Part shown: one piece after another, positions 1 to 64,000 of the stretch
How positions within the stretch are numbered: the stretch's first letter is position 1
Layout: every line of letters begins with the position of its first letter
Assembly (NCBI GenBank): GCA_011049715.1
Contig: DRHF01000109.1
Span: 1 to 64,000, forward strand
Source of the DNA: Desulfobacterales bacterium
GTDB lineage: Bacteria > Desulfobacterota > Desulfobacteria > Desulfobacterales > UBA2156
Reading direction: 5' to 3'
DNA: 64,000 bases
Position numbers and translations under genes: made by a program
The notes under the pieces: generated by a model
What the model saw: only the letters and a program-made list of their open reading frames with translations
Database searches by the model: none
Told to the model about the DNA's origin: nothing

Positions 1-244
1 CCTTTCCTTTGTTTGTAAGGTATTCTGTAAAAACAGGGATGAATGCAATGCTTAACGACCCTTCGGCAAAAAGGCGCCTCAATAAATTGGGGATTCTAAA
101 TGCCACAAAAAAAGCATCTGAGCCAAGACCTGCTCCAAAGTATCCGGCGATAACAACATCCCTTAGGAATCCAAAAATGCGACTCAATAAAGTGGCACTT
201 CCTACGATTCCAGCAGCATTGGTTACACGGGTATTTTCGTACAT
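1..244 (-). CDS. murJ: Lipid II flippase MurJ, N-terminal part (runs off the window)
   Basis: The minus strand gives about 81 residues from an ATG at 244, in a frame closed upstream by a TAA. The translation has the typical MurJ/MviN opening: a short leader, then GSATLLSRIFGFLRDVVIA, then GSDAFFVAFRIPNLLRRL, and an FIPVFTEYL stretch at the window edge. MurJ belongs to the MOP exporter superfamily and moves lipid-linked peptidoglycan precursor across the inner membrane. The gene is divergent from rpsT, an arrangement common in proteobacteria. No strong Shine-Dalgarno was seen. The rest of the gene lies outside the window. Confidence 0.9.
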   Translation of the reverse strand, partial: MYENTRVTNAAGIVGSATLLSRIFGFLRDVVIAGYFGAGLGSDAFFVAFRIPNLLRRLFAEGSLSIAFIPVFTEYLTNKGK

Positions 245-314
245 GGGGATATGGGGATTGTTTTTTTCAAATTATTCAAACATTCTCAATTGAGGTTAAA
301 ATATCTTGACATTG

Positions 315-371
315 GATAACGAATTTAATACCCTAATCAAGTCAAAACTCGATTAGATGTTATTCGTTATC
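315..371. repeat. Inverted repeat between murJ and rpsT
   Basis: GATAACGAAT (315-324) is perfectly complementary to ATTCGTTATC (362-371), and inside it CTAATC pairs with GATTAG, giving a nested imperfect palindrome of 57 bp. It lies in the divergent intergenic region. It could be a transcript hairpin or a protein-binding site; nothing else in the sequence decides between these. Confidence 0.6.
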
Positions 372-410
372 AGTTATCAATTATTGGGTTTGGTAAAATT
401 TAAATCAAAA

Positions 411-440
411 TTGTATCTCATCTATACTAAGGAATATAGT
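411..440 (+). promoter_or_regulatory. Candidate sigma-70 promoter for rpsT
   Basis: TTGTAT (411-416) and TATAGT (435-440) are separated by 18 nt, about 105 nt upstream of the rpsT start codon. The hexamers match the consensus moderately. This is a prediction by eye. Confidence 0.35.
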
Positions 441-485
441 TTAGTGAACGGGATTAAAGCAAATAACCATTAACATTTAACTAAT

Positions 486-521
486 AAGCCCCCGGTTGAG
501 GCTTTTTTCGCTCAATTGGGG
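486..521 (+). promoter_or_regulatory. rpsT leader with two mutually exclusive hairpins (possible attenuator)
   Basis: AAGCC (486-490) can pair with GGCTT (500-504), directly followed by more T residues to 508, like a weak intrinsic terminator. A longer alternative pairs 490-500 with 511-521 (11 pairs, two of them G-U) and would destroy the first stem. The Shine-Dalgarno AAGGAG (530-535) follows at once. No upstream gene on this strand needs a terminator here, so leader control of rpsT is a reasonable inference. Confidence 0.4.
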
Positions 522-544
522 TTTAAGAAAAGGAGTTATCACAC

Positions 545-811
545 TTGGCAAACCATAAATCTGCGATAAAACGCGCGCGTCAGAATGAAATAAAGCGTCT
601 ACAAAATAAGCGGCTCAAAACCAGGATAAAAAAGGTCACCAAAGAGATTCGTCTGGCCGGAGATGAATCACAAAAAAGCACTGCTTTGAACCGGCTGAAT
701 ATTGCAAAATCTGTTATTGACAAGGCTGCAAAAAAGGGCGCCATCCATCGAAATACCGCCTCAAGAAAAATATCACGCCTCTCAAAGGTGGTTGACACCA
801 TCAGCCCTTAA
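545..811 (+). CDS. rpsT: 30S ribosomal protein S20
   Basis: 88-residue basic protein opening MANHKSAIKRARQ, the normal S20 start, with the usual length for the family. S20 binds 16S rRNA early in 30S assembly. The start codon is TTG (545-547), preceded by AAGGAG with 9 nt spacing. E. coli rpsT also starts with UUG and is autoregulated, so the weak start may be meaningful here. The gene is monocistronic, divergent from murJ and convergent with lptE. No clear terminator follows the stop. Confidence 0.97.
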   Translation: MANHKSAIKRARQNEIKRLQNKRLKTRIKKVTKEIRLAGDESQKSTALNRLNIAKSVIDKAAKKGAIHRNTASRKISRLSKVVDTISP

Positions 812-935
812 GTTGTCTCTACCATCCGGTCAAAATGAAACACCCGAAAACCCCGGCCGATCGAACTGCCAAATCGGATCTCTTTCTTGGCGTTGAGGCC
901 AGGGATTTACTAATTGCTAAAATGCCTGTGGTCAT

Positions 936-1454
936 TTAAAAATCGCTTGTCAGCCGATTAAAAGCTTTTTCGGCAATCCTTTCTGATAACACGATAATGG
1001 CATCCCGTAGACTCTGTTCGGTTTCTAGTCTGGTTAAACCAACAGGATAGGTTCGACTTTCTAATACAACATTGGCCCACAGAATCTTTTTTTGCCGATC
1101 CTTTAGGGTGATAGAAACCTCGATGGTCACCTCCCGTTCATCTGAAGTATCGGTGCCGGTATGGAAGACGGTTTCAATGCCCATTCCACTGATTACCCCG
1201 GATAAAATCGCCTCTGCGTTTTCTCTGCGCCCTGCCAGAACATCTTCACTCTTTCTGATAAACTCATCGATAAGGTCGTCGGTAAATAGTTTTTCAATAC
1301 CGGTCTCTCTCGTACGATTCTCGAAAATAGTGATATAAATGGACCGAATCCCATCAGGGAATGTTCCGCTGCCTGCAAATTTATAACCACAGGCGATAAA
1401 AACAAATCCGAACAAACAGAAAAGGATCCAGATAGCTTTGATGTGTTTTGTCAT
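936..1454 (-). CDS. lptE: LPS-assembly lipoprotein LptE
   Basis: The gene encodes a short lipoprotein: MTKHIKAIW, a hydrophobic stretch, then a lipobox ending FIAC with Cys at residue 22, followed by GYKFAGSGTFPDGI, the LptE signature region. About 172 residues, the normal size. LptE plugs the LptD barrel in the outer membrane and helps insert LPS. It lies immediately downstream of leuS, the classic leuS-lptE order. A longer frame starts at 1514 but would put 20 residues in front of the signal peptide, so the ATG at 1454 is preferred; its GGAG is 14 nt upstream, rather far. Confidence 0.85.
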   Translation of the reverse strand: MTKHIKAIWILFCLFGFVFIACGYKFAGSGTFPDGIRSIYITIFENRTRETGIEKLFTDDLIDEFIRKSEDVLAGRRENAEAILSGVISGMGIETVFHTGTDTSDEREVTIEVSITLKDRQKKILWANVVLESRTYPVGLTRLETEQSLRDAIIVLSERIAEKAFNRLTSDF

Positions 1455-1527
1455 TAAAAACAATTTTTCTCCACTTCTGACGACCCTAAAACAAAATACG
1501 CGACCATTCGGCAAATCGGATTTTGGT

Positions 1528-4119
1528 TTAAACCACTATATTCACCAACTTTTTTTTGACCACGATCACCCGTTTTATCGGTTTGCCGTTGATAAATTTC
1601 GAAACCCGTTCGTCGGAAAGGGCTCTGTCCTTAATGACACTTTCATCTTCATCCGACGGAACATTGAACCGGCTTCTCAGTTTCCCATTGACCTGTACCA
1701 CGATTAGAAGATCGTCTCTGTCAAGCGCATCTTTCCTGAAGGATGGCCATGAAGTTAGAAAAATACTTGATCCATGCCCAAGGGACTTCCAGAGTTCTTC
1801 GCTAAAATGTGGCACCATCGGCGATAAAAGTTGAACCACCGATTCAAGGGAAAATTTTATTACCCCGGGTTTTTCCGGATTGTGGACATTTGGGTCCAGA
1901 CCGGACATCGTATTGACAAGGGCCATAACCGCACTGATGACGGTGTTAAAATGGAACCTCTCTTCAATATCCTTGGTAACTTTTTTAATGGTCTGATGGG
2001 TCTGTTTATATAAATCCCGAACCTGACTTTTGAGCAGGTCCGGATCGCCACAAAAAGAAACAGCATCTTTGATGCCATCCATGTGGTTAAACACCAGGCG
2101 CCACACCCGGTTCAAAAAGCGATACCCCCCCTCAACCCCCTGCTCGCTCCATTCCAGGTCCCTTTCAGGTGGTGCGGCAAAAAGACAAAAAAGCCGTGTG
2201 GTATCGGCCCCGTATTTCTCCAGCATTGTGTTCGGATCGATGATGTTTTTTTTGGATTTTGACATCTTTTCAACACGACCTTCAACCGCCTCTTTTCCGC
2301 ATTTACTGCAAAATCGTTTGGTACCCCTGGTTTCCACTTCATCGGGGAGAAGGAAGCCATGCTGAATACAGGATATCGTCTCTTTACAGACCATTCCTTG
2401 TGTCAGTAAACGGGTAAACGGCTCTTTGTAATCGACCAGTCCATGCTCTTTTAGTACTCTTGTATAATACCTAGAATAAAGCAGGTGTAAAATTGCATGT
2501 TCAACCCCACCGATATATTGATCCACCGGCATCCAATAGTCCACATCCCTTTTATCGAACATGCCGACGTCACAGTCGGGACTGCAGTAGCGCTCAAAAT
2601 ACCATGAAGATTCCACAAATGTGTCCATGGTATCGGTTTCCCTTCTGGCCTCGGGATTGCCGCATCGGGGGCATGCGGTCTTTACGAAACTATCCAGCAT
2701 GGGAAGGGGCGATCGTCCCCCATCCAGGATATCTTCTTCTTCCGGAAGTATAATGGGTAGATCTTCATCCTTGACAGATACAATACCGCAATCTTTACAG
2801 TGGATCATCGGAATCGGTGCTCCCCAATACCGCTGCCTTGAAATGCCCCAGTCCCTTAATCTGAAACTCACCATCCTTTTTCCGAAACCTTTTTCCTCGA
2901 GATAGTCCGAGATCTCCTCAATCGCTATTCTGCTCTCCGTGCCGTTAAAGTGTCCGGAGTTGAGCATGGTCCCGCTATCGACATAGGCTTCTGTCATGGT
3001 ATCGGCATCGAGGTCTCTATCAAAAGGCTTTACAACTACCACCACATCCAGACCGTATTTTCTTGCAAAATCGAGATCCCGCTGGTCATGGGCGGGAACA
3101 GACATCACCGCACCGGTTCCATATTCCATGAGAGCAAAGTTGGCGGTATAAACAGGCATCCGTCTTCCACTCAACGGATTGATGCTATAGGCGCCAATAA
3201 AAATACCTTCCTTTTCGTAACTTTCCACCGCCCGGATCGACCGGTCCTGTTTTGACATGCGCTCAACAAATTCACTGACCGATCCTTCCTGTCCGGTCCC
3301 TTCCGAGAGTTTGGGTACCAGCGGATGCTCCGGGGCAAGGCACATGAACGTTGCACCGAAAACCGTATCCTGCCGGGTAGTAAATACCGCTATCTCCTCA
3401 TCTTTACCTTCAACCGGAAACCGGATCTCAGCCCCGACGCTCTTACCGATCCAGTTTTTCTGCATGGTAATCACCTTGTCGGGCCACCCCGGGAGTTTGT
3501 CACTATAACTCAGCAAATCTTCCGCATAGTCGGTGATACGGAAAAACCACTGCCAGAGTTTCTTTTGGCGTACCGGTTTACCGCATCGCCAGCACATACC
3601 GGCTTCCACCTGTTCATTGGCGAGGACAGTCTGACAGGGATCACACCAATTCACAAAAGATTCTTTTCGATAAGCCATCCCTTTTTCATACATCCTCAAA
3701 AAGAGCCACTGTTCCCAACGGTAGTATTCGGGCTTGCAGGTAGTTATTTCACGGTTCCAGTCATAGGAAAACCCCATTCGTTTTAACTGGGCCCGCATGG
3801 CTTCAATGTTTTCATAGGTCCATTTGGCTGGGTGGGTATTGTTTTCAATCGCGGCATTTTCCGCCGGCATCCCGAACGCATCCCAACCCATGGGGTGGAG
3901 CACGTTGAACCCCCTCATTTTTTTGTACCTTGCAACCACATCTCCGATGGTATAATTTCTCACATGCCCCATGTGTATCTTGCCGGATGGATAAGGAAAC
4001 ATCTCCAAGAGATAATATTTTTCCTTGTCTCTATCTGTTTTCACTTCAAACAGCTTTGAGTCTTCCCAAAATGTTTGCCACTTGGTTTCAATCTTTTCGT
4101 GATCGTATTTCTCTTCCAT
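1528..4119 (-). CDS. leuS: Leucyl-tRNA synthetase
   Basis: 863-residue class Ia aminoacyl-tRNA synthetase that charges tRNA-Leu in the cytoplasm. The HIGH-type motif appears as HMGH at residues 49-52 in [16 protein letters not shown], and the KMSKS loop at about residue 617 in EKMSKSKKN. The connective peptide (about 220-420) carries the [11 protein letters not shown] and [12 protein letters not shown] segments of the leucine editing domain. Cys pairs (CWRCGKP, CKDCG, CPRCG, CSKCG) form zinc-knuckle-like insertions. The C-terminal anticodon-binding domain is complete. lptE follows 13 bp downstream. Confidence 0.98.
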
Positions 4120-4346
4120 TATTAACGCTATGCCTCAAAATGAATTTATGGATATGAAAAAATGTATGATATCACATGGCACATTAAATCCCATATTTCA
4201 AGACCATCTATCTATTAATTTATCTTAAACATCAAATAAAAGATTTAGTAATAGAAGCTGTTTCAAAATACCAGATCGTGTTCAAAGGCAAGGGGTTAAG
4301 CCAACAATACCTTGACAAACCGAATCTCAAATTATAGAGACGGGCC

Positions 4347-4808
4347 ATGAATTTTCAAAGAAGATCGATTATTCTTCTTGCAACTGTTGGCTATGTGGGA
4401 AAGATTCCTTTTGCTCCAGGCACGTTTGGTTCAATCCCTGGTCTCTTCATCTGGGTTTTTCTAGCGAAAATCGATCCACTTCTTTCACTATTCTTAATCC
4501 TTTTTCTGGTTTTGTCTTCGATTCCGATCGCTGGTCAAGCGGAGATTATGTTGAATAAAAAAGATCCAAGCGAAATTGTCATTGATGAAATGGCAGGAAT
4601 TGTGGTAGCCTTATTCGGTTTGCCGCTGAATGTTTTTTCAGCCACTGCTGGCTTTTTCATCTTCAGGGTTCTGGACATATTTAAACCCTTCCCGATTCGA
4701 TTTATCGAACGAAAATTACCGGGGGGAGTCGGTATTGTTATGGATGATGTGGTGGCAGGCATTTACTGCAACCTTTTACTGAGAACTATTTATCGTTTGA
4801 CAGGGTGA
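4347..4808 (+). CDS. pgpA: Phosphatidylglycerophosphatase A
   Basis: 153-residue integral membrane protein that removes the phosphate from phosphatidylglycerophosphate to make phosphatidylglycerol. Family signatures are present: GKIPFAPGTFGSIPG near residue 20, IVIDEMAGIVVALF near 77, and GGVGIVMDDVVAGIY near 130, with conserved acidic residues at the membrane face. The start ATG at 4347 follows a GAGACGGG-type ribosome binding region. It is divergent from leuS. A family A MITE-like element begins 39 bp after its stop. Confidence 0.9.
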   Translation: MNFQRRSIILLATVGYVGKIPFAPGTFGSIPGLFIWVFLAKIDPLLSLFLILFLVLSSIPIAGQAEIMLNKKDPSEIVIDEMAGIVVALFGLPLNVFSATAGFFIFRVLDIFKPFPIRFIERKLPGGVGIVMDDVVAGIYCNLLLRTIYRLTG

Positions 4809-4847
4809 AGACCAAGAGAAGAAAATACAATTCGCATAAGGAAATAA

Positions 4848-5138
4848 CTCAAGTTTCTCACCTGGTATTTTTGGAAAAGCCACATCAGGCATAGGGTAAA
4901 AAGAAATTTTTCTGGAAAAAATTGACGATGAGCGCTTTGAAAACAGAACAAAACCTTTTAAGAATTAGCATTCCAGAAGCAACCGATATTACAAAAAAAT
5001 CCGGACCATCGCGTGCCTGTGCACGGTGGTTACTTTATGGTTACCGTTTCAAACTGATTGCCTCATTGTTTTTCCAAAAAATTCTACTACCCCACACCAG
5101 ATGCGGCACCGTGCCCCATTGGGGGTGCAAAACTTGAG
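4848..5138. mobile_element. MITE-like element, family A, copy 1 (291 bp)
   Basis: The left end CTCAAGTTTCTCACC (4848-4862) and right end GGTGCAAAACTTGAG (5124-5138) are inverted repeats (13 of 15 match). The element is flanked by the direct repeat GAAATAA at 4841-4847 and 5139-5145, a clean 7-bp target duplication. A second copy at 59382-59579 shares the ends and about 105 bp of the interior, but lacks about 93 bp in the middle. A small reading frame at 4922-5137 exists here but resembles no protein. The element sits between pgpA and lepB and is probably mobilised in trans by an unseen transposase. Confidence 0.8.
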
Positions 5139-5219
5139 GAAATAAATTTAAACACAATCATTTATGTCGTCATCTCAGAACACAAGCAAAAAAAGCAATA
5201 AAATTTTCCATTAAAAATT

Positions 5220-5861
5220 ATGATGTCAAAAAAGTCCGCAGAAAATAAAATCCCGAGAAAAAAAGGCCGTCTTCGAGAAAATATCGAAGCCATTGCCATT
5301 GCCATCGTTCTTGCATTGTTTATTCGCGCTTTTGTGGTACAGGCGTTTAAAATTCCTTCAGGGTCGATGAAGCAGACCCTGTTGATCGGAGATCACATCC
5401 TGGTGAACAAATTCATATATGGGGTGAAGTTTCCCTATTTACGCACCACCATCATTCCGATAAAAAAACCGAAGCAGGGTGATGTCGTGGTCTTCAAGTT
5501 CCCTGAAGATCCGGAGAAAGACTTTATCAAACGGGTGGTCGGGGTCGCCGGGGACGTTGTGGAGGTGCGTGATAAGCAAGTTTATATCAATCAAAAAAAG
5601 ACGAACGATACATATGGCATTCATACCGATCCTCACACCTTCCCTTCCGGATTGCAGCCAAGAGATAATTTTGGACCGGTTACCGTTCCTCGCGATTCCC
5701 TTTTTGTTATGGGAGATAACAGAGATCACAGTTATGACAGCAGATTTTGGGGTTTTGTCAATTTGAAAGCGGTGAAGGGTAAAGCTTTCATGATCTATTG
5801 GTCCTGGGACAAAGATAACTTCGGCGTCAGATGGAGGAGACTCGGGAACTGGCTAAAATAA
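5220..5861 (+). CDS. lepB: Signal peptidase I
   Basis: 213-residue type I leader peptidase anchored by one N-terminal membrane helix (about residues 24-40). It cleaves Sec and Tat signal peptides on the outer face of the inner membrane. The catalytic Ser lies in KIPSGSM (Ser49) and the general-base Lys in DFIKRVVGVAGD (Lys104). Box D/E appear as MGDNRDHSYDSRFWG. Two adjacent ATG codons (5220, 5223) are possible starts. Its own promoter may have been affected by the MITE-like element ending 81 bp upstream. Confidence 0.95.
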   Translation: MMSKKSAENKIPRKKGRLRENIEAIAIAIVLALFIRAFVVQAFKIPSGSMKQTLLIGDHILVNKFIYGVKFPYLRTTIIPIKKPKQGDVVVFKFPEDPEKDFIKRVVGVAGDVVEVRDKQVYINQKKTNDTYGIHTDPHTFPSGLQPRDNFGPVTVPRDSLFVMGDNRDHSYDSRFWGFVNLKAVKGKAFMIYWSWDKDNFGVRWRRLGNWLK

Positions 5862-5943
5862 GATAAATGGTGAAACCTTCGATAATCAATGCGAGTGACC
5901 ATCCGCATGTCCATTCTTTTTCCGGTGTCAGGAGGCACTTGAG

Positions 5944-7242
5944 ATGATAACCCGGATCGAGGGCGGAAGGGTGATCGATCCCGGACATATTGATGATGTA
6001 AAGGATATCATAATCGAAGAGGGGAAGATTATTGAATTAAAGGATTCCCTGCACAAGAAAACCCGGGGTTCAGACGAAGAATCCAAAATCATCGATGCTT
6101 CAGGAAAAATTGTAACCCCCGGCCTGATCGATATGCATGTCCATCTACGGGAGCCGGGGCATGAATATAAGGAAACGATTCGATCAGGCTGTTTGGCAGC
6201 CGCTGCGGGTGGTTTTACCTCGATTTGCGCCATGCCAAACACCGATCCTGTAAACGACAATCGACAGACCACAGAATATATCCTGAAGAAAGCAACATTG
6301 AACGGCCCCGGGGTTCATGTTTTTCCAATTGCCGCCATAACCAAAGGGCTTCAAGGCAAATCCCTTTGTGAATACGGAGAATTGAAAGATGCCGGTGCGA
6401 TTGCCTTTTCAGATGACGGCCGGCCGGTGATGGACAGCCAGGTTATGCGCCGGGCAATGGAAAATGCCAATGAGTTCAACAGTATCATCATTTCTCACTC
6501 TGAGGATCTTGGTCTTTCACAAAATGGGGTGATGAATGAAGGGACACTCGCCGCACAGATGGGCCTGGCCGGAATACCAAATGCGGCGGAAAGCATCATG
6601 GTGATGCGGGACATCGCACTTTGCGAATTGACCCGAACGCCGATTCATATTGCCCATGTCAGCACCCGGGAATCTGTTTATGCCATAAGAGATGCCAAAA
6701 CCAGGGGAATACCTGTTACCGCTGAAACCGCCCCTCACTATCTCACCCTTTGTGAGGATTCGGTGAAGGATTATAATACAAACGCAAAGATGAATCCGCC
6801 ACTTCGTTCAATTCAGGACCGGGAAGCGGTTCTGACAGGGCTTGCCGATGGCACCATCGATGCCATTGCCTCGGACCATGCGCCCCATTCTTCAACTGAA
6901 AAAGAGGTTGAGTTCGACCTGGCGGCCAACGGGATTATCGGGCTTGAAACCTCCCTTTCCCTGGGATTGAAGCTGGTAGAAAATAATATAATAACCATCA
7001 TCGACCTTGTTGAAAAAATGTCGACCAACCCGGCACACATCCTCGGCCTTGAAAGCGGTCTTCAAATCGGTAGCTCCGCTGATATCACCATTATTGATCC
7101 TGACAGACCCTATGAAGTCGATTCAAATCGTTTTCAGTCTCTCAGCCGCAACACCCCCTTTGACGGGTGGAACCTGAAAGGAACGGCGGTTTTAACTATG
7201 GTTGGTGGGAAGGTGGTTTTTGAAGAAACCGGAGCCATATAA
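5944..7242 (+). CDS. pyrC: Dihydroorotase
   Basis: 432-residue type I (multifunctional-enzyme-like) dihydroorotase of the amidohydrolase superfamily, catalysing reversible cyclisation of carbamoyl aspartate to dihydroorotate in pyrimidine synthesis. Metal ligands are visible in DMHVHLREPG near residue 62, in HSED and HVSTRES around 185-240, and in SDHAPHS near 310. The substrate motif GFTSICAMPNTDPVND is present. A strong AGGAGG lies 9 nt before the ATG. No pyrB partner is visible in the window; it probably has its own promoter in the 82-bp gap after lepB. Confidence 0.95.
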   Translation: MITRIEGGRVIDPGHIDDVKDIIIEEGKIIELKDSLHKKTRGSDEESKIIDASGKIVTPGLIDMHVHLREPGHEYKETIRSGCLAAAAGGFTSICAMPNTDPVNDNRQTTEYILKKATLNGPGVHVFPIAAITKGLQGKSLCEYGELKDAGAIAFSDDGRPVMDSQVMRRAMENANEFNSIIISHSEDLGLSQNGVMNEGTLAAQMGLAGIPNAAESIMVMRDIALCELTRTPIHIAHVSTRESVYAIRDAKTRGIPVTAETAPHYLTLCEDSVKDYNTNAKMNPPLRSIQDREAVLTGLADGTIDAIASDHAPHSSTEKEVEFDLAANGIIGLETSLSLGLKLVENNIITIIDLVEKMSTNPAHILGLESGLQIGSSADITIIDPDRPYEVDSNRFQSLSRNTPFDGWNLKGTAVLTMVGGKVVFEETGAI

Positions 7243-7351
7243 AATCTCTCGTCCCAGCACGATCTCTAAGACCTACGGGATAAACAAAGGCGCAAAGACG
7301 CAAATATAAGGGAACAAGCCGGCGATAATTACTTAGAAATACATCTAAAAA

Positions 7352-8746
7352 ATGACAAAAAAGAAACCCCATATTCTTGTTGTGGACGATGAGCTGAGCA
7401 TGAGGGAGCTGCTCGAAATCATGTTCGGTCGGGAAGGATATAAGGTATCATGCGCGGAAAACGGATGCATGGCCATCTCAATGCTGGATAAAAGCGATTT
7501 TGATCTGTTGCTCTGTGATATCCGGCTCGGCGATATTTCCGGACTGGATGTGTTAAGAGCTGCAAAAAAGAAGGATCCAAATATAGTTGTTATCCTGATA
7601 TCTGCCTATGCGACAGCCGAGACAGCGGTTGAAGCAATGAATGCGGGCGCCTACGATTACGTGCCAAAGCCCTTCGACAAAGAGGAACTCAAACAGACCA
7701 TTGCCAATGCCCTGGATTTAAAAACCATTGCCCGAGAAAAAGAGCTCCTTGATAAAGAGCTTAAAAAAACCTTCCATTTTGGTAGAATCGTGGGAAACAG
7801 CCCCGAGATGATGTATATTTACGATATGATCAGACAGGTTGCCAAAACGAAAACCAATATTCTGATCACCGGAGAAAGCGGTACCGGCAAGGAATTGATC
7901 GCCCGTGCTATCCATGAACAGAGTGACCGGTCTGACAAGCCCTTTGTGGTAATCAACTGCGGCGGCATCCCCGAGACATTACTGGAGAGCGAGCTTTTTG
8001 GGCACAAAAAAGGCGCATTCACCGGGGCAACCCAGGATAAAAAGGGACTTTTTGTGGTGGCTGATAAAGGGACTGTCTTTTTGGACGAAATCGGGGATCT
8101 CAGCATCCCCATCCAGGTAAAACTGCTGCGGGCCGTCCAGGAAAAGGTGTTTAAAGCGGTCGGAAGCAATGAGGATGTTTCGGTTGATATCCGGATCATT
8201 TCCGCAACCAACAAAAAACTTGAAGACGAAGTGATCGCCAACAATTTTAGAGAGGATCTTTTTTATCGTCTGAATGTAATCGAATTAAAGGTTCCGCCCC
8301 TCAGGGAAAGAAAAAGCGATCTCCGCCTTCTTGCCCAGCATTTTTTAGAAAAATACTCCAGTGAAATGGGAAAAGAGATCTCAAAAATATCGTCGTACGC
8401 CATCGATTTGCTCAATAAATATGATTTTCCCGGCAATGTTCGTGAACTGGAAAATCTGCTGGAGCGGAGTGTGACTATTTCCACCACTAACATCCTTCTC
8501 CCTGATTCCCTTGCCCTATCGGTTCATAAACGAAGATGGATCGAAGGGATGCAGGATAGACGATTTGATCTTGGTGAAGTGGCAAAAGGGGTTTCTGTTG
8601 ACGCCATTTTAGAAGAAATAGAAAGGGCTTATTTGGAAAAAGCTCTAGAATTAGCGGGCGGCAAAAAGGAAACCGCCGCCGATCTGCTCGGTGTCAGGTT
8701 GCGATCTTTACGGTACCGGCTTCAAAAGCTGGGGATTAAGATGTAG
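7352..8746 (+). CDS. pilR: Sigma-54-dependent response regulator, PilR type
   Basis: 464-residue NtrC-family activator. Domains: receiver (1-120, phosphoacceptor Asp56 in LLLCDIRLGD, Lys in VPKPFDK), AAA+ sigma-54 interaction domain (about 145-380, Walker A GESGTGKE, GAFTGA loop, GTVFLDEIGDL), and a Fis-type helix-turn-helix at the C terminus (AADLLGVRLRSLRYRLQK). The gene sits directly before two pilA genes, and a sigma-54 site lies before the second, so PilR is the likely role. No PilS-type sensor kinase is adjacent; pyrC lies upstream. Its 3' end was duplicated together with pilA (see 9485-9600). Confidence 0.9.
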   Translation: MTKKKPHILVVDDELSMRELLEIMFGREGYKVSCAENGCMAISMLDKSDFDLLLCDIRLGDISGLDVLRAAKKKDPNIVVILISAYATAETAVEAMNAGAYDYVPKPFDKEELKQTIANALDLKTIAREKELLDKELKKTFHFGRIVGNSPEMMYIYDMIRQVAKTKTNILITGESGTGKELIARAIHEQSDRSDKPFVVINCGGIPETLLESELFGHKKGAFTGATQDKKGLFVVADKGTVFLDEIGDLSIPIQVKLLRAVQEKVFKAVGSNEDVSVDIRIISATNKKLEDEVIANNFREDLFYRLNVIELKVPPLRERKSDLRLLAQHFLEKYSSEMGKEISKISSYAIDLLNKYDFPGNVRELENLLERSVTISTTNILLPDSLALSVHKRRWIEGMQDRRFDLGEVAKGVSVDAILEEIERAYLEKALELAGGKKETAADLLGVRLRSLRYRLQKLGIKM

Positions 8747-8917
8747 AGTGATATAATCGAGACGAGTGAGTGAAAAACATACCAATTTTTGTCACAAAAA
8801 AACAATATTTGTAAAATAATGAGCAGCTGATAGATAGAAAAAAATGCCCTCCGTTTCAAATAAAACTATTTTTCAATAAATACAGTATGTTAAAAATTAT
8901 TTTTTAAATGATTAAAA

Positions 8918-8935
8918 CTGGTGTATTTCTTGTAA
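8918..8935 (+). promoter_or_regulatory. Degenerate sigma-54 promoter before pilA copy 1
   Basis: GG (8920-8921), 10 nt, then GT (8932-8933), within CTGGTGTATTTCTTGTAA. It aligns with the site 9773-9790 in front of the second pilin, but has GT rather than the near-invariant GC at the -12 element. It starts about 65 nt before the pilin ATG. The duplicated context supports a common origin; the -12 change predicts weaker activity. Confidence 0.5.
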
Positions 8936-9001
8936 ACAGCAGTACCGTATGACAAGCAAGAAAACTTTAAATTCCATAAAGACCATAAAGGAAGGCATAC
9001 A

Positions 9002-9451
9002 ATGTTTCAGAAACTGAAAAAGAACAATCAAAAAGGTTTCACATTGATCGAGCTGATGATCGTCATCGCCATCATCGGCATTCTGGCCGCGATCGCCATC
9101 CCCAACTTCATCGCGTATCGTAATAAGAGTTTTTGCAGCCGGGCTGAATCGGATGCCAATGGCGTTGCCGCGGCGGTTGCAGATTATTTTGCCATACCAT
9201 CACATGTCAATACACCAACTATTGCCCAATTAAACAACAATGCGGGCTACACGTTTTCCGGTAGAGGCGGTTCACAAAACTCGGGAACCGTCGATGGGGC
9301 AGATCCCACCGTTAACATAACCGTTTCGGTAACCGATGGGAGTGGTCGGTGTCCGACTGGGTACCAGACTGCCCAAGTCACAGATGCAGGCAGCTCAGAT
9401 GGGTGGATAGTTGGTGCAACTTACATCTATTACAAATATGTTACACGCTGA
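9002..9451 (+). CDS. pilA: Type IVa pilin, copy 1
   Basis: 149-residue prepilin: short basic leader [12 protein letters not shown], PilD cleavage before FTLIEL (mature Phe1, Glu5), a hydrophobic helix [18 protein letters not shown], then a globular domain. Two Cys (in NKSFCSRAE and GRCPTGY) could form the pilin disulfide. GGCATAC-type spacing follows AAGGA before the ATG. Sequence is closely similar to the pilin at 9850-10302, and both come from a tandem duplication. A hairpin (9448-9454 with 9468-9474) overlaps the stop and is repeated after copy 2. Role: major subunit of type IV pili (adhesion, twitching or electron transfer not decided by sequence). Confidence 0.93.
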
Positions 9452-9484
9452 TGCATGTGCAGGATAAGCATCAGCTGAAAGGTA

Positions 9485-9600
9485 GTAGCTGAAAAAAACC
9501 CTCCATTTTGTTAAGATCGTGGGAAACAGCAACAGATCTGCTCAATATCAGCCTGAGATCCCTACGGTATCAGCTTCAAAAGCTGGGAATTAAAACGTAA
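9485..9600 (+). pseudogene. Remnant of duplicated pilR, internally deleted
   Basis: Positions about 9485-9529 match 7757-7800 of pilR (codons for KKTFHFGRIVGNS) with a few substitutions, and 9530-9600 matches the last 70 or so bases of pilR (codons for LLGVRLRSLRYRLQKLGIK and stop). The roughly 870 bp between them in pilR are absent. The following 190 bp also match the region after pilR. This is the scar of a tandem duplication covering pilR and pilA in which the second pilR was then deleted. It has no coding capacity. Confidence 0.85.
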
Positions 9601-9772
9601 AATGATACAATCGAGACAAACAGGCGAAAACATACCAATTTTTGTCACAAAAAAACAATATTTGTAAAATAGCGAGCAGTCGATAAATAGAAAAAAAATA
9701 ACCTCTATTTCGTATAGAAATATTTATCAATAAATACAGTATGTTAAAAATTAATATTTAAAATGGTTAAAT

Positions 9773-9790
9773 TTGGCTTAGTTTTTGCAA
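9773..9790 (+). promoter_or_regulatory. Sigma-54 promoter before pilA copy 2
   Basis: TTGGCTTAGTTTTTGCAA has GG at 9775-9776 and GC at 9787-9788 with exactly 10 nt between, matching the -24/-12 consensus well. It is 60 nt before the pilin ATG at 9850. The PilR-type activator at 7352 is the natural regulator. AT-rich sequence upstream could hold the enhancer. Confidence 0.75.
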
Positions 9791-9849
9791 CATAGCTTGA
9801 CGAACAAGAAAACTTTAAATCCCATAAAAACCATAAAGGAGGGTGAATC

Positions 9850-10302
9850 ATGTTACAGAAACTAAGGAAAAAGAGCAATCAAAAAGGTTTTACATTGATC
9901 GAGCTGATGATCGTCATCGCCATCATCGGCATCCTGGCCGCCATCGCGATCCCCAACTTCATCGCCTATCGAAACAAATCTTTTTGCTCCAGGGCTGAAT
10001 CGGATGCCAATGGTGTTGCCGCGTCGGTTGCAGATTATTTTGCCATACCAGCACATGTCAATACACCAACTGTTGCCGAATTAAACAACAATAATAGCTA
10101 CACGTATTCCGGTAGAGGCACTTCAATAAACACAGGAACCGTAGATGGCGGTGATCCCAGCCTTAACATAACCATTACGGTCACCGATGGGAGTGGTCGA
10201 TGTCCGACTGAATACCAAATTGCCCAAATCTCAACTGGAATTGGTGTTGATGGGTGGATATCTGGTGCAACTTACATCTATTACAAATATATTTCACCCT
10301 GA
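9850..10302 (+). CDS. pilA: Type IVa pilin, copy 2
   Basis: 150-residue prepilin with leader MLQKLRKKSNQKG, cleavage before FTLIEL, the same hydrophobic helix as copy 1 and two Cys ([16 protein letters not shown]). Differences from copy 1 concentrate in the C-terminal half (for example around NNNNSYTYSGRG and ISTGIGVDGW), the surface-exposed part. AAGGAGGG precedes the ATG. It has a good sigma-54 promoter and a strong terminator 42 bp after the stop, so it is probably the major expressed pilin. Confidence 0.93.
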   Translation: MLQKLRKKSNQKGFTLIELMIVIAIIGILAAIAIPNFIAYRNKSFCSRAESDANGVAASVADYFAIPAHVNTPTVAELNNNNSYTYSGRGTSINTGTVDGGDPSLNITITVTDGSGRCPTEYQIAQISTGIGVDGWISGATYIYYKYISP

Positions 10303-10343
10303 TGCATGTGCAGGATAAGCATCAGCTAAAAGGCAGTAAATGT

Positions 10344-10375
10344 AAAGTGGGGGAATCTATCCCCCACTTTTTTTT
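10344..10375 (+). terminator. Intrinsic terminator after pilA copy 2
   Basis: AAAGTGGGGG (10344-10353) and CCCCCACTTT (10361-10370) form a perfect 10-bp stem with a 7-nt loop, followed by a run of T. It separates the pilins from the glycosyltransferase-like genes downstream. Confidence 0.95.
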
Positions 10376-10532
10376 CATAGTTTTTGAACTTCCTGAATCA
10401 CGCCATGTACACCTCTTTTTTTTAACAACAAATTCTTTTTGTGATATAAGTGATTTTGACAATTGATTCGGGAACTTTAAGTATCCAGTCAAGATACTCC
10501 TTTTTGAAAAAGCGGACATTTCACCTTTATGA

Positions 10533-12656
10533 ATGGGCGACGAGACTTTGGGTAAATATAGTTCACCTGAAAACAGCAAGAAAATTTTTATTGCCTTTTT
10601 TTGTTTAGCATTTCTGATCCTTCTCGTCTATTCCAACACGTTTCATGCTTCCTGGCAATTTGATGATAAACCCAACATTGTCAACAATGGCTATTTGCAC
10701 CTCAAGGACCTGAATCCTGAATCCCTGTTTAAAACCTTTTTTACCAATCCGGCAGATCCCTGGAAAACAGGCAATAAACTATATCGACCCATTCCATGTC
10801 TGACATTTGCCCTTAACTGGTATTTTGGTGAGAACAATGTAATTGGTTACCACATTGTCAACCTGGTTATCCATTCTCTGACTGGGTTTCTGCTTTTTCT
10901 TACTATTTTGAACTTATTTCAATCTCCGAATCTTAAGCATAAATTTGCTGAAAACGCATTTTTCATCGCCCTTTTGACGGCAACGCTGTGGGCAATTCAC
11001 CCGATTCAAACCCAGGCGGTGACCTACATTGTTCAACGAATGACCTCGATGGCCACCCTGTTTTATATTCTCAGCATGTTTTTTTATGTAAAGTGCAGGT
11101 TGAGCAGTTCCTCTCTGCATCGGATCTTATTTCTTTTGGGTAGCGGGCTGGCTTTTTTATTTGCACTTGGATCCAAAGAAAACACCGCTACGCTCCCTGT
11201 CGCGTTGCTTCTGGTTGAGGTGATATGTTTTCAGGATTTAACCTCACAGCGAACTAAAAGGGTATTTCTTTGGGGGTCCATTGCCGGAGGCATGCTTCTG
11301 ATTGTCTTGTTTGTTTGGCTCTTCATCCCTGATAACTCGTTTTCATTTATAAAAGGTTATAATCACCGGCCCTTTAGTCTCACCGAACGGCTTTTAACGG
11401 AACCGAGAATTGTGTTTTTCTACTTGAGTCTCATTTTCTATCCAATGCCAAATCGGCTCTCTATTGAACATGATATAACTCTTTCCACTTCACTGTTTCA
11501 GCCACTGACAACACTCCCGGCCATTTTACTCACCTTGGTTATCATCGGGATCGGATTTTCACAGATCAGAAAACGGCCACTTATTGCTTTGGCGATTCTG
11601 TTCTTTTATCTCAACCATATCATTGAATCCACTGTCATTCCCTTGGAACTCATTTTCGAACATCGCAATTATCTTCCGTCTCTTTTTCTTTTTTTGCCCG
11701 TTGCTGCAGGATTCTCGAAGTTGCTTACCTACTACCAAAAGAGAAATAAAGCCCTAAGGGCCGTTTTGGCCGGTTTCCTTGCTTTGTCAATCATCGCAAT
11801 TGGATCGGGTACCTATATTAGAAACAGGGCTTGGGCCACAGAAATAAGCCTATGGAAAGATGCGATGGTTAAAGCACCCAAAAGCGCAAGGCCCTTGACC
11901 AATCTGGCATGGCAAATGGCCTATGTTTCTGATGCCAGCAAAAGCCAATATGACGAGGCACTTTTACTTTATGAAAAGGCACTTTTACTTCAAAAATCAA
12001 GGACACGTTTCAATCCGATCATCATGGGTAATATGGCTGGGATATATTTCAGGAAAGGTGAACATCCAAAAGCAATTGAATTGCTGGAAAAAGCCCTGGC
12101 TGTGTCTCCGGATTATGCAAAAGGCCGCTACGACTTGATCCAGATCCTGATAACGCTCGGGAGATGGAACAGCGCATCAGAGCATGCGGATTATCTCCTT
12201 ACAAAACATGCTGATCATGAAGGATACCTGAATCAAAAAGGATTAATATTATTGCATCAAAAAAGGTACGAAGAAGCGATCGAACATTTGCAAAAGTCAC
12301 TGTCAATTGCACCCCGATTCAAAACGACGTTAATGGGATTGGGTGTAGCCTTAAGTTTAAACGGAAATTACGGCAAGGCTGAAATCGTCTTGAGGCGCGC
12401 ACATCAACTACCACCTGGGAGTATGACAGCACTTTTTGGATTGATAGAAAATAGTTTAAGGGCTGGAGATATCCCCCGAGCCATGGATTATACAGACAAA
12501 CTGATCAATACTTACAATATTACCGCAGTAAAGCATCAATTGAAGAATCTTTCAAACGATCATTTTGTGCCGCCCTTATCACCTGAATTAATCTCTCAGG
12601 TAATAGCACGCCTTCTGGCAGAAAAGTCGAAGGAATTCTCGGAAATTCAGAATTAA
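10533..12656 (+). CDS. TMTC/GT-C-like membrane protein with TPRs, paralog 1
   Basis: 707 residues. About ten or more hydrophobic segments occupy residues 20-440, followed by a TPR region (about 460-690, for example AGIYFRKGEHPKAIELLEKA and KGLILLHQKRYEEAIEHLQK). The first outside loop has an Asp pair in WQFDDKPNIVNNGY, where GT-C enzymes carry catalytic acids, and AIHPIQTQAVTYIVQR matches the HPI-VESVAW motif of the next two genes. This architecture resembles eukaryotic TMTC O-mannosyltransferases. It is the most divergent of three tandem paralogs and lies right after the pilins, so protein (pilin) glycosylation is an inference. The substrate is unknown. The ATG has only a weak ribosome binding site. 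Confidence 0.75.
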   Translation: MGDETLGKYSSPENSKKIFIAFFCLAFLILLVYSNTFHASWQFDDKPNIVNNGYLHLKDLNPESLFKTFFTNPADPWKTGNKLYRPIPCLTFALNWYFGENNVIGYHIVNLVIHSLTGFLLFLTILNLFQSPNLKHKFAENAFFIALLTATLWAIHPIQTQAVTYIVQRMTSMATLFYILSMFFYVKCRLSSSSLHRILFLLGSGLAFLFALGSKENTATLPVALLLVEVICFQDLTSQRTKRVFLWGSIAGGMLLIVLFVWLFIPDNSFSFIKGYNHRPFSLTERLLTEPRIVFFYLSLIFYPMPNRLSIEHDITLSTSLFQPLTTLPAILLTLVIIGIGFSQIRKRPLIALAILFFYLNHIIESTVIPLELIFEHRNYLPSLFLFLPVAAGFSKLLTYYQKRNKALRAVLAGFLALSIIAIGSGTYIRNRAWATEISLWKDAMVKAPKSARPLTNLAWQMAYVSDASKSQYDEALLLYEKALLLQKSRTRFNPIIMGNMAGIYFRKGEHPKAIELLEKALAVSPDYAKGRYDLIQILITLGRWNSASEHADYLLTKHADHEGYLNQKGLILLHQKRYEEAIEHLQKSLSIAPRFKTTLMGLGVALSLNGNYGKAEIVLRRAHQLPPGSMTALFGLIENSLRAGDIPRAMDYTDKLINTYNITAVKHQLKNLSNDHFVPPLSPELISQVIARLLAEKSKEFSEIQN

Positions 12657-12675
12657 TATAGGAAGCACCTCTGAA

Positions 12676-14502
12676 ATGATCAGAAAAAATGCGATTATAA
12701 ATCGATTGTGGGATAGGAAATCGATGATTTGCCTTTTCTTGGTTTTAATGACCTTTGCTATTTTTTACCGGTTGTCCGGTTATGATTTCGTGAACTTTGA
12801 TGATGATTTATATGTAACGGCAAATTCTCGTGTCCAAAAAGGTCTGAACATGGAGAACATCGTTTGGGCCTTCAGCACCACCGATATTGCGAACTGGCAC
12901 CCCTTAACCTGGCTTTCTCACATGCTGGATGTTCAACTCTGGGGAATGAATTCGGGCCGGCATCACCTGGTAAATGTATTTTTTCATATCACTAATGCGT
13001 TATTGCTGTTTCTAACTCTCAACCGAATGACAGGCGCACCATGGTGCAGTGGTTTTGTGGCGGTTTTGTTTGCCCTGCATCCGATAAATGTGGAATCGGT
13101 TGCCTGGGTGGCGGAACGTAAAAATGTCCTGAGCACGTTTTTCTGGATGATGACCATGTGGAGTTACTGCCAATATGCAGAAAAGCCCGTTCGCGTGAAA
13201 TATTTAGCGGTAATTCTCTTTTTTATGCTCGGCCTGATGACCAAGCCGATGCTGGTGACATTGCCTTTTGTCCTGCTCCTTTTGGATTATTGGCCTCTTA
13301 AAAGATTCCGGTTCGCGGCTGCTTCTGTTTCAGGCCAATCACATTTTAAAGCCGACATCAAGTCACACTGTATAGGTAATTCGCACCAATCGGATGTATC
13401 ATCTTCCGATTCTTCAGCTTTTCAAAATCGATCGTTTTTAAGTCTGATTCGGGAAAAAATTCCCCTCTTTGTTTTATCTGCTTTTTCCTGTGGCGTTACT
13501 TATCTATCTCAGGATGCTTCGGGAGCTGTTCGTTCTTTGGAGGTGATACCGCTGACATCACGGATTGCAAACGCTCTGGTTTCTTATGTGGGTTATGTTG
13601 GCAAAATGATCTATCCTTTAAAATTGGCGGTTTTCTACCCATATCCAGCAATTATTCCCGGGTGGCGGATTGCCGGAGCAGGTTCCATCCTCATAACAAT
13701 GTGTTACCTGTCTTGGAAGATTCGTGTGAAACACCCGTATGTTCTTATCGGCTGGTTCTGGTACCTCGGCACATTGATTCCTGTCATCGGTCTGGTACAA
13801 GTCGGTTCCCAGGCCATGGCTGACCGCCATGCATATATTCCTTTGATCGGTCTTTTTATTGCAGGTGTTTGGAGTGTTTCAGAATTTTTGAAAGTTTATC
13901 TTTCTCGCTATAAACTGATTCCAATTGTCGCAACTCTATTGATAGGTATTCTTTTCATGATAACCTGGAAACAGATAGGTTATTGGAAAAACAGCGCGAC
14001 ACTTTTTCAACACACGATAGATGTTACCACTGATAATTATTTGGCTCGAAATAATCTTGGAAATGCAATGGTCCATTTAGGAAAAAATGATGAGGCATAC
14101 CAACATTATGCTGAAGCCCTAAGGATCAAGCCACACGATGCGAATGCGCACTATAACATGGGAATACTGCTGACCACCAAGGGTAAGCTGGATGAGGCCA
14201 TTGGTCATTATAAGGCTGCCATAAGATCCAATCCATACTTAAAAAAAGCGTATTATAACCTGGGAACGATACTGCAACAAAAAGGCAGTAATGCTGAAGC
14301 CATCATTAATTTTTTATATGCTCTACGGTTGGATTCGCGTTTTGCAGAAGCCCACAACAACCTGGGCGTCTTGCTGGCACAACAGGGAAAGATCAATGAA
14401 GCGGCCGCACATTTTTTAATGGCTGTCAGTCTGAAGACTAACTACATCGCAGCAATAAAAAACCTGCAAAAAGCGCGGAGCGACATGAGGCGTATCGATT
14501 AA
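12676..14502 (+). CDS. TMTC/GT-C-like membrane protein with TPRs, paralog 2
   Basis: 608 residues, 19 bp after paralog 1, with AGGAAG before the ATG. Membrane helices fill residues 15-430. The loop motif VNFDDDLYVTANSRVQ, NWHPLTWLSHMLDVQLWGMN, and HPINVESVAWVAERKNVLST are shared almost word for word with paralog 3. The C terminus has three or four TPRs (around 455-600, for example LGNAMVHLGKNDEAYQHYAEA). The polytopic half fits a polyprenyl-phosphate-sugar dependent GT-C transferase; the TPRs may hold protein substrate. Function inferred from architecture and context only. Confidence 0.75.
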   Translation: MIRKNAIINRLWDRKSMICLFLVLMTFAIFYRLSGYDFVNFDDDLYVTANSRVQKGLNMENIVWAFSTTDIANWHPLTWLSHMLDVQLWGMNSGRHHLVNVFFHITNALLLFLTLNRMTGAPWCSGFVAVLFALHPINVESVAWVAERKNVLSTFFWMMTMWSYCQYAEKPVRVKYLAVILFFMLGLMTKPMLVTLPFVLLLLDYWPLKRFRFAAASVSGQSHFKADIKSHCIGNSHQSDVSSSDSSAFQNRSFLSLIREKIPLFVLSAFSCGVTYLSQDASGAVRSLEVIPLTSRIANALVSYVGYVGKMIYPLKLAVFYPYPAIIPGWRIAGAGSILITMCYLSWKIRVKHPYVLIGWFWYLGTLIPVIGLVQVGSQAMADRHAYIPLIGLFIAGVWSVSEFLKVYLSRYKLIPIVATLLIGILFMITWKQIGYWKNSATLFQHTIDVTTDNYLARNNLGNAMVHLGKNDEAYQHYAEALRIKPHDANAHYNMGILLTTKGKLDEAIGHYKAAIRSNPYLKKAYYNLGTILQQKGSNAEAIINFLYALRLDSRFAEAHNNLGVLLAQQGKINEAAAHFLMAVSLKTNYIAAIKNLQKARSDMRRID

Positions 14503-14525
14503 GTTCATCAAAAGGTTTTTGTATA

Positions 14526-16316
14526 ATGGTTTCAAAACAAAATAGGAAATATTGCCACAGGGAAACTGGATCCAAAATACGGCCGACGGTCGTTGTCGGT
14601 CTTTTTCTCATACTGGCAACACTAACTGTTTATTGGCAGGTCAGAAATCATGAATTTATCGGCTATGACGATGATGGATATGTTACTGAAAATCCGCGGG
14701 TACAAAACGGATTGACCTTAAAAAATATCATTTGGGCATTCGAATCTACACATAAAAGCAATTGGCACCCTACCACCTGGTTATCCCACATGCTGGATGT
14801 TCAGCTTTTCGGAATGAATCCGGGAGGTCACCATATGACCAGTATGCTCTTTCACATATTAAACAGTTTATTGTTGTTTGCTGTGTTTAATAGGATGACA
14901 GGTAAATTATGGCAGAGTGGATTTGTTGCGGCCATGTTTGCTCTCCATCCCCTTCATGTGGAATCCGTGGCATGGGTGGCGGAGCGCAAAGATGTCCTGA
15001 GCACCTTTTTCGGGATGCTGACCCTTTGGAGTTATGCCCGTTACGCTGAACATCCGGATACAAATCGATTTTTGCCGGTTATAGGGTTCTTTGTTCTGAG
15101 CCTTATGGCTAAACCGATGTTGGTAACATTACCGTTTGTTCTGCTCCTTTTGGATTATTGGCCTTTGAGACGAGCTAAAATCAGATCCTCCGATGATGAT
15201 GCCGGTAACCTTCAACCGAGGTCGTTAGTGTTTTTCCTAATCTGGGAAAAAATTCCTCTTTTTTTTCTTTCTTTGGCATCGTGTTTCGCTACATTTTTTG
15301 TCCAGAGAAAAGGAGGAGCCATAGGCACATTTGACACACATCCATTTTTTGTTAGAGTTTCCAACGCCTTGGTTTCATATACAAAATACATCCAAAAGAT
15401 GATTTGGCCTGACAATCTGGCCGTTCTGTATCCCCATCCCGCCTCGATATACTGGTGGCAGGTTATAGGTGCTTTTCTACTACTCAGTGGGGTCACTTTT
15501 TTAGCCATCAGATATCTGAAAAAACTTCCATGGCTTGCGGTCGGATGGTTTTGGTATCTGGGTACGCTTGTCCCGGTAATAGGTCTGGTCCAGGTTGGTA
15601 CACAGGCAATGGCTGACCGGTACACTTATGTGCCGTTGATCGGTCTGTTTATCATTTTGGCCTGGGGTGTCCCTCAACTTGTGGACAGGTGGCGACACAA
15701 AACCAAATTGGTTTTTACGATATTAACGACCCTGTTCCCCATCCTTATAGCAACCTCGTGGATACAGGCGAGGTACTGGCAAAACAGTATTACGCTTTTC
15801 AGGCATACTCTGGATGTAACATCCGCAAACTTCGTTATTCAAAATAATTTGGGATTCGAGCTGGCATTTCAAAGCCGAACTGATGATGCGATTAAACATT
15901 ATAAGGAAGCATTAAGCATAAATCCCGATTTCGAAATGGCTTACATTAATTTAGGGAAGGCCCTGCTTTCCCAGGGTAAGTTGGATGAAAGTGTCAATTA
16001 TTATCAGAATGTCTTAGCAATTAAGCCGAATTACGCAGGCGTTCATCACAATCTGGGTATCATGCTGCTTCGCAGGGGAGAGATAGATAAAGCGATCTTT
16101 CATTTCCGAGAGGCACTCCGTATAAGGTATGACTATGCTGAAGTATATAACAGTCTTGGAGCCGCCATGGCAGCTAGAGGTGAAATCAAGAAAGCCATTA
16201 TGTACTTTAAAGAGGCACTACGAATAAGGCCGGATCTCCTTACAGCTGAACAAAACCTTAATAAGTTGGAGAATAAAATGGCCTTAAAGTCCAAGGTAAC
16301 TCTTGATTTTAAATAG
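14526..16316 (+). CDS. TMTC/GT-C-like membrane protein with TPRs, paralog 3
   Basis: 596 residues, 23 bp after paralog 2. Same plan: acidic loop IGYDDDGYVTENPRVQ, NWHPTTWLSHMLDVQLFGMN, HPLHVESVAWVAERKDVLST, KPMLVTLPFVLLLLDYWPL, then TPRs from about residue 445 to 585. The close match to paralog 2 over the whole length indicates duplication in place. It forms an apparent operon with the other two and with the GT2 at 16358, which could make the lipid-linked sugar donor. Which protein or glycan it modifies is not known. Confidence 0.75.
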   Translation: MVSKQNRKYCHRETGSKIRPTVVVGLFLILATLTVYWQVRNHEFIGYDDDGYVTENPRVQNGLTLKNIIWAFESTHKSNWHPTTWLSHMLDVQLFGMNPGGHHMTSMLFHILNSLLLFAVFNRMTGKLWQSGFVAAMFALHPLHVESVAWVAERKDVLSTFFGMLTLWSYARYAEHPDTNRFLPVIGFFVLSLMAKPMLVTLPFVLLLLDYWPLRRAKIRSSDDDAGNLQPRSLVFFLIWEKIPLFFLSLASCFATFFVQRKGGAIGTFDTHPFFVRVSNALVSYTKYIQKMIWPDNLAVLYPHPASIYWWQVIGAFLLLSGVTFLAIRYLKKLPWLAVGWFWYLGTLVPVIGLVQVGTQAMADRYTYVPLIGLFIILAWGVPQLVDRWRHKTKLVFTILTTLFPILIATSWIQARYWQNSITLFRHTLDVTSANFVIQNNLGFELAFQSRTDDAIKHYKEALSINPDFEMAYINLGKALLSQGKLDESVNYYQNVLAIKPNYAGVHHNLGIMLLRRGEIDKAIFHFREALRIRYDYAEVYNSLGAAMAARGEIKKAIMYFKEALRIRPDLLTAEQNLNKLENKMALKSKVTLDFK

Positions 16317-16357
16317 GAATAGAGATCAAATGTTTTAGTACATTGATTGGAGTCTGG

Positions 16358-17116
16358 ATGTACAAGGGACAAAAAATTGTCGTCGTCATGCCTGCATACA
16401 ATGCGGCCCAAACCCTTCGCAAAACCTATGACGAAGTCATGGCTCAGGATATTGTTGACCTGATTATCGTGGTTGATGACCAAAGCCGTGATGAAACCGT
16501 GATAATTGCCAAGTCTTTGCCTAATACCCGAGTTTACTCTCACGAAAGAAACAGAGGATATGGTGGCAACCAGAAATCATGCTATCGACTGGCTATGGAG
16601 GCCGGCGGAGATATCATCATCATGATTCATCCGGACTACCAGTATACTCCAAAGCTTATACCGGCCATGGCTTCGATGATCGGAAATAAACTGTATCATT
16701 GTGTGTTAGGGTCCAGAATATTAGGTGGATATGCTATAAAAGGTGGAATGCCCATTTGGAGATATGTTGCCAACCGGGTTCTTACTCTAATTGAAAATAT
16801 TTTACTAAGAGCGAAGTTGTCGGAGTACCATACAGGTTATAGAGCATTTTCCAGGCATCTATTAGAGCGATTGCCCATTGAAGCCAATTCTGATGATTTT
16901 GTTTTTGACAACCAAATGCTGGCGCAGGTGTTGTGGTTTGGATATACCATAGCCGAAGTGAGTTGCCCCACAAAATATTTTACAGACGCCTCGTCAATTA
17001 ATTTTTCCAGAAGCATTAAATATGGATTTGGTTGTCTGCAAACAGCTCTAACCTTTCGTTTGGCAAAAATGGGACTAATAACTTCAATGATTTTTCCTGA
17101 TAACTTAAAACACTAA
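16358..17116 (+). CDS. GT2 glycosyltransferase, polyprenyl-phosphate-sugar synthase type
   Basis: 252 residues from the ATG at 16358, which has GGAG 5 nt upstream; a longer TTG frame begins at 16343. The GT-A fold opens KIVVVMPAYNAAQTL, with DDQSRD for nucleotide-sugar binding and a metal motif in IHPDYQYTP (DxD replaced by HPD-Y, a variant seen in some DPM1-like enzymes). HTGYRAFSR and DFVFDNQM match dolichol-phosphate mannosyltransferase-like proteins. No membrane helices are obvious. It likely charges undecaprenyl phosphate with one sugar for the GT-C genes before it (inference). Confidence 0.8.
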   Translation: MYKGQKIVVVMPAYNAAQTLRKTYDEVMAQDIVDLIIVVDDQSRDETVIIAKSLPNTRVYSHERNRGYGGNQKSCYRLAMEAGGDIIIMIHPDYQYTPKLIPAMASMIGNKLYHCVLGSRILGGYAIKGGMPIWRYVANRVLTLIENILLRAKLSEYHTGYRAFSRHLLERLPIEANSDDFVFDNQMLAQVLWFGYTIAEVSCPTKYFTDASSINFSRSIKYGFGCLQTALTFRLAKMGLITSMIFPDNLKH

Positions 17117-17152
17117 TCCTTGATATTGTTACTTCGGCCAGTTTTACCATAA

Positions 17153-17331
17153 GGGTTCGCGCAGAAATAACTTCGCAGAATTGGCGCTTAGATTTGGTTC
17201 AGGTTTGGCTGATCCGAGAGAGTAAAACCACAGGAATAGCGAGTTATTTCGAGGATTTTGCGAGTGAGGCATCGGTCAAAGATGGGCTGAAGCTAAGATG
17301 CTAAAATGTGAAGTTATTTTTGCGCGAACCC
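17153..17331. mobile_element. MITE-like element, family B, copy 1 (179 bp)
   Basis: The ends are near-perfect inverted repeats of about 22 bp beginning GGGTTCGCGCAGAAATAAC and ending in its complement. The direct repeat TAA (17150-17152 and 17332-17334) flanks it. A copy of exactly the same length at 54625-54803 differs at about three positions by eye. There is no coding capacity. The TNA target choice resembles that of some IS5-family groups (inference). It separates the GT2 from the methyltransferase. Confidence 0.85.
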
Positions 17332-17428
17332 TAAGCATCTTCACTCATTGGAAACAGCTGACTGTGCAAGTTCGAGCGATTGGCCGAAGCTAACAAGGGA
17401 AAATATTGGCCGCCGGACAAAATTATTT

Positions 17429-18235
17429 ATGAAAACTAATGAGAACAGAAATTTTCAAGCGCTTTTTAAGGAAGAAAGATACTTAATCCTTAAGAATTAT
17501 CTTTATAATTATCTTTTACGCAAGAGAGCTATTGAAAAATGTTTAAATCAGGAAGAGCCTGAATTGATACTGGAAATCGGAAGCGGGATTTCTCCTTTAA
17601 CAACCTTCTTCAGCCGCACTGTGTATTCTGATTTGTCCTTAGATGCTATCCGTTTCCTTAAACAGAAACAAGGAAAGGGGTATTATGTTATCGCTGATGG
17701 AATCCATCTGCCATTTAAGTCGGATATCTTCTCACACGTTATCTGTTCGGAGGTTCTAGAACATATCAAGAATGATCTGCAGGCAATGAAACAACTCGCC
17801 CGCATCCTTAAAAAGTACGCGGGTTGTCTTATTATTACCGTTCCTCACCGAAAGTGTTATTTTACAAACGATGATCATTTTGTCAAACACTATCGGCGCT
17901 ATGAACTCGATGAAATTATAAAAAAGTTAAAATTGGCCGGTCTCAAACCGATTTGCCTACAAAAAGTACTTGGCCCTTTGGAAAAGATCACTATGAGCTT
18001 TGTTGTATATCTATTTTCTATTGTTCAAAGGCATAAACCATCAAAAGAAATATTCCGGAACCCCGGCCACAACCGGTTTATGAAATTTTTTGTTTTACTT
18101 TTCAAGTACGCAAATTTATTTTATCAAGGATATATTTGGTTGGACGCGAAAATTATGCCCATATCCTTTTCCACGGTAATCTTAATTAAGTCTATTCTTT
18201 CAAACAAGGAATGCAAAGTTAGTGACATAAAATAA
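17429..18235 (+). CDS. Class I SAM-dependent methyltransferase
   Basis: 268 residues from ATG 17429 (a TTG frame from 17348 would start inside the flank of the MITE-like element, so it is less likely). Motif I is LILEIGSGISPLT, followed by an acidic post-I Asp (YSDLSLDAIRF). CSEVLEHIKNDLQAMKQL is the usual Methyltransf_11 segment, with HRKCYFTNDDHFVKHY following. A hydrophobic stretch near residues 190-210 and 250-265 suggests membrane association. Found among glycan genes; it may methylate a sugar or a lipid-linked intermediate. The substrate is not recognisable. Confidence 0.75.
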   Translation: MKTNENRNFQALFKEERYLILKNYLYNYLLRKRAIEKCLNQEEPELILEIGSGISPLTTFFSRTVYSDLSLDAIRFLKQKQGKGYYVIADGIHLPFKSDIFSHVICSEVLEHIKNDLQAMKQLARILKKYAGCLIITVPHRKCYFTNDDHFVKHYRRYELDEIIKKLKLAGLKPICLQKVLGPLEKITMSFVVYLFSIVQRHKPSKEIFRNPGHNRFMKFFVLLFKYANLFYQGYIWLDAKIMPISFSTVILIKSILSNKECKVSDIK

Positions 18236-18315
18236 AAACCGAAGTGCGGGTATATCTTAGGCCGCAGAAGACTATTTTAAATATTCGCTCACTGTATTTG
18301 TGAAACAAAGGTTAA

Positions 18316-18477
18316 GGCTATGACTTGGATGAGCATTTGAAGGAATATTTCCAGGTACCATTCGATATCAGGGACGGATTAAAGCTTGGCATTACCGGCA
18401 CACCTGCTTTTGTCATAGATGGTAAAGCCTATTTGGGTCAGTTACCACCTGAAATCATCAAAAAAGCAATCGAATAG
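18316..18477 (+). pseudogene. C-terminal remnant of a DsbA-like thioredoxin-fold protein
   Basis: The open frame after a TAA at 18313-18315 reads GYDLDEHLKEYFQVPFD, then LGITGTPAFVIDGK, then PPEIIKKAIE and stop. GITGTPAFVIDGK is the cis-proline region of DsbA/DsbG-type thiol-disulfide proteins. The N-terminal part with the CxxC active site is absent and no start codon fits, so this is a fragment. Confidence 0.7.
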
Positions 18478-18554
18478 AGAACCTTTGTTTTTCTGACAGG
18501 ATAGACAGGATTTATTGGATTCTTTTGTTGCGTTCTCTGCATCTGCTTTTTTCC

Positions 18555-18609
18555 TTGACATTTTGATCTGTATGTATATATACACTTATACACTTGATAT
18601 ATACACTAA
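18555..18609 (+). promoter_or_regulatory. Promoter and repeated operator of the toxin-antitoxin operon
   Basis: TTGACA (18555-18560) is followed after 16 nt by TATATA (18577-18582). The -10 region lies in a set of overlapping repeats of the type TATATACACTTATACACT, ending at about 18607. Such repeats are typical binding sites for an antitoxin that represses its own operon. The antitoxin starts at 18627. Confidence 0.5.
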
Positions 18610-18626
18610 ACAAATGAGGTCGAGAG

Positions 18627-18899
18627 ATGGAAAAAGTAAATGCGCTTCAAATCAGAAACAATCTGGGTCAAATATTGGACCGCCTGAATGAAAAAGGTGA
18701 GCCCATCCTAATCAGCAAAGCACACAAAATAAGAGCGGTATTGGTTACCCCCGAACAATTTGAAAAGCGATTTTTAGACTGGCAATCTCAAGATAAAAAG
18801 AAACGCCTGCTAAATGCAGTGAAAGAACTGAGGGAAAAAAGAGTGGGAAATTTGACGAGTCTTTCTGTTCTGCGTGAGTTGAGGGGTTATAAAAATTGA
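18627..18899 (+). CDS. Antitoxin, Phd/YefM family
   Basis: 90 residues. The N terminus VNALQIRNNLGQILDRLNEKGEPILI and AVLVTPEQFEKR match the Phd/YefM DNA-binding dimerisation fold; the charged C-terminal tail (KKRLLNAVKELREKRVG) is the likely toxin-neutralising part. The stop overlaps the toxin start by 4 nt (TTGA), implying translational coupling. Repression of the repeated operator upstream is expected from the family. Confidence 0.85.
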   Translation: MEKVNALQIRNNLGQILDRLNEKGEPILISKAHKIRAVLVTPEQFEKRFLDWQSQDKKKRLLNAVKELREKRVGNLTSLSVLRELRGYKN

Positions 18900-19327
18900 T
18901 CTGGGTTATAGACGCTTCCGTCGCTATTCGATGGTTCATTAAGGAAGAGGCACATCCCCATGCGGATGAAGTTTTGAAAGGGATTATAGACGATCCTGAA
19001 AGGTTTGCTGTACCGGAATTATTTGGATTCGAAGTCTTTTCTGTTTTGTGCCGTTTACATTCAAATGGACTCGATGCTTTTCAAAAAGGGGCCATTCCAA
19101 TTCTCCAATTGGGCATATTTCGGCAACCTATGACAAGCAACTTGGCAGGGTTGGCAAATAATTTCGTCCAATTGGGGTTAACAGGTTATGATGCGTGTTA
19201 TGCGGCGCTTTCAAAAGATTTAAACGGAACCTGGTTGACTTTTGACAAAAAGGCGCATCAGTTGATTCAAAAAGAAAAAGTATCGCACCTATTGGATGAT
19301 GAACTCCCAAATGGTTGGCCAGATTAA
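18896..19327 (+). CDS. vapC: PIN-domain toxin, VapC type
   Basis: 143 residues starting with TTG. PIN-domain acids are visible: IDASVAIRWF (first Asp), FGFEVFSVL (Glu), TGYDACYAALS (Asp), and a C-terminal TFDKKAHQ. The first hydrophobic strand directly at the N terminus and the total length fit VapC ribonucleases. It is encoded with a Phd-type antitoxin rather than a VapB, a mixed pairing that is common. Confidence 0.88.
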   Translation: MIWVIDASVAIRWFIKEEAHPHADEVLKGIIDDPERFAVPELFGFEVFSVLCRLHSNGLDAFQKGAIPILQLGIFRQPMTSNLAGLANNFVQLGLTGYDACYAALSKDLNGTWLTFDKKAHQLIQKEKVSHLLDDELPNGWPD

Positions 19328-19543
19328 ATATATGCTCACTCCAGTCGGTCCCGCCAGGGCTTGAATTTGGTCTGATTTTTCCTTCTCAAAAAATCAGATC
19401 AACCATAGGTTTTACCTTTGCGAACTCCGCGTGCTCAAGCGAACCCTCCGCAGGCGGATAAAGCGGGTGTGAGATAATCATTTCATTCACCATAGTGATA
19501 AAGGTTGGATCACCAGCATAGTTGATGGTTTCGGAATTATTTA
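19328..19543. other. Intergenic region with possible gene debris
   Basis: No convincing gene. The minus strand is open from about 19586 to 19386 and contains ISHPLYPPAEGSLEHAEFAK, which looks protein-like, but its upper end overlaps the next gene and there is no ribosome binding site. It may be a decayed fragment. Confidence 0.3.
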
Positions 19544-21238
19544 ATGGCACCAGCAAAGTATAAAAAATTGACCGAATCCTACACAAAACCCTACATCAAC
19601 GTATTCCTTATAGTCCTATTATTCATCTTAATTCTTTCCATTATTATCCTGGCATTGGTTCCGCCAATAAGCAGAGACGCTCTTATACACCATCTTGCTA
19701 TTCCTAAGCTCTATCTAAAACACGGCGCCATCTATGAAATTCCGGATCGTGTCTTTTCCTATTATCCAATGAATCTTGACCTTTTGTACATGATTCCTTT
19801 GTATTTTGAAAATGACATCATCCCAAAATTGATCCATTTCGCCTTTGCCGTTCTGACTGCATGGCTCATTTACGACTATCTAAAAAAAAGAACCGATACC
19901 TCATATGCCCTTATGGGCGCGCTTTTTTTTCTGTCGATTCCCATCATCGTCAAGCTTTCTATAACCGTCTATGTGGATTTGGGGCTGGTCTTTTTTTCGA
20001 CAGCATCTCTGCTGCTTCTGTTTAAATGGACTGAAAATCAACATAAACTCAAATATTTGATTGCCTCCGCCGTAACCTGTGGCCTCGCCCTCGGAACTAA
20101 GTACAATGGGCTGATTTCTCTGTTGTTATTAACTTCACTGGTACCTCTAATCTATATCCGCCACACTCACCAAAAAACTAAAGGCCAGATGAAAGCACTG
20201 GCCTTCGGCACCTTTTTTCTCCTGATCGCGTTAACCATCTTTTCGCCGTGGATGATCAGAAACTACAAATGGCAAAAAAATCCTGTATATCCTCTTTATA
20301 ATTCTTGGTTTCAATCGATCGGTTCAGAAGTGTCACCTTCCATATCCGATCCTGATACTGTAGAATCTAAAAGAGGCCTGGGACATTTTGCCGTTAGAAA
20401 ACTCGTTTATGGAGAAAAGTGGTGGGAAACACTTCTTATACCTGTTCGAATATTTTTTCAGGGTCGAGATGACAATCCAAAATATTTTGACGGAAAGCTT
20501 AATCCGTTTTTGCTGTTCTTACCATTTTTTGCCTTCATAAAAGGGAAAAAAAGATCCTCTTTTGTAAATTATGATAGAAAAATCTTTGCCTTTTTTTCAG
20601 GTTTTTTTCTGCTTTTTGCTTTCTTTCAAACCGACATGAGAATCCGTTGGGTTTCACCCATGCTTCCACCCCTTGTTATGCTCTCAATGCTCGGCCTCTA
20701 TGAAATGAATGTGTTCTCTTTTAAAAGAAGCACTATTTTTAGAAAAAAAATAATTGCAGTTTTTGTTTATGGTTCCATCATCGCCCTTTTTACAATTAAT
20801 TTCATCTACATTTTCAGGCAGTTTCATTATGTCGCCCCCCTTCCTTATATCACCGGAAAAATCAGCCGTGATGATTACATCGAACGTTTCCGACCCGAAT
20901 TTCGAGTCATCCGGTTTGCCAACCAAAACCTTCCCGAAACCGCTAAAATCCTTGCCTTGTTTATCGGCAACCGGGGGTATTACTTTGATCGTGAACTCTT
21001 TTTTGGGCAAGGATGGTTTAAAAAGCAGATCAAACATGCGAATTCGCCAAATGCCATTAAAACATCATTGAAGAAGAATGGGATAACACACCTGTTGTTG
21101 CGAAACGACCTGTTTTCAAATTGGTTAGACACTGTATTTAATTCTAACGAGAAGCAAATATTTTTATCCTTTTTCAACGACTATGCCACCATGCTGCATT
21201 CGCACGCTGGGTATTCCCTTTTTATTTTTTCATCATGA
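19544..21238 (+). CDS. Polytopic GT-C glycosyltransferase-like membrane protein
   Basis: 564 residues with about ten membrane segments. The first periplasmic loop, PPISRDALIHHLAIPKLY, carries the RDALxxHL type motif used by GT39/ArnT-like enzymes, followed by YYPMNLDLLYM and ALGTKYNGL. The C-terminal 120 residues form a soluble domain. It probably uses a polyprenyl-phosphate sugar or mannose donor at the outer membrane face of the inner membrane. It precedes a GT2 of the type that makes such donors (21500). Substrate unknown. Confidence 0.7.
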   Translation: MAPAKYKKLTESYTKPYINVFLIVLLFILILSIIILALVPPISRDALIHHLAIPKLYLKHGAIYEIPDRVFSYYPMNLDLLYMIPLYFENDIIPKLIHFAFAVLTAWLIYDYLKKRTDTSYALMGALFFLSIPIIVKLSITVYVDLGLVFFSTASLLLLFKWTENQHKLKYLIASAVTCGLALGTKYNGLISLLLLTSLVPLIYIRHTHQKTKGQMKALAFGTFFLLIALTIFSPWMIRNYKWQKNPVYPLYNSWFQSIGSEVSPSISDPDTVESKRGLGHFAVRKLVYGEKWWETLLIPVRIFFQGRDDNPKYFDGKLNPFLLFLPFFAFIKGKKRSSFVNYDRKIFAFFSGFFLLFAFFQTDMRIRWVSPMLPPLVMLSMLGLYEMNVFSFKRSTIFRKKIIAVFVYGSIIALFTINFIYIFRQFHYVAPLPYITGKISRDDYIERFRPEFRVIRFANQNLPETAKILALFIGNRGYYFDRELFFGQGWFKKQIKHANSPNAIKTSLKKNGITHLLLRNDLFSNWLDTVFNSNEKQIFLSFFNDYATMLHSHAGYSLFIFSS

Positions 21239-21499
21239 ATTTAGAGTTGCTGGAGGTCTTTTTATGGTTTTTGTTCCCCAACAGCTCCAGATATCGTTGT
21301 TTCCACTTAGAATTTAATAAAAATCTATCAATACTCTTTCGCATTTATAATAACCACTTGAAAATCTATATTTTTTCTGCTACCTTTAACGTATTATCAC
21401 TCTTTTCAATTTTGTTTACGACCATTTATTAAGAACATCTTTTGGGATTTTTACCTAATTTGCAAATACGCGCGGCATTAATCATTTTTTTCTTTATAG

Positions 21500-22453
21500 A
21501 TGGATCTTTCAAACGCTCACTTTCCTATGCAAAATAAAAAAATATCGGTAATTATTCCCGCTTATAATGAAGCGGAGAATATAGGGGATGTAATCAGTGA
21601 AATTCGATTACTGCATCCTGATTTTGAGATCATCGTTATCGACGATGGCTCCGACGACAACACATCAGAAGTGGCAACCCAGGCTGGGGCGATCGTCTAT
21701 CAGCATCCTTATAACATCGGCAACGGTGCGGCAATTAAAAGCGGGATGAGAGTTGCTTCTGGAGATATTTTAATTTTCATGGATGGGGATGGACAACATG
21801 ATCCGAATGATGTGGCACGGTTGTTGGAACATTTTCCTGAATATGACATGGTCGTGGGCGCACGCCGCCTCTCGGGACACACCTCAATGACACGAGCCTT
21901 TGGCAACAAGATATACAACTGGCTCGGAACATATGTTACTAATTTCCCAATTAAAGATCTTACCTCTGGTTTTCGAGCCATTAAGACTGAAATTGCTAAT
22001 AATTTTAGATACTTACTTCCCAACACATATTCTTACCCCACTACCTTGACCCTGGGGCTGCTTCGAAGCGGCAGAAGTGTGAAATACATACCTATCATGG
22101 CACGGATGCGAAAAAAGGGTACAAGTGACATTAAGTTGGTTCGAGATGGAGCCAGATTTTTTATGATCATCATACGCATCTGCACCCATTACTCTCCAAT
22201 GCGGATTTTTCTACCGGTAAGCTTATGCATGTTTGCCCTGGGCCTGATTCGTTATATCCATTCTTTCCTAACAGAAGGACGTTTCACCAACATGAGTGCA
22301 CTGCTATTCGTTACATCTGTTATTATTTTTATGATGAGCTTGATTTCAGAGCAGATCAGCCAGATGCGTTTCGAAAGGCGCGGACACCGATCACCCCTTC
22401 AACAAACTGACGGGGGCTCAGGTAACGAAAAACCACAGGCTCCCATAACATGA
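21500..22453 (+). CDS. GT2 glycosyltransferase with two C-terminal membrane helices (polyprenyl-phosphate type)
   Basis: 317 residues. The GT-A domain has ISVIIPAYNEAENIG, IVIDDGSDDNT, NIGNGAAIKSG, and the metal motif FMDGDGQHDP. LTSGFRAIK and the TYSYPTTLT segment match DPM1/UndP-sugar transferases. Two hydrophobic helices at about residues 225-245 and 260-285 anchor it. It likely makes a lipid-linked monosaccharide donor for the GT-C protein upstream. A later Met (residue 10) could also be the start. The stop overlaps the next start (ATGA). Confidence 0.85.
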   Translation: MDLSNAHFPMQNKKISVIIPAYNEAENIGDVISEIRLLHPDFEIIVIDDGSDDNTSEVATQAGAIVYQHPYNIGNGAAIKSGMRVASGDILIFMDGDGQHDPNDVARLLEHFPEYDMVVGARRLSGHTSMTRAFGNKIYNWLGTYVTNFPIKDLTSGFRAIKTEIANNFRYLLPNTYSYPTTLTLGLLRSGRSVKYIPIMARMRKKGTSDIKLVRDGARFFMIIIRICTHYSPMRIFLPVSLCMFALGLIRYIHSFLTEGRFTNMSALLFVTSVIIFMMSLISEQISQMRFERRGHRSPLQQTDGGSGNEKPQAPIT

Positions 22454-23595
22454 GTTCTGTTGAGAATTGTACCTCGGAACTCTCACCAAACTTACTTCAT
22501 CGAATTACGTTTGAAATGCCTTTTAAACTGCTGGTTATTACCCGAAATTATCCTCCTCAAACTGGTGGTCTTGAGAATTTCAGTTTTAATTTAATTCGAG
22601 AACTCAAAAGACATCTACCTGTTCAGACAATAACTCTCAAGAAAACAAAATTCCACTTATTATTGTTTTTTCCCATTTCAATTATTTTGGGTCTATTTTT
22701 TATAAAAACCAAATCGATCTCTATCGTCCACATTTGCGATGGGTTTTTGTCCCCAGTCGGGTTTGTCTTGAAACTATTTACTCGCACGCAAGTCACTGCA
22801 ACTGTTCATGGCCTTGACGTCACTTATGGAAATCTTATCTATCAGTTTTTAATCCCGAAATGTCTCAATAAACTAAATAAAATCATATGCGTCAGCCGAA
22901 GCACGCGAGATGAATGTGTCAAGAGAGGAATTTTAGCAAAACGCTGTAACGTCATTCCAAACGGAATTAATGTGGATGCCATTTATCTTTCAACAGGAAA
23001 AGAGAAGCTGCTTGAACAAATTAAAGGTGAACTAAAGTGCTCTCTAAAAAATAAAATGATCCTTGTCACAGTTGGAAGATTGGTAAAACGGAAGGGAATC
23101 GGTTGGTTTGTTGAAACTGTGATGTCTAGGCTTAGACAGGGCTATATCTACATAATCGTTGGTACAGGACCTGAATTCTCAAATATTCAAGAAATTATTC
23201 ATAAAAAAAGACTTCATGAACGGGTCCTATTGATTGGCAAAAAGCCCGATCGATTTCGCGATATTCTACTGAACGCAGCAGACGCTTTCATTATGCCAAA
23301 CATTTCTATACCCGACGATGTCGAAGGATTTGGAATTTCTGCCCTGGAAGCAGGGGCATGCGGTTTGCCGGTGATTGCATCCAACATTCAAGGGATTCGT
23401 GATGCCGTATTGGATGGTATCACCGGTTATCTAGTTGAGGAGGGGGATGTGGAGGGATATATATCTAAAATTCACTCGTTGGATTTTGAACGAGCTAAAA
23501 TTCGATCTGTTGTGATCAGCATGTTTAACTGGGAGAAAATCGGCCGGCTATATGTTCAAGCGTTGATCCCAGGCAATAAAAGAAGCTTTTGTTGA
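22450..23595 (+). CDS. GT4-family glycosyltransferase
   Basis: 381 residues, GT-B fold. The N-terminal domain has KLLVITRNYPPQTGGLENF; the C-terminal nucleotide-sugar domain has VTVGRLVKRKGI, IIVGTGPEF, and DDVEGFGISALEAGACGLPV, the E-x7-E region typical of GT4. The ATG overlaps the previous stop by 4 nt; an internal ATG at 22516 (MPFKLLVIT) matches family starts better, but coupling favours the upstream one. It is the last gene of the plus-strand run and probably adds a sugar to a lipid-linked oligosaccharide. Confidence 0.85.
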   Translation: MSSVENCTSELSPNLLHRITFEMPFKLLVITRNYPPQTGGLENFSFNLIRELKRHLPVQTITLKKTKFHLLLFFPISIILGLFFIKTKSISIVHICDGFLSPVGFVLKLFTRTQVTATVHGLDVTYGNLIYQFLIPKCLNKLNKIICVSRSTRDECVKRGILAKRCNVIPNGINVDAIYLSTGKEKLLEQIKGELKCSLKNKMILVTVGRLVKRKGIGWFVETVMSRLRQGYIYIIVGTGPEFSNIQEIIHKKRLHERVLLIGKKPDRFRDILLNAADAFIMPNISIPDDVEGFGISALEAGACGLPVIASNIQGIRDAVLDGITGYLVEEGDVEGYISKIHSLDFERAKIRSVVISMFNWEKIGRLYVQALIPGNKRSFC

Positions 23596-23658
23596 AAATG
23601 AACGCAGATAAAATTTAAGAAGCTTTTCTATTTAAAACTACATAAGGAATAAATTGAA

Positions 23659-24420
23659 TTAGGCTGGCTTTTGCAAAAGCCAAATATAACCGGGACACAG
23701 CCAATAAGCATACTTAACAATCAAACCGGCGAGTCTGGCTTTTTTTGAGTCTGGCTCGATCATGTATTCAGCATGAAATTTCTCCGGTTCTTCAATAATT
23801 CTTTGTGTGTAATCAATACACTCAAAATTTTGAACAAGCTTCTTTAATCCCCAATATGATCGATGGTTTTCATAATATAAATTACTCTTACCCGATGCAC
23901 GAATATAAAAATTTGCGAGTGGTTTCGGAATCACTGAAAGAAAGGGCAGATTGTAATGCGGCTCCATGATTTTCATCCTATTTCCAGCTGAAAAAAAACA
24001 AACCCCTTCTGGTTTTAAAACCCTAAAGACTTCTTCCATTAGTCCGCTGGCATCCGGCACATGCTCATAAATATGGGCACAAACTACAACATCAAATAAC
24101 TTTTGAGAAAATTTTATTTTCAGGGAATCATTTTTAATAAATGTCAAATTGTCTTTTTTAAATTTTTTTTCTGCAAAATTAATTGCTGATTCGTCAATAT
24201 CGATCCCCAAAACCTGACCGAAATGATCAGCAAGATAGTTAGAAATTATTCCTGTAGAACACCCTACGTCTAATAGTGATTGGGAATGAAAATCTGATTG
24301 AAAAAAATCATTTAAAACCGCGACTATCGTTTTTGCTTTTCTTTCTCTGCCTTCATAGTCATACATTTGTTTATGCAGTATTTCCGAGAAATTGTATTGA
24401 TAATCTCTATTTTTCTTCAT
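23659..24420 (-). CDS. Class I SAM-dependent methyltransferase
   Basis: 253 residues. Motif I SLLDVGCSTGIISNYL, post-I GIDIDESAINFAEK, and VVCAHIYEHVPDASGLMEEV define a Methyltransf_11/25 fold; the C-terminal part has a hydrophobic stretch ending YAYWLCPGYIWLLQK. The start overlaps the end of the glycosyltransferase gene before it by 14 nt. Possibly a glycan O-methyltransferase; the substrate is not known. It is the last gene of the long minus-strand run. Confidence 0.78.
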   Translation of the reverse strand: MKKNRDYQYNFSEILHKQMYDYEGRERKAKTIVAVLNDFFQSDFHSQSLLDVGCSTGIISNYLADHFGQVLGIDIDESAINFAEKKFKKDNLTFIKNDSLKIKFSQKLFDVVVCAHIYEHVPDASGLMEEVFRVLKPEGVCFFSAGNRMKIMEPHYNLPFLSVIPKPLANFYIRASGKSNLYYENHRSYWGLKKLVQNFECIDYTQRIIEEPEKFHAEYMIEPDSKKARLAGLIVKYAYWLCPGYIWLLQKPA

Positions 24421-25507
24421 AGGACACTTTCAACATTATCTCTTCAAGGATGACTGCCAAATCCTCCCAAGTTGGGATTGGTGGATAATCCGTTATTCTA
24501 TCGGAGAATCTCCCTTCAAGCACTTCAGAAAGAGATTTAACATCTCCGGCCTTGTAAAGCCATTCGGGATGATTTCGAAATAATAACTTCAAACTGCCAA
24601 CCTCGGCTGCAACGATTGGAACATCGCAGGCCATGAATTCCCTTGTTTTCTGAGGAAAGCAATATTTCCCAAACTCATCGTCTGCATAGCAGATCACAGC
24701 AATATCCAATGAATTAATAAACAAAGGCACTTTATCAAATGGTAGGATTCCTAGGTAATGAACACGGTCATCTATTGGAATTTGTAAATTCTTATCAAGG
24801 GAGCCCGCCAATGCGAGGTGCAAATGATAATATTTTTCTCTTAACTTCATAAATGTTTCTATCAACAAATGCACATCCCTATTTTTGAATAACCCACCAG
24901 CAGTTCCAACGATAAATGCATCCCGGGGTAGGCCAAAGGTTTCCCGGCAATGCATTTTATTAAATGGTTTAAATAAGTCATTTCGAACTGCAAATTCGAT
25001 TGGATACACGTGTTTGGTTCTTCCATATTTTTCTTTTATTAACTTTGTAAAGGGTATACTTAAACAGGTTATCGCATCACTCTCCCTGATGGCCCAGTGA
25101 TAAAGCTGTTTCATAATCGGAAGTTTGGCCACAAAAAATTCTGCAAAATTATCATATATGTCAAAAATCACCGGGACTTTAAATAGTCGTCCAAGTATAC
25201 AGCCGATGACGCCAAAAAATGAGTCTGAGCAAGCCCACATGACATCTGACTTCATCGCATAGGAGCGAGCTGTTCTAATAAAACGAAGTAATCCTGGAAG
25301 TTTCATAAATGTAGCATTTATACTATGCCATGCCACCAGTTCATCCTGAAACAAACCCTCTTTTTTATCTGAATAGCTCAAGCACAATCCCTGAACTTTA
25401 TGACCCTTTTGAGCCAGTGCTAACGGAATTTCTCTAAACCGGCCAAAACGATCATCAATTAGATCCTTATTCATGTATTGGCGTTTCGTTAAAACTAATA
25501 TTTTCAT
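24407..25507 (-). CDS. GT4-like glycosyltransferase
   Basis: 366 residues from MKILVLTKRQYMNKD; the frame opens at 25543 but that would overlap the upstream gene. GT-B features: FGRFREIPLALAQKGH at the N terminus, PVIFDIYDNFAEFF near 105, VGTAGGLFKNRDVHLLIE near 205, and FCFPQK-type sugar-binding loop KYCFPQKTREFMACDVPIV near 295. Members of this type transfer sugars in O-antigen or capsule repeats. Co-transcribed with the GT2 upstream. Confidence 0.75.
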   Translation of the reverse strand: MKILVLTKRQYMNKDLIDDRFGRFREIPLALAQKGHKVQGLCLSYSDKKEGLFQDELVAWHSINATFMKLPGLLRFIRTARSYAMKSDVMWACSDSFFGVIGCILGRLFKVPVIFDIYDNFAEFFVAKLPIMKQLYHWAIRESDAITCLSIPFTKLIKEKYGRTKHVYPIEFAVRNDLFKPFNKMHCRETFGLPRDAFIVGTAGGLFKNRDVHLLIETFMKLREKYYHLHLALAGSLDKNLQIPIDDRVHYLGILPFDKVPLFINSLDIAVICYADDEFGKYCFPQKTREFMACDVPIVAAEVGSLKLLFRNHPEWLYKAGDVKSLSEVLEGRFSDRITDYPPIPTWEDLAVILEEIMLKVSYEEK

Positions 25508-25533
25508 GACTTGAGGATATCCTAATTCAAGAT

Positions 25534-26436
25534 TTAGATACAATTGTTTTTTCCAATCCAGCGTCGTTTAGGCCTTATTTTCAGTGGTAAAGGTGATAGT
25601 ATTAATGCTATTAATGGGGCCATACTCTTATGGCGTATTGTGCGAATGGCAGCTCGAATGGCTAGAACAAAGGTTTTCAACATGATAGAAAGTATTTTTT
25701 TTAATGGGTTTTTGAATAGGATGAAACACAACAGATAGTGCATCCGAGCCATATGATATTCATAGAAGAATGATCCAATCCTTGCTGAATGACTACCTTT
25801 ATGAGATACTAATTCCTTTTCTATCAAGATAATGGGAACACCCTTTTCGTTAGCCCGAAAGGATAGTTCTATATCTTCGCCATACATAAAAAATTTATCA
25901 TCAAGATAGCCTACTGTATTGAGAAACGATAAATCAAATGCCAAAGCACAACCAGTTATATAATAAAACCAAACATTTGATTCGGGTATCCAGGTATTAA
26001 CTATCAAACCCAAATATTTATGATAATAATTGCCTTTATTTATTCGTTTGTCCCATTTAATTGTTGGAGCTATTAATGTTGATGGCCATTGATTGAATGC
26101 TTTGATCAGTTGCATTTGAGCTCCATCTAACAATACCGCATCATTATTTAATAAAAGAAACCACTTAAAATCTCTCTTTACAGCTTCCGTAATCGCAAGA
26201 TTTGCTCCTGCTGCAAAACCCATATTTTCATCTGGAAAAAACATTTGGATATCTTCTTCTTTTTGAAAAATATCCAACAGTTTTTCTTTTTCATTTAGTT
26301 CGGCTGAATTATCAACGAGAAATATCTTCGAATATAAGGTTTTTCTAACCGAATTGATGCAGTTCATAGTGTCCTGAATAGCAAAGTAATTTAATACAAT
26401 AACCGCAATTTTATTATTAGTCACTTTTCCCCACAC
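25534..26436 (-). CDS. GT2 glycosyltransferase, rhamnosyltransferase-like
   Basis: 300 residues. GT-A motifs: KIAVIVLNYFAIQDTMNCI, KIFLVDNSAEL, NMGFAAGANLAI, LLLNNDAVLL (DxD equivalent NND) and DDKFFMYGEDIELSFR, which is characteristic of the WbbL/RfbN rhamnosyltransferase group. The frame begins with GTG at 26436; a second GTG at 26424 is possible. The IS66 end lies just upstream, so the native promoter or the first codons may have been lost. Confidence 0.8.
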   Translation of the reverse strand: MWGKVTNNKIAVIVLNYFAIQDTMNCINSVRKTLYSKIFLVDNSAELNEKEKLLDIFQKEEDIQMFFPDENMGFAAGANLAITEAVKRDFKWFLLLNNDAVLLDGAQMQLIKAFNQWPSTLIAPTIKWDKRINKGNYYHKYLGLIVNTWIPESNVWFYYITGCALAFDLSFLNTVGYLDDKFFMYGEDIELSFRANEKGVPIILIEKELVSHKGSHSARIGSFFYEYHMARMHYLLCFILFKNPLKKILSIMLKTFVLAIRAAIRTIRHKSMAPLIALILSPLPLKIRPKRRWIGKNNCI

Positions 26437-26480
26437 GGATGGAAATTTTGTAAACGTTCACAGGGTTAGTTAGTAAAACT

Positions 26481-27914
26481 TTACGATAACCATACTACGC
26501 TTGGTTTTTGCTGTTTAAAGTACGATGAGATGGCATTCACCAATATTGGGAATGTGGCCTCAGAGCGCTGACGGCAAGTTTGCCTCACTGACAGGATACG
26601 CTCCACCCACCGGTTGCCTTTCTGGCTCTGAGTACCATTGCTTCTTTTTCGCCACAATACGCCGAAGCGAAGCGCCCGTTCCGCTCGATTGTTGGTGGGC
26701 TCAACATCGGATTCATCCAAAAAGACCCAAAGTGAATCCAACTCATCCAATATCCGACGGGCCAGCTTACCCGCATCATCATCGGCGCCTTCAAACAGCA
26801 GCAAAAGCAGTATTAAACGAGAATAAAAATCGGTCCACTGTTTTTGTTTCGGAGGTGCCTGGGCAAATTGACAAAGATGTTTCAGCTCGGCAGTCAATTG
26901 CTCACCAAAGCGTTGAACCGATTCATCCTTTCGTTCCGACAATGCCTTGGCACGGCGGATCAAATGGGCTAAACACAGCTGGCGATGATTGATCCAGTTT
27001 TTATAGACCCCATAGTCGTCACTGATGAGAATACCACGCCAGTCCTCAATTAGTGCCTCAAAGGCTTTTTGAGACCGGTTGGGGTGAACCAAAAAGAAAC
27101 AGACGTTTTTATTGACCATGGTCCAAAGCCATTTGAGCTTACCGTTTTCAAACCAGGAGGTCTCATCGATGCCGTTGACACCGGAAGTTCTGGCGATCCG
27201 GCCGATGCGTTCATAGATAGGTTTTATGGCTTCTGATGCCCGATCTAAAACTTATTGGATACCGCCAACAGAGATGGGAACATCCAAAACACTGTTGCAA
27301 AAGCGTTGGACAGCTTGACGGCTCATGCCTTCGGTGCCGCTGAGTTCTGCGATCAAGGCGCTGAACCGGGGACCATAGCCGGATTGAAACTCATTTGGCA
27401 GTGTTGCCTTAACCGTTTGTCCACACAGCCGGCATTTGCCCTGTTGCAGTATGTAATGGGTGACATCCATTTGGATTTTTGGAAGTTCAATCACTTGATG
27501 CGTGTAATAGGATTTCAACCGGTTACCGTTAAAGTCTAAGTTTCCACATGAACCCTGCTTCGGTACAATTTTTACCATATGAGTCGGTTTCAGCAGTTGC
27601 TGGCGATATCCTTTATGGCCTTTCTGAGCGCCTCTTTTACGTTTCTTTTTGTCGGCCTTCTTCTTGAGCTGCTTAAAAGGGCCGTCCGATGAAGGCGGTT
27701 TATTCGAGTTTTGAGAATTTTGATTGAGCCGATTTTCTAATTGCTCAATACGCTTGGCCAACTGATCAATTTTGACAACTAATTGAGCGTTGATCTGCTC
27801 CTGGGCCTCAATATATCTGCGGACCGCTTCGGGAGTTTTAAGCCACTCAGACAAGGAAAAAGGTCTTCTAAATTCCATGCCTGAAAGGCTATCATAGTGA
27901 GACTCCGCCCGCAA
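26481..27914 (-). pseudogene. tnpC: IS66-family transposase (TnpC), interrupted by an in-frame stop
   Basis: Two blocks of one frame (27914-27252 and 27119-26481, joined by open sequence) make a complete TnpC: a leucine-rich N-terminal coiled coil, the NSNKPPSSDGPFKQ region, a CxxC zinc motif (GKCRLCGQ), then DETSWFENGKLKW and LISDDYGVYKNW of the DDE domain, and the C-terminal ERALRFGVLWRKRSNGTQS block. A TAA at 27252-27254 after VGGIQ breaks it. A likely element end, GTAAACGTTCACAGGG, lies near 26449; the other end was not found and may be cut by the adjacent IS200. No TnpA/TnpB is present, as in the ISBst12 group. Confidence 0.88.
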
Positions 27915-27954
27915 AGCGGGTGGCCTCAGGAAGCCCCAAAGGGGCTATTATGAT

Positions 27955-28377
27955 TTATTCAAAATCAAAATCCAGTTGTTTTACAGCTTCTTCCTGTTCA
28001 CGAATATATTTGCGGATGGTTTCTTCATCCAAACCAACTGTACTCACGCAGTATCCTCGGGACCAGAAATGCTTACCCTTCGTTTGTTTGCTTTTTAGCA
28101 AATACCGGTGGATTCGAACTGCGCTCTTTCCTTTCAAGAAACCAATTACAAACGCAATGCTGAACTTCGGAGGAACGCTCAGACACATGTATATATGGTC
28201 CAACCTCAAATTGCCTTCCAATAATTCAACTTCACGTTGCCGACAAAGATCTTTTAGAATATCGCCAACATTGCGCTTAAATTTCCCGTATAATTTCCTT
28301 TTCCGATACTTTGGAACAATGACCACATGGTATTTGCAATCCCAACGAACGCGCGATAAACTTTGCCAATCATGCAT
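27955..28377 (-). CDS. tnpA: IS200-type transposase TnpA with altered HUH motif
   Basis: 140 residues, full family length. RVRWDCKYHVVIVPKYRK, the SVPPKFSIAFVIGFLKGKSA block and the C-terminal helix EETIRKYIREQE with the nucleophilic Tyr are intact. The HUH metal motif reads LDHIYMCL, where the family has DHIHM; one C-to-T change (CAC to TAC) would explain it. That probably abolishes metal binding, so the protein may be inactive. The ATG is at 28377, preceded by AGGAGGAAGAACC. Confidence 0.9.
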   Translation of the reverse strand: MHDWQSLSRVRWDCKYHVVIVPKYRKRKLYGKFKRNVGDILKDLCRQREVELLEGNLRLDHIYMCLSVPPKFSIAFVIGFLKGKSAVRIHRYLLKSKQTKGKHFWSRGYCVSTVGLDEETIRKYIREQEEAVKQLDFDFE

Positions 28378-28427
28378 AGGTTCTTCCTCCTTATGTCCCT
28401 AATGGGGCTTTCCTGGAGGAAGAACCT
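28378..28427 (-). promoter_or_regulatory. Hairpin hiding the tnpA ribosome binding site
   Basis: AGGTTCTTCCTCC (28378-28390) and GGAGGAAGAACCT (28415-28427) form a perfect 13-bp stem. On the tnpA transcript the 3' arm contains the Shine-Dalgarno and ends at the ATG. IS200 is known to repress TnpA translation with such a 5' hairpin. Confidence 0.8.
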
Positions 28428-28539
28428 ATTTTATTTCTCGCCGGAATGGTAGAACCTTTCCGGGTCCACCACTAAAAGTGGTGGCTTAATATCGGAGTTA
28501 AATACCCTTGTTTTTATTTACCTAAGATATGAGCTTATT

Positions 28540-29454
28540 CTATTTTTTTCCCCACCTAAAACAGTAATGAATTATTGTCTCCATCAGCGAGTTATAAAGC
28601 GTGGAAATCAATCCATAAATTCCAAAGAGGCTGAGGCATGATTTAAATGTTTTAATTTTAAAATAATTAGCCAGCTCATTATTAGATATTCTCGAATAGT
28701 ATGCAAACAATGAAGCGTTAGTCATTAAGTGCATTTTGATTTTTTCTTCGCGATTTTTTTTTGAAAGCATGCTATTATCATGAACTCTGTATCTTGCAGG
28801 CGTTATGTCCCCCAAATATTTTCCTTTGCCATACTGCCCAAGAAGCGACCACAGAAACAAATCACCAATTTTAGCTATAGCCATTTCTGGCGGAAAGGCA
28901 GTTATTACATTTCGAAAGCAAGTCGTTAATGTAAATATAGGGGTACGTCTTTGCAATTCAGTTGACTCTAGGTCTCTAAGAGCTCCACCAAAGTTTATAT
29001 TAAGATCTCCAGTTTCATCAAAAGGCTGTGAATTATGATATGTAAGTACATAATCTGGATTTTCTTCCAAAAAAGTCACTTGCTTTTGAAGTTTATGTGG
29101 ATCAACCCAGTAATCATCTCCGTCACAAAGGGCAATGTACTTTGCCCTACTTTGTTTGATGGCAATCGGAGCTATTCTTCTACCCTTTGAATATTGATTT
29201 TCTTCTTGAAGAATAAGCCTTATTATATTTTTGTATTTTCGTGCATACTGCGTGATGATGTTTTTTGTAGAATCGGTTGAAGCATCATCATGAATAATTA
29301 TTTCAAAAGGAAAGTCGGTTTCTTGGTTTAAAAACCCTTCGACTGCATCTTCGATATAATTTTCATGGTTATAAGTAATACAACAAACGCTCACTAAAGG
29401 AGTATTGCTATTACTCCAATTTTTCATTATTTCTTGCTCGGTTTTTGCTCTCAT
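28540..29454 (-). CDS. GT2 glycosyltransferase
   Basis: 304 residues. GT-A motifs: PLVSVCCITYNHENYIEDAV, FEIIIHDDASTDST, RGKxxAL-type segment SRAKYIALCDGDDYWVDP (DxD as DGDD) and a later GDLFLWSLLGQYGK. This fits the WfgS/WfeV-like group of O-antigen transferases. Two starts are possible (29454 or the Met at residue 10). It is followed by the IS200 element, which separates it from the rest of the minus-strand glycosyltransferases. Confidence 0.82.
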   Translation of the reverse strand: MRAKTEQEIMKNWSNSNTPLVSVCCITYNHENYIEDAVEGFLNQETDFPFEIIIHDDASTDSTKNIITQYARKYKNIIRLILQEENQYSKGRRIAPIAIKQSRAKYIALCDGDDYWVDPHKLQKQVTFLEENPDYVLTYHNSQPFDETGDLNINFGGALRDLESTELQRRTPIFTLTTCFRNVITAFPPEMAIAKIGDLFLWSLLGQYGKGKYLGDITPARYRVHDNSMLSKKNREEKIKMHLMTNASLFAYYSRISNNELANYFKIKTFKSCLSLFGIYGLISTLYNSLMETIIHYCFRWGKK

Positions 29455-29522
29455 ACAGATCTCTTATCCTTAATACCCTTAAATAAATTCTCAAACCTCA
29501 CTTACCAATCGGCAAGCTACTT

Positions 29523-30335
29523 TCATGGTTTCTTAACAATATATAGAACACTCTGTTGTGTTATTCCATGTTTGACAAACTGTTGAATACCAAATTCTTC
29601 AACACCCAACTGCTCCAATTCAAAGCCTGCTTCAATAATGCGATCAATAAACCCTTGTTTTGAGTACTTTCTCACATGATCACCTTGGCCAAATCGACGC
29701 CATCTTTCTGCAACATCGCTACAATCAGGATTTTCATCTATTTCCTTAAGTGACAAATCAATGGGAACCATAAGAATGCCTTGACCGCCATTTTTCAGGA
29801 TCCTGTACAATTCCCTTAAAGCCTGACGGTCATCTTCAACATGTTCAAGCATATGTGAGCAAATGAAAAGATCAAAATAGTAATCATTATAAATAGTCAT
29901 ATCTGAGATATCTACTTTATCGTTTACCCCATCTGCGTGGAGATCTGCTGTACGATAATGAAAATAAGGTAATCCTGAGAATTCAGAGATTATAAATGAA
30001 GACAAACCTTTAGTAGGTGCTAAATCAAGCGTATTGAATGAAGTTTTTTTAGAACTTAATTTCTTGCTGATAAATTGTCGCAGATAGATTGCGTACAGCC
30101 TGTCTCTATCAGCAGCGCCACAATGAGGGCAAGAATATTGCTCTCGATTGCACGTTTCGGCTGGTCCTATTTTGTACCCATATTTCTTGAAATTATCAAA
30201 ATAAAACCTGGGAAGTGGCCGAAAACTAATAACTTTTTTCTTGCAAACACTACAGCTATATTTGCCAAAAATATGTATTGCCCCACTGAAATACCTTACA
30301 ATCTCTCTCAATATCCTTTTCCAAATTTTTATCAT
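29523..30335 (-). CDS. Methyltransferase with N-terminal zinc-ribbon-like motif
   Basis: 270 residues. The first 75 residues have two CxxC pairs (CSVCKKK at about 27-30 and CPHCGAADRDR at about 70-73), as a small zinc ribbon. The SAM domain has FNTLDLAPTKGLSSF (atypical motif I without GxGxG), DKVDISDMTIYNDYYFDLFI, CSHMLEHVEDDRQALREL, and DHVRKYSKQGFIDRI. The C-terminal DHVRKYS segment is typical of sugar or glycan methyltransferases. The start overlaps the flippase stop by 4 nt. Substrate not known. Confidence 0.75.
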   Translation of the reverse strand: MIKIWKRILREIVRYFSGAIHIFGKYSCSVCKKKVISFRPLPRFYFDNFKKYGYKIGPAETCNREQYSCPHCGAADRDRLYAIYLRQFISKKLSSKKTSFNTLDLAPTKGLSSFIISEFSGLPYFHYRTADLHADGVNDKVDISDMTIYNDYYFDLFICSHMLEHVEDDRQALRELYRILKNGGQGILMVPIDLSLKEIDENPDCSDVAERWRRFGQGDHVRKYSKQGFIDRIIEAGFELEQLGVEEFGIQQFVKHGITQQSVLYIVKKP

Positions 30336-31804
30336 TTTACCTGTGTCTTCGCTTTAAAAATAATACTTTTTCGCGAAAATAGCATATCACACATCTCCAT
30401 AAAAACACCTGATTGGAAGTAAAGGCAAAGAATACCGTAAATTACTATCCCAATAAATATTTGGGAAAGCAGCAAGGTAATATTGTTGGAGAACGTGACT
30501 AATTGTACAGAATAAATCCCAACTCCCATTACAGCACTTATTGGTAAGTAAGACGCAAAGTCGAACACCTGTTCCTTTAAAGGATAATCGATCATCTTTC
30601 CTGTGTAATAGGCGTTCACAAAATAGGCAAGAAAGGATGTGGCAATCTGCCCATAGATCATGGCTGTGATACCCCACCGGTAAGTGACGGTAATGGCAAT
30701 CACAATCAGGATCCTTTTCAGTATCTCAAGTCGGAATAATAGATTGGAACGACCCTGAGCAATCAAAACATTCAGATTTATTGAATGAACTGGATACAAC
30801 ATTCCAACCACGCAAAGCAATTGCAAGTATGGAACACATGGAATCCATTTTTCGGTGAGCAATACCAGAACCAGCGGTTTGGCCACAATCGCCAAACCTA
30901 CCATTATGGGAAAATTGATCACTACCAGCATGGTCAGCGCCTTACGAAGACCATGTTTTAACCGGGGTTTATCATCCTGCATCGACGAGAACACAGGAAA
31001 AGTAACCCGCCCGACTATACTAGAGATATTTGTTACAGGTAGTTGCTGAAGTTCCTTGGCGCGGGAATAAAACCCCAGGGCCATCGGAGAAAAAAGTTTA
31101 CCTATCACCACAAGATAAATATTTTGGAAAACAGTATCGAGTAAACCCGAAGCAAAAAGACGCGAGCCAAAAGCAAACATACCGCTCAGGGAATCAAAGC
31201 TAAAGACCAGTGATGGGCGCCAGGTGTTGAAAAACCACAATAGAATGATTCGAAAAAGATTGCTGCCAAGCGACTGCCCCACCAGGCTCCAGACGCCAAA
31301 ACCATTGAAAGCCATAGTTATACCAATCGCTCCTGAAACAATAGTGGCTATCATGCTTACTTTTAGTTGTGTCTTGAAATCTAGCTGCTTTGTGAGCAGA
31401 GTAATCTGCACTAGGCCAAAAGCATTAATAATTAGATTAAGAGACAAGGCGTATGTCAGAGTCGCCAACAACGGCTGATTATAAAACCCGGCTATCCACG
31501 GCGCAGATAGACACAGAAGGCCGGCAGCAAGAAAGCCCACAAGAATATTGAAATAAAATATCGAACATTCATCAATATGAGTTACGTCTTGCTTTTGAAT
31601 CAGGGCCTGGCCAAACCCGCTGTCAATAAACGACTGGGCACCAGCCATAAAAATCGCCATCATGGCAATCAGGCCAAACTCTTCGGGTAGAAGCAACCGG
31701 GCCAGAATGATCGAGATGATAAGTTGGATTCCCAACTGGCCAAAGCGCTCAAGAAAACTCCAGAAGAGGGCGTGCAATGTTTTGTTTTTTAATCCGTCTG
31801 ACAT
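30332..31804 (-). CDS. wzx: Polysaccharide flippase, WzxC/MOP family
   Basis: 490 residues with about 12-14 membrane segments. The start LHALFWSFLERFGQLGIQLI and IILARLLLPEEFGLIAMMAI, ALIQKQDVTHIDECSIFYFN, and YSRAKELQQLPVTNISSIVGRVTFPVFSSM are characteristic of the WzxC/TuaB (lipopolysaccharide biosynthesis) branch. It moves undecaprenyl-diphosphate-linked repeat units across the inner membrane. Its presence supports an O-antigen or exopolysaccharide locus; no Wzy polymerase was recognised with certainty. Confidence 0.9.
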   Translation of the reverse strand: MSDGLKNKTLHALFWSFLERFGQLGIQLIISIILARLLLPEEFGLIAMMAIFMAGAQSFIDSGFGQALIQKQDVTHIDECSIFYFNILVGFLAAGLLCLSAPWIAGFYNQPLLATLTYALSLNLIINAFGLVQITLLTKQLDFKTQLKVSMIATIVSGAIGITMAFNGFGVWSLVGQSLGSNLFRIILLWFFNTWRPSLVFSFDSLSGMFAFGSRLFASGLLDTVFQNIYLVVIGKLFSPMALGFYSRAKELQQLPVTNISSIVGRVTFPVFSSMQDDKPRLKHGLRKALTMLVVINFPIMVGLAIVAKPLVLVLLTEKWIPCVPYLQLLCVVGMLYPVHSINLNVLIAQGRSNLLFRLEILKRILIVIAITVTYRWGITAMIYGQIATSFLAYFVNAYYTGKMIDYPLKEQVFDFASYLPISAVMGVGIYSVQLVTFSNNITLLLSQIFIGIVIYGILCLYFQSGVFMEMCDMLFSRKSIIFKAKTQVK

Positions 31805-32025
31805 ATTTCAGGAACTCTTATGCCTCATAAAAGGTTTGGCTACACGATTCAGGATTCGTCAGCACCGCTCGTCTCATTCAGATATGCTCGAAAAATAACC
31901 ATAGCAAAGCGCCAACTGTCCTTTACCGCAAAGTCTCGCTCATTTCTTCGCAGCGCTTTCTGTTGATCGACAGGTGCGTTGCGCGATTCCACGCTGTACA
32001 ACGACCCCGCTGTTCAGAATAGGAG

Positions 32026-32320
32026 CTATGTTTCTGAATTCAGGTGGGCCATAATCTCCTCCGGGGTATTCCACATCAACACGTCAATGATCGAGAGTCC
32101 AGGAACGAAATCCCAGCGTCGGCAATCATATTCCATATTCTGGAATTCTTGGATTTTGAGGGTGATGCCGCTGGCAGCGAAGTTCCCAGTGTCAAAAGTA
32201 TCAGCTCCGCCAGGGGAATTGAGGTATTCCGTCGCGCCCATTGCTTCTGAAATTCGCAGCGCCCAGTCGACGACAAACGCTTTTCAACACTCCCACGTTC
32301 AGGTGCGAGATATAAGATTC
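32026..32320 (-). pseudogene. WbqC-family protein fragment with a frameshift
   Basis: The lower frame reads EAMGATEYLNSPGGADTFD, GITLKIQEFQ and PGLSIIDVLMWNTPEEIM, matching the C-terminal half of WbqC-like proteins from O-antigen loci. The preceding homologous stretch NVGVLKSVCRRLGAANF is in a different frame, with the switch near 32252. The N-terminal half is missing. Confidence 0.65.
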
Positions 32321-32342
32321 CTTTTCATCATCTTTTTGCACA

Positions 32343-32563
32343 ATTTCATTCGATCTGCCGGGTTTTGGTTTTTCCAAAGAAACAGAGAAGTTCAAATACA
32401 CTGTAGGGGTAAAAACGATCTGATTCTTCCTCCTGAAAATGCGTTTAAATTGGAAAAACACTTCAAACATGCCAAAGTAGCACTTCTACCAAAATGTGGT
32501 CATTTACCTCATGAAGAAAAGGCCGATGATTTCAATAAACTCGTTTTACAATATCTTTCTTGA
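32343..32563 (+). pseudogene. Alpha/beta hydrolase fragment with internal deletion
   Basis: One frame gives FDLPGFGFSKETEKFKYTVG, the early oxyanion region of an alpha/beta hydrolase. After a stop near 32418, another frame gives KNDLILPPENAFKLEKHF and LLPKCGHLPHEEKADDFNKL, the catalytic Asp and His region, ending at 32561-32563. The nucleophile elbow and lid between them are deleted, and the two parts are out of frame. Confidence 0.7.
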
Positions 32564-32575
32564 AAATATCGATTT

Positions 32576-33880
32576 TTATGATGTGGGTATCGGTCGAGAA
32601 ACCCATCGAACAAGATGATGATTTAACATATATCCGTCCCAGGGAAGTTCAAATTGCGTCATCGCACCAAGCTCGGTAAATCGCTGTACTCCTTTTTCCG
32701 CAAATAACATTGTCAGGATTTCATATCTTTCCTTTTCAGCAATCAAGCCAACTGATTGTACATTTGGGGTGATAAGATCGGCAACACGCTCCAGACGATC
32801 TACTTTTCTAATGAATAACGTTCTGTTTCCTATTGGGGGTCCCAATTTTATCTCATCGTCCGAAAGAATTGTAAACTCAATACCGTCAGAATACCAAGCT
32901 TTATGAAACATATCATATTGTGCTCTTAAATTCAAAATTGCCGAAACTTCCTTTTGAGTTGGAACTGTTTTAGGAATGGACAGAAGTGCATTATTTAATG
33001 CTTGCTTAAGAAGAAACGCAAATTCTTCCAGTTCAGTTTCATCTTCGGTCTCAAGGAACAATGTGTGAGGCGATGCACAGGCCTTTTGCTCAAAGACGGA
33101 CATGTCCGTGGCAATCCGTTTTGAAATAGTCTCCTTGTCAATTGATTGTAAAGAATTTTTATCGATAATCATCAATGAGGTTTTATTGGAAAAAACCAAA
33201 TCCATGACTCCAAGTTTGGCAGGAAGCGAACGTAAAGCTTTGACGCTATCATCATTTCCCCAAAATATTCGAACGTCTGCATGTTCGGAAATAAATCGTC
33301 CCAATTCTTTCTTAGAACTATCATATCGGATAACAGCAATAGATCTTGCCAACTCTTTGCAACTATGGTTCTCATCAATTGTTACCTTGGAAAGAATTTC
33401 CAAGAGTCGGGCCAGTAAATCACCAGATTGGGAAGATGTCTTGATCAGGTTAACATTTTTAGTTAATATTCCCTGGATTAGTGATAGAAAACCTAAAGTT
33501 GGTACATTACCGGCCATCCAGTGAATCACCAAGCCTCTGGGTAAAGCGCGATATGAGCGGTTTTTTACAGCTGACCCTGACACGAAGCTATCAAGGACAT
33601 ATATGTCTGAAAAACTGTTTTTTAGCAAACGAATTAGATTTGATTTACGGCACCACCCAGCAATATATGCAATACCAGAATTCGGAAAAGCACGATGAAT
33701 GGGATTTTGTCTATCCATTAGTCTCTTACTGAAATCATCGAAAACGTCGATAATCTTACCTACTGGCAATTGTCCCAGAACATTTCCGGCATTTATAATG
33801 CCATCGATAATTTCAGATATTTTATAGTTTTCCTGTGCAACCCGCCCATTATAAAAATCAGCTTGAACTTGCTCCATCAC
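32576..33880 (-). CDS. luxC: LuxC-like acyl-CoA/acyl-protein reductase
   Basis: 434 residues, an aldehyde-dehydrogenase-superfamily protein of the LuxC group, which reduces a thioester-bound acyl chain to an aldehyde using NADPH. Visible features: RGLVIHWMAGNVPTLGFLSL near 115-135, VNLIKTSSQSGDLLARL near 145, VRIFWGNDDSVKALR near 205, and the likely catalytic Cys in FEQKACASPHTLF (about residue 266). The start overlaps the LuxE stop by 4 nt, so the two are coupled. There are no luciferase genes here; O-antigen loci are known to carry LuxC/LuxE pairs of unclear role. Confidence 0.85.
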   Translation of the reverse strand: MMEQVQADFYNGRVAQENYKISEIIDGIINAGNVLGQLPVGKIIDVFDDFSKRLMDRQNPIHRAFPNSGIAYIAGWCRKSNLIRLLKNSFSDIYVLDSFVSGSAVKNRSYRALPRGLVIHWMAGNVPTLGFLSLIQGILTKNVNLIKTSSQSGDLLARLLEILSKVTIDENHSCKELARSIAVIRYDSSKKELGRFISEHADVRIFWGNDDSVKALRSLPAKLGVMDLVFSNKTSLMIIDKNSLQSIDKETISKRIATDMSVFEQKACASPHTLFLETEDETELEEFAFLLKQALNNALLSIPKTVPTQKEVSAILNLRAQYDMFHKAWYSDGIEFTILSDDEIKLGPPIGNRTLFIRKVDRLERVADLITPNVQSVGLIAEKERYEILTMLFAEKGVQRFTELGAMTQFELPWDGYMLNHHLVRWVSRPIPTS

Positions 33881-34989
33881 GCAAATTTCTCCGCCATAAT
33901 ATCACCACAGCCCCGAATTTCAGCTTGCTTTGCTCTCCCCAACACCTTGAAAGTTTTTCCTTTCCTTCCACAAGAACAGTCATCAATCCCTGTAATACAG
34001 CCCACATCCTCTGTTAACACCGAATGCCCGGGATAAGATGTTTGTATTGGGGTAATAAACTGAAGCAAGCCTTCTTCACCAATTCTCATCGGATTTAATG
34101 AAAGCTGATCTCTGACAACAACCTCACCCCATATTGGAACATGTCTTACCCCTGCTTCACATGTTGGATAGATCATACCGGATTGTTCTGTAAAACCGTA
34201 GAAGTCAACAACATCCCCCTTATTAACACCAAAAACGTCACTACAATCGGCAATCAATTTCTTTGGAGATACTTTTTCAGACTCAAGTTTCTTCCATCCA
34301 CCAATGTGTATAATCTTACTGCCTTTGAGTTTGTATTTCATCTTCTTTTCTAAAAGCTTACGTACAACAACCGAGTAAAGAATATAGGTAAAACCAAAAA
34401 TTATAATTTCCTCTTTTGCATTTTCAGCCTCAAGTAAAAGTTTGTCAAATTTATCGTCATCAAGGTTGAACTTCCCATCTATTTCTTCAAGGCAGGTATG
34501 AGTTTTACCGGCACAAAATAATAAGGATCGAATGGTAGAGCTTCTAGCCGTAACTTGCCTATTTCTACCAACAGATTCGGGGGTATCTATAACAATAAAT
34601 TTCCTTCGCTTATTTCCAAGCCGATTAAGGACAACTTTGTTAAAACATTTGGACTGCCGGCGGCTTGTCTCTTTATCCAAAGCTATACGACTAGATCTTC
34701 CACTTGTAGTTGCACTTGAGCTTATAGTTCTGAAAATCTTATTTTCAGGTATAGATAACAGCAATGCATCTTTGAATATAGAAGCTGGCAAGTACGGCAA
34801 TTCTTCAATTTGCTGCCATTTATCATAATTAAACCTTCTCTTCTTGCAGAAGTTTTGATATGGCTGACAATTATTATAATGATGATGTGCTACTTTTCTT
34901 AAAACTTCAATTAATAATGAAGATTTATGCGCTCTATCTAGTGAATATACTTCTTTCATTAAAAGATCGTTAAGATGTTTAAACTCCAT
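33877..34989 (-). CDS. luxE: LuxE-like acyl-protein synthetase
   Basis: 370 residues, an adenylate-forming enzyme of the LuxE group that activates a carboxylic acid as acyl-AMP and passes it to a thiol acceptor. Features: EELPYLPASIFKD near 60, a glycine/serine/threonine-rich nucleotide loop SSSATTSGRSSRI near 90, VDFYGFTEQSGMIYPTC near 258 and VLTEDVGCITGIDDCSCGRKG near 325 with a CxCG motif typical of the family. It lies between an ACP and LuxC, so the acceptor is probably that ACP (inference). Confidence 0.85.
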   Translation of the reverse strand: MEFKHLNDLLMKEVYSLDRAHKSSLLIEVLRKVAHHHYNNCQPYQNFCKKRRFNYDKWQQIEELPYLPASIFKDALLLSIPENKIFRTISSSATTSGRSSRIALDKETSRRQSKCFNKVVLNRLGNKRRKFIVIDTPESVGRNRQVTARSSTIRSLLFCAGKTHTCLEEIDGKFNLDDDKFDKLLLEAENAKEEIIIFGFTYILYSVVVRKLLEKKMKYKLKGSKIIHIGGWKKLESEKVSPKKLIADCSDVFGVNKGDVVDFYGFTEQSGMIYPTCEAGVRHVPIWGEVVVRDQLSLNPMRIGEEGLLQFITPIQTSYPGHSVLTEDVGCITGIDDCSCGRKGKTFKVLGRAKQAEIRGCGDIMAEKFA

Positions 34990-35000
34990 ATTTCTATACC

Positions 35001-35237
35001 TTATGTAAGTTTTGATTCAAAGAATGATACTATCATTTTAAAGTTTTCAAGTTCTATGCCTTCGTCAGGATTTATTTCAATGGAAAAAGTTTCTTCAAGT
35101 GCTGAAATCAACTGAACGTGGGCCAGAGAATCCCAGGATTCAACATTGTCGGGATTCGAGGAATCGGTAATGGAATCCTCATGAACTTCCATAACTTGGG
35201 AAAACACGCCTATACAAGTCTGCCTAACATTATTCAT
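35001..35237 (-). CDS. Stand-alone acyl carrier protein
   Basis: 78 residues from ATG 35237, which has GGAG 8 nt upstream (an earlier TTG in frame lacks a site). The four-helix ACP signature is NVESWDSLAHVQLISALEE, with the phosphopantetheine Ser in WDSLAHV, followed by FSIEINPDEGIELENFKMI. The acidic bias is typical. Placed 11 bp before luxE and 3 bp after a methyltransferase stop, it is presumably the acyl carrier of this cassette rather than of housekeeping fatty acid synthesis. Confidence 0.9.
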   Translation of the reverse strand: MNNVRQTCIGVFSQVMEVHEDSITDSSNPDNVESWDSLAHVQLISALEETFSIEINPDEGIELENFKMIVSFFESKLT

Positions 35238-35261
35238 AAAAAATCTCCAGATTAACAATAT

Positions 35262-36224
35262 TTATTTAACAGCCAAAACTGCTGCGTAATTAATGTTATG
35301 TCCATCTTTCTCAGATTCTTCAATGGTCATTTGTCTTAATGTGCCCAAATGCTCATCTAAAACCCTCCATTTACATTTGTCTATAAAATCTCGAATTTCT
35401 TTCACAGTTCTAAAAAGTAGAATGTGGTCTTCGGCGGGAGAGTTAGCAGCTGTTGAAAAATAGCAAAAGCCTGAGGTTTTCATTTTAGTAGCCATGTTTG
35501 ACATCACTGCTTCACCATCCTGAATATGCTCTATAAGCTCTCCCATCAGCAAAGCATCAAGAGATTCATCCTCAACTGGAATTTCCTTTTGTATATCACA
35601 AATAATGGGCTCTGCTCTTTTGGAATCAACACCAGTTGCTTCAATCATCTTTTGCGTCATTTTCAAAGCTGATGGGCTGATATCAATAAGTTTGGATTGC
35701 ATCTCCGGACAACCGCGCAAGAGCTCGGAATGAAAAAGCCCATGGCCAACACCAACTTCAGCACCATTTGAAAAGTCCTTTACCTTGGGAATAAAACTAT
35801 CAAGAAAAAATTTAAATATTTCCCAATGGTTCGGCCAAAATATCTGGGTCATGCCTAAGCCTACAACATAATCAATCATATAATCGTCACGCCCATAAAC
35901 TTTTCTAAATACTTCTTCATAATCAGAATACCTATAATTGCCTTCTTTCCTAAAGTACATCTCCTCAATGCGAATGGTTTTCGTATACCAGAGATATGTT
36001 TTCGCAATATATTCATATCCATCCTCGCAATCTACTACCTTCAGCATTCTATTTGCAAGACTTTCAGCAAATTCAAAATATCGTTTATCAGCAATATTGC
36101 AATATCTATTAATTGCTTTTTTCTGAAAAGGCGATAACGCGGCAATTTGTTCAATTATTTTATATAAATTCGTGTAGTTTTTTACCATATCAGCCACATT
36201 TTCCTCCCTCATATTATTTTTCAT
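35262..36224 (-). CDS. SAM-dependent methyltransferase-like protein
   Basis: 320 residues. An N-terminal helical domain (1-145) of unknown kind contains FQKKAINRYCNIADKRYFEF. The SAM-binding part begins FSNGAEVGVGHGLFHSELL (motif I) and continues KLIDISPSALKMTQKMIEA, EPIICDIQKEIPVEDESLD, and LLMGELIEHIQDGEAVMSNM. The start overlaps the preceding gene by 11 nt. In this operon it could methylate the acyl chain or the amino sugar; neither can be chosen from sequence. Confidence 0.72.
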   Translation of the reverse strand: MKNNMREENVADMVKNYTNLYKIIEQIAALSPFQKKAINRYCNIADKRYFEFAESLANRMLKVVDCEDGYEYIAKTYLWYTKTIRIEEMYFRKEGNYRYSDYEEVFRKVYGRDDYMIDYVVGLGMTQIFWPNHWEIFKFFLDSFIPKVKDFSNGAEVGVGHGLFHSELLRGCPEMQSKLIDISPSALKMTQKMIEATGVDSKRAEPIICDIQKEIPVEDESLDALLMGELIEHIQDGEAVMSNMATKMKTSGFCYFSTAANSPAEDHILLFRTVKEIRDFIDKCKWRVLDEHLGTLRQMTIEESEKDGHNINYAAVLAVK

Positions 36225-36912
36225 TTTTCTGAATCACTTCCGGCTCATTAAAGAAAAAACATATTTCAGCTTCAAAATTTACATTCAAACCCTTTACTGA
36301 ACATCTGCGAATAAGGTAGCATTTACCATTATGATGAACTGTTGACTTGTTCTTAAACTTGACTTCTTTATATATTGAAAACTCACTATTATCCGGCCAT
36401 TTAAAATTGGTTAAATATGCCCATGATGGCCTACCACTTACCCCAGTATGAATCACCTCGGCCATGCAGTATCGGTAGTTTGCTTCTACTACTCCACGAA
36501 CAAGAGAAAATGTGTCAGATATATTATTTAGAACAGTTAAATATATACCATCTTCACTTTTATACTCATCTTCAATGTATATACTTCGATCATAATCTTC
36601 CTTTCTCTCAACAACTGGTTGTCTTTTTTGTTCAAATAGTAAAAGTTTTTTTCCTCCACTTTCTCCGGTCAAAATGTGCATCTGGGCAGCAGCATCTCGA
36701 CTTATAATATTTGAAGCATCATCATCTTTAATCTCTAAAAAACAATTAGACCTAATGAACCGATTGATTTTGAATGATTTAATACTTGTGATAAATCCAT
36801 TCTCATTACTTATCTTATCTATTTTTTGATAACTTTTCAGCATTTCTTCAAAAATAGTTAAACCATTCACATAATCTCGTTTGCCCAAGTAAAACAATGG
36901 AATATATATCAT
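36214..36912 (-). CDS. Protein of unknown function in the acyl/amino-sugar cassette
   Basis: 232 residues from ATG 36912, chosen because GAGGAG lies 7 nt upstream. Not recognised. The N terminus MIYIPLFYLGKRDYVNGLTI and the C-terminal half, which alternates short beta-like stretches (GIYLTVLNNI, YCMAEVIHTG, YLIRRCSVKGLNVNFEAEI), could suggest a hotdog-like fold, but that is only an impression. No signal peptide, no membrane helix and no clear catalytic motif were seen. Overlap with the methyltransferase downstream shows it belongs to the same transcript. Confidence 0.6.
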   Translation of the reverse strand: MIYIPLFYLGKRDYVNGLTIFEEMLKSYQKIDKISNENGFITSIKSFKINRFIRSNCFLEIKDDDASNIISRDAAAQMHILTGESGGKKLLLFEQKRQPVVERKEDYDRSIYIEDEYKSEDGIYLTVLNNISDTFSLVRGVVEANYRYCMAEVIHTGVSGRPSWAYLTNFKWPDNSEFSIYKEVKFKNKSTVHHNGKCYLIRRCSVKGLNVNFEAEICFFFNEPEVIQKNEK

Positions 36913-37007
36913 ACATATTCTCCTCAATTTTCCATCTTACATTTTAGGTAAATAATAGTGTCTTCTTCCGATGTCTTTTTATCAATAGTTTTTGAATTAT
37001 GTTGCAT

Positions 37008-37949
37008 TCACGAATACCGTGCTGGTACTCCTGATAATTTCCCGCTATATGTCTTCAAATTCAATTTCTCCGCAGGGTTTCCAAATAACGTTATGCCGGT
37101 TTCTTTAAAATTCTTTACTACAACAGCCCCAATTCCAATTGTTGTATTATCAGGTATTTTGATATGAGGTCTGGCAGAAGTTGCGGACCCCAAAAAACAG
37201 TTCTTTCCGCTCTGTACAGAACCTGCCAGAGAAACATTACTTGCCAAGTGGTTATTTTCTCCTATAATACAGCTATGTCCAATTAAAGTCCCATGACCTA
37301 TTAAACTCTTTCTTCCAATAATTGTAGGTGTGTTCTCAAAGGCACCTTTAACAATTGTGACATTAGAACCTATAAATACATCATCTTCAATAATGACATT
37401 TCCTGTTTGCAAACACCGTATCTTATTTCCTTTTTCATCCCAGGCCCACATGACACCGGTAGCGCCAATTACAGAATTGGACTGTATATGAATATTATCT
37501 CCTATTTTAGTACCTTTATGAATTTTCACTCCGGATTCAATTAGCACATTTTCCCCAATCAAACAGTCCTCTATCAAACTAAATGGACCAATAGATGCAT
37601 TTTTTCCTATAATAGCAGATTCATGAACAATTGAATGAGGATGAATTTCATAATCCCTTTTGTTTTCAAATAAAGAAGATATATAATAAAATAATAATTG
37701 TGGATGTTTAGTAAAAATGTAAGCGTTTTTCAGCTTTTCATTTATTTTTAAATCGGGCTTACAGATGATAATTGATTTTTCTATTCTCTCTATACTATCC
37801 GGCTTATTACCTTCATAATAACATAATGTTTCTTTTACTTCCGGACCTATGGCTGATAATTTATTAACTTGTATATCATCTCCATGTACATTGAATTCTA
37901 GATTCTTTGAATTCAAAAAATCTATTATAGTTTCTAATTTAATAACCAT
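37008..37949 (-). CDS. LpxD-like hexapeptide-repeat N-acyltransferase
   Basis: 313 residues. An N-terminal LpxD-like domain (1-105, with TKHPQLLFYYIS where LpxD has its nucleotide-binding region) is followed by a left-handed beta helix: repeats such as ESAIIGKNASIGPFSLIED, GENVLIESGVKIHKGTKIG and IGHGTLIGHSCIIGENNHL, with His residues where LpxD has its catalytic base. The family moves acyl groups from ACP to an amino sugar on a nucleotide. With an ACP and a sugar aminotransferase in the operon, N-acylation of a nucleotide-amino sugar is the natural inference. A GAGG site precedes the ATG. Confidence 0.8.
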   Translation of the reverse strand: MVIKLETIIDFLNSKNLEFNVHGDDIQVNKLSAIGPEVKETLCYYEGNKPDSIERIEKSIIICKPDLKINEKLKNAYIFTKHPQLLFYYISSLFENKRDYEIHPHSIVHESAIIGKNASIGPFSLIEDCLIGENVLIESGVKIHKGTKIGDNIHIQSNSVIGATGVMWAWDEKGNKIRCLQTGNVIIEDDVFIGSNVTIVKGAFENTPTIIGRKSLIGHGTLIGHSCIIGENNHLASNVSLAGSVQSGKNCFLGSATSARPHIKIPDNTTIGIGAVVVKNFKETGITLFGNPAEKLNLKTYSGKLSGVPARYS

Positions 37950-38042
37950 TTTAATAACCTCACATAAATTTCCTTAAAACTGTTCTTGGACAATAGTGGT
38001 TTTATTATACTTAAAACTACAAATTTAAATTTGTTCCCCTAA

Positions 38043-39239
38043 CTAACTAACTTTTGAGATAGAATATGTGCGTGAAGTGGTTACTTCTTCAGTAATTTGC
38101 ATTGCTGTTGTTCTTTCTCTATGAATATGCATAATAATATCACAAATTCGATTCACATCATCCAGACTCAAATCATAATAAGTGGGCAATGTTAGAATAC
38201 GTTCCGAAACTTTCTGCGCTACTTTCAGGGAGGCAACTATCGATATGCTTTTATAACACGCGAAATCACATATTAGCGGATAAAAATATCGTCTCGCAAA
38301 AACATTGTATTGATTCAGTTTTTCATAAAGTTCATCGCGGTTCATGCCGAACTCCTTCTCATCTACTTCGATAGGCATGTAGGCGTAGTTGTATCGAATG
38401 TCCTCTGGGAGTGGTGGTGGCAGATGGATTCCAGGAACTGTGCTGAACCTCTCGCGATAAAGCGTGTCGATCTGCTGGCTCTTTTCGATGATTTCGTCGA
38501 AATACTTGAGGACATGGATGCCCATAAGGGCCTGTATTTCGGTCATCTTGGCGTTGGTCCCGGGCATCACGACTTCGACTTGGCTCTTAAAGCCGAAATT
38601 CTTCAGGTAGTCAAAAGTGCTTTTGAGACCCGAATCCTTAAAGGTCAAGAGGCCACCTTCGAGGGAGTGGTAGGACTTGGTGGCATGAAAGCTGAACATG
38701 CTCATATCGCCAAAGTGCGCGATAGACCTGCCGTTCACCTCTACGCCGAATGCGTGCGCCGCGTCGTAGATCAGGTTCAGATTGTGACGCCGGGCAATGT
38801 CTGCCAAGGCGTGCAAATTGGCAGGATAACCAAAGACATGGACCGCGAGGATCGCAGTGGTCCAAGGGGTAATGGCTGCCTCAACCTTCTCGGGGTCTAA
38901 TGTATAGTAGTCTGGCTCGATGTCCACGAAAACGGGCCGGATCTTATTCCAGAAGAGAGCGTGAGTGGTGGCAACGAAAGTGAACGGGGTCGTGATAACC
39001 TCGCCGGAAATTCCCATCCCCTGCAGCCCGATTTGCAGCGCCAAGGTGCCGTTGGTAAAGAGACACGCATTATCCGTCTGGAAATAGTGAGACAACTGAC
39101 GGGTGAAACGCTGAAGAACTGGTCCGTCGTTCGTCAGCCAGTGGGTATCCCATATTTCCTTAAGGCTTTCACAGAAATCCTCAAACCTTGGCAAAAATGG
39201 CTTGGTAACATATATCGGCTTTTTAAAAGGTTTTATCAT
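38043..39239 (-). CDS. DegT/DnrJ/EryC1-family sugar aminotransferase
   Basis: 398 residues, a PLP enzyme that aminates a nucleotide-linked keto sugar. Motifs: FTNGTLALQIGLQGMG near 58-75, VITTPFTFVATTHALFW, YDAAHAFGVEVNGRS (cofactor Asp), and the PLP Lys in SMFSFHATKSYHSLEGG (about residue 187), then NFGFKSQVEVVMPGTNAKMTE. GGAG precedes the ATG. It is the first gene of the apparent operon running to luxC. The part encoding residues 1-300 is visibly richer in G and C than the last quarter and than the genes after it, which suggests a mosaic or recently recombined gene. Confidence 0.88.
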   Translation of the reverse strand: MIKPFKKPIYVTKPFLPRFEDFCESLKEIWDTHWLTNDGPVLQRFTRQLSHYFQTDNACLFTNGTLALQIGLQGMGISGEVITTPFTFVATTHALFWNKIRPVFVDIEPDYYTLDPEKVEAAITPWTTAILAVHVFGYPANLHALADIARRHNLNLIYDAAHAFGVEVNGRSIAHFGDMSMFSFHATKSYHSLEGGLLTFKDSGLKSTFDYLKNFGFKSQVEVVMPGTNAKMTEIQALMGIHVLKYFDEIIEKSQQIDTLYRERFSTVPGIHLPPPLPEDIRYNYAYMPIEVDEKEFGMNRDELYEKLNQYNVFARRYFYPLICDFACYKSISIVASLKVAQKVSERILTLPTYYDLSLDDVNRICDIIMHIHRERTTAMQITEEVTTSRTYSISKVS

Positions 39240-39435
39240 GTTAACTCCATATTAGGACGTTGCCACCTTCTATAGGTGGAAAAAAGAGGGACAGCCATGA
39301 TTTTATGCGTTTCTTATCTTTTTTTAGCGGATCTGGTGTGTTTGCTGCTATTGTTTAGTATCAGGGAGATGAATTCTTGAAAATGCAATTTTGTATCCAG
39401 CTCCACCCCTTAATTAGCACGAACATAATGAGTTA

Positions 39436-39867
39436 TTAATCGGTTAAAATCACTTCCCAATACCCATTTCGATCACTTCCAAAGCGTTTTAATCGCTCCG
39501 TGGCCTTTAATTTTACAATATGCCCTTTAATCGTATTCGGACTTTTTACAAGAGCTCTGGCGAGATCTTCACGCGTTATATTTGGATTTTTACTCAGGAG
39601 AGCGAGGATTTGATCACGAGTTCGAGTTTTCTGGGTGGCTTTGAAAATCGTTACCTTAAAACCTTTCTGAATCTCTTCAAAAACCGGTTGGGGCAGGTCG
39701 TACTCGCTAAAGGTCTCAAGAACTCTTTTGATACCAGATCCATATTTTTCGATTATTCCCGCTTCCTTAAATACTGTTGCGATTTGTTTATTTCGTATGG
39801 AAGGAGAATAGTCTCCTCGGATCAGTTGCTCTACGGCTAATCCATCCGGCAGATTACCAGGATTAAA
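39436..39867 (-). pseudogene. C-terminal fragment of an AlbA_2/RecG-like ATP-binding regulator
   Basis: The frame encodes FNPGNLPDGLAVEQLIRGDY, SPSIRNKQIATVFKEAG, IIEKYGSGIKRVLETF, and a C-terminal winged helix (NITREDLARALVKSPNTIKG). This is the end of proteins annotated as ATP-binding or RecG-like transcriptional regulators, normally 400-500 residues. The N-terminal two thirds are missing and the frame runs into the VapC gene, so it is a truncated remnant. Confidence 0.7.
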
Positions 39868-39886
39868 ATGCGAGCAACCTCCCTTC

Positions 39887-40306
39887 TCATGGATTATGCC
39901 AGTTTTCAATTTTCAGCCTCAAAAACTGTTTAAAATCGTCAATGTTCCGCGTTACCAGGATCAGACCATTCACCACGGATATTGCCGCAATCTGTCCATC
40001 AACAAATGACGGGGTTAAGCCTTTCGATGATAATCTGGCACGTTCTCTTGCATGCCACTCTGCTGCCCTGTCGTCATAAGGTAGAATAAGCATCGTGCGT
40101 TTGACGATGTCGTTAAGGAATGAAGCGAGTACTTCACGTTTACGGGATCGCGGAAGGCGTTGACAACCAAATTGAAGCTCATGCCAAACTGGCGCCGCAG
40201 TGACGATCTCGTGCTGGAATTTTTCAAACATCTTCAAGACCGAGGTATCCGGGACAGTTTTCACTGCCTCTGATAGTACGTTTGTATCAATGAGATATTT
40301 CATCAC
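39887..40306 (-). CDS. vapC: PIN-domain toxin, VapC type
   Basis: 139 residues. PIN acids: KYLIDTNVLSE (first Asp), APVWHELQFG (Glu), TPSFVDGQIAAIS (Asp), TRNIDDFKQF (Asp). This is the FitB/VapC-type signature VTRNxxDF. The start overlaps the antitoxin stop by 4 nt. It is expected to act as an RNA endonuclease controlled by the adjacent Phd-type antitoxin. Confidence 0.9.
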   Translation of the reverse strand: MMKYLIDTNVLSEAVKTVPDTSVLKMFEKFQHEIVTAAPVWHELQFGCQRLPRSRKREVLASFLNDIVKRTMLILPYDDRAAEWHARERARLSSKGLTPSFVDGQIAAISVVNGLILVTRNIDDFKQFLRLKIENWHNP

Positions 40307-40593
40307 CTCAACTCGACTTCTCTTCCGACAGATAGGTCTCGAAGTCCTTTGAAATCCCTTTCAGATATCTCGATCCCTTCATCTTCAAACTTTCGTCGAA
40401 ATTCCGAAATGGCATTCCAAAACCCAGTATATTTGCGGCTGAGCCGTTCATATTCTCGAATCGACAACAACATTGCAACCGGTTTTCCTCGTCTGGTCAA
40501 TTCAACATGTGGCCCTTTTTCGACATAATGGATAATTGTAGGAAGTCTATTTTTTGCTTCAGCTATGGAAAATTGCTTTTGCATTATAACCAC
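40303..40593 (-). CDS. Antitoxin, Phd/YefM family
   Basis: 96 residues. FSIAEAKNRLPTIIHYVEKG and VELTRRGKPVAMLLSIREYE are the Phd/YefM signature; the C terminus FWNAISEFRRKFEDEGIE is the toxin-binding tail. GAGGTG lies just before the ATG, and the toxin follows with a 4-nt overlap. Confidence 0.9.
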   Translation of the reverse strand: MVIMQKQFSIAEAKNRLPTIIHYVEKGPHVELTRRGKPVAMLLSIREYERLSRKYTGFWNAISEFRRKFEDEGIEISERDFKGLRDLSVGREVELR

Positions 40594-40875
40594 CTCTTTG
40601 ACACGTTATATTTTTTGTCGATTATAGCTATCTTTGTGGACATAAGCAAGAGAATAAAATGGTGTAAGGAACCGAGACATGTGGGAATCGGTGTCGCGTC
40701 CCAGATAAATAAAAGCAAAAACAGTTTAACGGGATAAATCTTGATTAGTGCATTAATCTCATTTTTATTATATCGTGTCCATCACCCTGCGGGTTCGCCT
40801 CTGGCGAATCCAATACCGTTTCACAGCGGAATTGCCCTTGAACTTGAATAAAAATCATCGTTTTTAAAGACCCAT

Positions 40876-41045
40876 GCAGCCCCGATTGAGCGCGATCTTC
40901 GCTATGCTTCGACAAGCTGCAGGGAATCTTCCACTGATAAGGAAATTGTCTTATTTTAAGATTCGCTCGCTAACCCCGCAGCCCCGAATGTCTGGATCTT
41001 CGCTGCGCTTTAACAATCTACGGGGAATGCGCTCGCTGTTTCGTT
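40876..41045. repeat. Two imperfect direct copies of a relic sequence between TA modules
   Basis: The stretches starting at 40876 and 40978 both open GCAGCCCCGA and share GATCTTCGCT, GGGAAT and CGCTCGC blocks. A small palindrome (GGTTCGCC/GGCGAATCC) lies at about 40793-40812. Nothing in the 472-bp gap 40594-41065 looks coding. The sequences resemble the hairpin relics at 44324 and 45918. Confidence 0.4.
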
Positions 41046-41065
41046 CATGGATTCTCACACTCAGT

Positions 41066-41482
41066 TCACTTTTTTTCTAATCTGTGTATAAAAGGCAACT
41101 TGATTTGATCAACTATAGTAATGATTTCAAATTCAGGATCTTTGTGAATGAGGGTAGCATTGTAAATAATCGCATGGGCCACAATGATAGAATCTGCTAT
41201 GGATATCTGATGAACTGCTTTAATTTCCCCTCCTTTCAACAAAACAGGTTCAGTCAGTTCCGAAATGTGGTTCGCCTTGATACTCTTCAGGGTGGCATAC
41301 CTCAATTGAGCTGCTTCAAGGCCCTGGTACTGAATGGTCTTGTAATAGACCTCAAATAAGACCATTGCAGGGAATATGATTTTTTTTGTTCGTAAAATAT
41401 TTTCGACAATATCGGCCCCTTCCTCATTGTCCATCATTGTCAGAATTGCCGATGTGTCGGGCAAAAAGAGGTTACTCTTCAA
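41066..41482 (-). CDS. vapC: PIN-domain toxin, VapC type
   Basis: 138 residues. LFLPDTSAILTMMDNEEG (Asp), MVLFEVYYKTIQYQG (Glu), ISIADSIIVAHAII (Asp) and LIHKDPEFEII (Asp) place the PIN acids in order. It overlaps the AbrB-type antitoxin upstream by 11 nt, so they form one operon. This toxin is distinct in sequence from the two others in the window. Confidence 0.88.
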   Translation of the reverse strand: MKSNLFLPDTSAILTMMDNEEGADIVENILRTKKIIFPAMVLFEVYYKTIQYQGLEAAQLRYATLKSIKANHISELTEPVLLKGGEIKAVHQISIADSIIVAHAIIYNATLIHKDPEFEIITIVDQIKLPFIHRLEKK

Positions 41483-41702
41483 GCCTTTTATCCTCCTGTC
41501 TGTCTTTCAGCAGGCTCTGGGTAAGCTTTTCTCCTTCAGAGCAACCACGCAAAGCTCCCACAGGATCTTTCGGCAGTAGAATTAGCTTTATAACAGATCC
41601 GGTATCTATCCAAGCCACCCTTGCACCGGTGGTGATTCCATATTTTCTTCTTAATGCCACAGGAACAACCACCTGCCCTTTTTTTGTTATTACTGATTCC
41701 AT
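41472..41702 (-). CDS. vapB: AbrB/SpoVT (MazE/VapB-like) antitoxin
   Basis: 76 residues. VITKKGQVVVPVALRRKYGI is the swapped-hairpin AbrB DNA-binding signature, followed by GARVAWIDTG and a charged C-terminal tail (EGEKLTQSLLKDRQEDKR). It is the partner of the PIN toxin directly downstream and presumably represses the operon. Confidence 0.9.
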   Translation of the reverse strand: MESVITKKGQVVVPVALRRKYGITTGARVAWIDTGSVIKLILLPKDPVGALRGCSEGEKLTQSLLKDRQEDKRLEE

Positions 41703-41814
41703 TTATTATACCTTTTTATTAAATTATCTTACTTTTTCTAATAATATAGGAATAATTATCAAACGTCAACTATGTTTATGGAGAGCTTTGCACAACCCTC
41801 TAAAATTCTCCGGG

Positions 41815-41943
41815 TTCCCTCCAAAGGGAAAATAGCTAAGAAATCACCCTAAAATTATTTTAGCTTACTGATAATACTTGATATAATATACATTTTATAA
41901 AAGTTTTTCTTTTCAAATATGCATATGAGAGGAAAACATGGGG
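41815..41943. repeat. 129-bp direct repeat, copy A
   Basis: It aligns without gaps to 43984-44112 with about four-fifths identity by eye. Both start TTCCCTCC, contain AGCTAAGAAATCACC and the palindrome-like TAAAATTATTTTA, and end with GAGGAAAACATGGG, a ribosome binding site and ATG that leads only to a very short frame. They look like two copies of the leader of a gene whose coding part was lost. The remaining 41703-42200 holds nothing else recognisable. Confidence 0.75.
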
Positions 41944-42200
41944 GTTGCCATTGTATAAGGTGGTGAAGTGCGCCCGGAATGATAAAATCGGGCAAAACAC
42001 CTCAAAAGAAACCCAATGCGAGGCCGATATACAATAAAGTTCATGAAAATTTGCAGATTTTTGAGCATATTGGAATCGAACGAAATTCACCGACGGACAG
42101 TTCGATCTGGCATGGAGTTTTGTGGTATAGACAGAGCTGCATCATCCACCGGAGGCAGGTGTCAGGGTAGTTATACTTGTGAGTTTGTCTCTTTTGAAAA

Positions 42201-43964
42201 TCAAAATTGTTTTGAATCGGGAAGCAAAACTTCTGAAATCTTAATATAGGTATATGGAGTTATACGAATTTTTTTAAGTTCTTTGGTTTGAAACTCTTTA
42301 TTTAGAACGGTGCGTTTGTAAATTTTTTCTGAATCACTATGATATCTTTGAATGGCAACAATCTTGTTAATCTGGCGGGAGGAATATATTTTTCTCAATT
42401 GGTTATTGACAGCTGAATAACTTAACGCACTGTAATCATGTATGATATATAAATTTGGTTGTTCGGCAACAATTAAAGGATACTGCTTTTTCTTATAATG
42501 CTCATTTAAAAATGCCATAACTTGTCCGTATTCATACTGGAGAGACAAACCATTAATAATCCTTTGCTGTATTCCATATGGCCAGTAAATCAACAAATGA
42601 AATAGGAAAAAAATACTCAATACCAAATGGGAGGATCGACGTTTATGAAATAATGTATGAATGCAAAATATAGTACAGAAAATTATATACGGTAAAAAAA
42701 TTAATGCCAAACGGTTATCCATTGGAATTTTAAAATTCCCCCAATAAAAAGAAGTGATAATACCGAATAACACAACGCATGAGCTCCCTCCACTGGCAAC
42801 AAGTTTTTTAAAAGGAAGATCAACTTCTTTGGTGACGAATATCCTCTTTAATATGAAATAAAATCCAAATATTGCTAATATTGCAATTACGGGTGAAAAA
42901 CCCAAGTTTGGATCTAATCCCAAAAGCACCCATATATTATCATGAAAATTTTGAAACAGATTGGTCAGGCTAAATATTTGCTCCGCTTTTTCAAAAGTGA
43001 CCTGTCCAATCTTATTTATTTCAGGCATATTCAGAAAAATACGTCGCTGCCAAAATACAGGAACAAATAAAAATGGCATTATATATATACAAAACGTATA
43101 TCGACTACCTTCATTTTTTACAGGCAACCTGAAAAAAAACGGTATTAATAATAAAAAAATTATCGATTCATACCTACATTGTGCGAGTAATACAAAAGTT
43201 GCACAGAGCAATTCAATATATCTTATGTCCTTACGAATAAATATTTCATACATTATAAAAAAACTGAAAATGATAAAAAACAGATTTAAAGACTCAAATC
43301 CGCTTGAAGTAATACTCATAACATAAACGGGAAACGATGATAGTATTAGTATTGATAACATACCGAAAAACGGATTAAACAACCTTGTAAAGAACAAAAA
43401 TAGAAAAAATAATGAAAAAATACTTAATATAAAATTCAGTATAAATCCGTTGTTAGGGCTATACCCGGAAAGAGTATGGATTAAAGATACAAGAAAAGGG
43501 AATAGGACTGGCCGTTTATCAATAGTTTTAGAATATTCCGGTCTTGCATAATCAGCGTATAATCCCTCAATGGGGAGAGAAGTCTCCTTATCCTGAAACA
43601 TCATCATCGAAACACCGATCAAATTTGTCTCATCAGATAAAATTTTAAACTGGGGAGGGGATATGATGAAAATGATTACCGTTATTAAGATAGATAATAA
43701 CAAGCCTGAAAGATGATGATAATTAAAAAATTTGATTTTTTTGTAATAAATACGGAAAAAAAGAAATATCCAAATGACAAATGCAACTAGTATGAAAAAA
43801 TACGCAAAATTCTGAAATAGTAATTTTAAAAGACCAATCGATGGCATTATACCCAGAAAAATTGATGCTGCCATCGCAGCGGTAAAGTATAAAAATCCAC
43901 GACGGAAAAACATTTTTATAGAAGAAAATAGAATTAGAATTCGAGACCTTTGCATAACCTCCAC
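42201..43964 (-). CDS. GT-C-like polytopic membrane protein
   Basis: 587 residues with about 11-13 hydrophobic segments. After a first helix block, the loop FKILSDETNLIGVSM, with the acid pair DE, sits where PMT/ArnT-like GT-C enzymes have their catalytic acid; DKRPVLFPFLVSLIHTLSG and LLAQCRYESIIFLLL follow the same plan. The last 100 residues are soluble (LYIIHDYSALSYSAVNNQL). Very AT-rich. The frame begins with GTG at 43964; an ATG at 43955 is an alternative. It is bracketed by the 129-bp direct repeats, suggesting a separately gained cassette. Confidence 0.68.
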   Translation of the reverse strand: MEVMQRSRILILFSSIKMFFRRGFLYFTAAMAASIFLGIMPSIGLLKLLFQNFAYFFILVAFVIWIFLFFRIYYKKIKFFNYHHLSGLLLSILITVIIFIISPPQFKILSDETNLIGVSMMMFQDKETSLPIEGLYADYARPEYSKTIDKRPVLFPFLVSLIHTLSGYSPNNGFILNFILSIFSLFFLFLFFTRLFNPFFGMLSILILSSFPVYVMSITSSGFESLNLFFIIFSFFIMYEIFIRKDIRYIELLCATFVLLAQCRYESIIFLLLIPFFFRLPVKNEGSRYTFCIYIMPFLFVPVFWQRRIFLNMPEINKIGQVTFEKAEQIFSLTNLFQNFHDNIWVLLGLDPNLGFSPVIAILAIFGFYFILKRIFVTKEVDLPFKKLVASGGSSCVVLFGIITSFYWGNFKIPMDNRLALIFLPYIIFCTIFCIHTLFHKRRSSHLVLSIFFLFHLLIYWPYGIQQRIINGLSLQYEYGQVMAFLNEHYKKKQYPLIVAEQPNLYIIHDYSALSYSAVNNQLRKIYSSRQINKIVAIQRYHSDSEKIYKRTVLNKEFQTKELKKIRITPYTYIKISEVLLPDSKQF

Positions 43965-43983
43965 ATTTATACTATCAGATGAA

Positions 43984-44112
43984 TTCCCTCCTAAGGAAAA
44001 CCAGCTAAGAAATCACCGTAAAATTATTTTAACCTTCTGATAATACATGGCATAACGTATATTTTATGATAGTTTTTCCTCTCAAATACGCATACGGGAG
44101 GAAAACATGGGA
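43984..44112. repeat. 129-bp direct repeat, copy B
   Basis: Second copy of the repeat at 41815-41943, same orientation, 2.17 kb away. Its ATG (44107) opens a frame of seven codons only. It lies in the upstream region of the GT-C-like gene at 42201-43964. Confidence 0.75.
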
Positions 44113-44323
44113 TACAGTTTACGTTGTTGACAAATTGTACAAACTTTTCTTAAAAGGTTGTGTGTGAAAAAAAGGAGATGGTCATGATTTTATGCATATT
44201 TCATATTGAACCGCTAAGACGCTAAGGGCGCTAAGGGTTTTTCTGCTTTGATGGCACAAACCCCAAGTGATATCCTGAAAATTGTGAAAACAGCGAAATA
44301 CTTCAATGTACTCCTGCCTGCCC

Positions 44324-44366
44324 CGTGGAATGCGAAGCCTATTCCTCTGGGGTGGCTAAAATCCTT
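44324..44366. repeat. Hairpin repeat, copy 1
   Basis: GCCCCGTGGAAT and ATTCCTCTGGGG are near-complementary arms. The reverse complement of 45918-45983 contains the same GCCTGCCCCGTG and CTGGGGT ends. Upstream at about 44210-44238 is the periodic motif CCGCTAAGACGCTAAGG, also near 45888. The stretch 44113-44455 has no gene. Confidence 0.5.
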
Positions 44367-44455
44367 ATCTTCCTTGATCTTGCGAAAACTATCTCATTTC
44401 TGGATGGACACTAGCACGTTAGCGCTTATGGAGTGCAGCTCTGGCCCCTATGTTT

Positions 44456-45694
44456 TCAAAAATAGTGGACTGGAATTTGCATAATATTTTCGGCCAAAAA
44501 TTCTATTTTATCTGAGTTGTTTACTAATATCCCCAAATGAGCATTAGTATCTTTTATAAAATTCTTCAATGCCGTCAGCATCCCTTTTTTAATTTTATAG
44601 CCCAGTTTGATCTCAATCGGGATAACACCAAAAGGAGCGTCTATAATAAGATCTATCTCTGATTTGTCTCTGGTTCTGTAAAAATAAAAATCGATACCTG
44701 CTGTTAATGTGCACTGAAACCCTCTTATAATTTCTTCTACAACAAAAGATTCAAATGAAAAACCTGCCACAGGGTGGATTAATAAGTTATCAAGACCATT
44801 AATTTTCAAGAGATGGTGCAGTATCCCCTGGTCACGGAAAAAACCTTTGGGCATCTTTTGCACTTTCTTTAATTTATTTTTTTCATAACTTCTCAGATTT
44901 CGCCATATAAATGTATTATGAATTATTTCCAGATACTCTTTTGCGGTAACGGAGCTGACCTCCAATGCCCTGGCTATGTCTGACTGATTAATAATTTTAC
45001 CTGAGTGAAAGGACAGAGTCTGGATAAAAAGACGAAAATTATGAGGGTTGATTCTGGGGAAAAGGCGTTGAATATCTCTCCTGATATAATCCGAGAAATA
45101 TTCATCCATCCATAAACCGTGAAACTCCGGAGTATCACAACCTCTTATCCTGGGCTCCGGGTAACCACCTAACTGCCAATGGTCGTATATCTGCTTGACA
45201 TCCAACTCCGGCTTTAAACCTGAAATCAGATCTAAATCCGGGTTATTCTGAGAAATCAGAGAGTAAATTTGCGAAAGAGGTTTGTCATAAAATTCTGCTG
45301 CCTTAAATGGCCAAAGTTCAATAGTTGCAATTCGCCCAGCCATGCTTTCGGACAGCCCTTTGACTATCTCAGGCGAACTTGATCCGGTAAGTAAAAATCT
45401 GCCGACTGCTTTTCTGTCCTGGTCAATGACACCCCTTAATGCCTTGAATAATTCCGGGTATTGCTGGGCCTCATCAATGATAGTTTTTTCACTTTGCCTG
45501 ACAAAAAAACCTAATGGATCACTTGTTATTAGTTGATAGTCATCCGGTCTTTCCAGATCATAGTATTTCCAATCCGGACGTAGTTTTTTAACCAGTGTTG
45601 ATTTTCCACATTGCCGTGAGCCAATAATGGCAACAACAGGGAACATATCCAAAAGCCGGTCTATTTTTTGCTCGATCAATCTTTTTTTATACAT
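44456..45694 (-). CDS. ATP-binding protein with DUF4143 domain
   Basis: 412 residues. N-terminal AAA_14-type ATPase: Walker A VVAIIGSRQCGKSTL near residues 20-34, KYYDLERPDDYQLI, Walker B KTIIDEAQQYPELF near 95, and sensor FLLTGSSSPEI near 138. The C-terminal DUF4143 half holds RRDIQRLFPRINPHNFRL and SEIDLIIDAPFGVIPIEIKLG, a PD-(D/E)xK-like restriction fold (D, E and K visible). Function of this common family is unknown. It is flanked by hairpin repeats and stands alone. Confidence 0.88.
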   Translation of the reverse strand: MYKKRLIEQKIDRLLDMFPVVAIIGSRQCGKSTLVKKLRPDWKYYDLERPDDYQLITSDPLGFFVRQSEKTIIDEAQQYPELFKALRGVIDQDRKAVGRFLLTGSSSPEIVKGLSESMAGRIATIELWPFKAAEFYDKPLSQIYSLISQNNPDLDLISGLKPELDVKQIYDHWQLGGYPEPRIRGCDTPEFHGLWMDEYFSDYIRRDIQRLFPRINPHNFRLFIQTLSFHSGKIINQSDIARALEVSSVTAKEYLEIIHNTFIWRNLRSYEKNKLKKVQKMPKGFFRDQGILHHLLKINGLDNLLIHPVAGFSFESFVVEEIIRGFQCTLTAGIDFYFYRTRDKSEIDLIIDAPFGVIPIEIKLGYKIKKGMLTALKNFIKDTNAHLGILVNNSDKIEFLAENIMQIPVHYF

Positions 45695-45917
45695 TATTTT
45701 TAAATGCTACCTTTAAAAATGATGGCTGTCAAGCAGAAAGCACATATCAAAAACTACTGGATGAAATTACTTAAGAAATATGGAATGAGATTTAGGGGAC
45801 ATCCTTCACTAATTAATGCTCATCCACGACTTTAAAATAAATAATATGGCAATGGTGAAGAACGCTGTTGCATTATGAACTTATGAACCGCTAAGTCGCG
45901 AAGGGTCCCAGTACCAT

Positions 45918-45983
45918 CTGCCCGAGCTACCCCAGTGAAATACGCTACGCTGTCACTGACGTGAATTTCACGGGGCAGGCGGA
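45918..45983. repeat. Hairpin repeat, copy 2 (inverted relative to copy 1)
   Basis: CTGCCC...CCCCAGTGAAAT and ATTTCACGGGGCAG form an imperfect inverted repeat. The periodic motif CCGCTAAG/GCGCAAAGG occurs on both sides (about 45888 and 45988). The 533-bp gap 45695-46227 has no convincing gene. Confidence 0.5.
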
Positions 45984-46227
45984 GCAGGCGCAAAGGGGGC
46001 TTTTTGTTGGTGAATCAAATGAAAACAATAAATCAGCACTCTTCCCTTTTGTTCTACAAGGTGTGGGCTCTTTTGGGCAGGAGGCTTGGATTTGGTCAAA
46101 AAAGCGCATTTTTAAAAGGTCTCAAATACAAGATGCTGTTTATTGATCGATCAGAAATGCAGACATAGCTCCGCCCCTTAAGTTAAATAGGCATAGTTGA
46201 TGTAACTTATTGATATATCTATTTAAT

Positions 46228-46821
46228 TTATGAGTGTAGGGCAATAGGTTTTTTTAAGGGCTTCCCGATTCCGCTATGTTTCTTTGCTTCCCAGATCAAC
46301 AGCCATGGTCGATTTTTCATCTTTGCATGAAAACTTTCGAACTCGTCTTTTCCCAGCACCAAAGATCGTATCTTACGTTTGATGTATCGTTCAGTTTTTC
46401 TGCTCAAATCGTTAAGATGATATTCGTCGATATCCCCAACCAACAAGAGATCGATGATGCCAGTATCTTTACCCTCTGCATAGTCATCGATCAGATACGC
46501 CCGTTCGAGATCGCCCAGTCTCATTACGATGCTGTCTATCACCTGATCGATCCCCATCACCTTGCTGACCATCGATTTAAGTTCCGGAAAAAGGGAGTGT
46601 TTCGTATTGGCCATATAATAGATCTGCCGACCGTTTTTCTCAGATTTGAGCAGATCGGTCTTCGTCAATTGGTTAAGTTCTTCACGCACGGAATTGGTAG
46701 AAACGTCAAATTCCTTGGCCAATTCTCTCAAATAAGACTTGGCCTGCGGATTAAAGAAAAGGCGGATCAGCAGTTTAATCCTTGTCTTTGAAGCGATAAG
46801 ACCTGATAAAAGATTGTCCAA
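46228..46821 (-). CDS. Winged-helix regulator with nucleotidyltransferase-like C-terminal domain
   Basis: 197 residues. The N-terminal winged helix (5-75) includes SKTRIKLLIRLFFNPQAKSY and ELAKEFDVSTNSVREELNQL. The C-terminal half contains DTGIIDLLLVGDIDEYHL, resembling the strand with the two Asp of a minimal nucleotidyltransferase fold but without the usual GSxxxG motif, so it is probably non-catalytic. Proteins of this type are often found at polysaccharide loci. An inverted repeat over its own -10 box (46836-46854) suggests autoregulation. Confidence 0.78.
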   Translation of the reverse strand: MDNLLSGLIASKTRIKLLIRLFFNPQAKSYLRELAKEFDVSTNSVREELNQLTKTDLLKSEKNGRQIYYMANTKHSLFPELKSMVSKVMGIDQVIDSIVMRLGDLERAYLIDDYAEGKDTGIIDLLLVGDIDEYHLNDLSRKTERYIKRKIRSLVLGKDEFESFHAKMKNRPWLLIWEAKKHSGIGKPLKKPIALHS

Positions 46822-46835
46822 TATGTTTACCTTTT

Positions 46836-46879
46836 TGAGTAGTTTTATTACTCATAATATGATCATAATTCTGTGTCAA
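46836..46879 (-). promoter_or_regulatory. Promoter and candidate operator of the winged-helix gene
   Basis: On the minus strand TTGACA (46879-46874) is followed after 17 nt by TATGAG (46856-46851). The palindrome TGAGTA-7 nt-TACTCA (46836-46854) overlaps the -10 box and ends 15 nt before the start codon. This is the expected layout for an autorepressor site. The rest of 46855-47212 shows no gene. Confidence 0.5.
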
Positions 46880-47212
46880 GATTTTTTTTGATAAAATTGA
46901 ATTTTCGGGTGAATTTTAACCTTTTCCAAAAGGTGGGTTATAATTGAGTATTGAAAAGATTAATCGAGACTTCTTTGAATTGTATTTGGTTCCATTGCAC
47001 ACCCCGTTCACAAGCCTCTTTATCTGTTTGGCGTTGGCACAACTTTTTCATTCCTTGACAAAAAAGACAGCCCTTTAATATCTTTATTCAGGGTGTATGG
47101 CCCACTTTATATTAGATTTTTTTTAACGCACTATCGGTGGTTTCAGCCCGACAAGAGAAGTGGTTATAGAAAAAAAGATCTGATTTAAGCCGAAATAGCG
47201 CGTGTATGCTTC

Positions 47213-47596
47213 TCAGTTGATATCTGTCAAACGGGTAATTCGAATTGTTGAACCGTTTGATACGGCTTTGAGCGGTTCTGTATCATCGATGACTTGCCCG
47301 ACAATATTGACCGGGCTGTACGCCCTTGGTTTTTCACCGGTGCTGACCGGGGTGCGCCCAAAAAAAATGCAAAGTGCACTGCCGACCGGCCAGTAGGCCA
47401 GGGTCCCGACTTCAACCTCCTCCCGGGCATCCGATGCCTGGTCAGCGGAAACGGGGATATCAAAATAGATCTCCTCTCCCCAGACATTTACCGTCCCTTC
47501 AATCGGCAGAGCTTCGGATATCTTTTGCGCTGTTTCGGAATCATTGAGTTCGGCTAAAAACGACACACCTTCCACTGAAATGGTGATTTGATTCAT
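47213..47596 (-). CDS. Cyclophilin-like fold protein (TM1367-like)
   Basis: 127 residues. ITISVEGVSFLAELNDSETA, LPIEGTVNVWGEEIYFDIPV, VEVGTLAYWPVGSALCIFFGRTP and SPVNIVGQVIDD are the strands of the TM1367-like cyclophilin-like family, small beta-barrel proteins of unknown function. No signal peptide. GAGGGA precedes the ATG. It is divergent from iorA. Confidence 0.85.
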   Translation of the reverse strand: MNQITISVEGVSFLAELNDSETAQKISEALPIEGTVNVWGEEIYFDIPVSADQASDAREEVEVGTLAYWPVGSALCIFFGRTPVSTGEKPRAYSPVNIVGQVIDDTEPLKAVSNGSTIRITRLTDIN

Positions 47597-47851
47597 TTTT
47601 TTTCCCTCATAATTGGTTTAAAATGGGTTAAACTTGAATATTGCATGAAAATTTTTCGATACCTTGATCTCCGATTCGTAATTACGGTAACATATATTCA
47701 GGCAAACAAAAAGCATTTCACCGCCCGTTCGCTTCGCTCCCTCAAGACACAAAGAACGCTGAGAGGGTCTTTCTTTTATCCATCAATATAGTTCGAGGTT
47801 TAAGTTATTAATTAAGCTATTGAGACAATTCCAGAATCGATCCATTTTTGC

Positions 47852-47880
47852 TTGACTATGAAAAAATGTAGCTGTAATGT
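47852..47880 (+). promoter_or_regulatory. Possible promoter for the iorAB operon
   Basis: TTGACT (47852-47857) and, 17 nt later, TAATGT (47875-47880), about 40 nt upstream of the iorA ATG. The -10 is poor. The direct repeat TGTAGCTGTAATGTAGCT covers it. Weak prediction; the rest of 47597-47851 holds no gene. Confidence 0.25.
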
Positions 47881-47919
47881 AGCTTCTATTTCGATTCGCA
47901 AACCAAAAAGGATACAGTT

Positions 47920-49773
47920 ATGCACAAATTACTTCAGGATCATCCGGGCCAAAAAATACTTCTTCTCGGGAATGAATCGATTGCTCGAGGAGCGATCGAG
48001 GCAGGTGTTGCGGTGGCGACCACCTATCCGGGAACACCATCCTCTGAAATCTCGATGAACTTTTTCCAGGTGGCACAGGAAAGCGACCTCTATTTTGAAT
48101 ACAGCACCAATGAAAAGGTCGCGCTCGAGGTGGCGGCAGCAGCGGCAAACACCGGCGTCCGCAGCATGTGCGTGATGAAGCACGTTGGGGTCAATGTGGC
48201 CGCTGACCCGCTGTTGACGCTCGCCTATATCGGCGTCAAGGCGGGCTTGGTGCTGCTAACAGCAGATGATCCGTATATGTTTTCGAGCCAGAACGAACAG
48301 GACAACCGGTATTACGGAAAGCTGGCCGGGCTTCCGGTGATCGAACCCTCTTCCGTTGAGGAAGCAAAGGAAATGGTTCCATACGCCTTTGACCTCTCAG
48401 AGACCCTCGGAGAGCCGGTCATCATGAGAACCACCACGCGGATCAATCACTCCACCGGTCCCGTTGTCCTGGGAAAAATCAAAAAGATCAACTCCAAGGG
48501 CAATTACACAAAGGATCCTTTTAACCAGGTTCCGATTCCAGCGGTGGCCAGAAAACTGCATAAAAGGTTGTTGGACAATCTTGAAAAAGCCGAAAAAATC
48601 GCCGAAAATTCTCCCCATAATTTTATCATCGGGACTGGCGCCTGGGGGATCGTATGCAACGGGGTCAGCTATAATTATGTTCGTGATGCTGTAAGGGATC
48701 TGGGGATTAAAACAGAAAGCAAAATACTTCGCATCGGCTTTTCACACCCCCTCCCCCTTCGTTTGATCAAGGATTTCTTAAAAGGATGCGAAAAGGTGCT
48801 GGTGGTCGAAGAAGGCGAGCCGTTTATGGAGGAGACTTTGAAGGCTTTTGCCCAGGAGGAGGGGTTGACGCTGAAAATTAACGGGAAAGGGGAAGGTCTT
48901 TTCACGCGACTCTATGAGTTCAACCCCGGGCAGGTGAGGCAATCGATCGCAACATATTACGGTATCGATTATACACCAAAAGCGCTCCTCGATCTTTCCG
49001 ACATTCCGGAAATTCCACAGCGGCCGCCAAACCTCTGTCCCGGGTGTTCCCACCGGGCCACCTACCATGAAGTGAAGATGGCGGCCAAGGGCATGGAAAC
49101 CATTTATCCAACCGACATCGGATGCTATACCCTCGGCATTCTCCCTCCGCTCTCCATGGCAGATTTTCTATTATGCATGGGCTCTTCTGTGGGCACATCA
49201 TGCGGTTTTTCAAAAACCACGGATAAGAAAGTCATCGCTTTTATCGGGGATTCCACTTTCTTTCATTCCGGAATATCCGGTTTGGTTAATGCCGTCTTCA
49301 ACAACCATAACTTTACACTGGTCATCCTGGATAACGGCACGACGGCCATGACCGGGCATCAGCCCAATCCGGGTGTCGATATGAACATTTTGAATCTCAG
49401 CAGATATGGCCGTGTCTCCATAGAAGCGGTGGTTCGGGGAATCGGGGTATCCCATGTCACCACCATCAAACCGTACAAGGTGAAAAAAAGCATCGAAGCC
49501 ATACGGGAAGCCTTGAATTATAATGGGGTTTCCGTGGTCATTGCCGAGGAAATATGTGTTCTGTATGCAAAACAACTTAAAATAGCGAAGGGAAAACCGT
49601 TTGAGGTCACTGGAAAATGTAAAAATCACAGAAACTGTTTGAATGAGATTGCATGTCCTGCGTTTTATATAAGGAACGATCAGGTGAAAATCGATCCTGA
49701 CCTCTGCACCGGTTGCGCGGTCTGCGCGCAGATCTGCCCGGAAAATGCAATTTTACCCATAAAAGCAAAATGA
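47920..49773 (+). CDS. iorA: Indolepyruvate:ferredoxin oxidoreductase alpha subunit
   Basis: 617 residues. The N-terminal pyrimidine domain has ATTYPGTPSSEISMNFFQ; the TPP-binding part in the second half has CPGCSHRATYHEVK, TDIGCYTLGILPP and FIGDSTFFHSGISGLVNA, with DNGTTAMTGHQPNPG. The C terminus holds two Cys clusters (CKNHRNCLNEIACPAF and CTGCAVCAQICP) for 4Fe-4S clusters. With IorB it oxidises aryl pyruvates from Trp, Phe and Tyr to aryl-acetyl-CoA, reducing ferredoxin. It heads the operon iorA-iorB-paaK. Confidence 0.96.
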   Translation: MHKLLQDHPGQKILLLGNESIARGAIEAGVAVATTYPGTPSSEISMNFFQVAQESDLYFEYSTNEKVALEVAAAAANTGVRSMCVMKHVGVNVAADPLLTLAYIGVKAGLVLLTADDPYMFSSQNEQDNRYYGKLAGLPVIEPSSVEEAKEMVPYAFDLSETLGEPVIMRTTTRINHSTGPVVLGKIKKINSKGNYTKDPFNQVPIPAVARKLHKRLLDNLEKAEKIAENSPHNFIIGTGAWGIVCNGVSYNYVRDAVRDLGIKTESKILRIGFSHPLPLRLIKDFLKGCEKVLVVEEGEPFMEETLKAFAQEEGLTLKINGKGEGLFTRLYEFNPGQVRQSIATYYGIDYTPKALLDLSDIPEIPQRPPNLCPGCSHRATYHEVKMAAKGMETIYPTDIGCYTLGILPPLSMADFLLCMGSSVGTSCGFSKTTDKKVIAFIGDSTFFHSGISGLVNAVFNNHNFTLVILDNGTTAMTGHQPNPGVDMNILNLSRYGRVSIEAVVRGIGVSHVTTIKPYKVKKSIEAIREALNYNGVSVVIAEEICVLYAKQLKIAKGKPFEVTGKCKNHRNCLNEIACPAFYIRNDQVKIDPDLCTGCAVCAQICPENAILPIKAK

Positions 49774-49792
49774 AAAAGACGGGACTTTTATA

Positions 49793-50404
49793 ATGAAAAC
49801 AACCAGAGTGATTATTGTAGCAGTGGGTGGGCAGGGAAACCTTCTGGCATCCAGGGTGTTGGGCGAAGCCGCATTGATTGCGGATGTTCCGGTTCGAATG
49901 AGCGAAATCCATGGGATGGCCCAGCGGGGCGGGGTGGTGGAATCTTCCATCGTGTTTGGAGATTCGGAAAGCACGATCATCTCAGACGGTGAAGCGGATG
50001 TGCTGGTTGGATTTGAACCTTCGGAAACCCTTAGGGCCGTTAATAAATGCAATTCAAAAACCATCGTGATCACCAACCTTTCACCCCTGGTGCCGTTTAC
50101 GGTCAGCATCGGAAAGGGCGTCTACCCGGACCTCGACGTTTTGCAAAAGTTAATCCAGGAAAAGGCCGCAAATCTTATCGCCTTCAACGCAACAACCCTT
50201 GCCAGGGAGGCCGGGAATGTGATGGCCGTCAACATGGTGCTCCTTGGGGCACTGATTCAAACAAAAACCCTCCCCCTCTCGTCGGATCATGTGAAAGAAG
50301 CGATCAGAACCCGGACAAAAAAAGACTTTGTTCAAATCAATGTAACGGCCTTTGATCTTGGCTATTCCGCCGCCCAGGCAGTGTCTAAGACTGAAAATGC
50401 CTAA
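49793..50404 (+). CDS. iorB: Indolepyruvate:ferredoxin oxidoreductase beta subunit
   Basis: 203 residues, the gamma-type domain of 2-oxoacid oxidoreductases. VIIVAVGGQGNLLASRVLGEA, MSEIHGMAQRGGVVESSIVF, and GEADVLVGFEPSETLRA are diagnostic. It begins 19 bp after iorA and ends 17 bp before paaK. It is the partner subunit of IorA. Confidence 0.95.
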   Translation: MKTTRVIIVAVGGQGNLLASRVLGEAALIADVPVRMSEIHGMAQRGGVVESSIVFGDSESTIISDGEADVLVGFEPSETLRAVNKCNSKTIVITNLSPLVPFTVSIGKGVYPDLDVLQKLIQEKAANLIAFNATTLAREAGNVMAVNMVLLGALIQTKTLPLSSDHVKEAIRTRTKKDFVQINVTAFDLGYSAAQAVSKTENA

Positions 50405-50421
50405 ATTTAAGGAGGTAAGTT

Positions 50422-51723
50422 ATGCCCTGGAATGATACCTACGAATGCATGCCGGTTGAAGCGCTTGAAAAATTTCAGGTAGAAAAGCTCAGAGAGACCC
50501 TGTCCTGGGTGCATGAAAAAGTTCCGTTCTACCGGAAAAAACTGGATGAAGCCGGTGTAACTCCCGGAGACATTCAACATTTGGAAGATTTATCCAAACT
50601 CCCGGTGACGGTCAAAAACGACATGAGAGACAACTATCCTTTTGGTCTTTGCGCCGTCCCGATGGAGAAGCTGGTTCGGGTCCATGCCTCTTCAGGCACC
50701 ACAGGAAAGCCAATAACCGGCCCGTATACTGCCGAAGATCTGGATCTGTGGACCGAATGCATGGCCAGAAATCTTTGGGCAGCTGGAATTCGGAGAGAAG
50801 ATATCGTCCAAAATACCTATGGATACGGGCTGTTCACCGGTGGGCTCGGTTTTCACCAGGGGGCCAATAAGATCGGGTGCATCGTTGTTCCAGCCAGTTC
50901 GGGTATGACCGAGCGGCAGGTCACCCTGATGCAGGATTTCGGAACCACTGCCCTGTTTTGCACCCCTTCTTATGCGTTGACCATCGTCGAACAAGCTGAA
51001 GAAATGCATATCGATATCAAGAAACTGCCTCTGAAAGTGGGTATTTTCGGCGCGGAACCATGGACAAAGGGGATCCGTCTGGAAATTGAGGAACGAATGG
51101 GGATAAAGGCCCTGGAAGCTTACGGTCTGACTGAAATCGGCGGACCCGGGGTATCGTTTGACTGTGAAGCACAGGAAGGCCTCCATATCAACGAGGACCA
51201 CTTTATTCCGGAAATCGTAGACCCTGTCACCCTTCAACCCCTCCCTTTAGGAGAAAGAGGTGAACTCATTTTCACATCGATCCAGCGACGGGCCATGCCG
51301 ATGATTCGGTATCGCACCAAGGACATCACACGGCTTTACCGTGAGCCGTGCGCCTGCGGGAGGACCCTGATTAAGATGGACAAAGTGACCGGGCGTTCCG
51401 ATGATATGCTCATCATCAGTGGCGTCAATGTTTTCCCCTCCCAGATCGAATCGCTTCTGCTCGATATCGACGAGGTGGAGCCCCAGTATGTGATCGTCGT
51501 AAAAAAGAAGGGGCGCCTCGATCATCTCTCCGTCAAAGTCGAGGGGAAAAGCGAGGTTTATGAAACCGGCGCAGAAAAGAGGGGGCAAGTGGAAGAAAAA
51601 ATCGCACATCACATCAAGGGGATGATGGGGATCGGCGTCGAAATTGAACTGGTTGAACCAAAATCGATTGCCCGAAGCGAAGGGAAAGCATTGCGGGTTA
51701 TCGACGAAAGACCAAAAGATTAA
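50422..51723 (+). CDS. paaK: Phenylacetate-CoA ligase
   Basis: 433 residues, AMP-forming ligase. Motifs: VRVHASSGTTGKPITGPYT (nucleotide loop), EAYGLTEIGGPGVSFDC, MIRYRTKDITRLY, CACGRTLIKMDKVTGRSDDM and LIISGVNVFPSQIESLLL. AAGGAGG sits just before the ATG. Next to IorAB it can interconvert arylacetates and their CoA esters, with ATP consumption in the ligase direction. Such iorAB-paaK operons are known in anaerobic amino-acid degraders. Confidence 0.95.
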   Translation: MPWNDTYECMPVEALEKFQVEKLRETLSWVHEKVPFYRKKLDEAGVTPGDIQHLEDLSKLPVTVKNDMRDNYPFGLCAVPMEKLVRVHASSGTTGKPITGPYTAEDLDLWTECMARNLWAAGIRREDIVQNTYGYGLFTGGLGFHQGANKIGCIVVPASSGMTERQVTLMQDFGTTALFCTPSYALTIVEQAEEMHIDIKKLPLKVGIFGAEPWTKGIRLEIEERMGIKALEAYGLTEIGGPGVSFDCEAQEGLHINEDHFIPEIVDPVTLQPLPLGERGELIFTSIQRRAMPMIRYRTKDITRLYREPCACGRTLIKMDKVTGRSDDMLIISGVNVFPSQIESLLLDIDEVEPQYVIVVKKKGRLDHLSVKVEGKSEVYETGAEKRGQVEEKIAHHIKGMMGIGVEIELVEPKSIARSEGKALRVIDERPKD

Positions 51724-51729
51724 GGCGCC

Positions 51730-53751
51730 ATGCAAGCTGAAGACCCCAGAACCCACCGGGACCGATACCGGGTCTTTATCGAGGATGTTGCCGATGGGTT
51801 TTACGAAACCAATTTAAGAGGGGATTTTACATTTTTTAACGATGCCCTATGCCGGATTTTTGGTTACTCGAGGGAGGAGATTAAGGATCGAAATTTCCGA
51901 AAATTCATGAACAAAAAAAATGCTGAGCTCGCCTATGAGAGTGTCAACTCGGTATATAGAACCGGCAAAAGCATTACCAATATCATATGGCAGATTATTC
52001 ACAAGGATGGGGAGACGCGGATCCTTGAAATTTCTTCCAACCCAATATTTGATAAAAGCGGTAAAATAGATGGGTTCCGGGGAATTGCACGGGATGTCAC
52101 CCGGGAAAAACGGGCCGACCGGACAAATCATGCGCTGTTTCGCATCGCCATGGCGCTTTATCGTTTCAGGGGCCTCGATGAGCGTCTCGAATATATCGTC
52201 AAAGAGGTGAAAGACCTCATCGGACTCGAGGGTGCATCGATCATCCTCATCGACGATAAAAAAAATGAATTCTTCTTTCGGGCGGCCGGTTATGACAATA
52301 CCGAAATCAGCGAAAAGATAAAAGGAGTCCGGTTTCCGCTGGACAAAGGCGTAGCTGGAAGAGTGTACAGAACCGGCCGGCCGGTGATTGTTCCCGATAC
52401 CTCTAAAAGCCCCGACTTCTTCAACCAGGTGGACGTTCAATCCAATTATCAAACCCGAAACATGATTGATGTTCCGATCTCGACCTATGATCGAATGATC
52501 GGTATCCTCTGCGCGGTCAATAAGAAAGAGGGTGAATTTGACCAGACAGACCTGGAACTGATGAGCACCATTGCGAACACGGTGGCCTTTCCGATTGAAA
52601 ATGCCAGTATCAATGAAGCGCTCAATCGTTCCTATGAGGAAGTCAAGAGCTTGAACCGGGCGAAAGACAAGGTAATTCACCATCTCTCCCACGAGCTGAA
52701 AACACCCGTCTCCATCCTTTCCGCCTCATTGAGCCTTTTAAATGCCAAGCTTTCTTCCCACAAGGACAAGAGCTGGAAGCGAATCATGGAACGGGCGCAA
52801 CGGAACCTGAACCGGATCCTCGAGATGCAGTATGAAATTGAGGATATTTTGAGAGAGGGAAAATATCAGACGTATTATCTGCTCTCCTCTTTGCTCGATG
52901 CCTGTGTGGATGAACTGGAGGTTCTGTTTGAGTCCGAAGTTTGGAAGATGGGTAAAGACGTCAAGGGGCTCGCCGATGCCGGAATTGATGGAATCTTGGG
53001 AAAAATTCGTCAAAAGGTGGAAGAACTCTTCGGCCCCCGGGAATCCGTCTCCGAATTGATCGAACCCAATAAATTTGTTGAAACCCGGGTCAACGGTCTC
53101 CGGCCCCGATTTGCCCATCGAACTTGCCGGCTGATCACCCGGTTTGAACCGACATCATCGATCTGGATACCGCCGGATGTTCTTAAAAAGGTTGTTGAAG
53201 GCCTCATACGCAATGCGGTTGAAAACACACCGGACAACGGCCGAATAGAAGTGACGGTACGAGAAGGAAAAAAGGGACCCGAATTTGAAGTCAAGGATTA
53301 CGGCGTCGGGATAACCCCTGAAAAGCAACGCCTTATCTTTGAAAACAACTTTATTACTTACGAAACCATGCAGTACTCTACTCGAAACCCTTATGATTTC
53401 AACGCCGGTGGAAAAGGCTTCGACCTGCTGAGGATGAAAATTTTTTCCGAACGGTACAATTTCAAAATCCGGATGTCGTCGAAACGGTGCGGTTACATCC
53501 CCCGTGATGAGGACATCTGCCCGGGAAATATTGAGCTGTGTGAACAGTGCAGGAGAGAAAAAGATTGCCCCCATTCAGGTGGAACCACGATGACCGTTCA
53601 GTTCTTACCGGCGGATCAGTACGCCTTGGATCGAACAACAGATGAAAAAACAGAAGATATTATGGACAAAAAAAATGACAACAGACAGCAAGAGCCAAAA
53701 AAAACATCCAAAAAAATCAGATTCGCCAGAACGCTTCTTCCAGGAGATTAA
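51730..53751 (+). CDS. PAS-GAF sensor histidine kinase with Cys-rich insert
   Basis: 673 residues, no membrane helix, so cytoplasmic. PAS (about 12-130), GAF (about 145-300, with GVAGRVYRTGRPVIVPD), HisKA with the phosphoacceptor His in HHLSHELKTPVS (about 321), a long linker, then HATPase: N box GLIRNAVENTPDNG, G1 VKDYGVGITPEKQ, G2 GGKGFDLLRMK. At about 586-614 the ATPase domain carries five Cys in the pattern C-x9-C-x6-C-x2-C-x5-C (within CGYIPRDEDIC and CEQCRREKDC), which looks like a metal or Fe-S site. It starts 6 bp after paaK, so it is probably co-transcribed. No response regulator is adjacent. Confidence 0.88.
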   Translation: MQAEDPRTHRDRYRVFIEDVADGFYETNLRGDFTFFNDALCRIFGYSREEIKDRNFRKFMNKKNAELAYESVNSVYRTGKSITNIIWQIIHKDGETRILEISSNPIFDKSGKIDGFRGIARDVTREKRADRTNHALFRIAMALYRFRGLDERLEYIVKEVKDLIGLEGASIILIDDKKNEFFFRAAGYDNTEISEKIKGVRFPLDKGVAGRVYRTGRPVIVPDTSKSPDFFNQVDVQSNYQTRNMIDVPISTYDRMIGILCAVNKKEGEFDQTDLELMSTIANTVAFPIENASINEALNRSYEEVKSLNRAKDKVIHHLSHELKTPVSILSASLSLLNAKLSSHKDKSWKRIMERAQRNLNRILEMQYEIEDILREGKYQTYYLLSSLLDACVDELEVLFESEVWKMGKDVKGLADAGIDGILGKIRQKVEELFGPRESVSELIEPNKFVETRVNGLRPRFAHRTCRLITRFEPTSSIWIPPDVLKKVVEGLIRNAVENTPDNGRIEVTVREGKKGPEFEVKDYGVGITPEKQRLIFENNFITYETMQYSTRNPYDFNAGGKGFDLLRMKIFSERYNFKIRMSSKRCGYIPRDEDICPGNIELCEQCRREKDCPHSGGTTMTVQFLPADQYALDRTTDEKTEDIMDKKNDNRQQEPKKTSKKIRFARTLLPGD

Positions 53752-54508
53752 TGTCGAGTTTCTGATCCATGAATTGAAGGGTCCTATTTCGATCGTTGAA
53801 ACAGGTCTCCGTTCCCTGCTGGAGAGAAAAGAAAAATACGGGCCCTTGTCCACCCGGCAGGAAAAAACATTGAAACGGGCCGCAAAAAACATCAAAAAGA
53901 CCCGTGAAATGGTCAATGGTTTGCTTGAAATCGGTCGCTCCGAAGCCGGCGCATGCATCTGTTGCCGGTTTCAACCCTCCCGGACCGTCCACGAAGTCGT
54001 TTTGGATGGGCTGGAGACCGCATTGGGGGCTATTTTCGATGAGTCAAAGGAAGATTGGAAAGAGAATGAAATGTATCAATTTTTTTCCGAAAATGGCGTT
54101 TTCCTCGACATTTCGCCACGCGTGAACAACATTGAGATGCTACAGGATGAAACAAAGTTTCGTCAGATCTTCTTGAATCTTGTCACCAACGCCCTTTTCT
54201 ACCGCAAAAAACGGGTTGAAATCAAAATGAGAATGAAAGACGACCAGCTTCTCCTGGAAATTACCGATGACGGACCCGGGATCAAACCCGAACATCACGA
54301 TACCGTTTTTAAACAATACACACAGATCCAAGGCGCCTCATCCGAACTCCAAAGAAAAGGCCATGGACTCGGGCTCGCAGGCGCCCTTATCTTATCACGA
54401 TGCCTCGGTGGTAATATTCAAATCAAAAGCGATAAAGAAAAAGGAACCACTTTTTGCCTGACGCTCCCCATAAGACTGGAAAACAGCGCCCGTTTACTGA
54501 CCCCCTGA
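53642..54508 (+). CDS. Histidine kinase core protein without sensor domain
   Basis: 288 residues from ATG 53642 (ATG 53675 is equally possible; neither has a good ribosome binding site). It overlaps the end of the previous kinase by 77-110 nt in another frame, so translational coupling is likely. H box FLIHELKGPISIVETGLRSL (His about 44), a Cys cluster EAGACICCRF near 100, N box QIFLNLVTNALFYRKK, G1 ITDDGPGIKPEHH, G2 KGHGLGLAGALILSR. No PAS or GAF domain. It may work with the upstream kinase as a pair. Confidence 0.82.
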   Translation: MKKQKILWTKKMTTDSKSQKKHPKKSDSPERFFQEINVEFLIHELKGPISIVETGLRSLLERKEKYGPLSTRQEKTLKRAAKNIKKTREMVNGLLEIGRSEAGACICCRFQPSRTVHEVVLDGLETALGAIFDESKEDWKENEMYQFFSENGVFLDISPRVNNIEMLQDETKFRQIFLNLVTNALFYRKKRVEIKMRMKDDQLLLEITDDGPGIKPEHHDTVFKQYTQIQGASSELQRKGHGLGLAGALILSRCLGGNIQIKSDKEKGTTFCLTLPIRLENSARLLTP

Positions 54509-54624
54509 TCGGTGAACGCCCCCAATCGAGGACATGCACCTCAGCCTACACGGGTTTCGCCTCTTTACTCCGCCGGGATGCGGTATCCTGAGCAGGTGAA
54601 CTGACACTTGTGCCCTGCACTTTA

Positions 54625-54803
54625 GGGTTCGCGCAGAAATAACTTCGCAGAATTGGCGCTTAGATTTGGTTCAGGTTTGGCTGATCCGAGAGCGTAAAAC
54701 CACAGGAATAGCGAGCTATTTCGAGGATTTTGCGAGTGAGGCATCGGTCAAAGATGGGCTGAAGCTAAGATGCTAAAATGTGAAGTTATTTTTGCGCAAA
54801 CCC
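54625..54803. mobile_element. MITE-like element, family B, copy 2 (179 bp)
   Basis: Same length and ends as 17153-17331, with about three differences by eye, flanked by TTA (54622-54624 and 54804-54806). It lies between the tails of convergent genes (kinase and porB). Reading into the element, the porB frame gains GLRKNNFTF and then the stop at 54773-54775. The remaining gap 54509-54621 holds no recognisable feature. Confidence 0.85.
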
Positions 54804-55669
54804 TTAGTTTGCAAAAGTGCAAAGTCGCGGTCGACCATCCCCTGGATACCTTCAAAATCATCATCTGTCAGATGTTGAAACCGGCCCTGCATTTTCATGT
54901 AGTCTTTCACCGGTTTGTCTCCGATGAAATTGAGGGTGTACCCTGTGCCGTCTATGACCTCGTATAGCGGGAACACATTAGACTGGACCGCCAGTCGGGA
55001 GATCTTGACGGACATTTCCGAGGGTACTTTCCAGCCTGTCGGGCAGGCCGCAAAAACATGGATAAATCGAACCCCTTGTTTCATATCTTTTGCCCGGGTG
55101 AACTTGCGGATCATGTCTTCGGGAAACGCGATGTTGGCGGTAGCCGCATACGGGATACGATGGGCAGCCAGAGCCTCAACAATATTCTTCTTATGGGTCT
55201 TTTTCCAGCTCCGACCGGGTGTGGTGGTGGTTCGGGCGCCGTAAGGGGTGGATGAACTCCGCTGGGCCCCTGTATTCATATAGGCTTCATTGTCATAACA
55301 GACATAGATAAAATTCTCGTTCCGTTCAACCGCTCCGGAAAGGGATTGGAATCCAATGTCAAAGGTGCCGCCGTCCCCGGCCCAGGCCATTACCGTGGTT
55401 TCGCTATCTCCCTGCATATCCAAAGATGCCCGAACACCGCTGGCGGTGGCCCCGGCCGTGGCAAAGGCGGCATGCAAAATCGGCACCTTGAGACTGGTCT
55501 GCGGGTAAGCGCCTGAAATAACCCCCCAACAGCATGCGGGAATCACAACCACGGTCTTTTTGCCCAATGCTTTTAATGCAAATTTCATGGCAATGGCAGC
55601 GCCACAACCCGGACATGCCACATGCCCGGGGTAGAGATAATCGATATCAGGGATATATTTCGATATCAT
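54773..55669 (-). CDS. porB: 2-oxoacid:ferredoxin oxidoreductase, beta (TPP) subunit
   Basis: 298 residues. TPP-binding features: GHVACPGCGAAIAMKFAL, IPACCWGVISG, MAWAGDGGTFDIGFQSLSG with GDGG, and CYDNEAYMNTGAQRSSSTP. It forms the catalytic unit with the alpha subunit, oxidatively decarboxylating pyruvate or a related 2-oxoacid to acyl-CoA. Cys clusters of the pyruvate enzyme type are visible only in part. The last nine residues and the stop come from the inserted family B element, so the native C terminus has been replaced by a short tail; the conserved body is complete. Confidence 0.9.
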   Translation of the reverse strand: MISKYIPDIDYLYPGHVACPGCGAAIAMKFALKALGKKTVVVIPACCWGVISGAYPQTSLKVPILHAAFATAGATASGVRASLDMQGDSETTVMAWAGDGGTFDIGFQSLSGAVERNENFIYVCYDNEAYMNTGAQRSSSTPYGARTTTTPGRSWKKTHKKNIVEALAAHRIPYAATANIAFPEDMIRKFTRAKDMKQGVRFIHVFAACPTGWKVPSEMSVKISRLAVQSNVFPLYEVIDGTGYTLNFIGDKPVKDYMKMQGRFQHLTDDDFEGIQGMVDRDFALLQTKGLRKNNFTF

Positions 55670-55697
55670 ATCAGTTCAACCTTTTCATGGTGCGGGC

Positions 55698-56867
55698 TCA
55701 ATTTTTTACCTCCACAACCTGAGTCTCCACCCAGGTACTTTCTCCCTTTGGAAGCTCGCCCTTTTTTGTTTTCCAGTATATCGCTTCCAAACTGTCCGGC
55801 GTCACATCCCTGCCACCGAGCCCCGCAATATACCCAAACACCGGCGGGTGCGGATCCATGTTATAAAGGGCGGATTTTAGCTCCTGGCAAAAAATACCGC
55901 CGGCCCCAAAAGAAATATTTCTATCGATGACCGCCACTTTTTTGGCCGCTCTCACCGCCCGGCGGACAAAATCAGCAGGAAAGGGCCTGAACATTTTGAT
56001 TTTGAGCATCCCCGCCTTTTCCCCTTTTGATCTTAAATCGGAAATGACAGAGCGGCAGGTGCTGGCGATCGTTCCGCTCACAACCAGTATAACCTCTGCA
56101 TCTTCACACGCAACCGCTTCCACCGGACCGTATTGACGATCAAAAAGGGTAGAAAATTCTTTTTCCACCTCCAAATAACATGAACTGACCTGTTCCATGG
56201 CCATCTGAATATTCTGTCGCATTTCCATGTAGATCGATGGGGGCGTCAGCTGGCCCATGTTACAGGGCTTTTCGGTGTCAAGTTTTACACCGGATGAAAA
56301 TGGGGGAAGAAATTGATCCACCTGTTTCTGCTCGGGGATATCGACCGGTTCCAGGGTATGGGAAAGAAAAAAAGCATCCTGGATCACCATGACCGGAAGA
56401 TTCACCCATTCGGCCAGCCGGAACGCGTGAAGTGTGGTATCAAAAACCTCCTGACCATCTTCACAGTAGAATTGTATCCACCCGGTGTCCCGCTGGGCGA
56501 GGCTGTCGGTCTGATCGGCCCAGATATTCCATCCGGGCCCCAACGCGCGGTTTACCTCCGCCATGACAATCGGAAGGCGGGCCCCGGAAGCCCAATGCAA
56601 AAGTTCATGCATCAGGGCCAGCCCGTGTGAAGACGTAGCAGTAAAGGTTCGCACCCCCATGGTCGAAGCGCTGATCACCGCAGCCAAAGCAGAGTGCTCG
56701 CTTTCCACACATAAAAATCGCGCATCCATGGTACCATTTTCGCAATATTCCGACAATGCCTCCACGATATGTGTCTGTGGAGTGATCGGATAGGCAGAGA
56801 TCACCTGAACCTTTGCCAGACGCACCGCTTCCGATGCTGCATGGCTTCCCTCCATGACCTGTTTCAT
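55698..56867 (-). CDS. porA: 2-oxoacid:ferredoxin oxidoreductase, alpha subunit
   Basis: 389 residues from ATG 56867, which has GGAGGAG at the right distance; a longer frame to 56927 lacks one. Pyrimidine-binding domain features: MEGSHAASEAVRLAKVQVIS, AYPITPQTHIVEALSEY, ESEHSALAAVISASTMGVRTF and TATSSHGLALMHELLH. The C-terminal domain has VIDRNISFGAGGIFCQEL. The start overlaps the GltD-like gene stop by 4 nt. Pyruvate or a branched 2-oxoacid is the likely substrate. Confidence 0.93.
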   Translation of the reverse strand: MKQVMEGSHAASEAVRLAKVQVISAYPITPQTHIVEALSEYCENGTMDARFLCVESEHSALAAVISASTMGVRTFTATSSHGLALMHELLHWASGARLPIVMAEVNRALGPGWNIWADQTDSLAQRDTGWIQFYCEDGQEVFDTTLHAFRLAEWVNLPVMVIQDAFFLSHTLEPVDIPEQKQVDQFLPPFSSGVKLDTEKPCNMGQLTPPSIYMEMRQNIQMAMEQVSSCYLEVEKEFSTLFDRQYGPVEAVACEDAEVILVVSGTIASTCRSVISDLRSKGEKAGMLKIKMFRPFPADFVRRAVRAAKKVAVIDRNISFGAGGIFCQELKSALYNMDPHPPVFGYIAGLGGRDVTPDSLEAIYWKTKKGELPKGESTWVETQVVEVKN

Positions 56868-58594
56868 ATGTTCTCCTCCTCCAGGACGATGGCGTTTCGG
56901 GGACATTCCACCACACAGATGCCGCATCCTTTACAGTAATCCAGATCAATCACCTTCTTTTCGCCCCGACCTATAGCGACCTCGGGGCAAAACAACCAAC
57001 AGTTATCGCAATCGTTGCAGATGCCACAGTTAAAACATCGTTCGGCTTCTTTTATTGCTGCCTTGGTTGGCAAAGCCGGCTCAGGTTCAGTGGGCAGATG
57101 AAGGTCGTTTTTCCCATGAGTCGCGGGAACCCGGGAGGATGATTCAAAGTAATCCGTGTTGATTTCATCAAACAAAACAACGTGGGGATTTCTTTTTTTG
57201 CGATCACCGCTGCGATAGATCTCCATGGAAAGAGATGGCCCATCCCCTACCCGACACTCATCAATACATTCTTCAATGGCTTCCCAGCCTTTTTTAAAAT
57301 AAATATCCAGAGCCATTGCCGCCTGTTTCCCCGATGCGATGGCATCGGCCACGCTCTTGATCCGGTTGGTTAAATCACCACCAAAAATCACCGGCCGATC
57401 ATCCACTGTAAATACCGTGTGGGTCAGGCTCAGGCTTTTGCCTGCATTTTCTGCGGGAAGATACCAGGATTTACCGGCTTCGGCGCCAATGGCGCTGAAA
57501 ACATTTTGGACCGACAGGGTTTGATGCCCGGATCCGTCGGGGACAACATTCGCCCGGCCCATTTCATCCCTCCCGCTTATCTTCATTCGCTGCAGTGTCA
57601 GCAGATACCCACCTTTTTGTTCCTGTATCTGCAAAGGGGCAACCCGTTCGATAATTTCAACACCCTCCTCAATGGCCATTTCCACTTCGTGCTGAAATGC
57701 CGGCATGTCTTTTTTGCGCCTGCGATATACCAAAATAGGATTTGTCCCCTCGCGAACCAACGACCGGGCAACATCAACGGCGGTATTCCCGCCGCCGATC
57801 ACTGCTGAAGACCCACTAAACCCGGATGTTTGATTCCGGCGAAATCGATGGAGAAATTCGAGCCCTTCAATTGCTTTCACCGCTCCCGGGATTTTCATTT
57901 CCAGCGGTTTTGTGTGTCCGCAGGCCATGAAAATCGCATCAAATCGTCCTTTCTCATTTTTAAGAAAATCTCGGGTCACCGGTTTTTGGCAATGGATCTT
58001 AACACCCTGGTGTTCAATCCGTTGGATTTCATTTTTTAAAATGTGGGCCGGTAATCGAAAGCCGGGGATTCCCCAACGCAGGACCCCGCCGGGTTCGGGA
58101 TGCTGATCAAACACTTCGCAAGTGTAACCCAGCGCCGCCATAAAATAAGCCGCAGACAGACCCGCCGGCCCGGCGCCGACAATGGCAACCCTTTTCCCGT
58201 TGTCCGGAAGCGGGTTCATCGCCCTCTCCTTCCCGTTTGACAAAACCATATCGCCGAGAAACCGTTCAAGGTGCTGAATTGCAACGGGCTCATCCCATTC
58301 GTTCCTGTTGCAGGACGCTTCACAGGGATGAAAACAGACATGCCCGCAGGTCGAAGGGAATGGATTTTCCCGTAGCAGGGTTTCCCCTGCCTCCTTGAAC
58401 AAGCCCCGGCTGATCAGCATCTCGATCCGGGAAATATCTGTTCCGGCAGGGCAGGCAACGCTACAGGGGGCGGTTTTTTCATCATACCGCGGTCGAACAA
58501 ATCGCCACATACCGGTTTTATTGATTTCGGTGGACATATGAGATCGTGCATAAAATAACGGAATCCTATTTATGGATTTTTCTGCTGCAGTCAT
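56864..58594 (-). CDS. GltD-type FAD/NADPH oxidoreductase fused to a ferredoxin (delta) domain
   Basis: 576 residues from ATG 58594, 1 nt after the porC stop (frames further upstream overlap porC). N-terminal Cys-rich Fer4_20 domain (CSVACPAGTDISRI, CGHVCFHPCEASC), FAD site VAIVGAGPAGLSAAYF, NADPH site VIGGGNTAVDVARSL, then a C-terminal pair of 4Fe-4S motifs (CFNCGICNDCDNCWLFC and CKGCGICVVECP). The last part is the delta subunit of a PorABCD enzyme. The fusion could pass electrons between ferredoxin and NADP(H) within the same complex. It belongs to the operon porC-this-porA-porB. Confidence 0.92.
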   Translation of the reverse strand: MTAAEKSINRIPLFYARSHMSTEINKTGMWRFVRPRYDEKTAPCSVACPAGTDISRIEMLISRGLFKEAGETLLRENPFPSTCGHVCFHPCEASCNRNEWDEPVAIQHLERFLGDMVLSNGKERAMNPLPDNGKRVAIVGAGPAGLSAAYFMAALGYTCEVFDQHPEPGGVLRWGIPGFRLPAHILKNEIQRIEHQGVKIHCQKPVTRDFLKNEKGRFDAIFMACGHTKPLEMKIPGAVKAIEGLEFLHRFRRNQTSGFSGSSAVIGGGNTAVDVARSLVREGTNPILVYRRRKKDMPAFQHEVEMAIEEGVEIIERVAPLQIQEQKGGYLLTLQRMKISGRDEMGRANVVPDGSGHQTLSVQNVFSAIGAEAGKSWYLPAENAGKSLSLTHTVFTVDDRPVIFGGDLTNRIKSVADAIASGKQAAMALDIYFKKGWEAIEECIDECRVGDGPSLSMEIYRSGDRKKRNPHVVLFDEINTDYFESSSRVPATHGKNDLHLPTEPEPALPTKAAIKEAERCFNCGICNDCDNCWLFCPEVAIGRGEKKVIDLDYCKGCGICVVECPRNAIVLEEENI

Positions 58595-58595
58595 T

Positions 58596-59204
58596 TTATT
58601 CGTTTTCCTGTTTCTCCGTTTTTTCCACGCCGTTGCCCTGGTCCACCATGCCAAAACAGGCCACTGCTTCAAATGCAAGGGTTGCCGCCTTCACATTTTG
58701 TTCCGGCTTCACAGAAATTTCCTCTTGAATCGCCGAGGTCACCGCATGCAGTGGTAGTGTCTCCATAATTCCGGAAAACGCCCCCGTCATTGCCGTATTT
58801 ATCATCGGATGGGTATGGGTTCCCAGATCATTATCCACCGCAATGCCGGTGGCATCCACATGTGCCAGTTTATATCCGTTAAACGGTTCCAGGTTCTCCG
58901 GAAGGACCGGGGAATTTAACAAAATCCACCCGCCGGGTTTGAGGCCCCCTGTCACATCCGCTGTCTCCAGAAGCTTGCGGTCCTGAACAATTACAGCGTC
59001 CGGATTATACACGTTGCTTCTGATCAGGATCTTCTTTTTATCGAGCCGCAGGTATGCCTCAACCGGCGCCCCCCGCCTCTCCACACCAAAATGTGGAAAG
59101 GTCTGGACATAATACCCAACGGAGAAAAAGGCCTTTGCCAGGATGACCGAGGCCACCACCGTACCCTGCCCTCCGCGACCATGAAATCGAATTTCCTGCA
59201 TCAT
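58596..59204 (-). CDS. porC: 2-oxoacid:ferredoxin oxidoreductase, gamma subunit
   Basis: 202 residues. IRFHGRGGQGTVVASVILAKAF, TFPHFGVERRGAPVEAYLRL and NPDAVIVQDRKLLE are diagnostic for the gamma domain. TNAMT-type segment INTAMTGAFSGIMETL follows. Two ATG codons are adjacent (59204, 59201). It is the first gene of the operon; its upstream region contains the family A MITE-like element (59382-59579) 178 bp away. Confidence 0.93.
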   Translation of the reverse strand: MMQEIRFHGRGGQGTVVASVILAKAFFSVGYYVQTFPHFGVERRGAPVEAYLRLDKKKILIRSNVYNPDAVIVQDRKLLETADVTGGLKPGGWILLNSPVLPENLEPFNGYKLAHVDATGIAVDNDLGTHTHPMINTAMTGAFSGIMETLPLHAVTSAIQEEISVKPEQNVKAATLAFEAVACFGMVDQGNGVEKTEKQENE

Positions 59205-59381
59205 GACCGATCTGCCTTATGATTATCGAAAAATTGAAGCATGCCCTGCCGTGCCATCCAATGCCTTTTGAAATTAAAGCATATTTTCGTTGAAGATGTG
59301 GCATATTGCCGGCTTAAAACAATTTGCTTTGCGATGATGACGGCACAATCAAAATGTTGGTCCAGACTTATACATAAATAT

Positions 59382-59579
59382 TTCAAGTTTCGCACCTGAT
59401 ATTTTAAGGAAAGTTGCATCAGGCATAGGGTAAAAAGAAACCAGACCATCGCGTGCCTGTGCACGGTGATTACTTTATGGATACAGGTTCAAACTGATTG
59501 CTTCATTGTTTTTCCAAAAAATTTTATTTACCCCACGCCAGATGCTGCACCGTGCCCCATTGGGGGTGCGAAACTTGAG
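59382..59579. mobile_element. MITE-like element, family A, copy 2 (198 bp)
   Basis: Ends TTCAAGTTTCGCACC (59382-59396) and GGTGCGAAACTTGAG (59565-59579) are inverted repeats (14 of 15). The flanks TAAATAT (59375-59381 and 59580-59586) are a perfect 7-bp direct repeat. It matches copy 1 (4848-5138) but is 93 bp shorter through an internal deletion. It sits upstream of porC and directly against an IS91-type remnant. 59205-59374 contains nothing else recognised. Confidence 0.85.
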
Positions 59580-59587
59580 TAAATATT

Positions 59588-60089
59588 TACATCGATGCTT
59601 ATCAAACACGTAACCCGAATGCAAGCGCCTATTACCGCTGCGTCGAAGATCATTTTGAACAATTGGAAGCTGTCTGGGACGACCGTTATCAGTGCCGCTT
59701 TGACTTTTGGCGATTTTCAAAATTTTTATCCCCATCTGCATATTCTCGCCACCGATGGCTGCTTTTACAACGATGCCGCCTTCATGGTATGCCCACCGCC
59801 TGATACCGGTGAACTTGAAAAGCTGTTGCGTTATGAAGTCTTCAAGATGCTTAAAGCGGAAGGCAAAATCACTGATGTCGTGATCGAAAACATGCTCAAT
59901 TGGCATCATAGTGGCTTTAACGTTTATTGCGGCAAAACCATATGGCCGCACAATCAAGAGGGCCTGGAAAATCTGGCGCGCTATATTATTCGAGCCTCCT
60001 TTTCCCAGGAGCGCATGACATATGTTGCGGCACAGGATACATCCGACGGGATTGCCAAAAGGGTTTTCATCTACCAATTTCAACCGTGA
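59588..60089 (+). pseudogene. IS91-family transposase remnant
   Basis: The first frame reads YIDAYQTRNPNASAYYRCVE and DHFEQLEAVWDDRYQCRFDF, the N terminus of IS91-type (Y2) transposases. Near 59700 it switches to a second frame: LTFGDFQNFYPHLHILATDG, the metal-binding region (family HPHLH, here YPHLH), then WHHSGFNVYCGKTIWPHNQ and ARYIIRASFSQERMTYV. The zinc-finger region between the two parts and the C-terminal third with the catalytic Tyr pair are missing. Clearly inactive. Confidence 0.85.
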
Positions 60090-60251
60090 ACGGTTACAAA
60101 TCCGATTCCTTCTGACCAGCAATCCTTGAACCACGGTGGCCGGATACGGGATTTGTAAGGCAATGCCCTACAAAAAAATCAGCCAAAACCTTACAGACAA
60201 ATAAAATTCTTTGCTGTATAACTATGCATAAAGACTGAAGTTTCACCGTTT

Positions 60252-60569
60252 TTGAAGTCTTTTTATCTCTTAATTGTGCGGCTTGCCATGAAAGACATGA
60301 TTTTTCCGTCGCACAGGCAAGACAACCGGAAAGCTGTGCCATTTGTCATAATACCGGGGGAGGGAGATCCGCAGATCGAGGCCTATAATATGTCGATGCA
60401 CGGAACCACTTATCGCGCTAAAATCGATCAAATGAATCTCCATGATGCTCAATGGATTGTGGGTAGCGTTTTGCTCCATTTTTCAAGCCCCGGAAAGGCC
60501 ATTTCTAAGGGGTTTGGGGAAGGTCGATATTTTCTTGACATGAACGATTGTGTTGCAACCCGTCAATAA
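60252..60569 (+). CDS. Doubtful small reading frame before the binding-protein gene
   Basis: 105 codons, not recognised. The part MKDMIFPSHRQDNRKAVPF and onward lacks motifs, signal peptide or membrane helix. No strong ribosome binding site. It ends 15 bp before the next gene, whose GGAGG lies in that gap. It could be a decayed gene end or noise. The rest of 60090-60584 is empty. Confidence 0.25.
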   Translation: MKSFYLLIVRLAMKDMIFPSHRQDNRKAVPFVIIPGEGDPQIEAYNMSMHGTTYRAKIDQMNLHDAQWIVGSVLLHFSSPGKAISKGFGEGRYFLDMNDCVATRQ

Positions 60570-60584
60570 TGGAGGGCACAACCC

Positions 60585-61469
60585 ATGAAAAAAATTGCTA
60601 TTGTTTTGATGTTATTATTTGTTGGCTTCTACCCTGTCAAGAGCTCAGCACAAAAAACAATTACCTGGCCAGAAGTCGATTTTCCACCGTATGACATTCA
60701 GAGCGGACCTGACAAAGATAAGGGAATACTAAACGAAATTTTAATAATCATACAACAAGGCCTTTCCGAATATCAACATGAGAGGGGAGATTTGATTAAT
60801 TTTAACAGAATGTGGAAGCTATTACAACAAGGTGAAAAAATATGTTATCCAGGTGTCATGAGGTCACGTAATACTGAGAGCATTGGACACTTGTCAGTAC
60901 CAGTGGGTGTCGCTCCATACATTCCAAGCTTTGTGTTCATCATAAAAAAAGACAAATCTCATCTTTTTGAAAATCAGTCTGTTCTCTCATTGAAGGATGT
61001 TTTAAAGAAATCCAACCTTCACTTGGGTATTGCCAGTCGTGGATATGGAAGTAGAATTAATGCTATTCTAGATAAACAAAAAGGAGAAAGCCACATCCAT
61101 GTGAGATCAGGATCGGGTAATTTTTCTGCTCTCATGGAAATGTTGTTTAAGGATCGTCTTGACTATGTCTTAGGCTACTCCCATGAAGCGGTGTACCAAG
61201 CCAAGTTGATGAACAGGGAAAACGAGATTTCCATTATCAATATAACAGAAACCGCTGGTGACGTTATAGTGGGGCGGGTAATTTGTCCTAAAACCGATTG
61301 GGGCCGTAAGATCATAAAGAAAAGCAATGCATTTCTGAAGAAAAAGCAATCCATTCAAAAAATTAGAGATATCGTCCTGAAATGGGTCAACCCAAAATTA
61401 AGGGAGGACTTTAGGAAGAAATTTGACGATGTTATCACAACCGATACGTGGACTTCTGTGGACCAATGA
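60585..61469 (+). CDS. Periplasmic solute-binding-type protein (TIGR02285-like)
   Basis: 294 residues with a Sec signal peptide (MKKIAIVLMLLFVGFYPVKS, cleavage after SSA). TITWPEVDFPPYDIQSG at the start of the mature protein and GILNEILIIIQQGLSEYQ match the TIGR02285 group, related to family 3 amino-acid binding proteins (SBP_bac_3). LHLGIASRGYGSRINAIL is the hinge region. No transporter genes follow; the next gene is a membrane histidine kinase, so it may feed a sensor rather than import. Confidence 0.8.
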   Translation: MKKIAIVLMLLFVGFYPVKSSAQKTITWPEVDFPPYDIQSGPDKDKGILNEILIIIQQGLSEYQHERGDLINFNRMWKLLQQGEKICYPGVMRSRNTESIGHLSVPVGVAPYIPSFVFIIKKDKSHLFENQSVLSLKDVLKKSNLHLGIASRGYGSRINAILDKQKGESHIHVRSGSGNFSALMEMLFKDRLDYVLGYSHEAVYQAKLMNRENEISIINITETAGDVIVGRVICPKTDWGRKIIKKSNAFLKKKQSIQKIRDIVLKWVNPKLREDFRKKFDDVITTDTWTSVDQ

Positions 61470-61495
61470 ATGTCTCGATATAGGAGTGTAGCATC

Positions 61496-63709
61496 ATGCT
61501 ATTCTTATGGAAATCACAAAACCGTTTAGTATACAAGCTGATAGTAAGCATATTGCTCTTCAGTGGCACAATTACGGTCATTATAACGGCAATTCAATTA
61601 TATGCTGAATACCGTAGAGACGTAAATGACATTGACGTATTCATTTCCAAGATCGAAAAAAGCTTTCTATCTCCTATTGCTTCGAGTCTATGGCATTTAG
61701 ATATGCAATCAGTCAGGCTGCAGTTAGAAGGAATACTCCGTTTCAGGGACATTGAATACCTTGAGATTACAGAGGAAGGCAACAAAGTTGTCGTAGTTGG
61801 GAGCCCGCAAACCAAGCATGAGATCGTAAAAAGCATTCCTCTGATTTATAATTTCAAAAATCAAGACCGTGAAATTGGAAAGCTGACCGTTGCTGCAAGC
61901 CTATCAAGGATTTACTCTCGACTATTTGATAGAGCTATTTCCCTACTAATATCGCAAGGAATAAAAACCTTTTTGGTCTCGAGCTTTATCCTGATGATTT
62001 TTCATTTACTGGTCACCAGGCATCTGGGTTCAATAAATTTATATTTGAAGAGCTTAGATCTTAAAAACCTTCCACGACCATTAAGGTTAAATCGTCGCGT
62101 TTCCACGAAACATGATGAATTGGATCAAGTGGTAGATTCGACGATTGAGATGGCCGTGAATCTCCATGAATCATATCAGACCATAAACACTGAGCTGGAA
62201 TTGCGAAAACAAGCTGAGGATGAACTGCGGGAAAGTGAGGAGCGTTATCGTGCTCTGTTTGAAGACAATCCAATTGAAACCATCGTTGTCGATAAGGATG
62301 CGCGTATCACGATGTACAATAAGGCCAAAAAAACATCCGGTGACAGGTTACCCCGAATTGGAGATGTGATGTACAGGGATTATGCGGCAAGCCATCTCAT
62401 CGATATGCATCAGGAATTGATGGAATGTATTAAGCGGGGAGAATCAAAAGACTTTTCGGATCAGGACTACAAAGGCAGATTTCTTGACATCAAAATGTTT
62501 CCTTTTGAGGAAGGCGCTATAATTATTTCGATTGATCAGACCGAAAAAAAGAACCTGGAAGCCAAACTCCAACGTGCCCGGAAAATGGAGGCCATGGGTC
62601 TTATGGCAGGAGGCATTGCCCATGATCTGAACAACATCCTGTCAGGGATCGTAAGCTATCCGGGACTGCTCTTAATGGATTTATCCGAAGACAGTCCGCT
62701 TCGAGAGCCTATCGAGACCATACAGGAGTCTGGCATGAGGGCTGCCGATGTGGTCTCGGATTTGATCACCATCGCCAGGGGGGTGGCTACCGGTAAAGAC
62801 GTCCTAGATCTCAATACCTTGGTCGAAGAATATCTGGATTCTGCCGAGCACCAAAAGATAGAAAGTATCCATCCCCTGATTACTTTCAAAACTGCGCTTG
62901 ATTCCGAATTGTTGAATATCACTTGTTCGGCCTCTCACGTTAAAAAGATCCTGATGAATCTTGTAACCAATGCCTCGGAAGCCATTGATGGCGCCGGAAC
63001 CGTCACCGTGGCGACCATAAACCAATATCTGGATGAACTCCTTAGGGGATATGAAGATGTGCGCACAGGTGAATATGTGGTACTGACCATATTGGATGAT
63101 GGGTCCGGCATATCTTCTCAAGACCTGGATAGAATATTTGAGCCCTTCTATACCAAGAAAGTGATGGGTAGAAGTGGTACAGGTTTGGGCCTTGCTGTTG
63201 TCTGGAATGCAATCCAAGATCATAATGGGTACATAGATGTGAGAAGCAGTAGGAAGGGGACCACTTTTGAGCTTTATTTCCCTGCGACAAGAAAGGCGTT
63301 GGCTCCCGAGAAAGAAGCGATCCCTCTGAAAGAATATCAAGGGCATGGAGAGAAGGTCCTGGTAGTTGATGATGAGGAGATGCAAAGGGAGATTGCTTGC
63401 CGGTTGCTGACCAGACTGGATTATACCGCTGACGCTGTCTCAAGCGGCGAAGAGGCCGTTGAATATCTGAAAGAAAATCCCGTGGACTTGATCGTACTCG
63501 ATATGGTCATGCCCAAAGGGCTCAACGGACGTGAGACCTACGAAGAGATAATAAAGATCCGTCCCGGACAGAAGGCGATCATAGCGAGTGGGTATGTCAA
63601 GTCAAAAGAGGTAGACATGGCCCAGGAATTAGGGGCAGGCAAGTATATAAAGAAGCCGTATACCCTGGAAAAGGTTGGCCTCGCTGTTAAGGAAGAATTG
63701 GAAAAATAG
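61496..63709 (+). CDS. Membrane hybrid histidine kinase (PAS-HisKA-HATPase-receiver)
   Basis: 737 residues. Two membrane helices (about 14-33 and 150-175) enclose a periplasmic sensor domain with SPIASSLWHLDMQSVRLQLE, a pattern of extracytoplasmic Cache/CHASE-like sensors. Then a linker, PAS (about 245-355), H box GGIAHDLNNILSGIV (His about 376), N box KILMNLVTNASEAIDG, G1/G2 LDDGSGISSQDL and GRSGTGLGLAVVWNAIQ, and a C-terminal receiver (VLVVDDEEMQ, phospho-Asp about 669 in LIVLDMVMPKG, Lys in IKKPYTLEK). It starts 26 bp after the binding protein, so the two may act as a ligand-sensing pair. Confidence 0.9.
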   Translation: MLFLWKSQNRLVYKLIVSILLFSGTITVIITAIQLYAEYRRDVNDIDVFISKIEKSFLSPIASSLWHLDMQSVRLQLEGILRFRDIEYLEITEEGNKVVVVGSPQTKHEIVKSIPLIYNFKNQDREIGKLTVAASLSRIYSRLFDRAISLLISQGIKTFLVSSFILMIFHLLVTRHLGSINLYLKSLDLKNLPRPLRLNRRVSTKHDELDQVVDSTIEMAVNLHESYQTINTELELRKQAEDELRESEERYRALFEDNPIETIVVDKDARITMYNKAKKTSGDRLPRIGDVMYRDYAASHLIDMHQELMECIKRGESKDFSDQDYKGRFLDIKMFPFEEGAIIISIDQTEKKNLEAKLQRARKMEAMGLMAGGIAHDLNNILSGIVSYPGLLLMDLSEDSPLREPIETIQESGMRAADVVSDLITIARGVATGKDVLDLNTLVEEYLDSAEHQKIESIHPLITFKTALDSELLNITCSASHVKKILMNLVTNASEAIDGAGTVTVATINQYLDELLRGYEDVRTGEYVVLTILDDGSGISSQDLDRIFEPFYTKKVMGRSGTGLGLAVVWNAIQDHNGYIDVRSSRKGTTFELYFPATRKALAPEKEAIPLKEYQGHGEKVLVVDDEEMQREIACRLLTRLDYTADAVSSGEEAVEYLKENPVDLIVLDMVMPKGLNGRETYEEIIKIRPGQKAIIASGYVKSKEVDMAQELGAGKYIKKPYTLEKVGLAVKEELEK

Positions 63710-63743
63710 ACGGTTTTTGACCTACAGGTCGTTGGAGGATATC

Positions 63744-64000
63744 ATGAACAGACATTCACTTTCTTTATCTCACCTATTCCCCCTGATTCTTGTCATTGTT
63801 TTGCTGGGGAGTGGTCGCATATCCTATGGAGCAAGCGGCACGAGCTACCGTATTGATAAAGATACGGCAGGGCATATAGAAGTGACGGATCACATTCTCA
63901 ATCTGAGTATCATCTCTAATGATCCCAACACGTACAAGGCTGAATACGAAGCCGGCTTCATTCAAGGAAGATTGCAAAAAGACCAGATCATCGCCACTCG
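63744..64000 (+). CDS. Secreted protein, N-terminal part (runs off the window)
   Basis: GGAGG precedes the ATG at 63744. About 85 residues are present: signal peptide with hydrophobic LFPLILVIVLLGSGR, then YRIDKDTAGHIEVTDHILN, and KAEYEAGFIQGRLQKDQ. The EAGFIQGRLQ stretch recalls phospholipase B or C45-type acylases, but only the start is visible, so no function is assigned. Probably co-transcribed with the hybrid kinase. Confidence 0.65.
   Translation, partial: MNRHSLSLSHLFPLILVIVLLGSGRISYGASGTSYRIDKDTAGHIEVTDHILNLSIISNDPNTYKAEYEAGFIQGRLQKDQIIAT

Follow-up and report, generated by a model that had tools for sequence, protein, structure and literature searches.

What do homologs of the LuxE and LuxC proteins of luminous bacteria do in an operon with sugar-modifying genes? 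The question is raised by a 64,000-nucleotide stretch of a Desulfobacterales genome, hereafter the window. A preliminary description had read seven of its genes as one unit, forming a dedicated route, based on an acyl carrier protein (ACP), for decorating an amino sugar or making an aldehyde in a surface glycan. The seven ORFs are intact, all on the minus strand and where that description had placed them, and its family names were borne out by Pfam matches over cut-off (DegT, hexapeptide repeats, Methyltransf_11, PP-binding, LuxE and LuxC). From DegT to LuxC, the intergenic distances are 93, 80, −11, 3, 11 and −4 nt, so tight coupling is found only in the last five genes; the overlaps or short gaps described between most genes hold for these five but not around the LpxD-like gene, which is flanked by the 93 and 80 nt gaps. 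DegT also deviates in composition (GC 0.470, GC3 0.56) from the other six genes (GC 0.32–0.39, GC3 0.24–0.35). A scan of the operon for promoters and terminators gave no informative signal.

The window belongs to a draft genome (94.8% complete, 5.35% contamination, 461 contigs). Next to LuxC, a convergent alpha/beta-hydrolase remnant lies on the plus strand (32345–32563, ends approximate). Comparison of its translation by eye with intact counterparts (L023:8330–9190 and L004:12484–13311) revealed that it is degraded, and it is non-functional in the window. A WbqC fragment also adjoins LuxC, and transposase-like genes were seen, by eye, in the wider cluster.

Conservation was assessed in a census of about 1,100 genomes, mainly from one phylum. 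Five genes, for a predicted double-hotdog protein, a methyltransferase, an ACP, LuxE and LuxC, occur together in four other genomes, in the same order at loci L002, L003 and L004 and rearranged at L023. Across these loci, identity to the window is 54–72% for the methyltransferase, 50–68% for LuxE and 43–62% for LuxC, with LuxE and the methyltransferase about 70% identical between the window and L002/L003; on the sugar side, it is about 30% for the LpxD-like and DegT proteins. The five-gene core is rare and portable, and DegT and the LpxD-like gene are exchangeable sugar-side genes that vary by locus. Gene-order comparison was the test that the preliminary description had set beforehand for its seven-gene unit: the five core genes were kept together in all four other genomes, whereas the DegT/LpxD pairing failed.

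At L003, PseB, PseC, PseF and PseG (over curated cut-offs) are followed by the core and then by an LpxD-like and a NeuB/PseI-like gene; L002 is organised likewise and also has Maf, FliS and FliD. In both, the core sits inside a pseudaminic-acid operon with a different LpxD-like gene (30% identical). An AAC(3)-type N-acyltransferase is found near the core at L004 and L023, the two being 52.6% identical to each other. This placement of core relatives in pseudaminic-acid operons beside N-acyltransferases upholds, in outline, the proposed ACP-based decoration of an amino sugar in a surface glycan. The argument that the LpxD-like enzyme replaces a missing PseH was dropped after a control with PseB-positive genomes: PseH was over cut-off in none of the six genomes tested, but among the 23 PseB-positive genomes in the order only 2 had it over cut-off (5 at E ≤ 1e-12), so lacking it does not set the Pse-type relatives apart. 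Plasmid carriage was likewise rejected, as plasmid LuxE relatives are at most 34% identical and mostly from Rhizobium. More distant LuxE–LuxC fusions have AMP ligases and Fe-alcohol dehydrogenases as neighbours (none detected at L010 and L014), and an ACP was detected in 10 of 11. The Fe-alcohol dehydrogenase at L005 is similar to lactaldehyde, 4-hydroxybutyrate and phosphonate-type dehydrogenases, i.e., enzymes of small aldehydes.

The LuxE-family acyl-protein synthetase (33877–34989) matched PF04443 with 254 bits (cut-off 24.9). Its C-terminal acyl-accepting cysteine, in the motif RGCGDIM, is kept in all five core loci; in the alignment, GCGD falls opposite GCSL of 7xc6 chain E. The LuxC-family acyl reductase (32576–33880; PF05893, 264 bits, cut-off 21) likewise retains the cysteine of QKACASP, aligned to LuxC of 7xc6, in five of five core loci; LuxC reduction is therefore probably real. 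Both proteins score far below the NCBIfam long-chain equivalog cut-offs (LuxE 92.6 against 550 bits, LuxC 112 against 750). As the preliminary description held, reading the window ORF lists by eye turned up no luciferase gene, and no intact LuxD-like hydrolase was seen adjoining the operon. By these scores and this reading of the ORF lists, the pair does not qualify as a luminescence-type long-chain lux fatty acid reductase, which calls for equivalog scores together with luciferase genes. The stand-alone ACP (35001–35258) is 78 aa long from an ATG at 35237 and matched PF00550 with 22.3 bits (cut-off 20.8). Its phosphopantetheine serine motif (DSL in the window) is present as WDSL/WDSV in all five core loci, with pantetheinylation putative.

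The protein left unrecognised by the preliminary description (36214–36927) can now be assigned a predicted fold. It comprises 237 aa from a TTG start, or 232 aa from an internal ATG, and matched no Pfam or NCBIfam model. Its AlphaFold2 model (pLDDT 82, pTM 0.83) gave 27 PDB matches at E ≤ 1e-3, with best TM-scores of 0.4–0.47, and the described identities of these matches were double-hotdog dehydratases, pyran synthases, thioesterases and MaoC proteins, or entries containing such domains. The model thus predicts a double-hotdog fold like that of acyl-ACP/CoA dehydratases and thioesterases. Homologs were found at L002, L003, L004, L023 and L026. No invariant histidine was found in the alignment of six sequences, one of them partial; the protein is thus not a standard dehydratase, and a canonical PKS/FabZ-type dehydratase role, which relies on a catalytic histidine together with Asp/Glu, was rejected. 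It likely acts on an acyl-ACP thioester.

The SAM methyltransferase (35262–36224) matched PF08241 with 43 bits, and its N-terminal ~150 aa are predicted to be helical. Its AlphaFold2 model is poor (pLDDT 59), so the Foldseek matches to small-molecule O-methyltransferases carry little weight. Distant relatives have FkbH as a neighbour at L067 and L068, joined at L068 by an ACP and an N-acyltransferase. A relationship to the AprA-type methyltransferase beside the L023 core was discarded for want of meaningful blastp similarity. Its substrate is probably the acyl group carried by the ACP. By analogy, the enzyme could act on the sugar instead, since VioM of P. syringae methylates the sugar (PMC3927599).

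Outside the conserved core, the DegT/DnrJ/EryC1/StrS sugar aminotransferase (38043–39239) matched PF01041 with 315 bits. Its best model was DesI (TIGR04427, 319 bits, below the cut-off of 650) and its best PDB match 2po3 (E = 3.7e-70), and the PLP lysine motif HATK is aligned and kept. In sequence, it is closest to DesI, a dTDP-4-keto-6-deoxyglucose 4-aminotransferase. The hexapeptide N-acyltransferase (37008–37949) scored 168 bits against the LpxD models; we call it LpxD-like rather than LpxD because it falls below both curated cut-offs (207 and 242.5), although the histidine of the LpxD motif IAHN is retained as IGHS in the alignment to E. coli LpxD (3eh0). It probably catalyses acyl transfer onto the amino sugar. 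RmlB is over cut-off in the window genome. PseB over cut-off is absent there and present in five other genomes with the core or its hotdog gene, and the draft genome gave no flagellin match. Given these results and the DesI-like DegT, the surface-polysaccharide sugar in the window is probably a dTDP-4-amino-4,6-dideoxyhexose.

With modest confidence, we propose a two-layer, ACP-based acylation of an amino sugar, in which the portable core makes one particular short acyl group and the sugar-side genes use the product. LuxE would adenylate a carboxylic acid and keep the acyl group as a cysteine thioester, and the ACP would carry the chain. The methyltransferase may methylate the acyl group, most likely at a hydroxyl, the hotdog protein may process or hydrolyse the thioester, and at some stage LuxC would turn an activated carboxyl into an aldehyde by reduction. 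In the window, DegT would make a dTDP-4-amino-4,6-dideoxyhexose of the viosamine type, the LpxD-like enzyme would N-acylate it, and the modified sugar would enter a Wzx-dependent surface polysaccharide. We infer that the ACP of the core is the acyl donor and that the acyl group is short, and likewise the order in which the core enzymes act, what each of them acts on and which sugar is made in the window. Because an N-acyltransferase needs a thioester donor, the LuxC aldehyde has no direct use in this acylation scheme.

The length of the acyl chain is the first point on which the proposed scheme may be challenged. The core might instead load and reduce a long-chain fatty acyl group, so that the glycan carries a lipid, and LpxD itself is a transferase of a C14 hydroxyacyl group. 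A liposugar has also been proposed for enterobacterial and Aeromonas islands with LuxE, LuxC, ACP and FabG (PMC4875605, PMC7874193). We consider this unlikely: LuxE and LuxC score far under their long-chain cut-offs, the L005 dehydrogenase partner resembles enzymes of small aldehydes, and the structures cited for comparable islands bear short groups (3-hydroxybutyryl, di-O-methylglyceroyl). The LuxE and LuxC families and their conserved cysteines would also fit a classical lux role, in which a fatty aldehyde serves luminescence or ends up as wax or alkane; with relatives in glycan operons, scores below the long-chain cut-offs, and neither a luciferase nor an intact LuxD-like hydrolase seen, this role is highly improbable.

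Carboxylic-acid reduction might also be the purpose of the core, with an aldehyde, or an amine formed by transamination, as the real product and the sugar genes as secondary users. The LuxC cysteine conserved in every core locus and the PLP aminotransferase adjoining in the window speak for this, yet DegT lies outside the conserved core, and the core loci share neither an alcohol dehydrogenase nor a second aminotransferase. Conversion of the LuxC aldehyde into an amine by DegT was itself rejected, because in L002 and L003 the core-adjacent DegT genes encode sugar aminotransferases (PseC over cut-off). This reading, too, seems improbable to us. Finally, the degraded hydrolase and WbqC fragment, the transposase-like genes and the mosaic composition would suit an island whose copy in the window is decaying and no longer functional. 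Against this stand seven of seven intact ORFs, the inspected motif residues kept in DegT, the LpxD-like protein, ACP, LuxE and LuxC, and the ~70% identity of LuxE and the methyltransferase to L002/L003; the hydrolase was undetected in two of the other core loci as well. Decay is an unlikely explanation.

Returning to two-layer acylation, the prediction is that the core sets the substituent and the neighbours set the sugar. More tentatively, and less likely than not, the core may be a mobile pathway, complete in itself, for a sugar substituent not described before (e.g., a short acyl group that is O-methylated and partly reduced). Swapping the N-acyltransferase would connect it to different nucleotide sugars, and LuxE/LuxC would serve glycan biosynthesis by reducing short-chain carboxylic acids. 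Occurring with either of two sugar pathways and either of two N-acyltransferase types, the five genes offer a small, expressible test system for LuxE/LuxC in glycans.

The nearest tested analogue is the viosamine island of P. syringae pv. tabaci (vioA, vioB, vioM, vioS, vioR, acp and vioT), whose first six genes yield N-(3-hydroxybutyryl)-2-O-methylviosamine (PMC3927599). Like the window, it combines a sugar aminotransferase, an N-acyltransferase, a methyltransferase and a dedicated ACP, and these make an N-acylated, methylated 4-amino-4,6-dideoxyglucose. However, its acyl group comes from a KAS III (VioS) and a ketoreductase (VioR), where the window has LuxE, LuxC and the hotdog protein, and it modifies flagellin, which found no match in the window genome. 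FkbH-type flagellin loci such as L068 (flagellin, Maf, ACP, FkbH, the methyltransferase relative and an AAC(3)-type N-acyltransferase) resemble the core in that ACP-bound short acyl groups would feed a flagellin sugar; FkbH supplies the acyl group there, whereas the core loci show LuxE/LuxC and no FkbH was seen in them. Besides Cj1295, further genes of Campylobacter jejuni are presumably connected with these loci. A pseudaminic acid with di-O-methylglyceroyl is known from this species (PMC3068675). The LuxC/LuxE fatty acid reductase of luminous bacteria (7xc6) is homologous to the window pair and has the same motif cysteines, but the similarity is only ~70 bits, and the window adds a stand-alone ACP, a methyltransferase and the hotdog protein, with relatives set in glycan loci.

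The preliminary description had placed LuxC/LuxE pairs in some O-antigen loci; our literature search on LuxE/LuxC with O-antigen returned only reporter, flagellin and unrelated papers, and the precedent that we found for ACP/LuxE/LuxC lies in flagellin glycosylation islands. Many such islands are reported to carry the set without a known product. Aeromonas group II islands are described there with acp, fabG, an AMP-dependent synthetase, luxE and luxC (PMC7874193), and enterobacterial ones with Acp/LuxE/LuxC (PMC4875605); L046 carries an Aeromonas-like set. The islands share with the window an ACP together with LuxE and LuxC of unsettled function in a surface-glycan locus, but have FabG and an AMP ligase; among their fatty-acid genes, the available passages describe neither a hotdog protein nor this methyltransferase. 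By gene content, L002 belongs with flagellin glycosylation islands (Maf, FliS, FliD), whereas the window, in a draft genome that gave no flagellin match, does not. ACP/LuxE/LuxC sets are already published from Aeromonas and enterobacterial flagellin islands, and what is new here is the variant with a hotdog protein and a methyltransferase, and its use outside flagellin.

The seven same-strand genes of the preliminary description were recovered as seven ORFs on the minus strand, at matching positions (39239-32576), coding in 5′ to 3′ order for a DegT aminotransferase, an LpxD-like protein, a hotdog protein (formerly an unrecognised 232-aa product), a methyltransferase, an ACP, LuxE and LuxC. 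Profile searches against Pfam and NCBIfam upheld the family assignments of the other six; the hotdog protein had no match in either. Gaps of 93 and 80 nt set the DegT and LpxD-like genes apart; among the five genes that follow, neighbours overlap or are at most 11 nt from each other. DegT has a GC content of 0.470 and a GC3 of 0.56, compared with 0.32-0.39 and 0.24-0.35 in the other six. Spacing and DegT composition suggest a five-gene core with two added genes.

Beside LuxC lies an alpha/beta-hydrolase remnant (32345-32563, plus strand), with a DLPGFGFS piece closely joined to a C-terminal GKNDLILP...HEEK piece; by eye, it matches intact hydrolases of the core loci L023 and L004. The C-terminal part of a WbqC-like protein (PF08889) is present as a fragment at 32026-32241 (minus strand). 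Elsewhere in the window, transposase-like ORFs (26481-28377; by eye, an apparently split transposase and an IS200-like one) lie within the polysaccharide cluster, and a 128-nt direct repeat, 84% identical (41815-41942 and 43984-44111), flanks a gene for a 587-aa membrane protein. Tandem pairs comprise very similar pilin-like genes (9002-10302) and similar large membrane-protein genes (12676-16316).

A LuxE scan of genome contigs returned 16 loci, L002, L003 and L004 among them; L023 (genome G275) came from the search with the hotdog alignment. The gene order sought in other genomes was conserved in part: the five-gene core recurs, in order in L002, L003 and L004 and rearranged in L023 (LuxC, transposase, alpha/beta-hydrolase, hotdog, LuxE, methyltransferase, ACP), whereas the pairing with DegT and LpxD-like genes varies by locus. 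Identities to the window were 54-72% for the methyltransferase, 50-68% for LuxE, 43-62% for LuxC, 46-56% for ACP and 25-53% for the hotdog protein, and about 30% for LpxD-like and DegT proteins. In the LuxE tree, which has long branches in several rows and weakly supported finer structure, the five core members separate from a fusion group adjoining ACP, AMP ligase and Fe-alcohol dehydrogenase genes (support 92/92). Directly 3′ of the core ACP, L023 carries a gene (12325-14244, plus strand) whose product combines an AprA N-terminal domain with winged-helix and MT2-like ones (PF23526, PF23589, PF23525).

Motif residues, which we take to be catalytic from general family knowledge, are retained. 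The QKACASP cysteine of LuxC aligns to the QACFST cysteine of the Photobacterium-type LuxC in PDB entry 7xc6, LuxE has its C-terminal GCGD cysteine and the ACP its DSL serine; these three motifs are common to all five core loci. The IAHN histidine of the LpxD-like protein and the PLP lysine motif of DegT are also present.

The AlphaFold2 model of the hotdog protein (four-sequence alignment; pLDDT 82, pTM 0.83) showed a repeated helix-plus-sheet pattern. Its best Foldseek matches, with modest TM-scores of 0.4-0.47, were double-hotdog acyl-ACP/acyl-CoA enzymes: pyran synthase, PKS dehydratases, TesB and FatA thioesterases, and MaoC. Standard dehydratase chemistry appears unlikely, because no histidine is invariant among six aligned homologs, one of them partial. 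E148 and R144 are invariant in all six, and D138 in the first four. An alignment search found the protein in 4 of 390 class genomes, the window's own included, and in one further genome of the phylum draw. In locus L026 (genome G319) its gene lies at a contig edge, clustered (2749-9019) with neighbouring HMG-CoA-synthase-like, MaoC, ACP and KAS III genes and with genes for GNAT and DegT proteins. This cluster probably specifies a further acyl-sugar route, in which the acyl group is beta-branched. G319 was not one of the genomes with LuxE in the order draw, so the link between hotdog protein and LuxE is not obligatory.

Distant methyltransferase relatives (27-30% identity) adjoin FkbH genes, over the cut-off, in loci L067 and L068; L068 further holds ACP, an AAC(3)-type protein, flagellin and Maf. 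FkbH-type proteins put glyceryl groups on ACP. The flagellin of C. jejuni is modified with di-O-methylglyceroyl pseudaminic acid, for which Cj1295 is required (PMC3068675). Given these neighbours and this precedent, methylation of an ACP-bound hydroxyacyl group by the window enzyme is plausible. In P. syringae, VioM methylates viosamine itself (PMC3927599). In L067 (2888-5964), the relative also lies beside a methylmalonyl-CoA-epimerase-like VOC protein, with NeuD, WbqC and DegT nearby; the intact WbqC is two genes from the NeuD-like neighbour.

The sugar side differs among loci. L003 has PseB, PseC, PseF and PseG above curated cut-offs, then the core, then LpxD-like and NeuB/PseI-like genes (the latter below cut-off); L002 is arranged likewise, with Maf, FliS and FliD further on. 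PseB is also encoded in L004, whose AAC(3)-type N-acyltransferase is 52.6% identical to the one in L023. The window genome yielded no PseB over cut-off and no flagellin match, absences that are provisional in a draft genome; it has RmlB over cut-off, and the window DegT is a DesI-like aminotransferase. Together, these observations point to a putative dTDP-4-amino-4,6-dideoxyhexose of a surface polysaccharide. The window cluster also codes for glycosyltransferases and, by eye, a flippase-like protein. The absence of PseH was dropped as uninformative, since most PseB-positive genomes of the order also lack it. A winged-helix-like protein (46228-46821, minus strand; function assigned by eye) is 78% identical to the protein encoded immediately before PseB in L003 (3437-4030, plus strand) and may be a regulator that glycan islands have in common.

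For LuxE and LuxC, we propose that a short carboxylic acid would be both loaded on ACP and reduced to an aldehyde or alcohol. This would explain the gene sets of more distant loci. In 11 of these, a LuxE-LuxC fusion adjoins genes for AMP ligase and Fe-alcohol dehydrogenase; phmmer detected ACP in nine, and none in L010 and L014, two loci whose starts lie near the end of a contig or locus. The Fe-alcohol dehydrogenase of L005 resembles small-aldehyde dehydrogenases. L046 (NeuD-like, ACP, FabG, AMP ligase, LuxE, LuxC) has the gene set of Aeromonas group II islands (PMC7874193). The window core contains neither alcohol dehydrogenase nor AMP ligase. A luminescence-type fatty aldehyde is disfavoured as the product; an aldehyde or amine is possible, as is a lipo-sugar, proposed for glycosylation islands in PMC4875605 and PMC7874193. 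The window copy may also be a decaying island.

We conclude that the window operon is probably an ACP/LuxE/LuxC glycan-acylation set of a known, functionally unsettled type. New in comparison with known sets are the hotdog protein and methyltransferase in the core, unremarked before, and the use of such a set outside flagellin.
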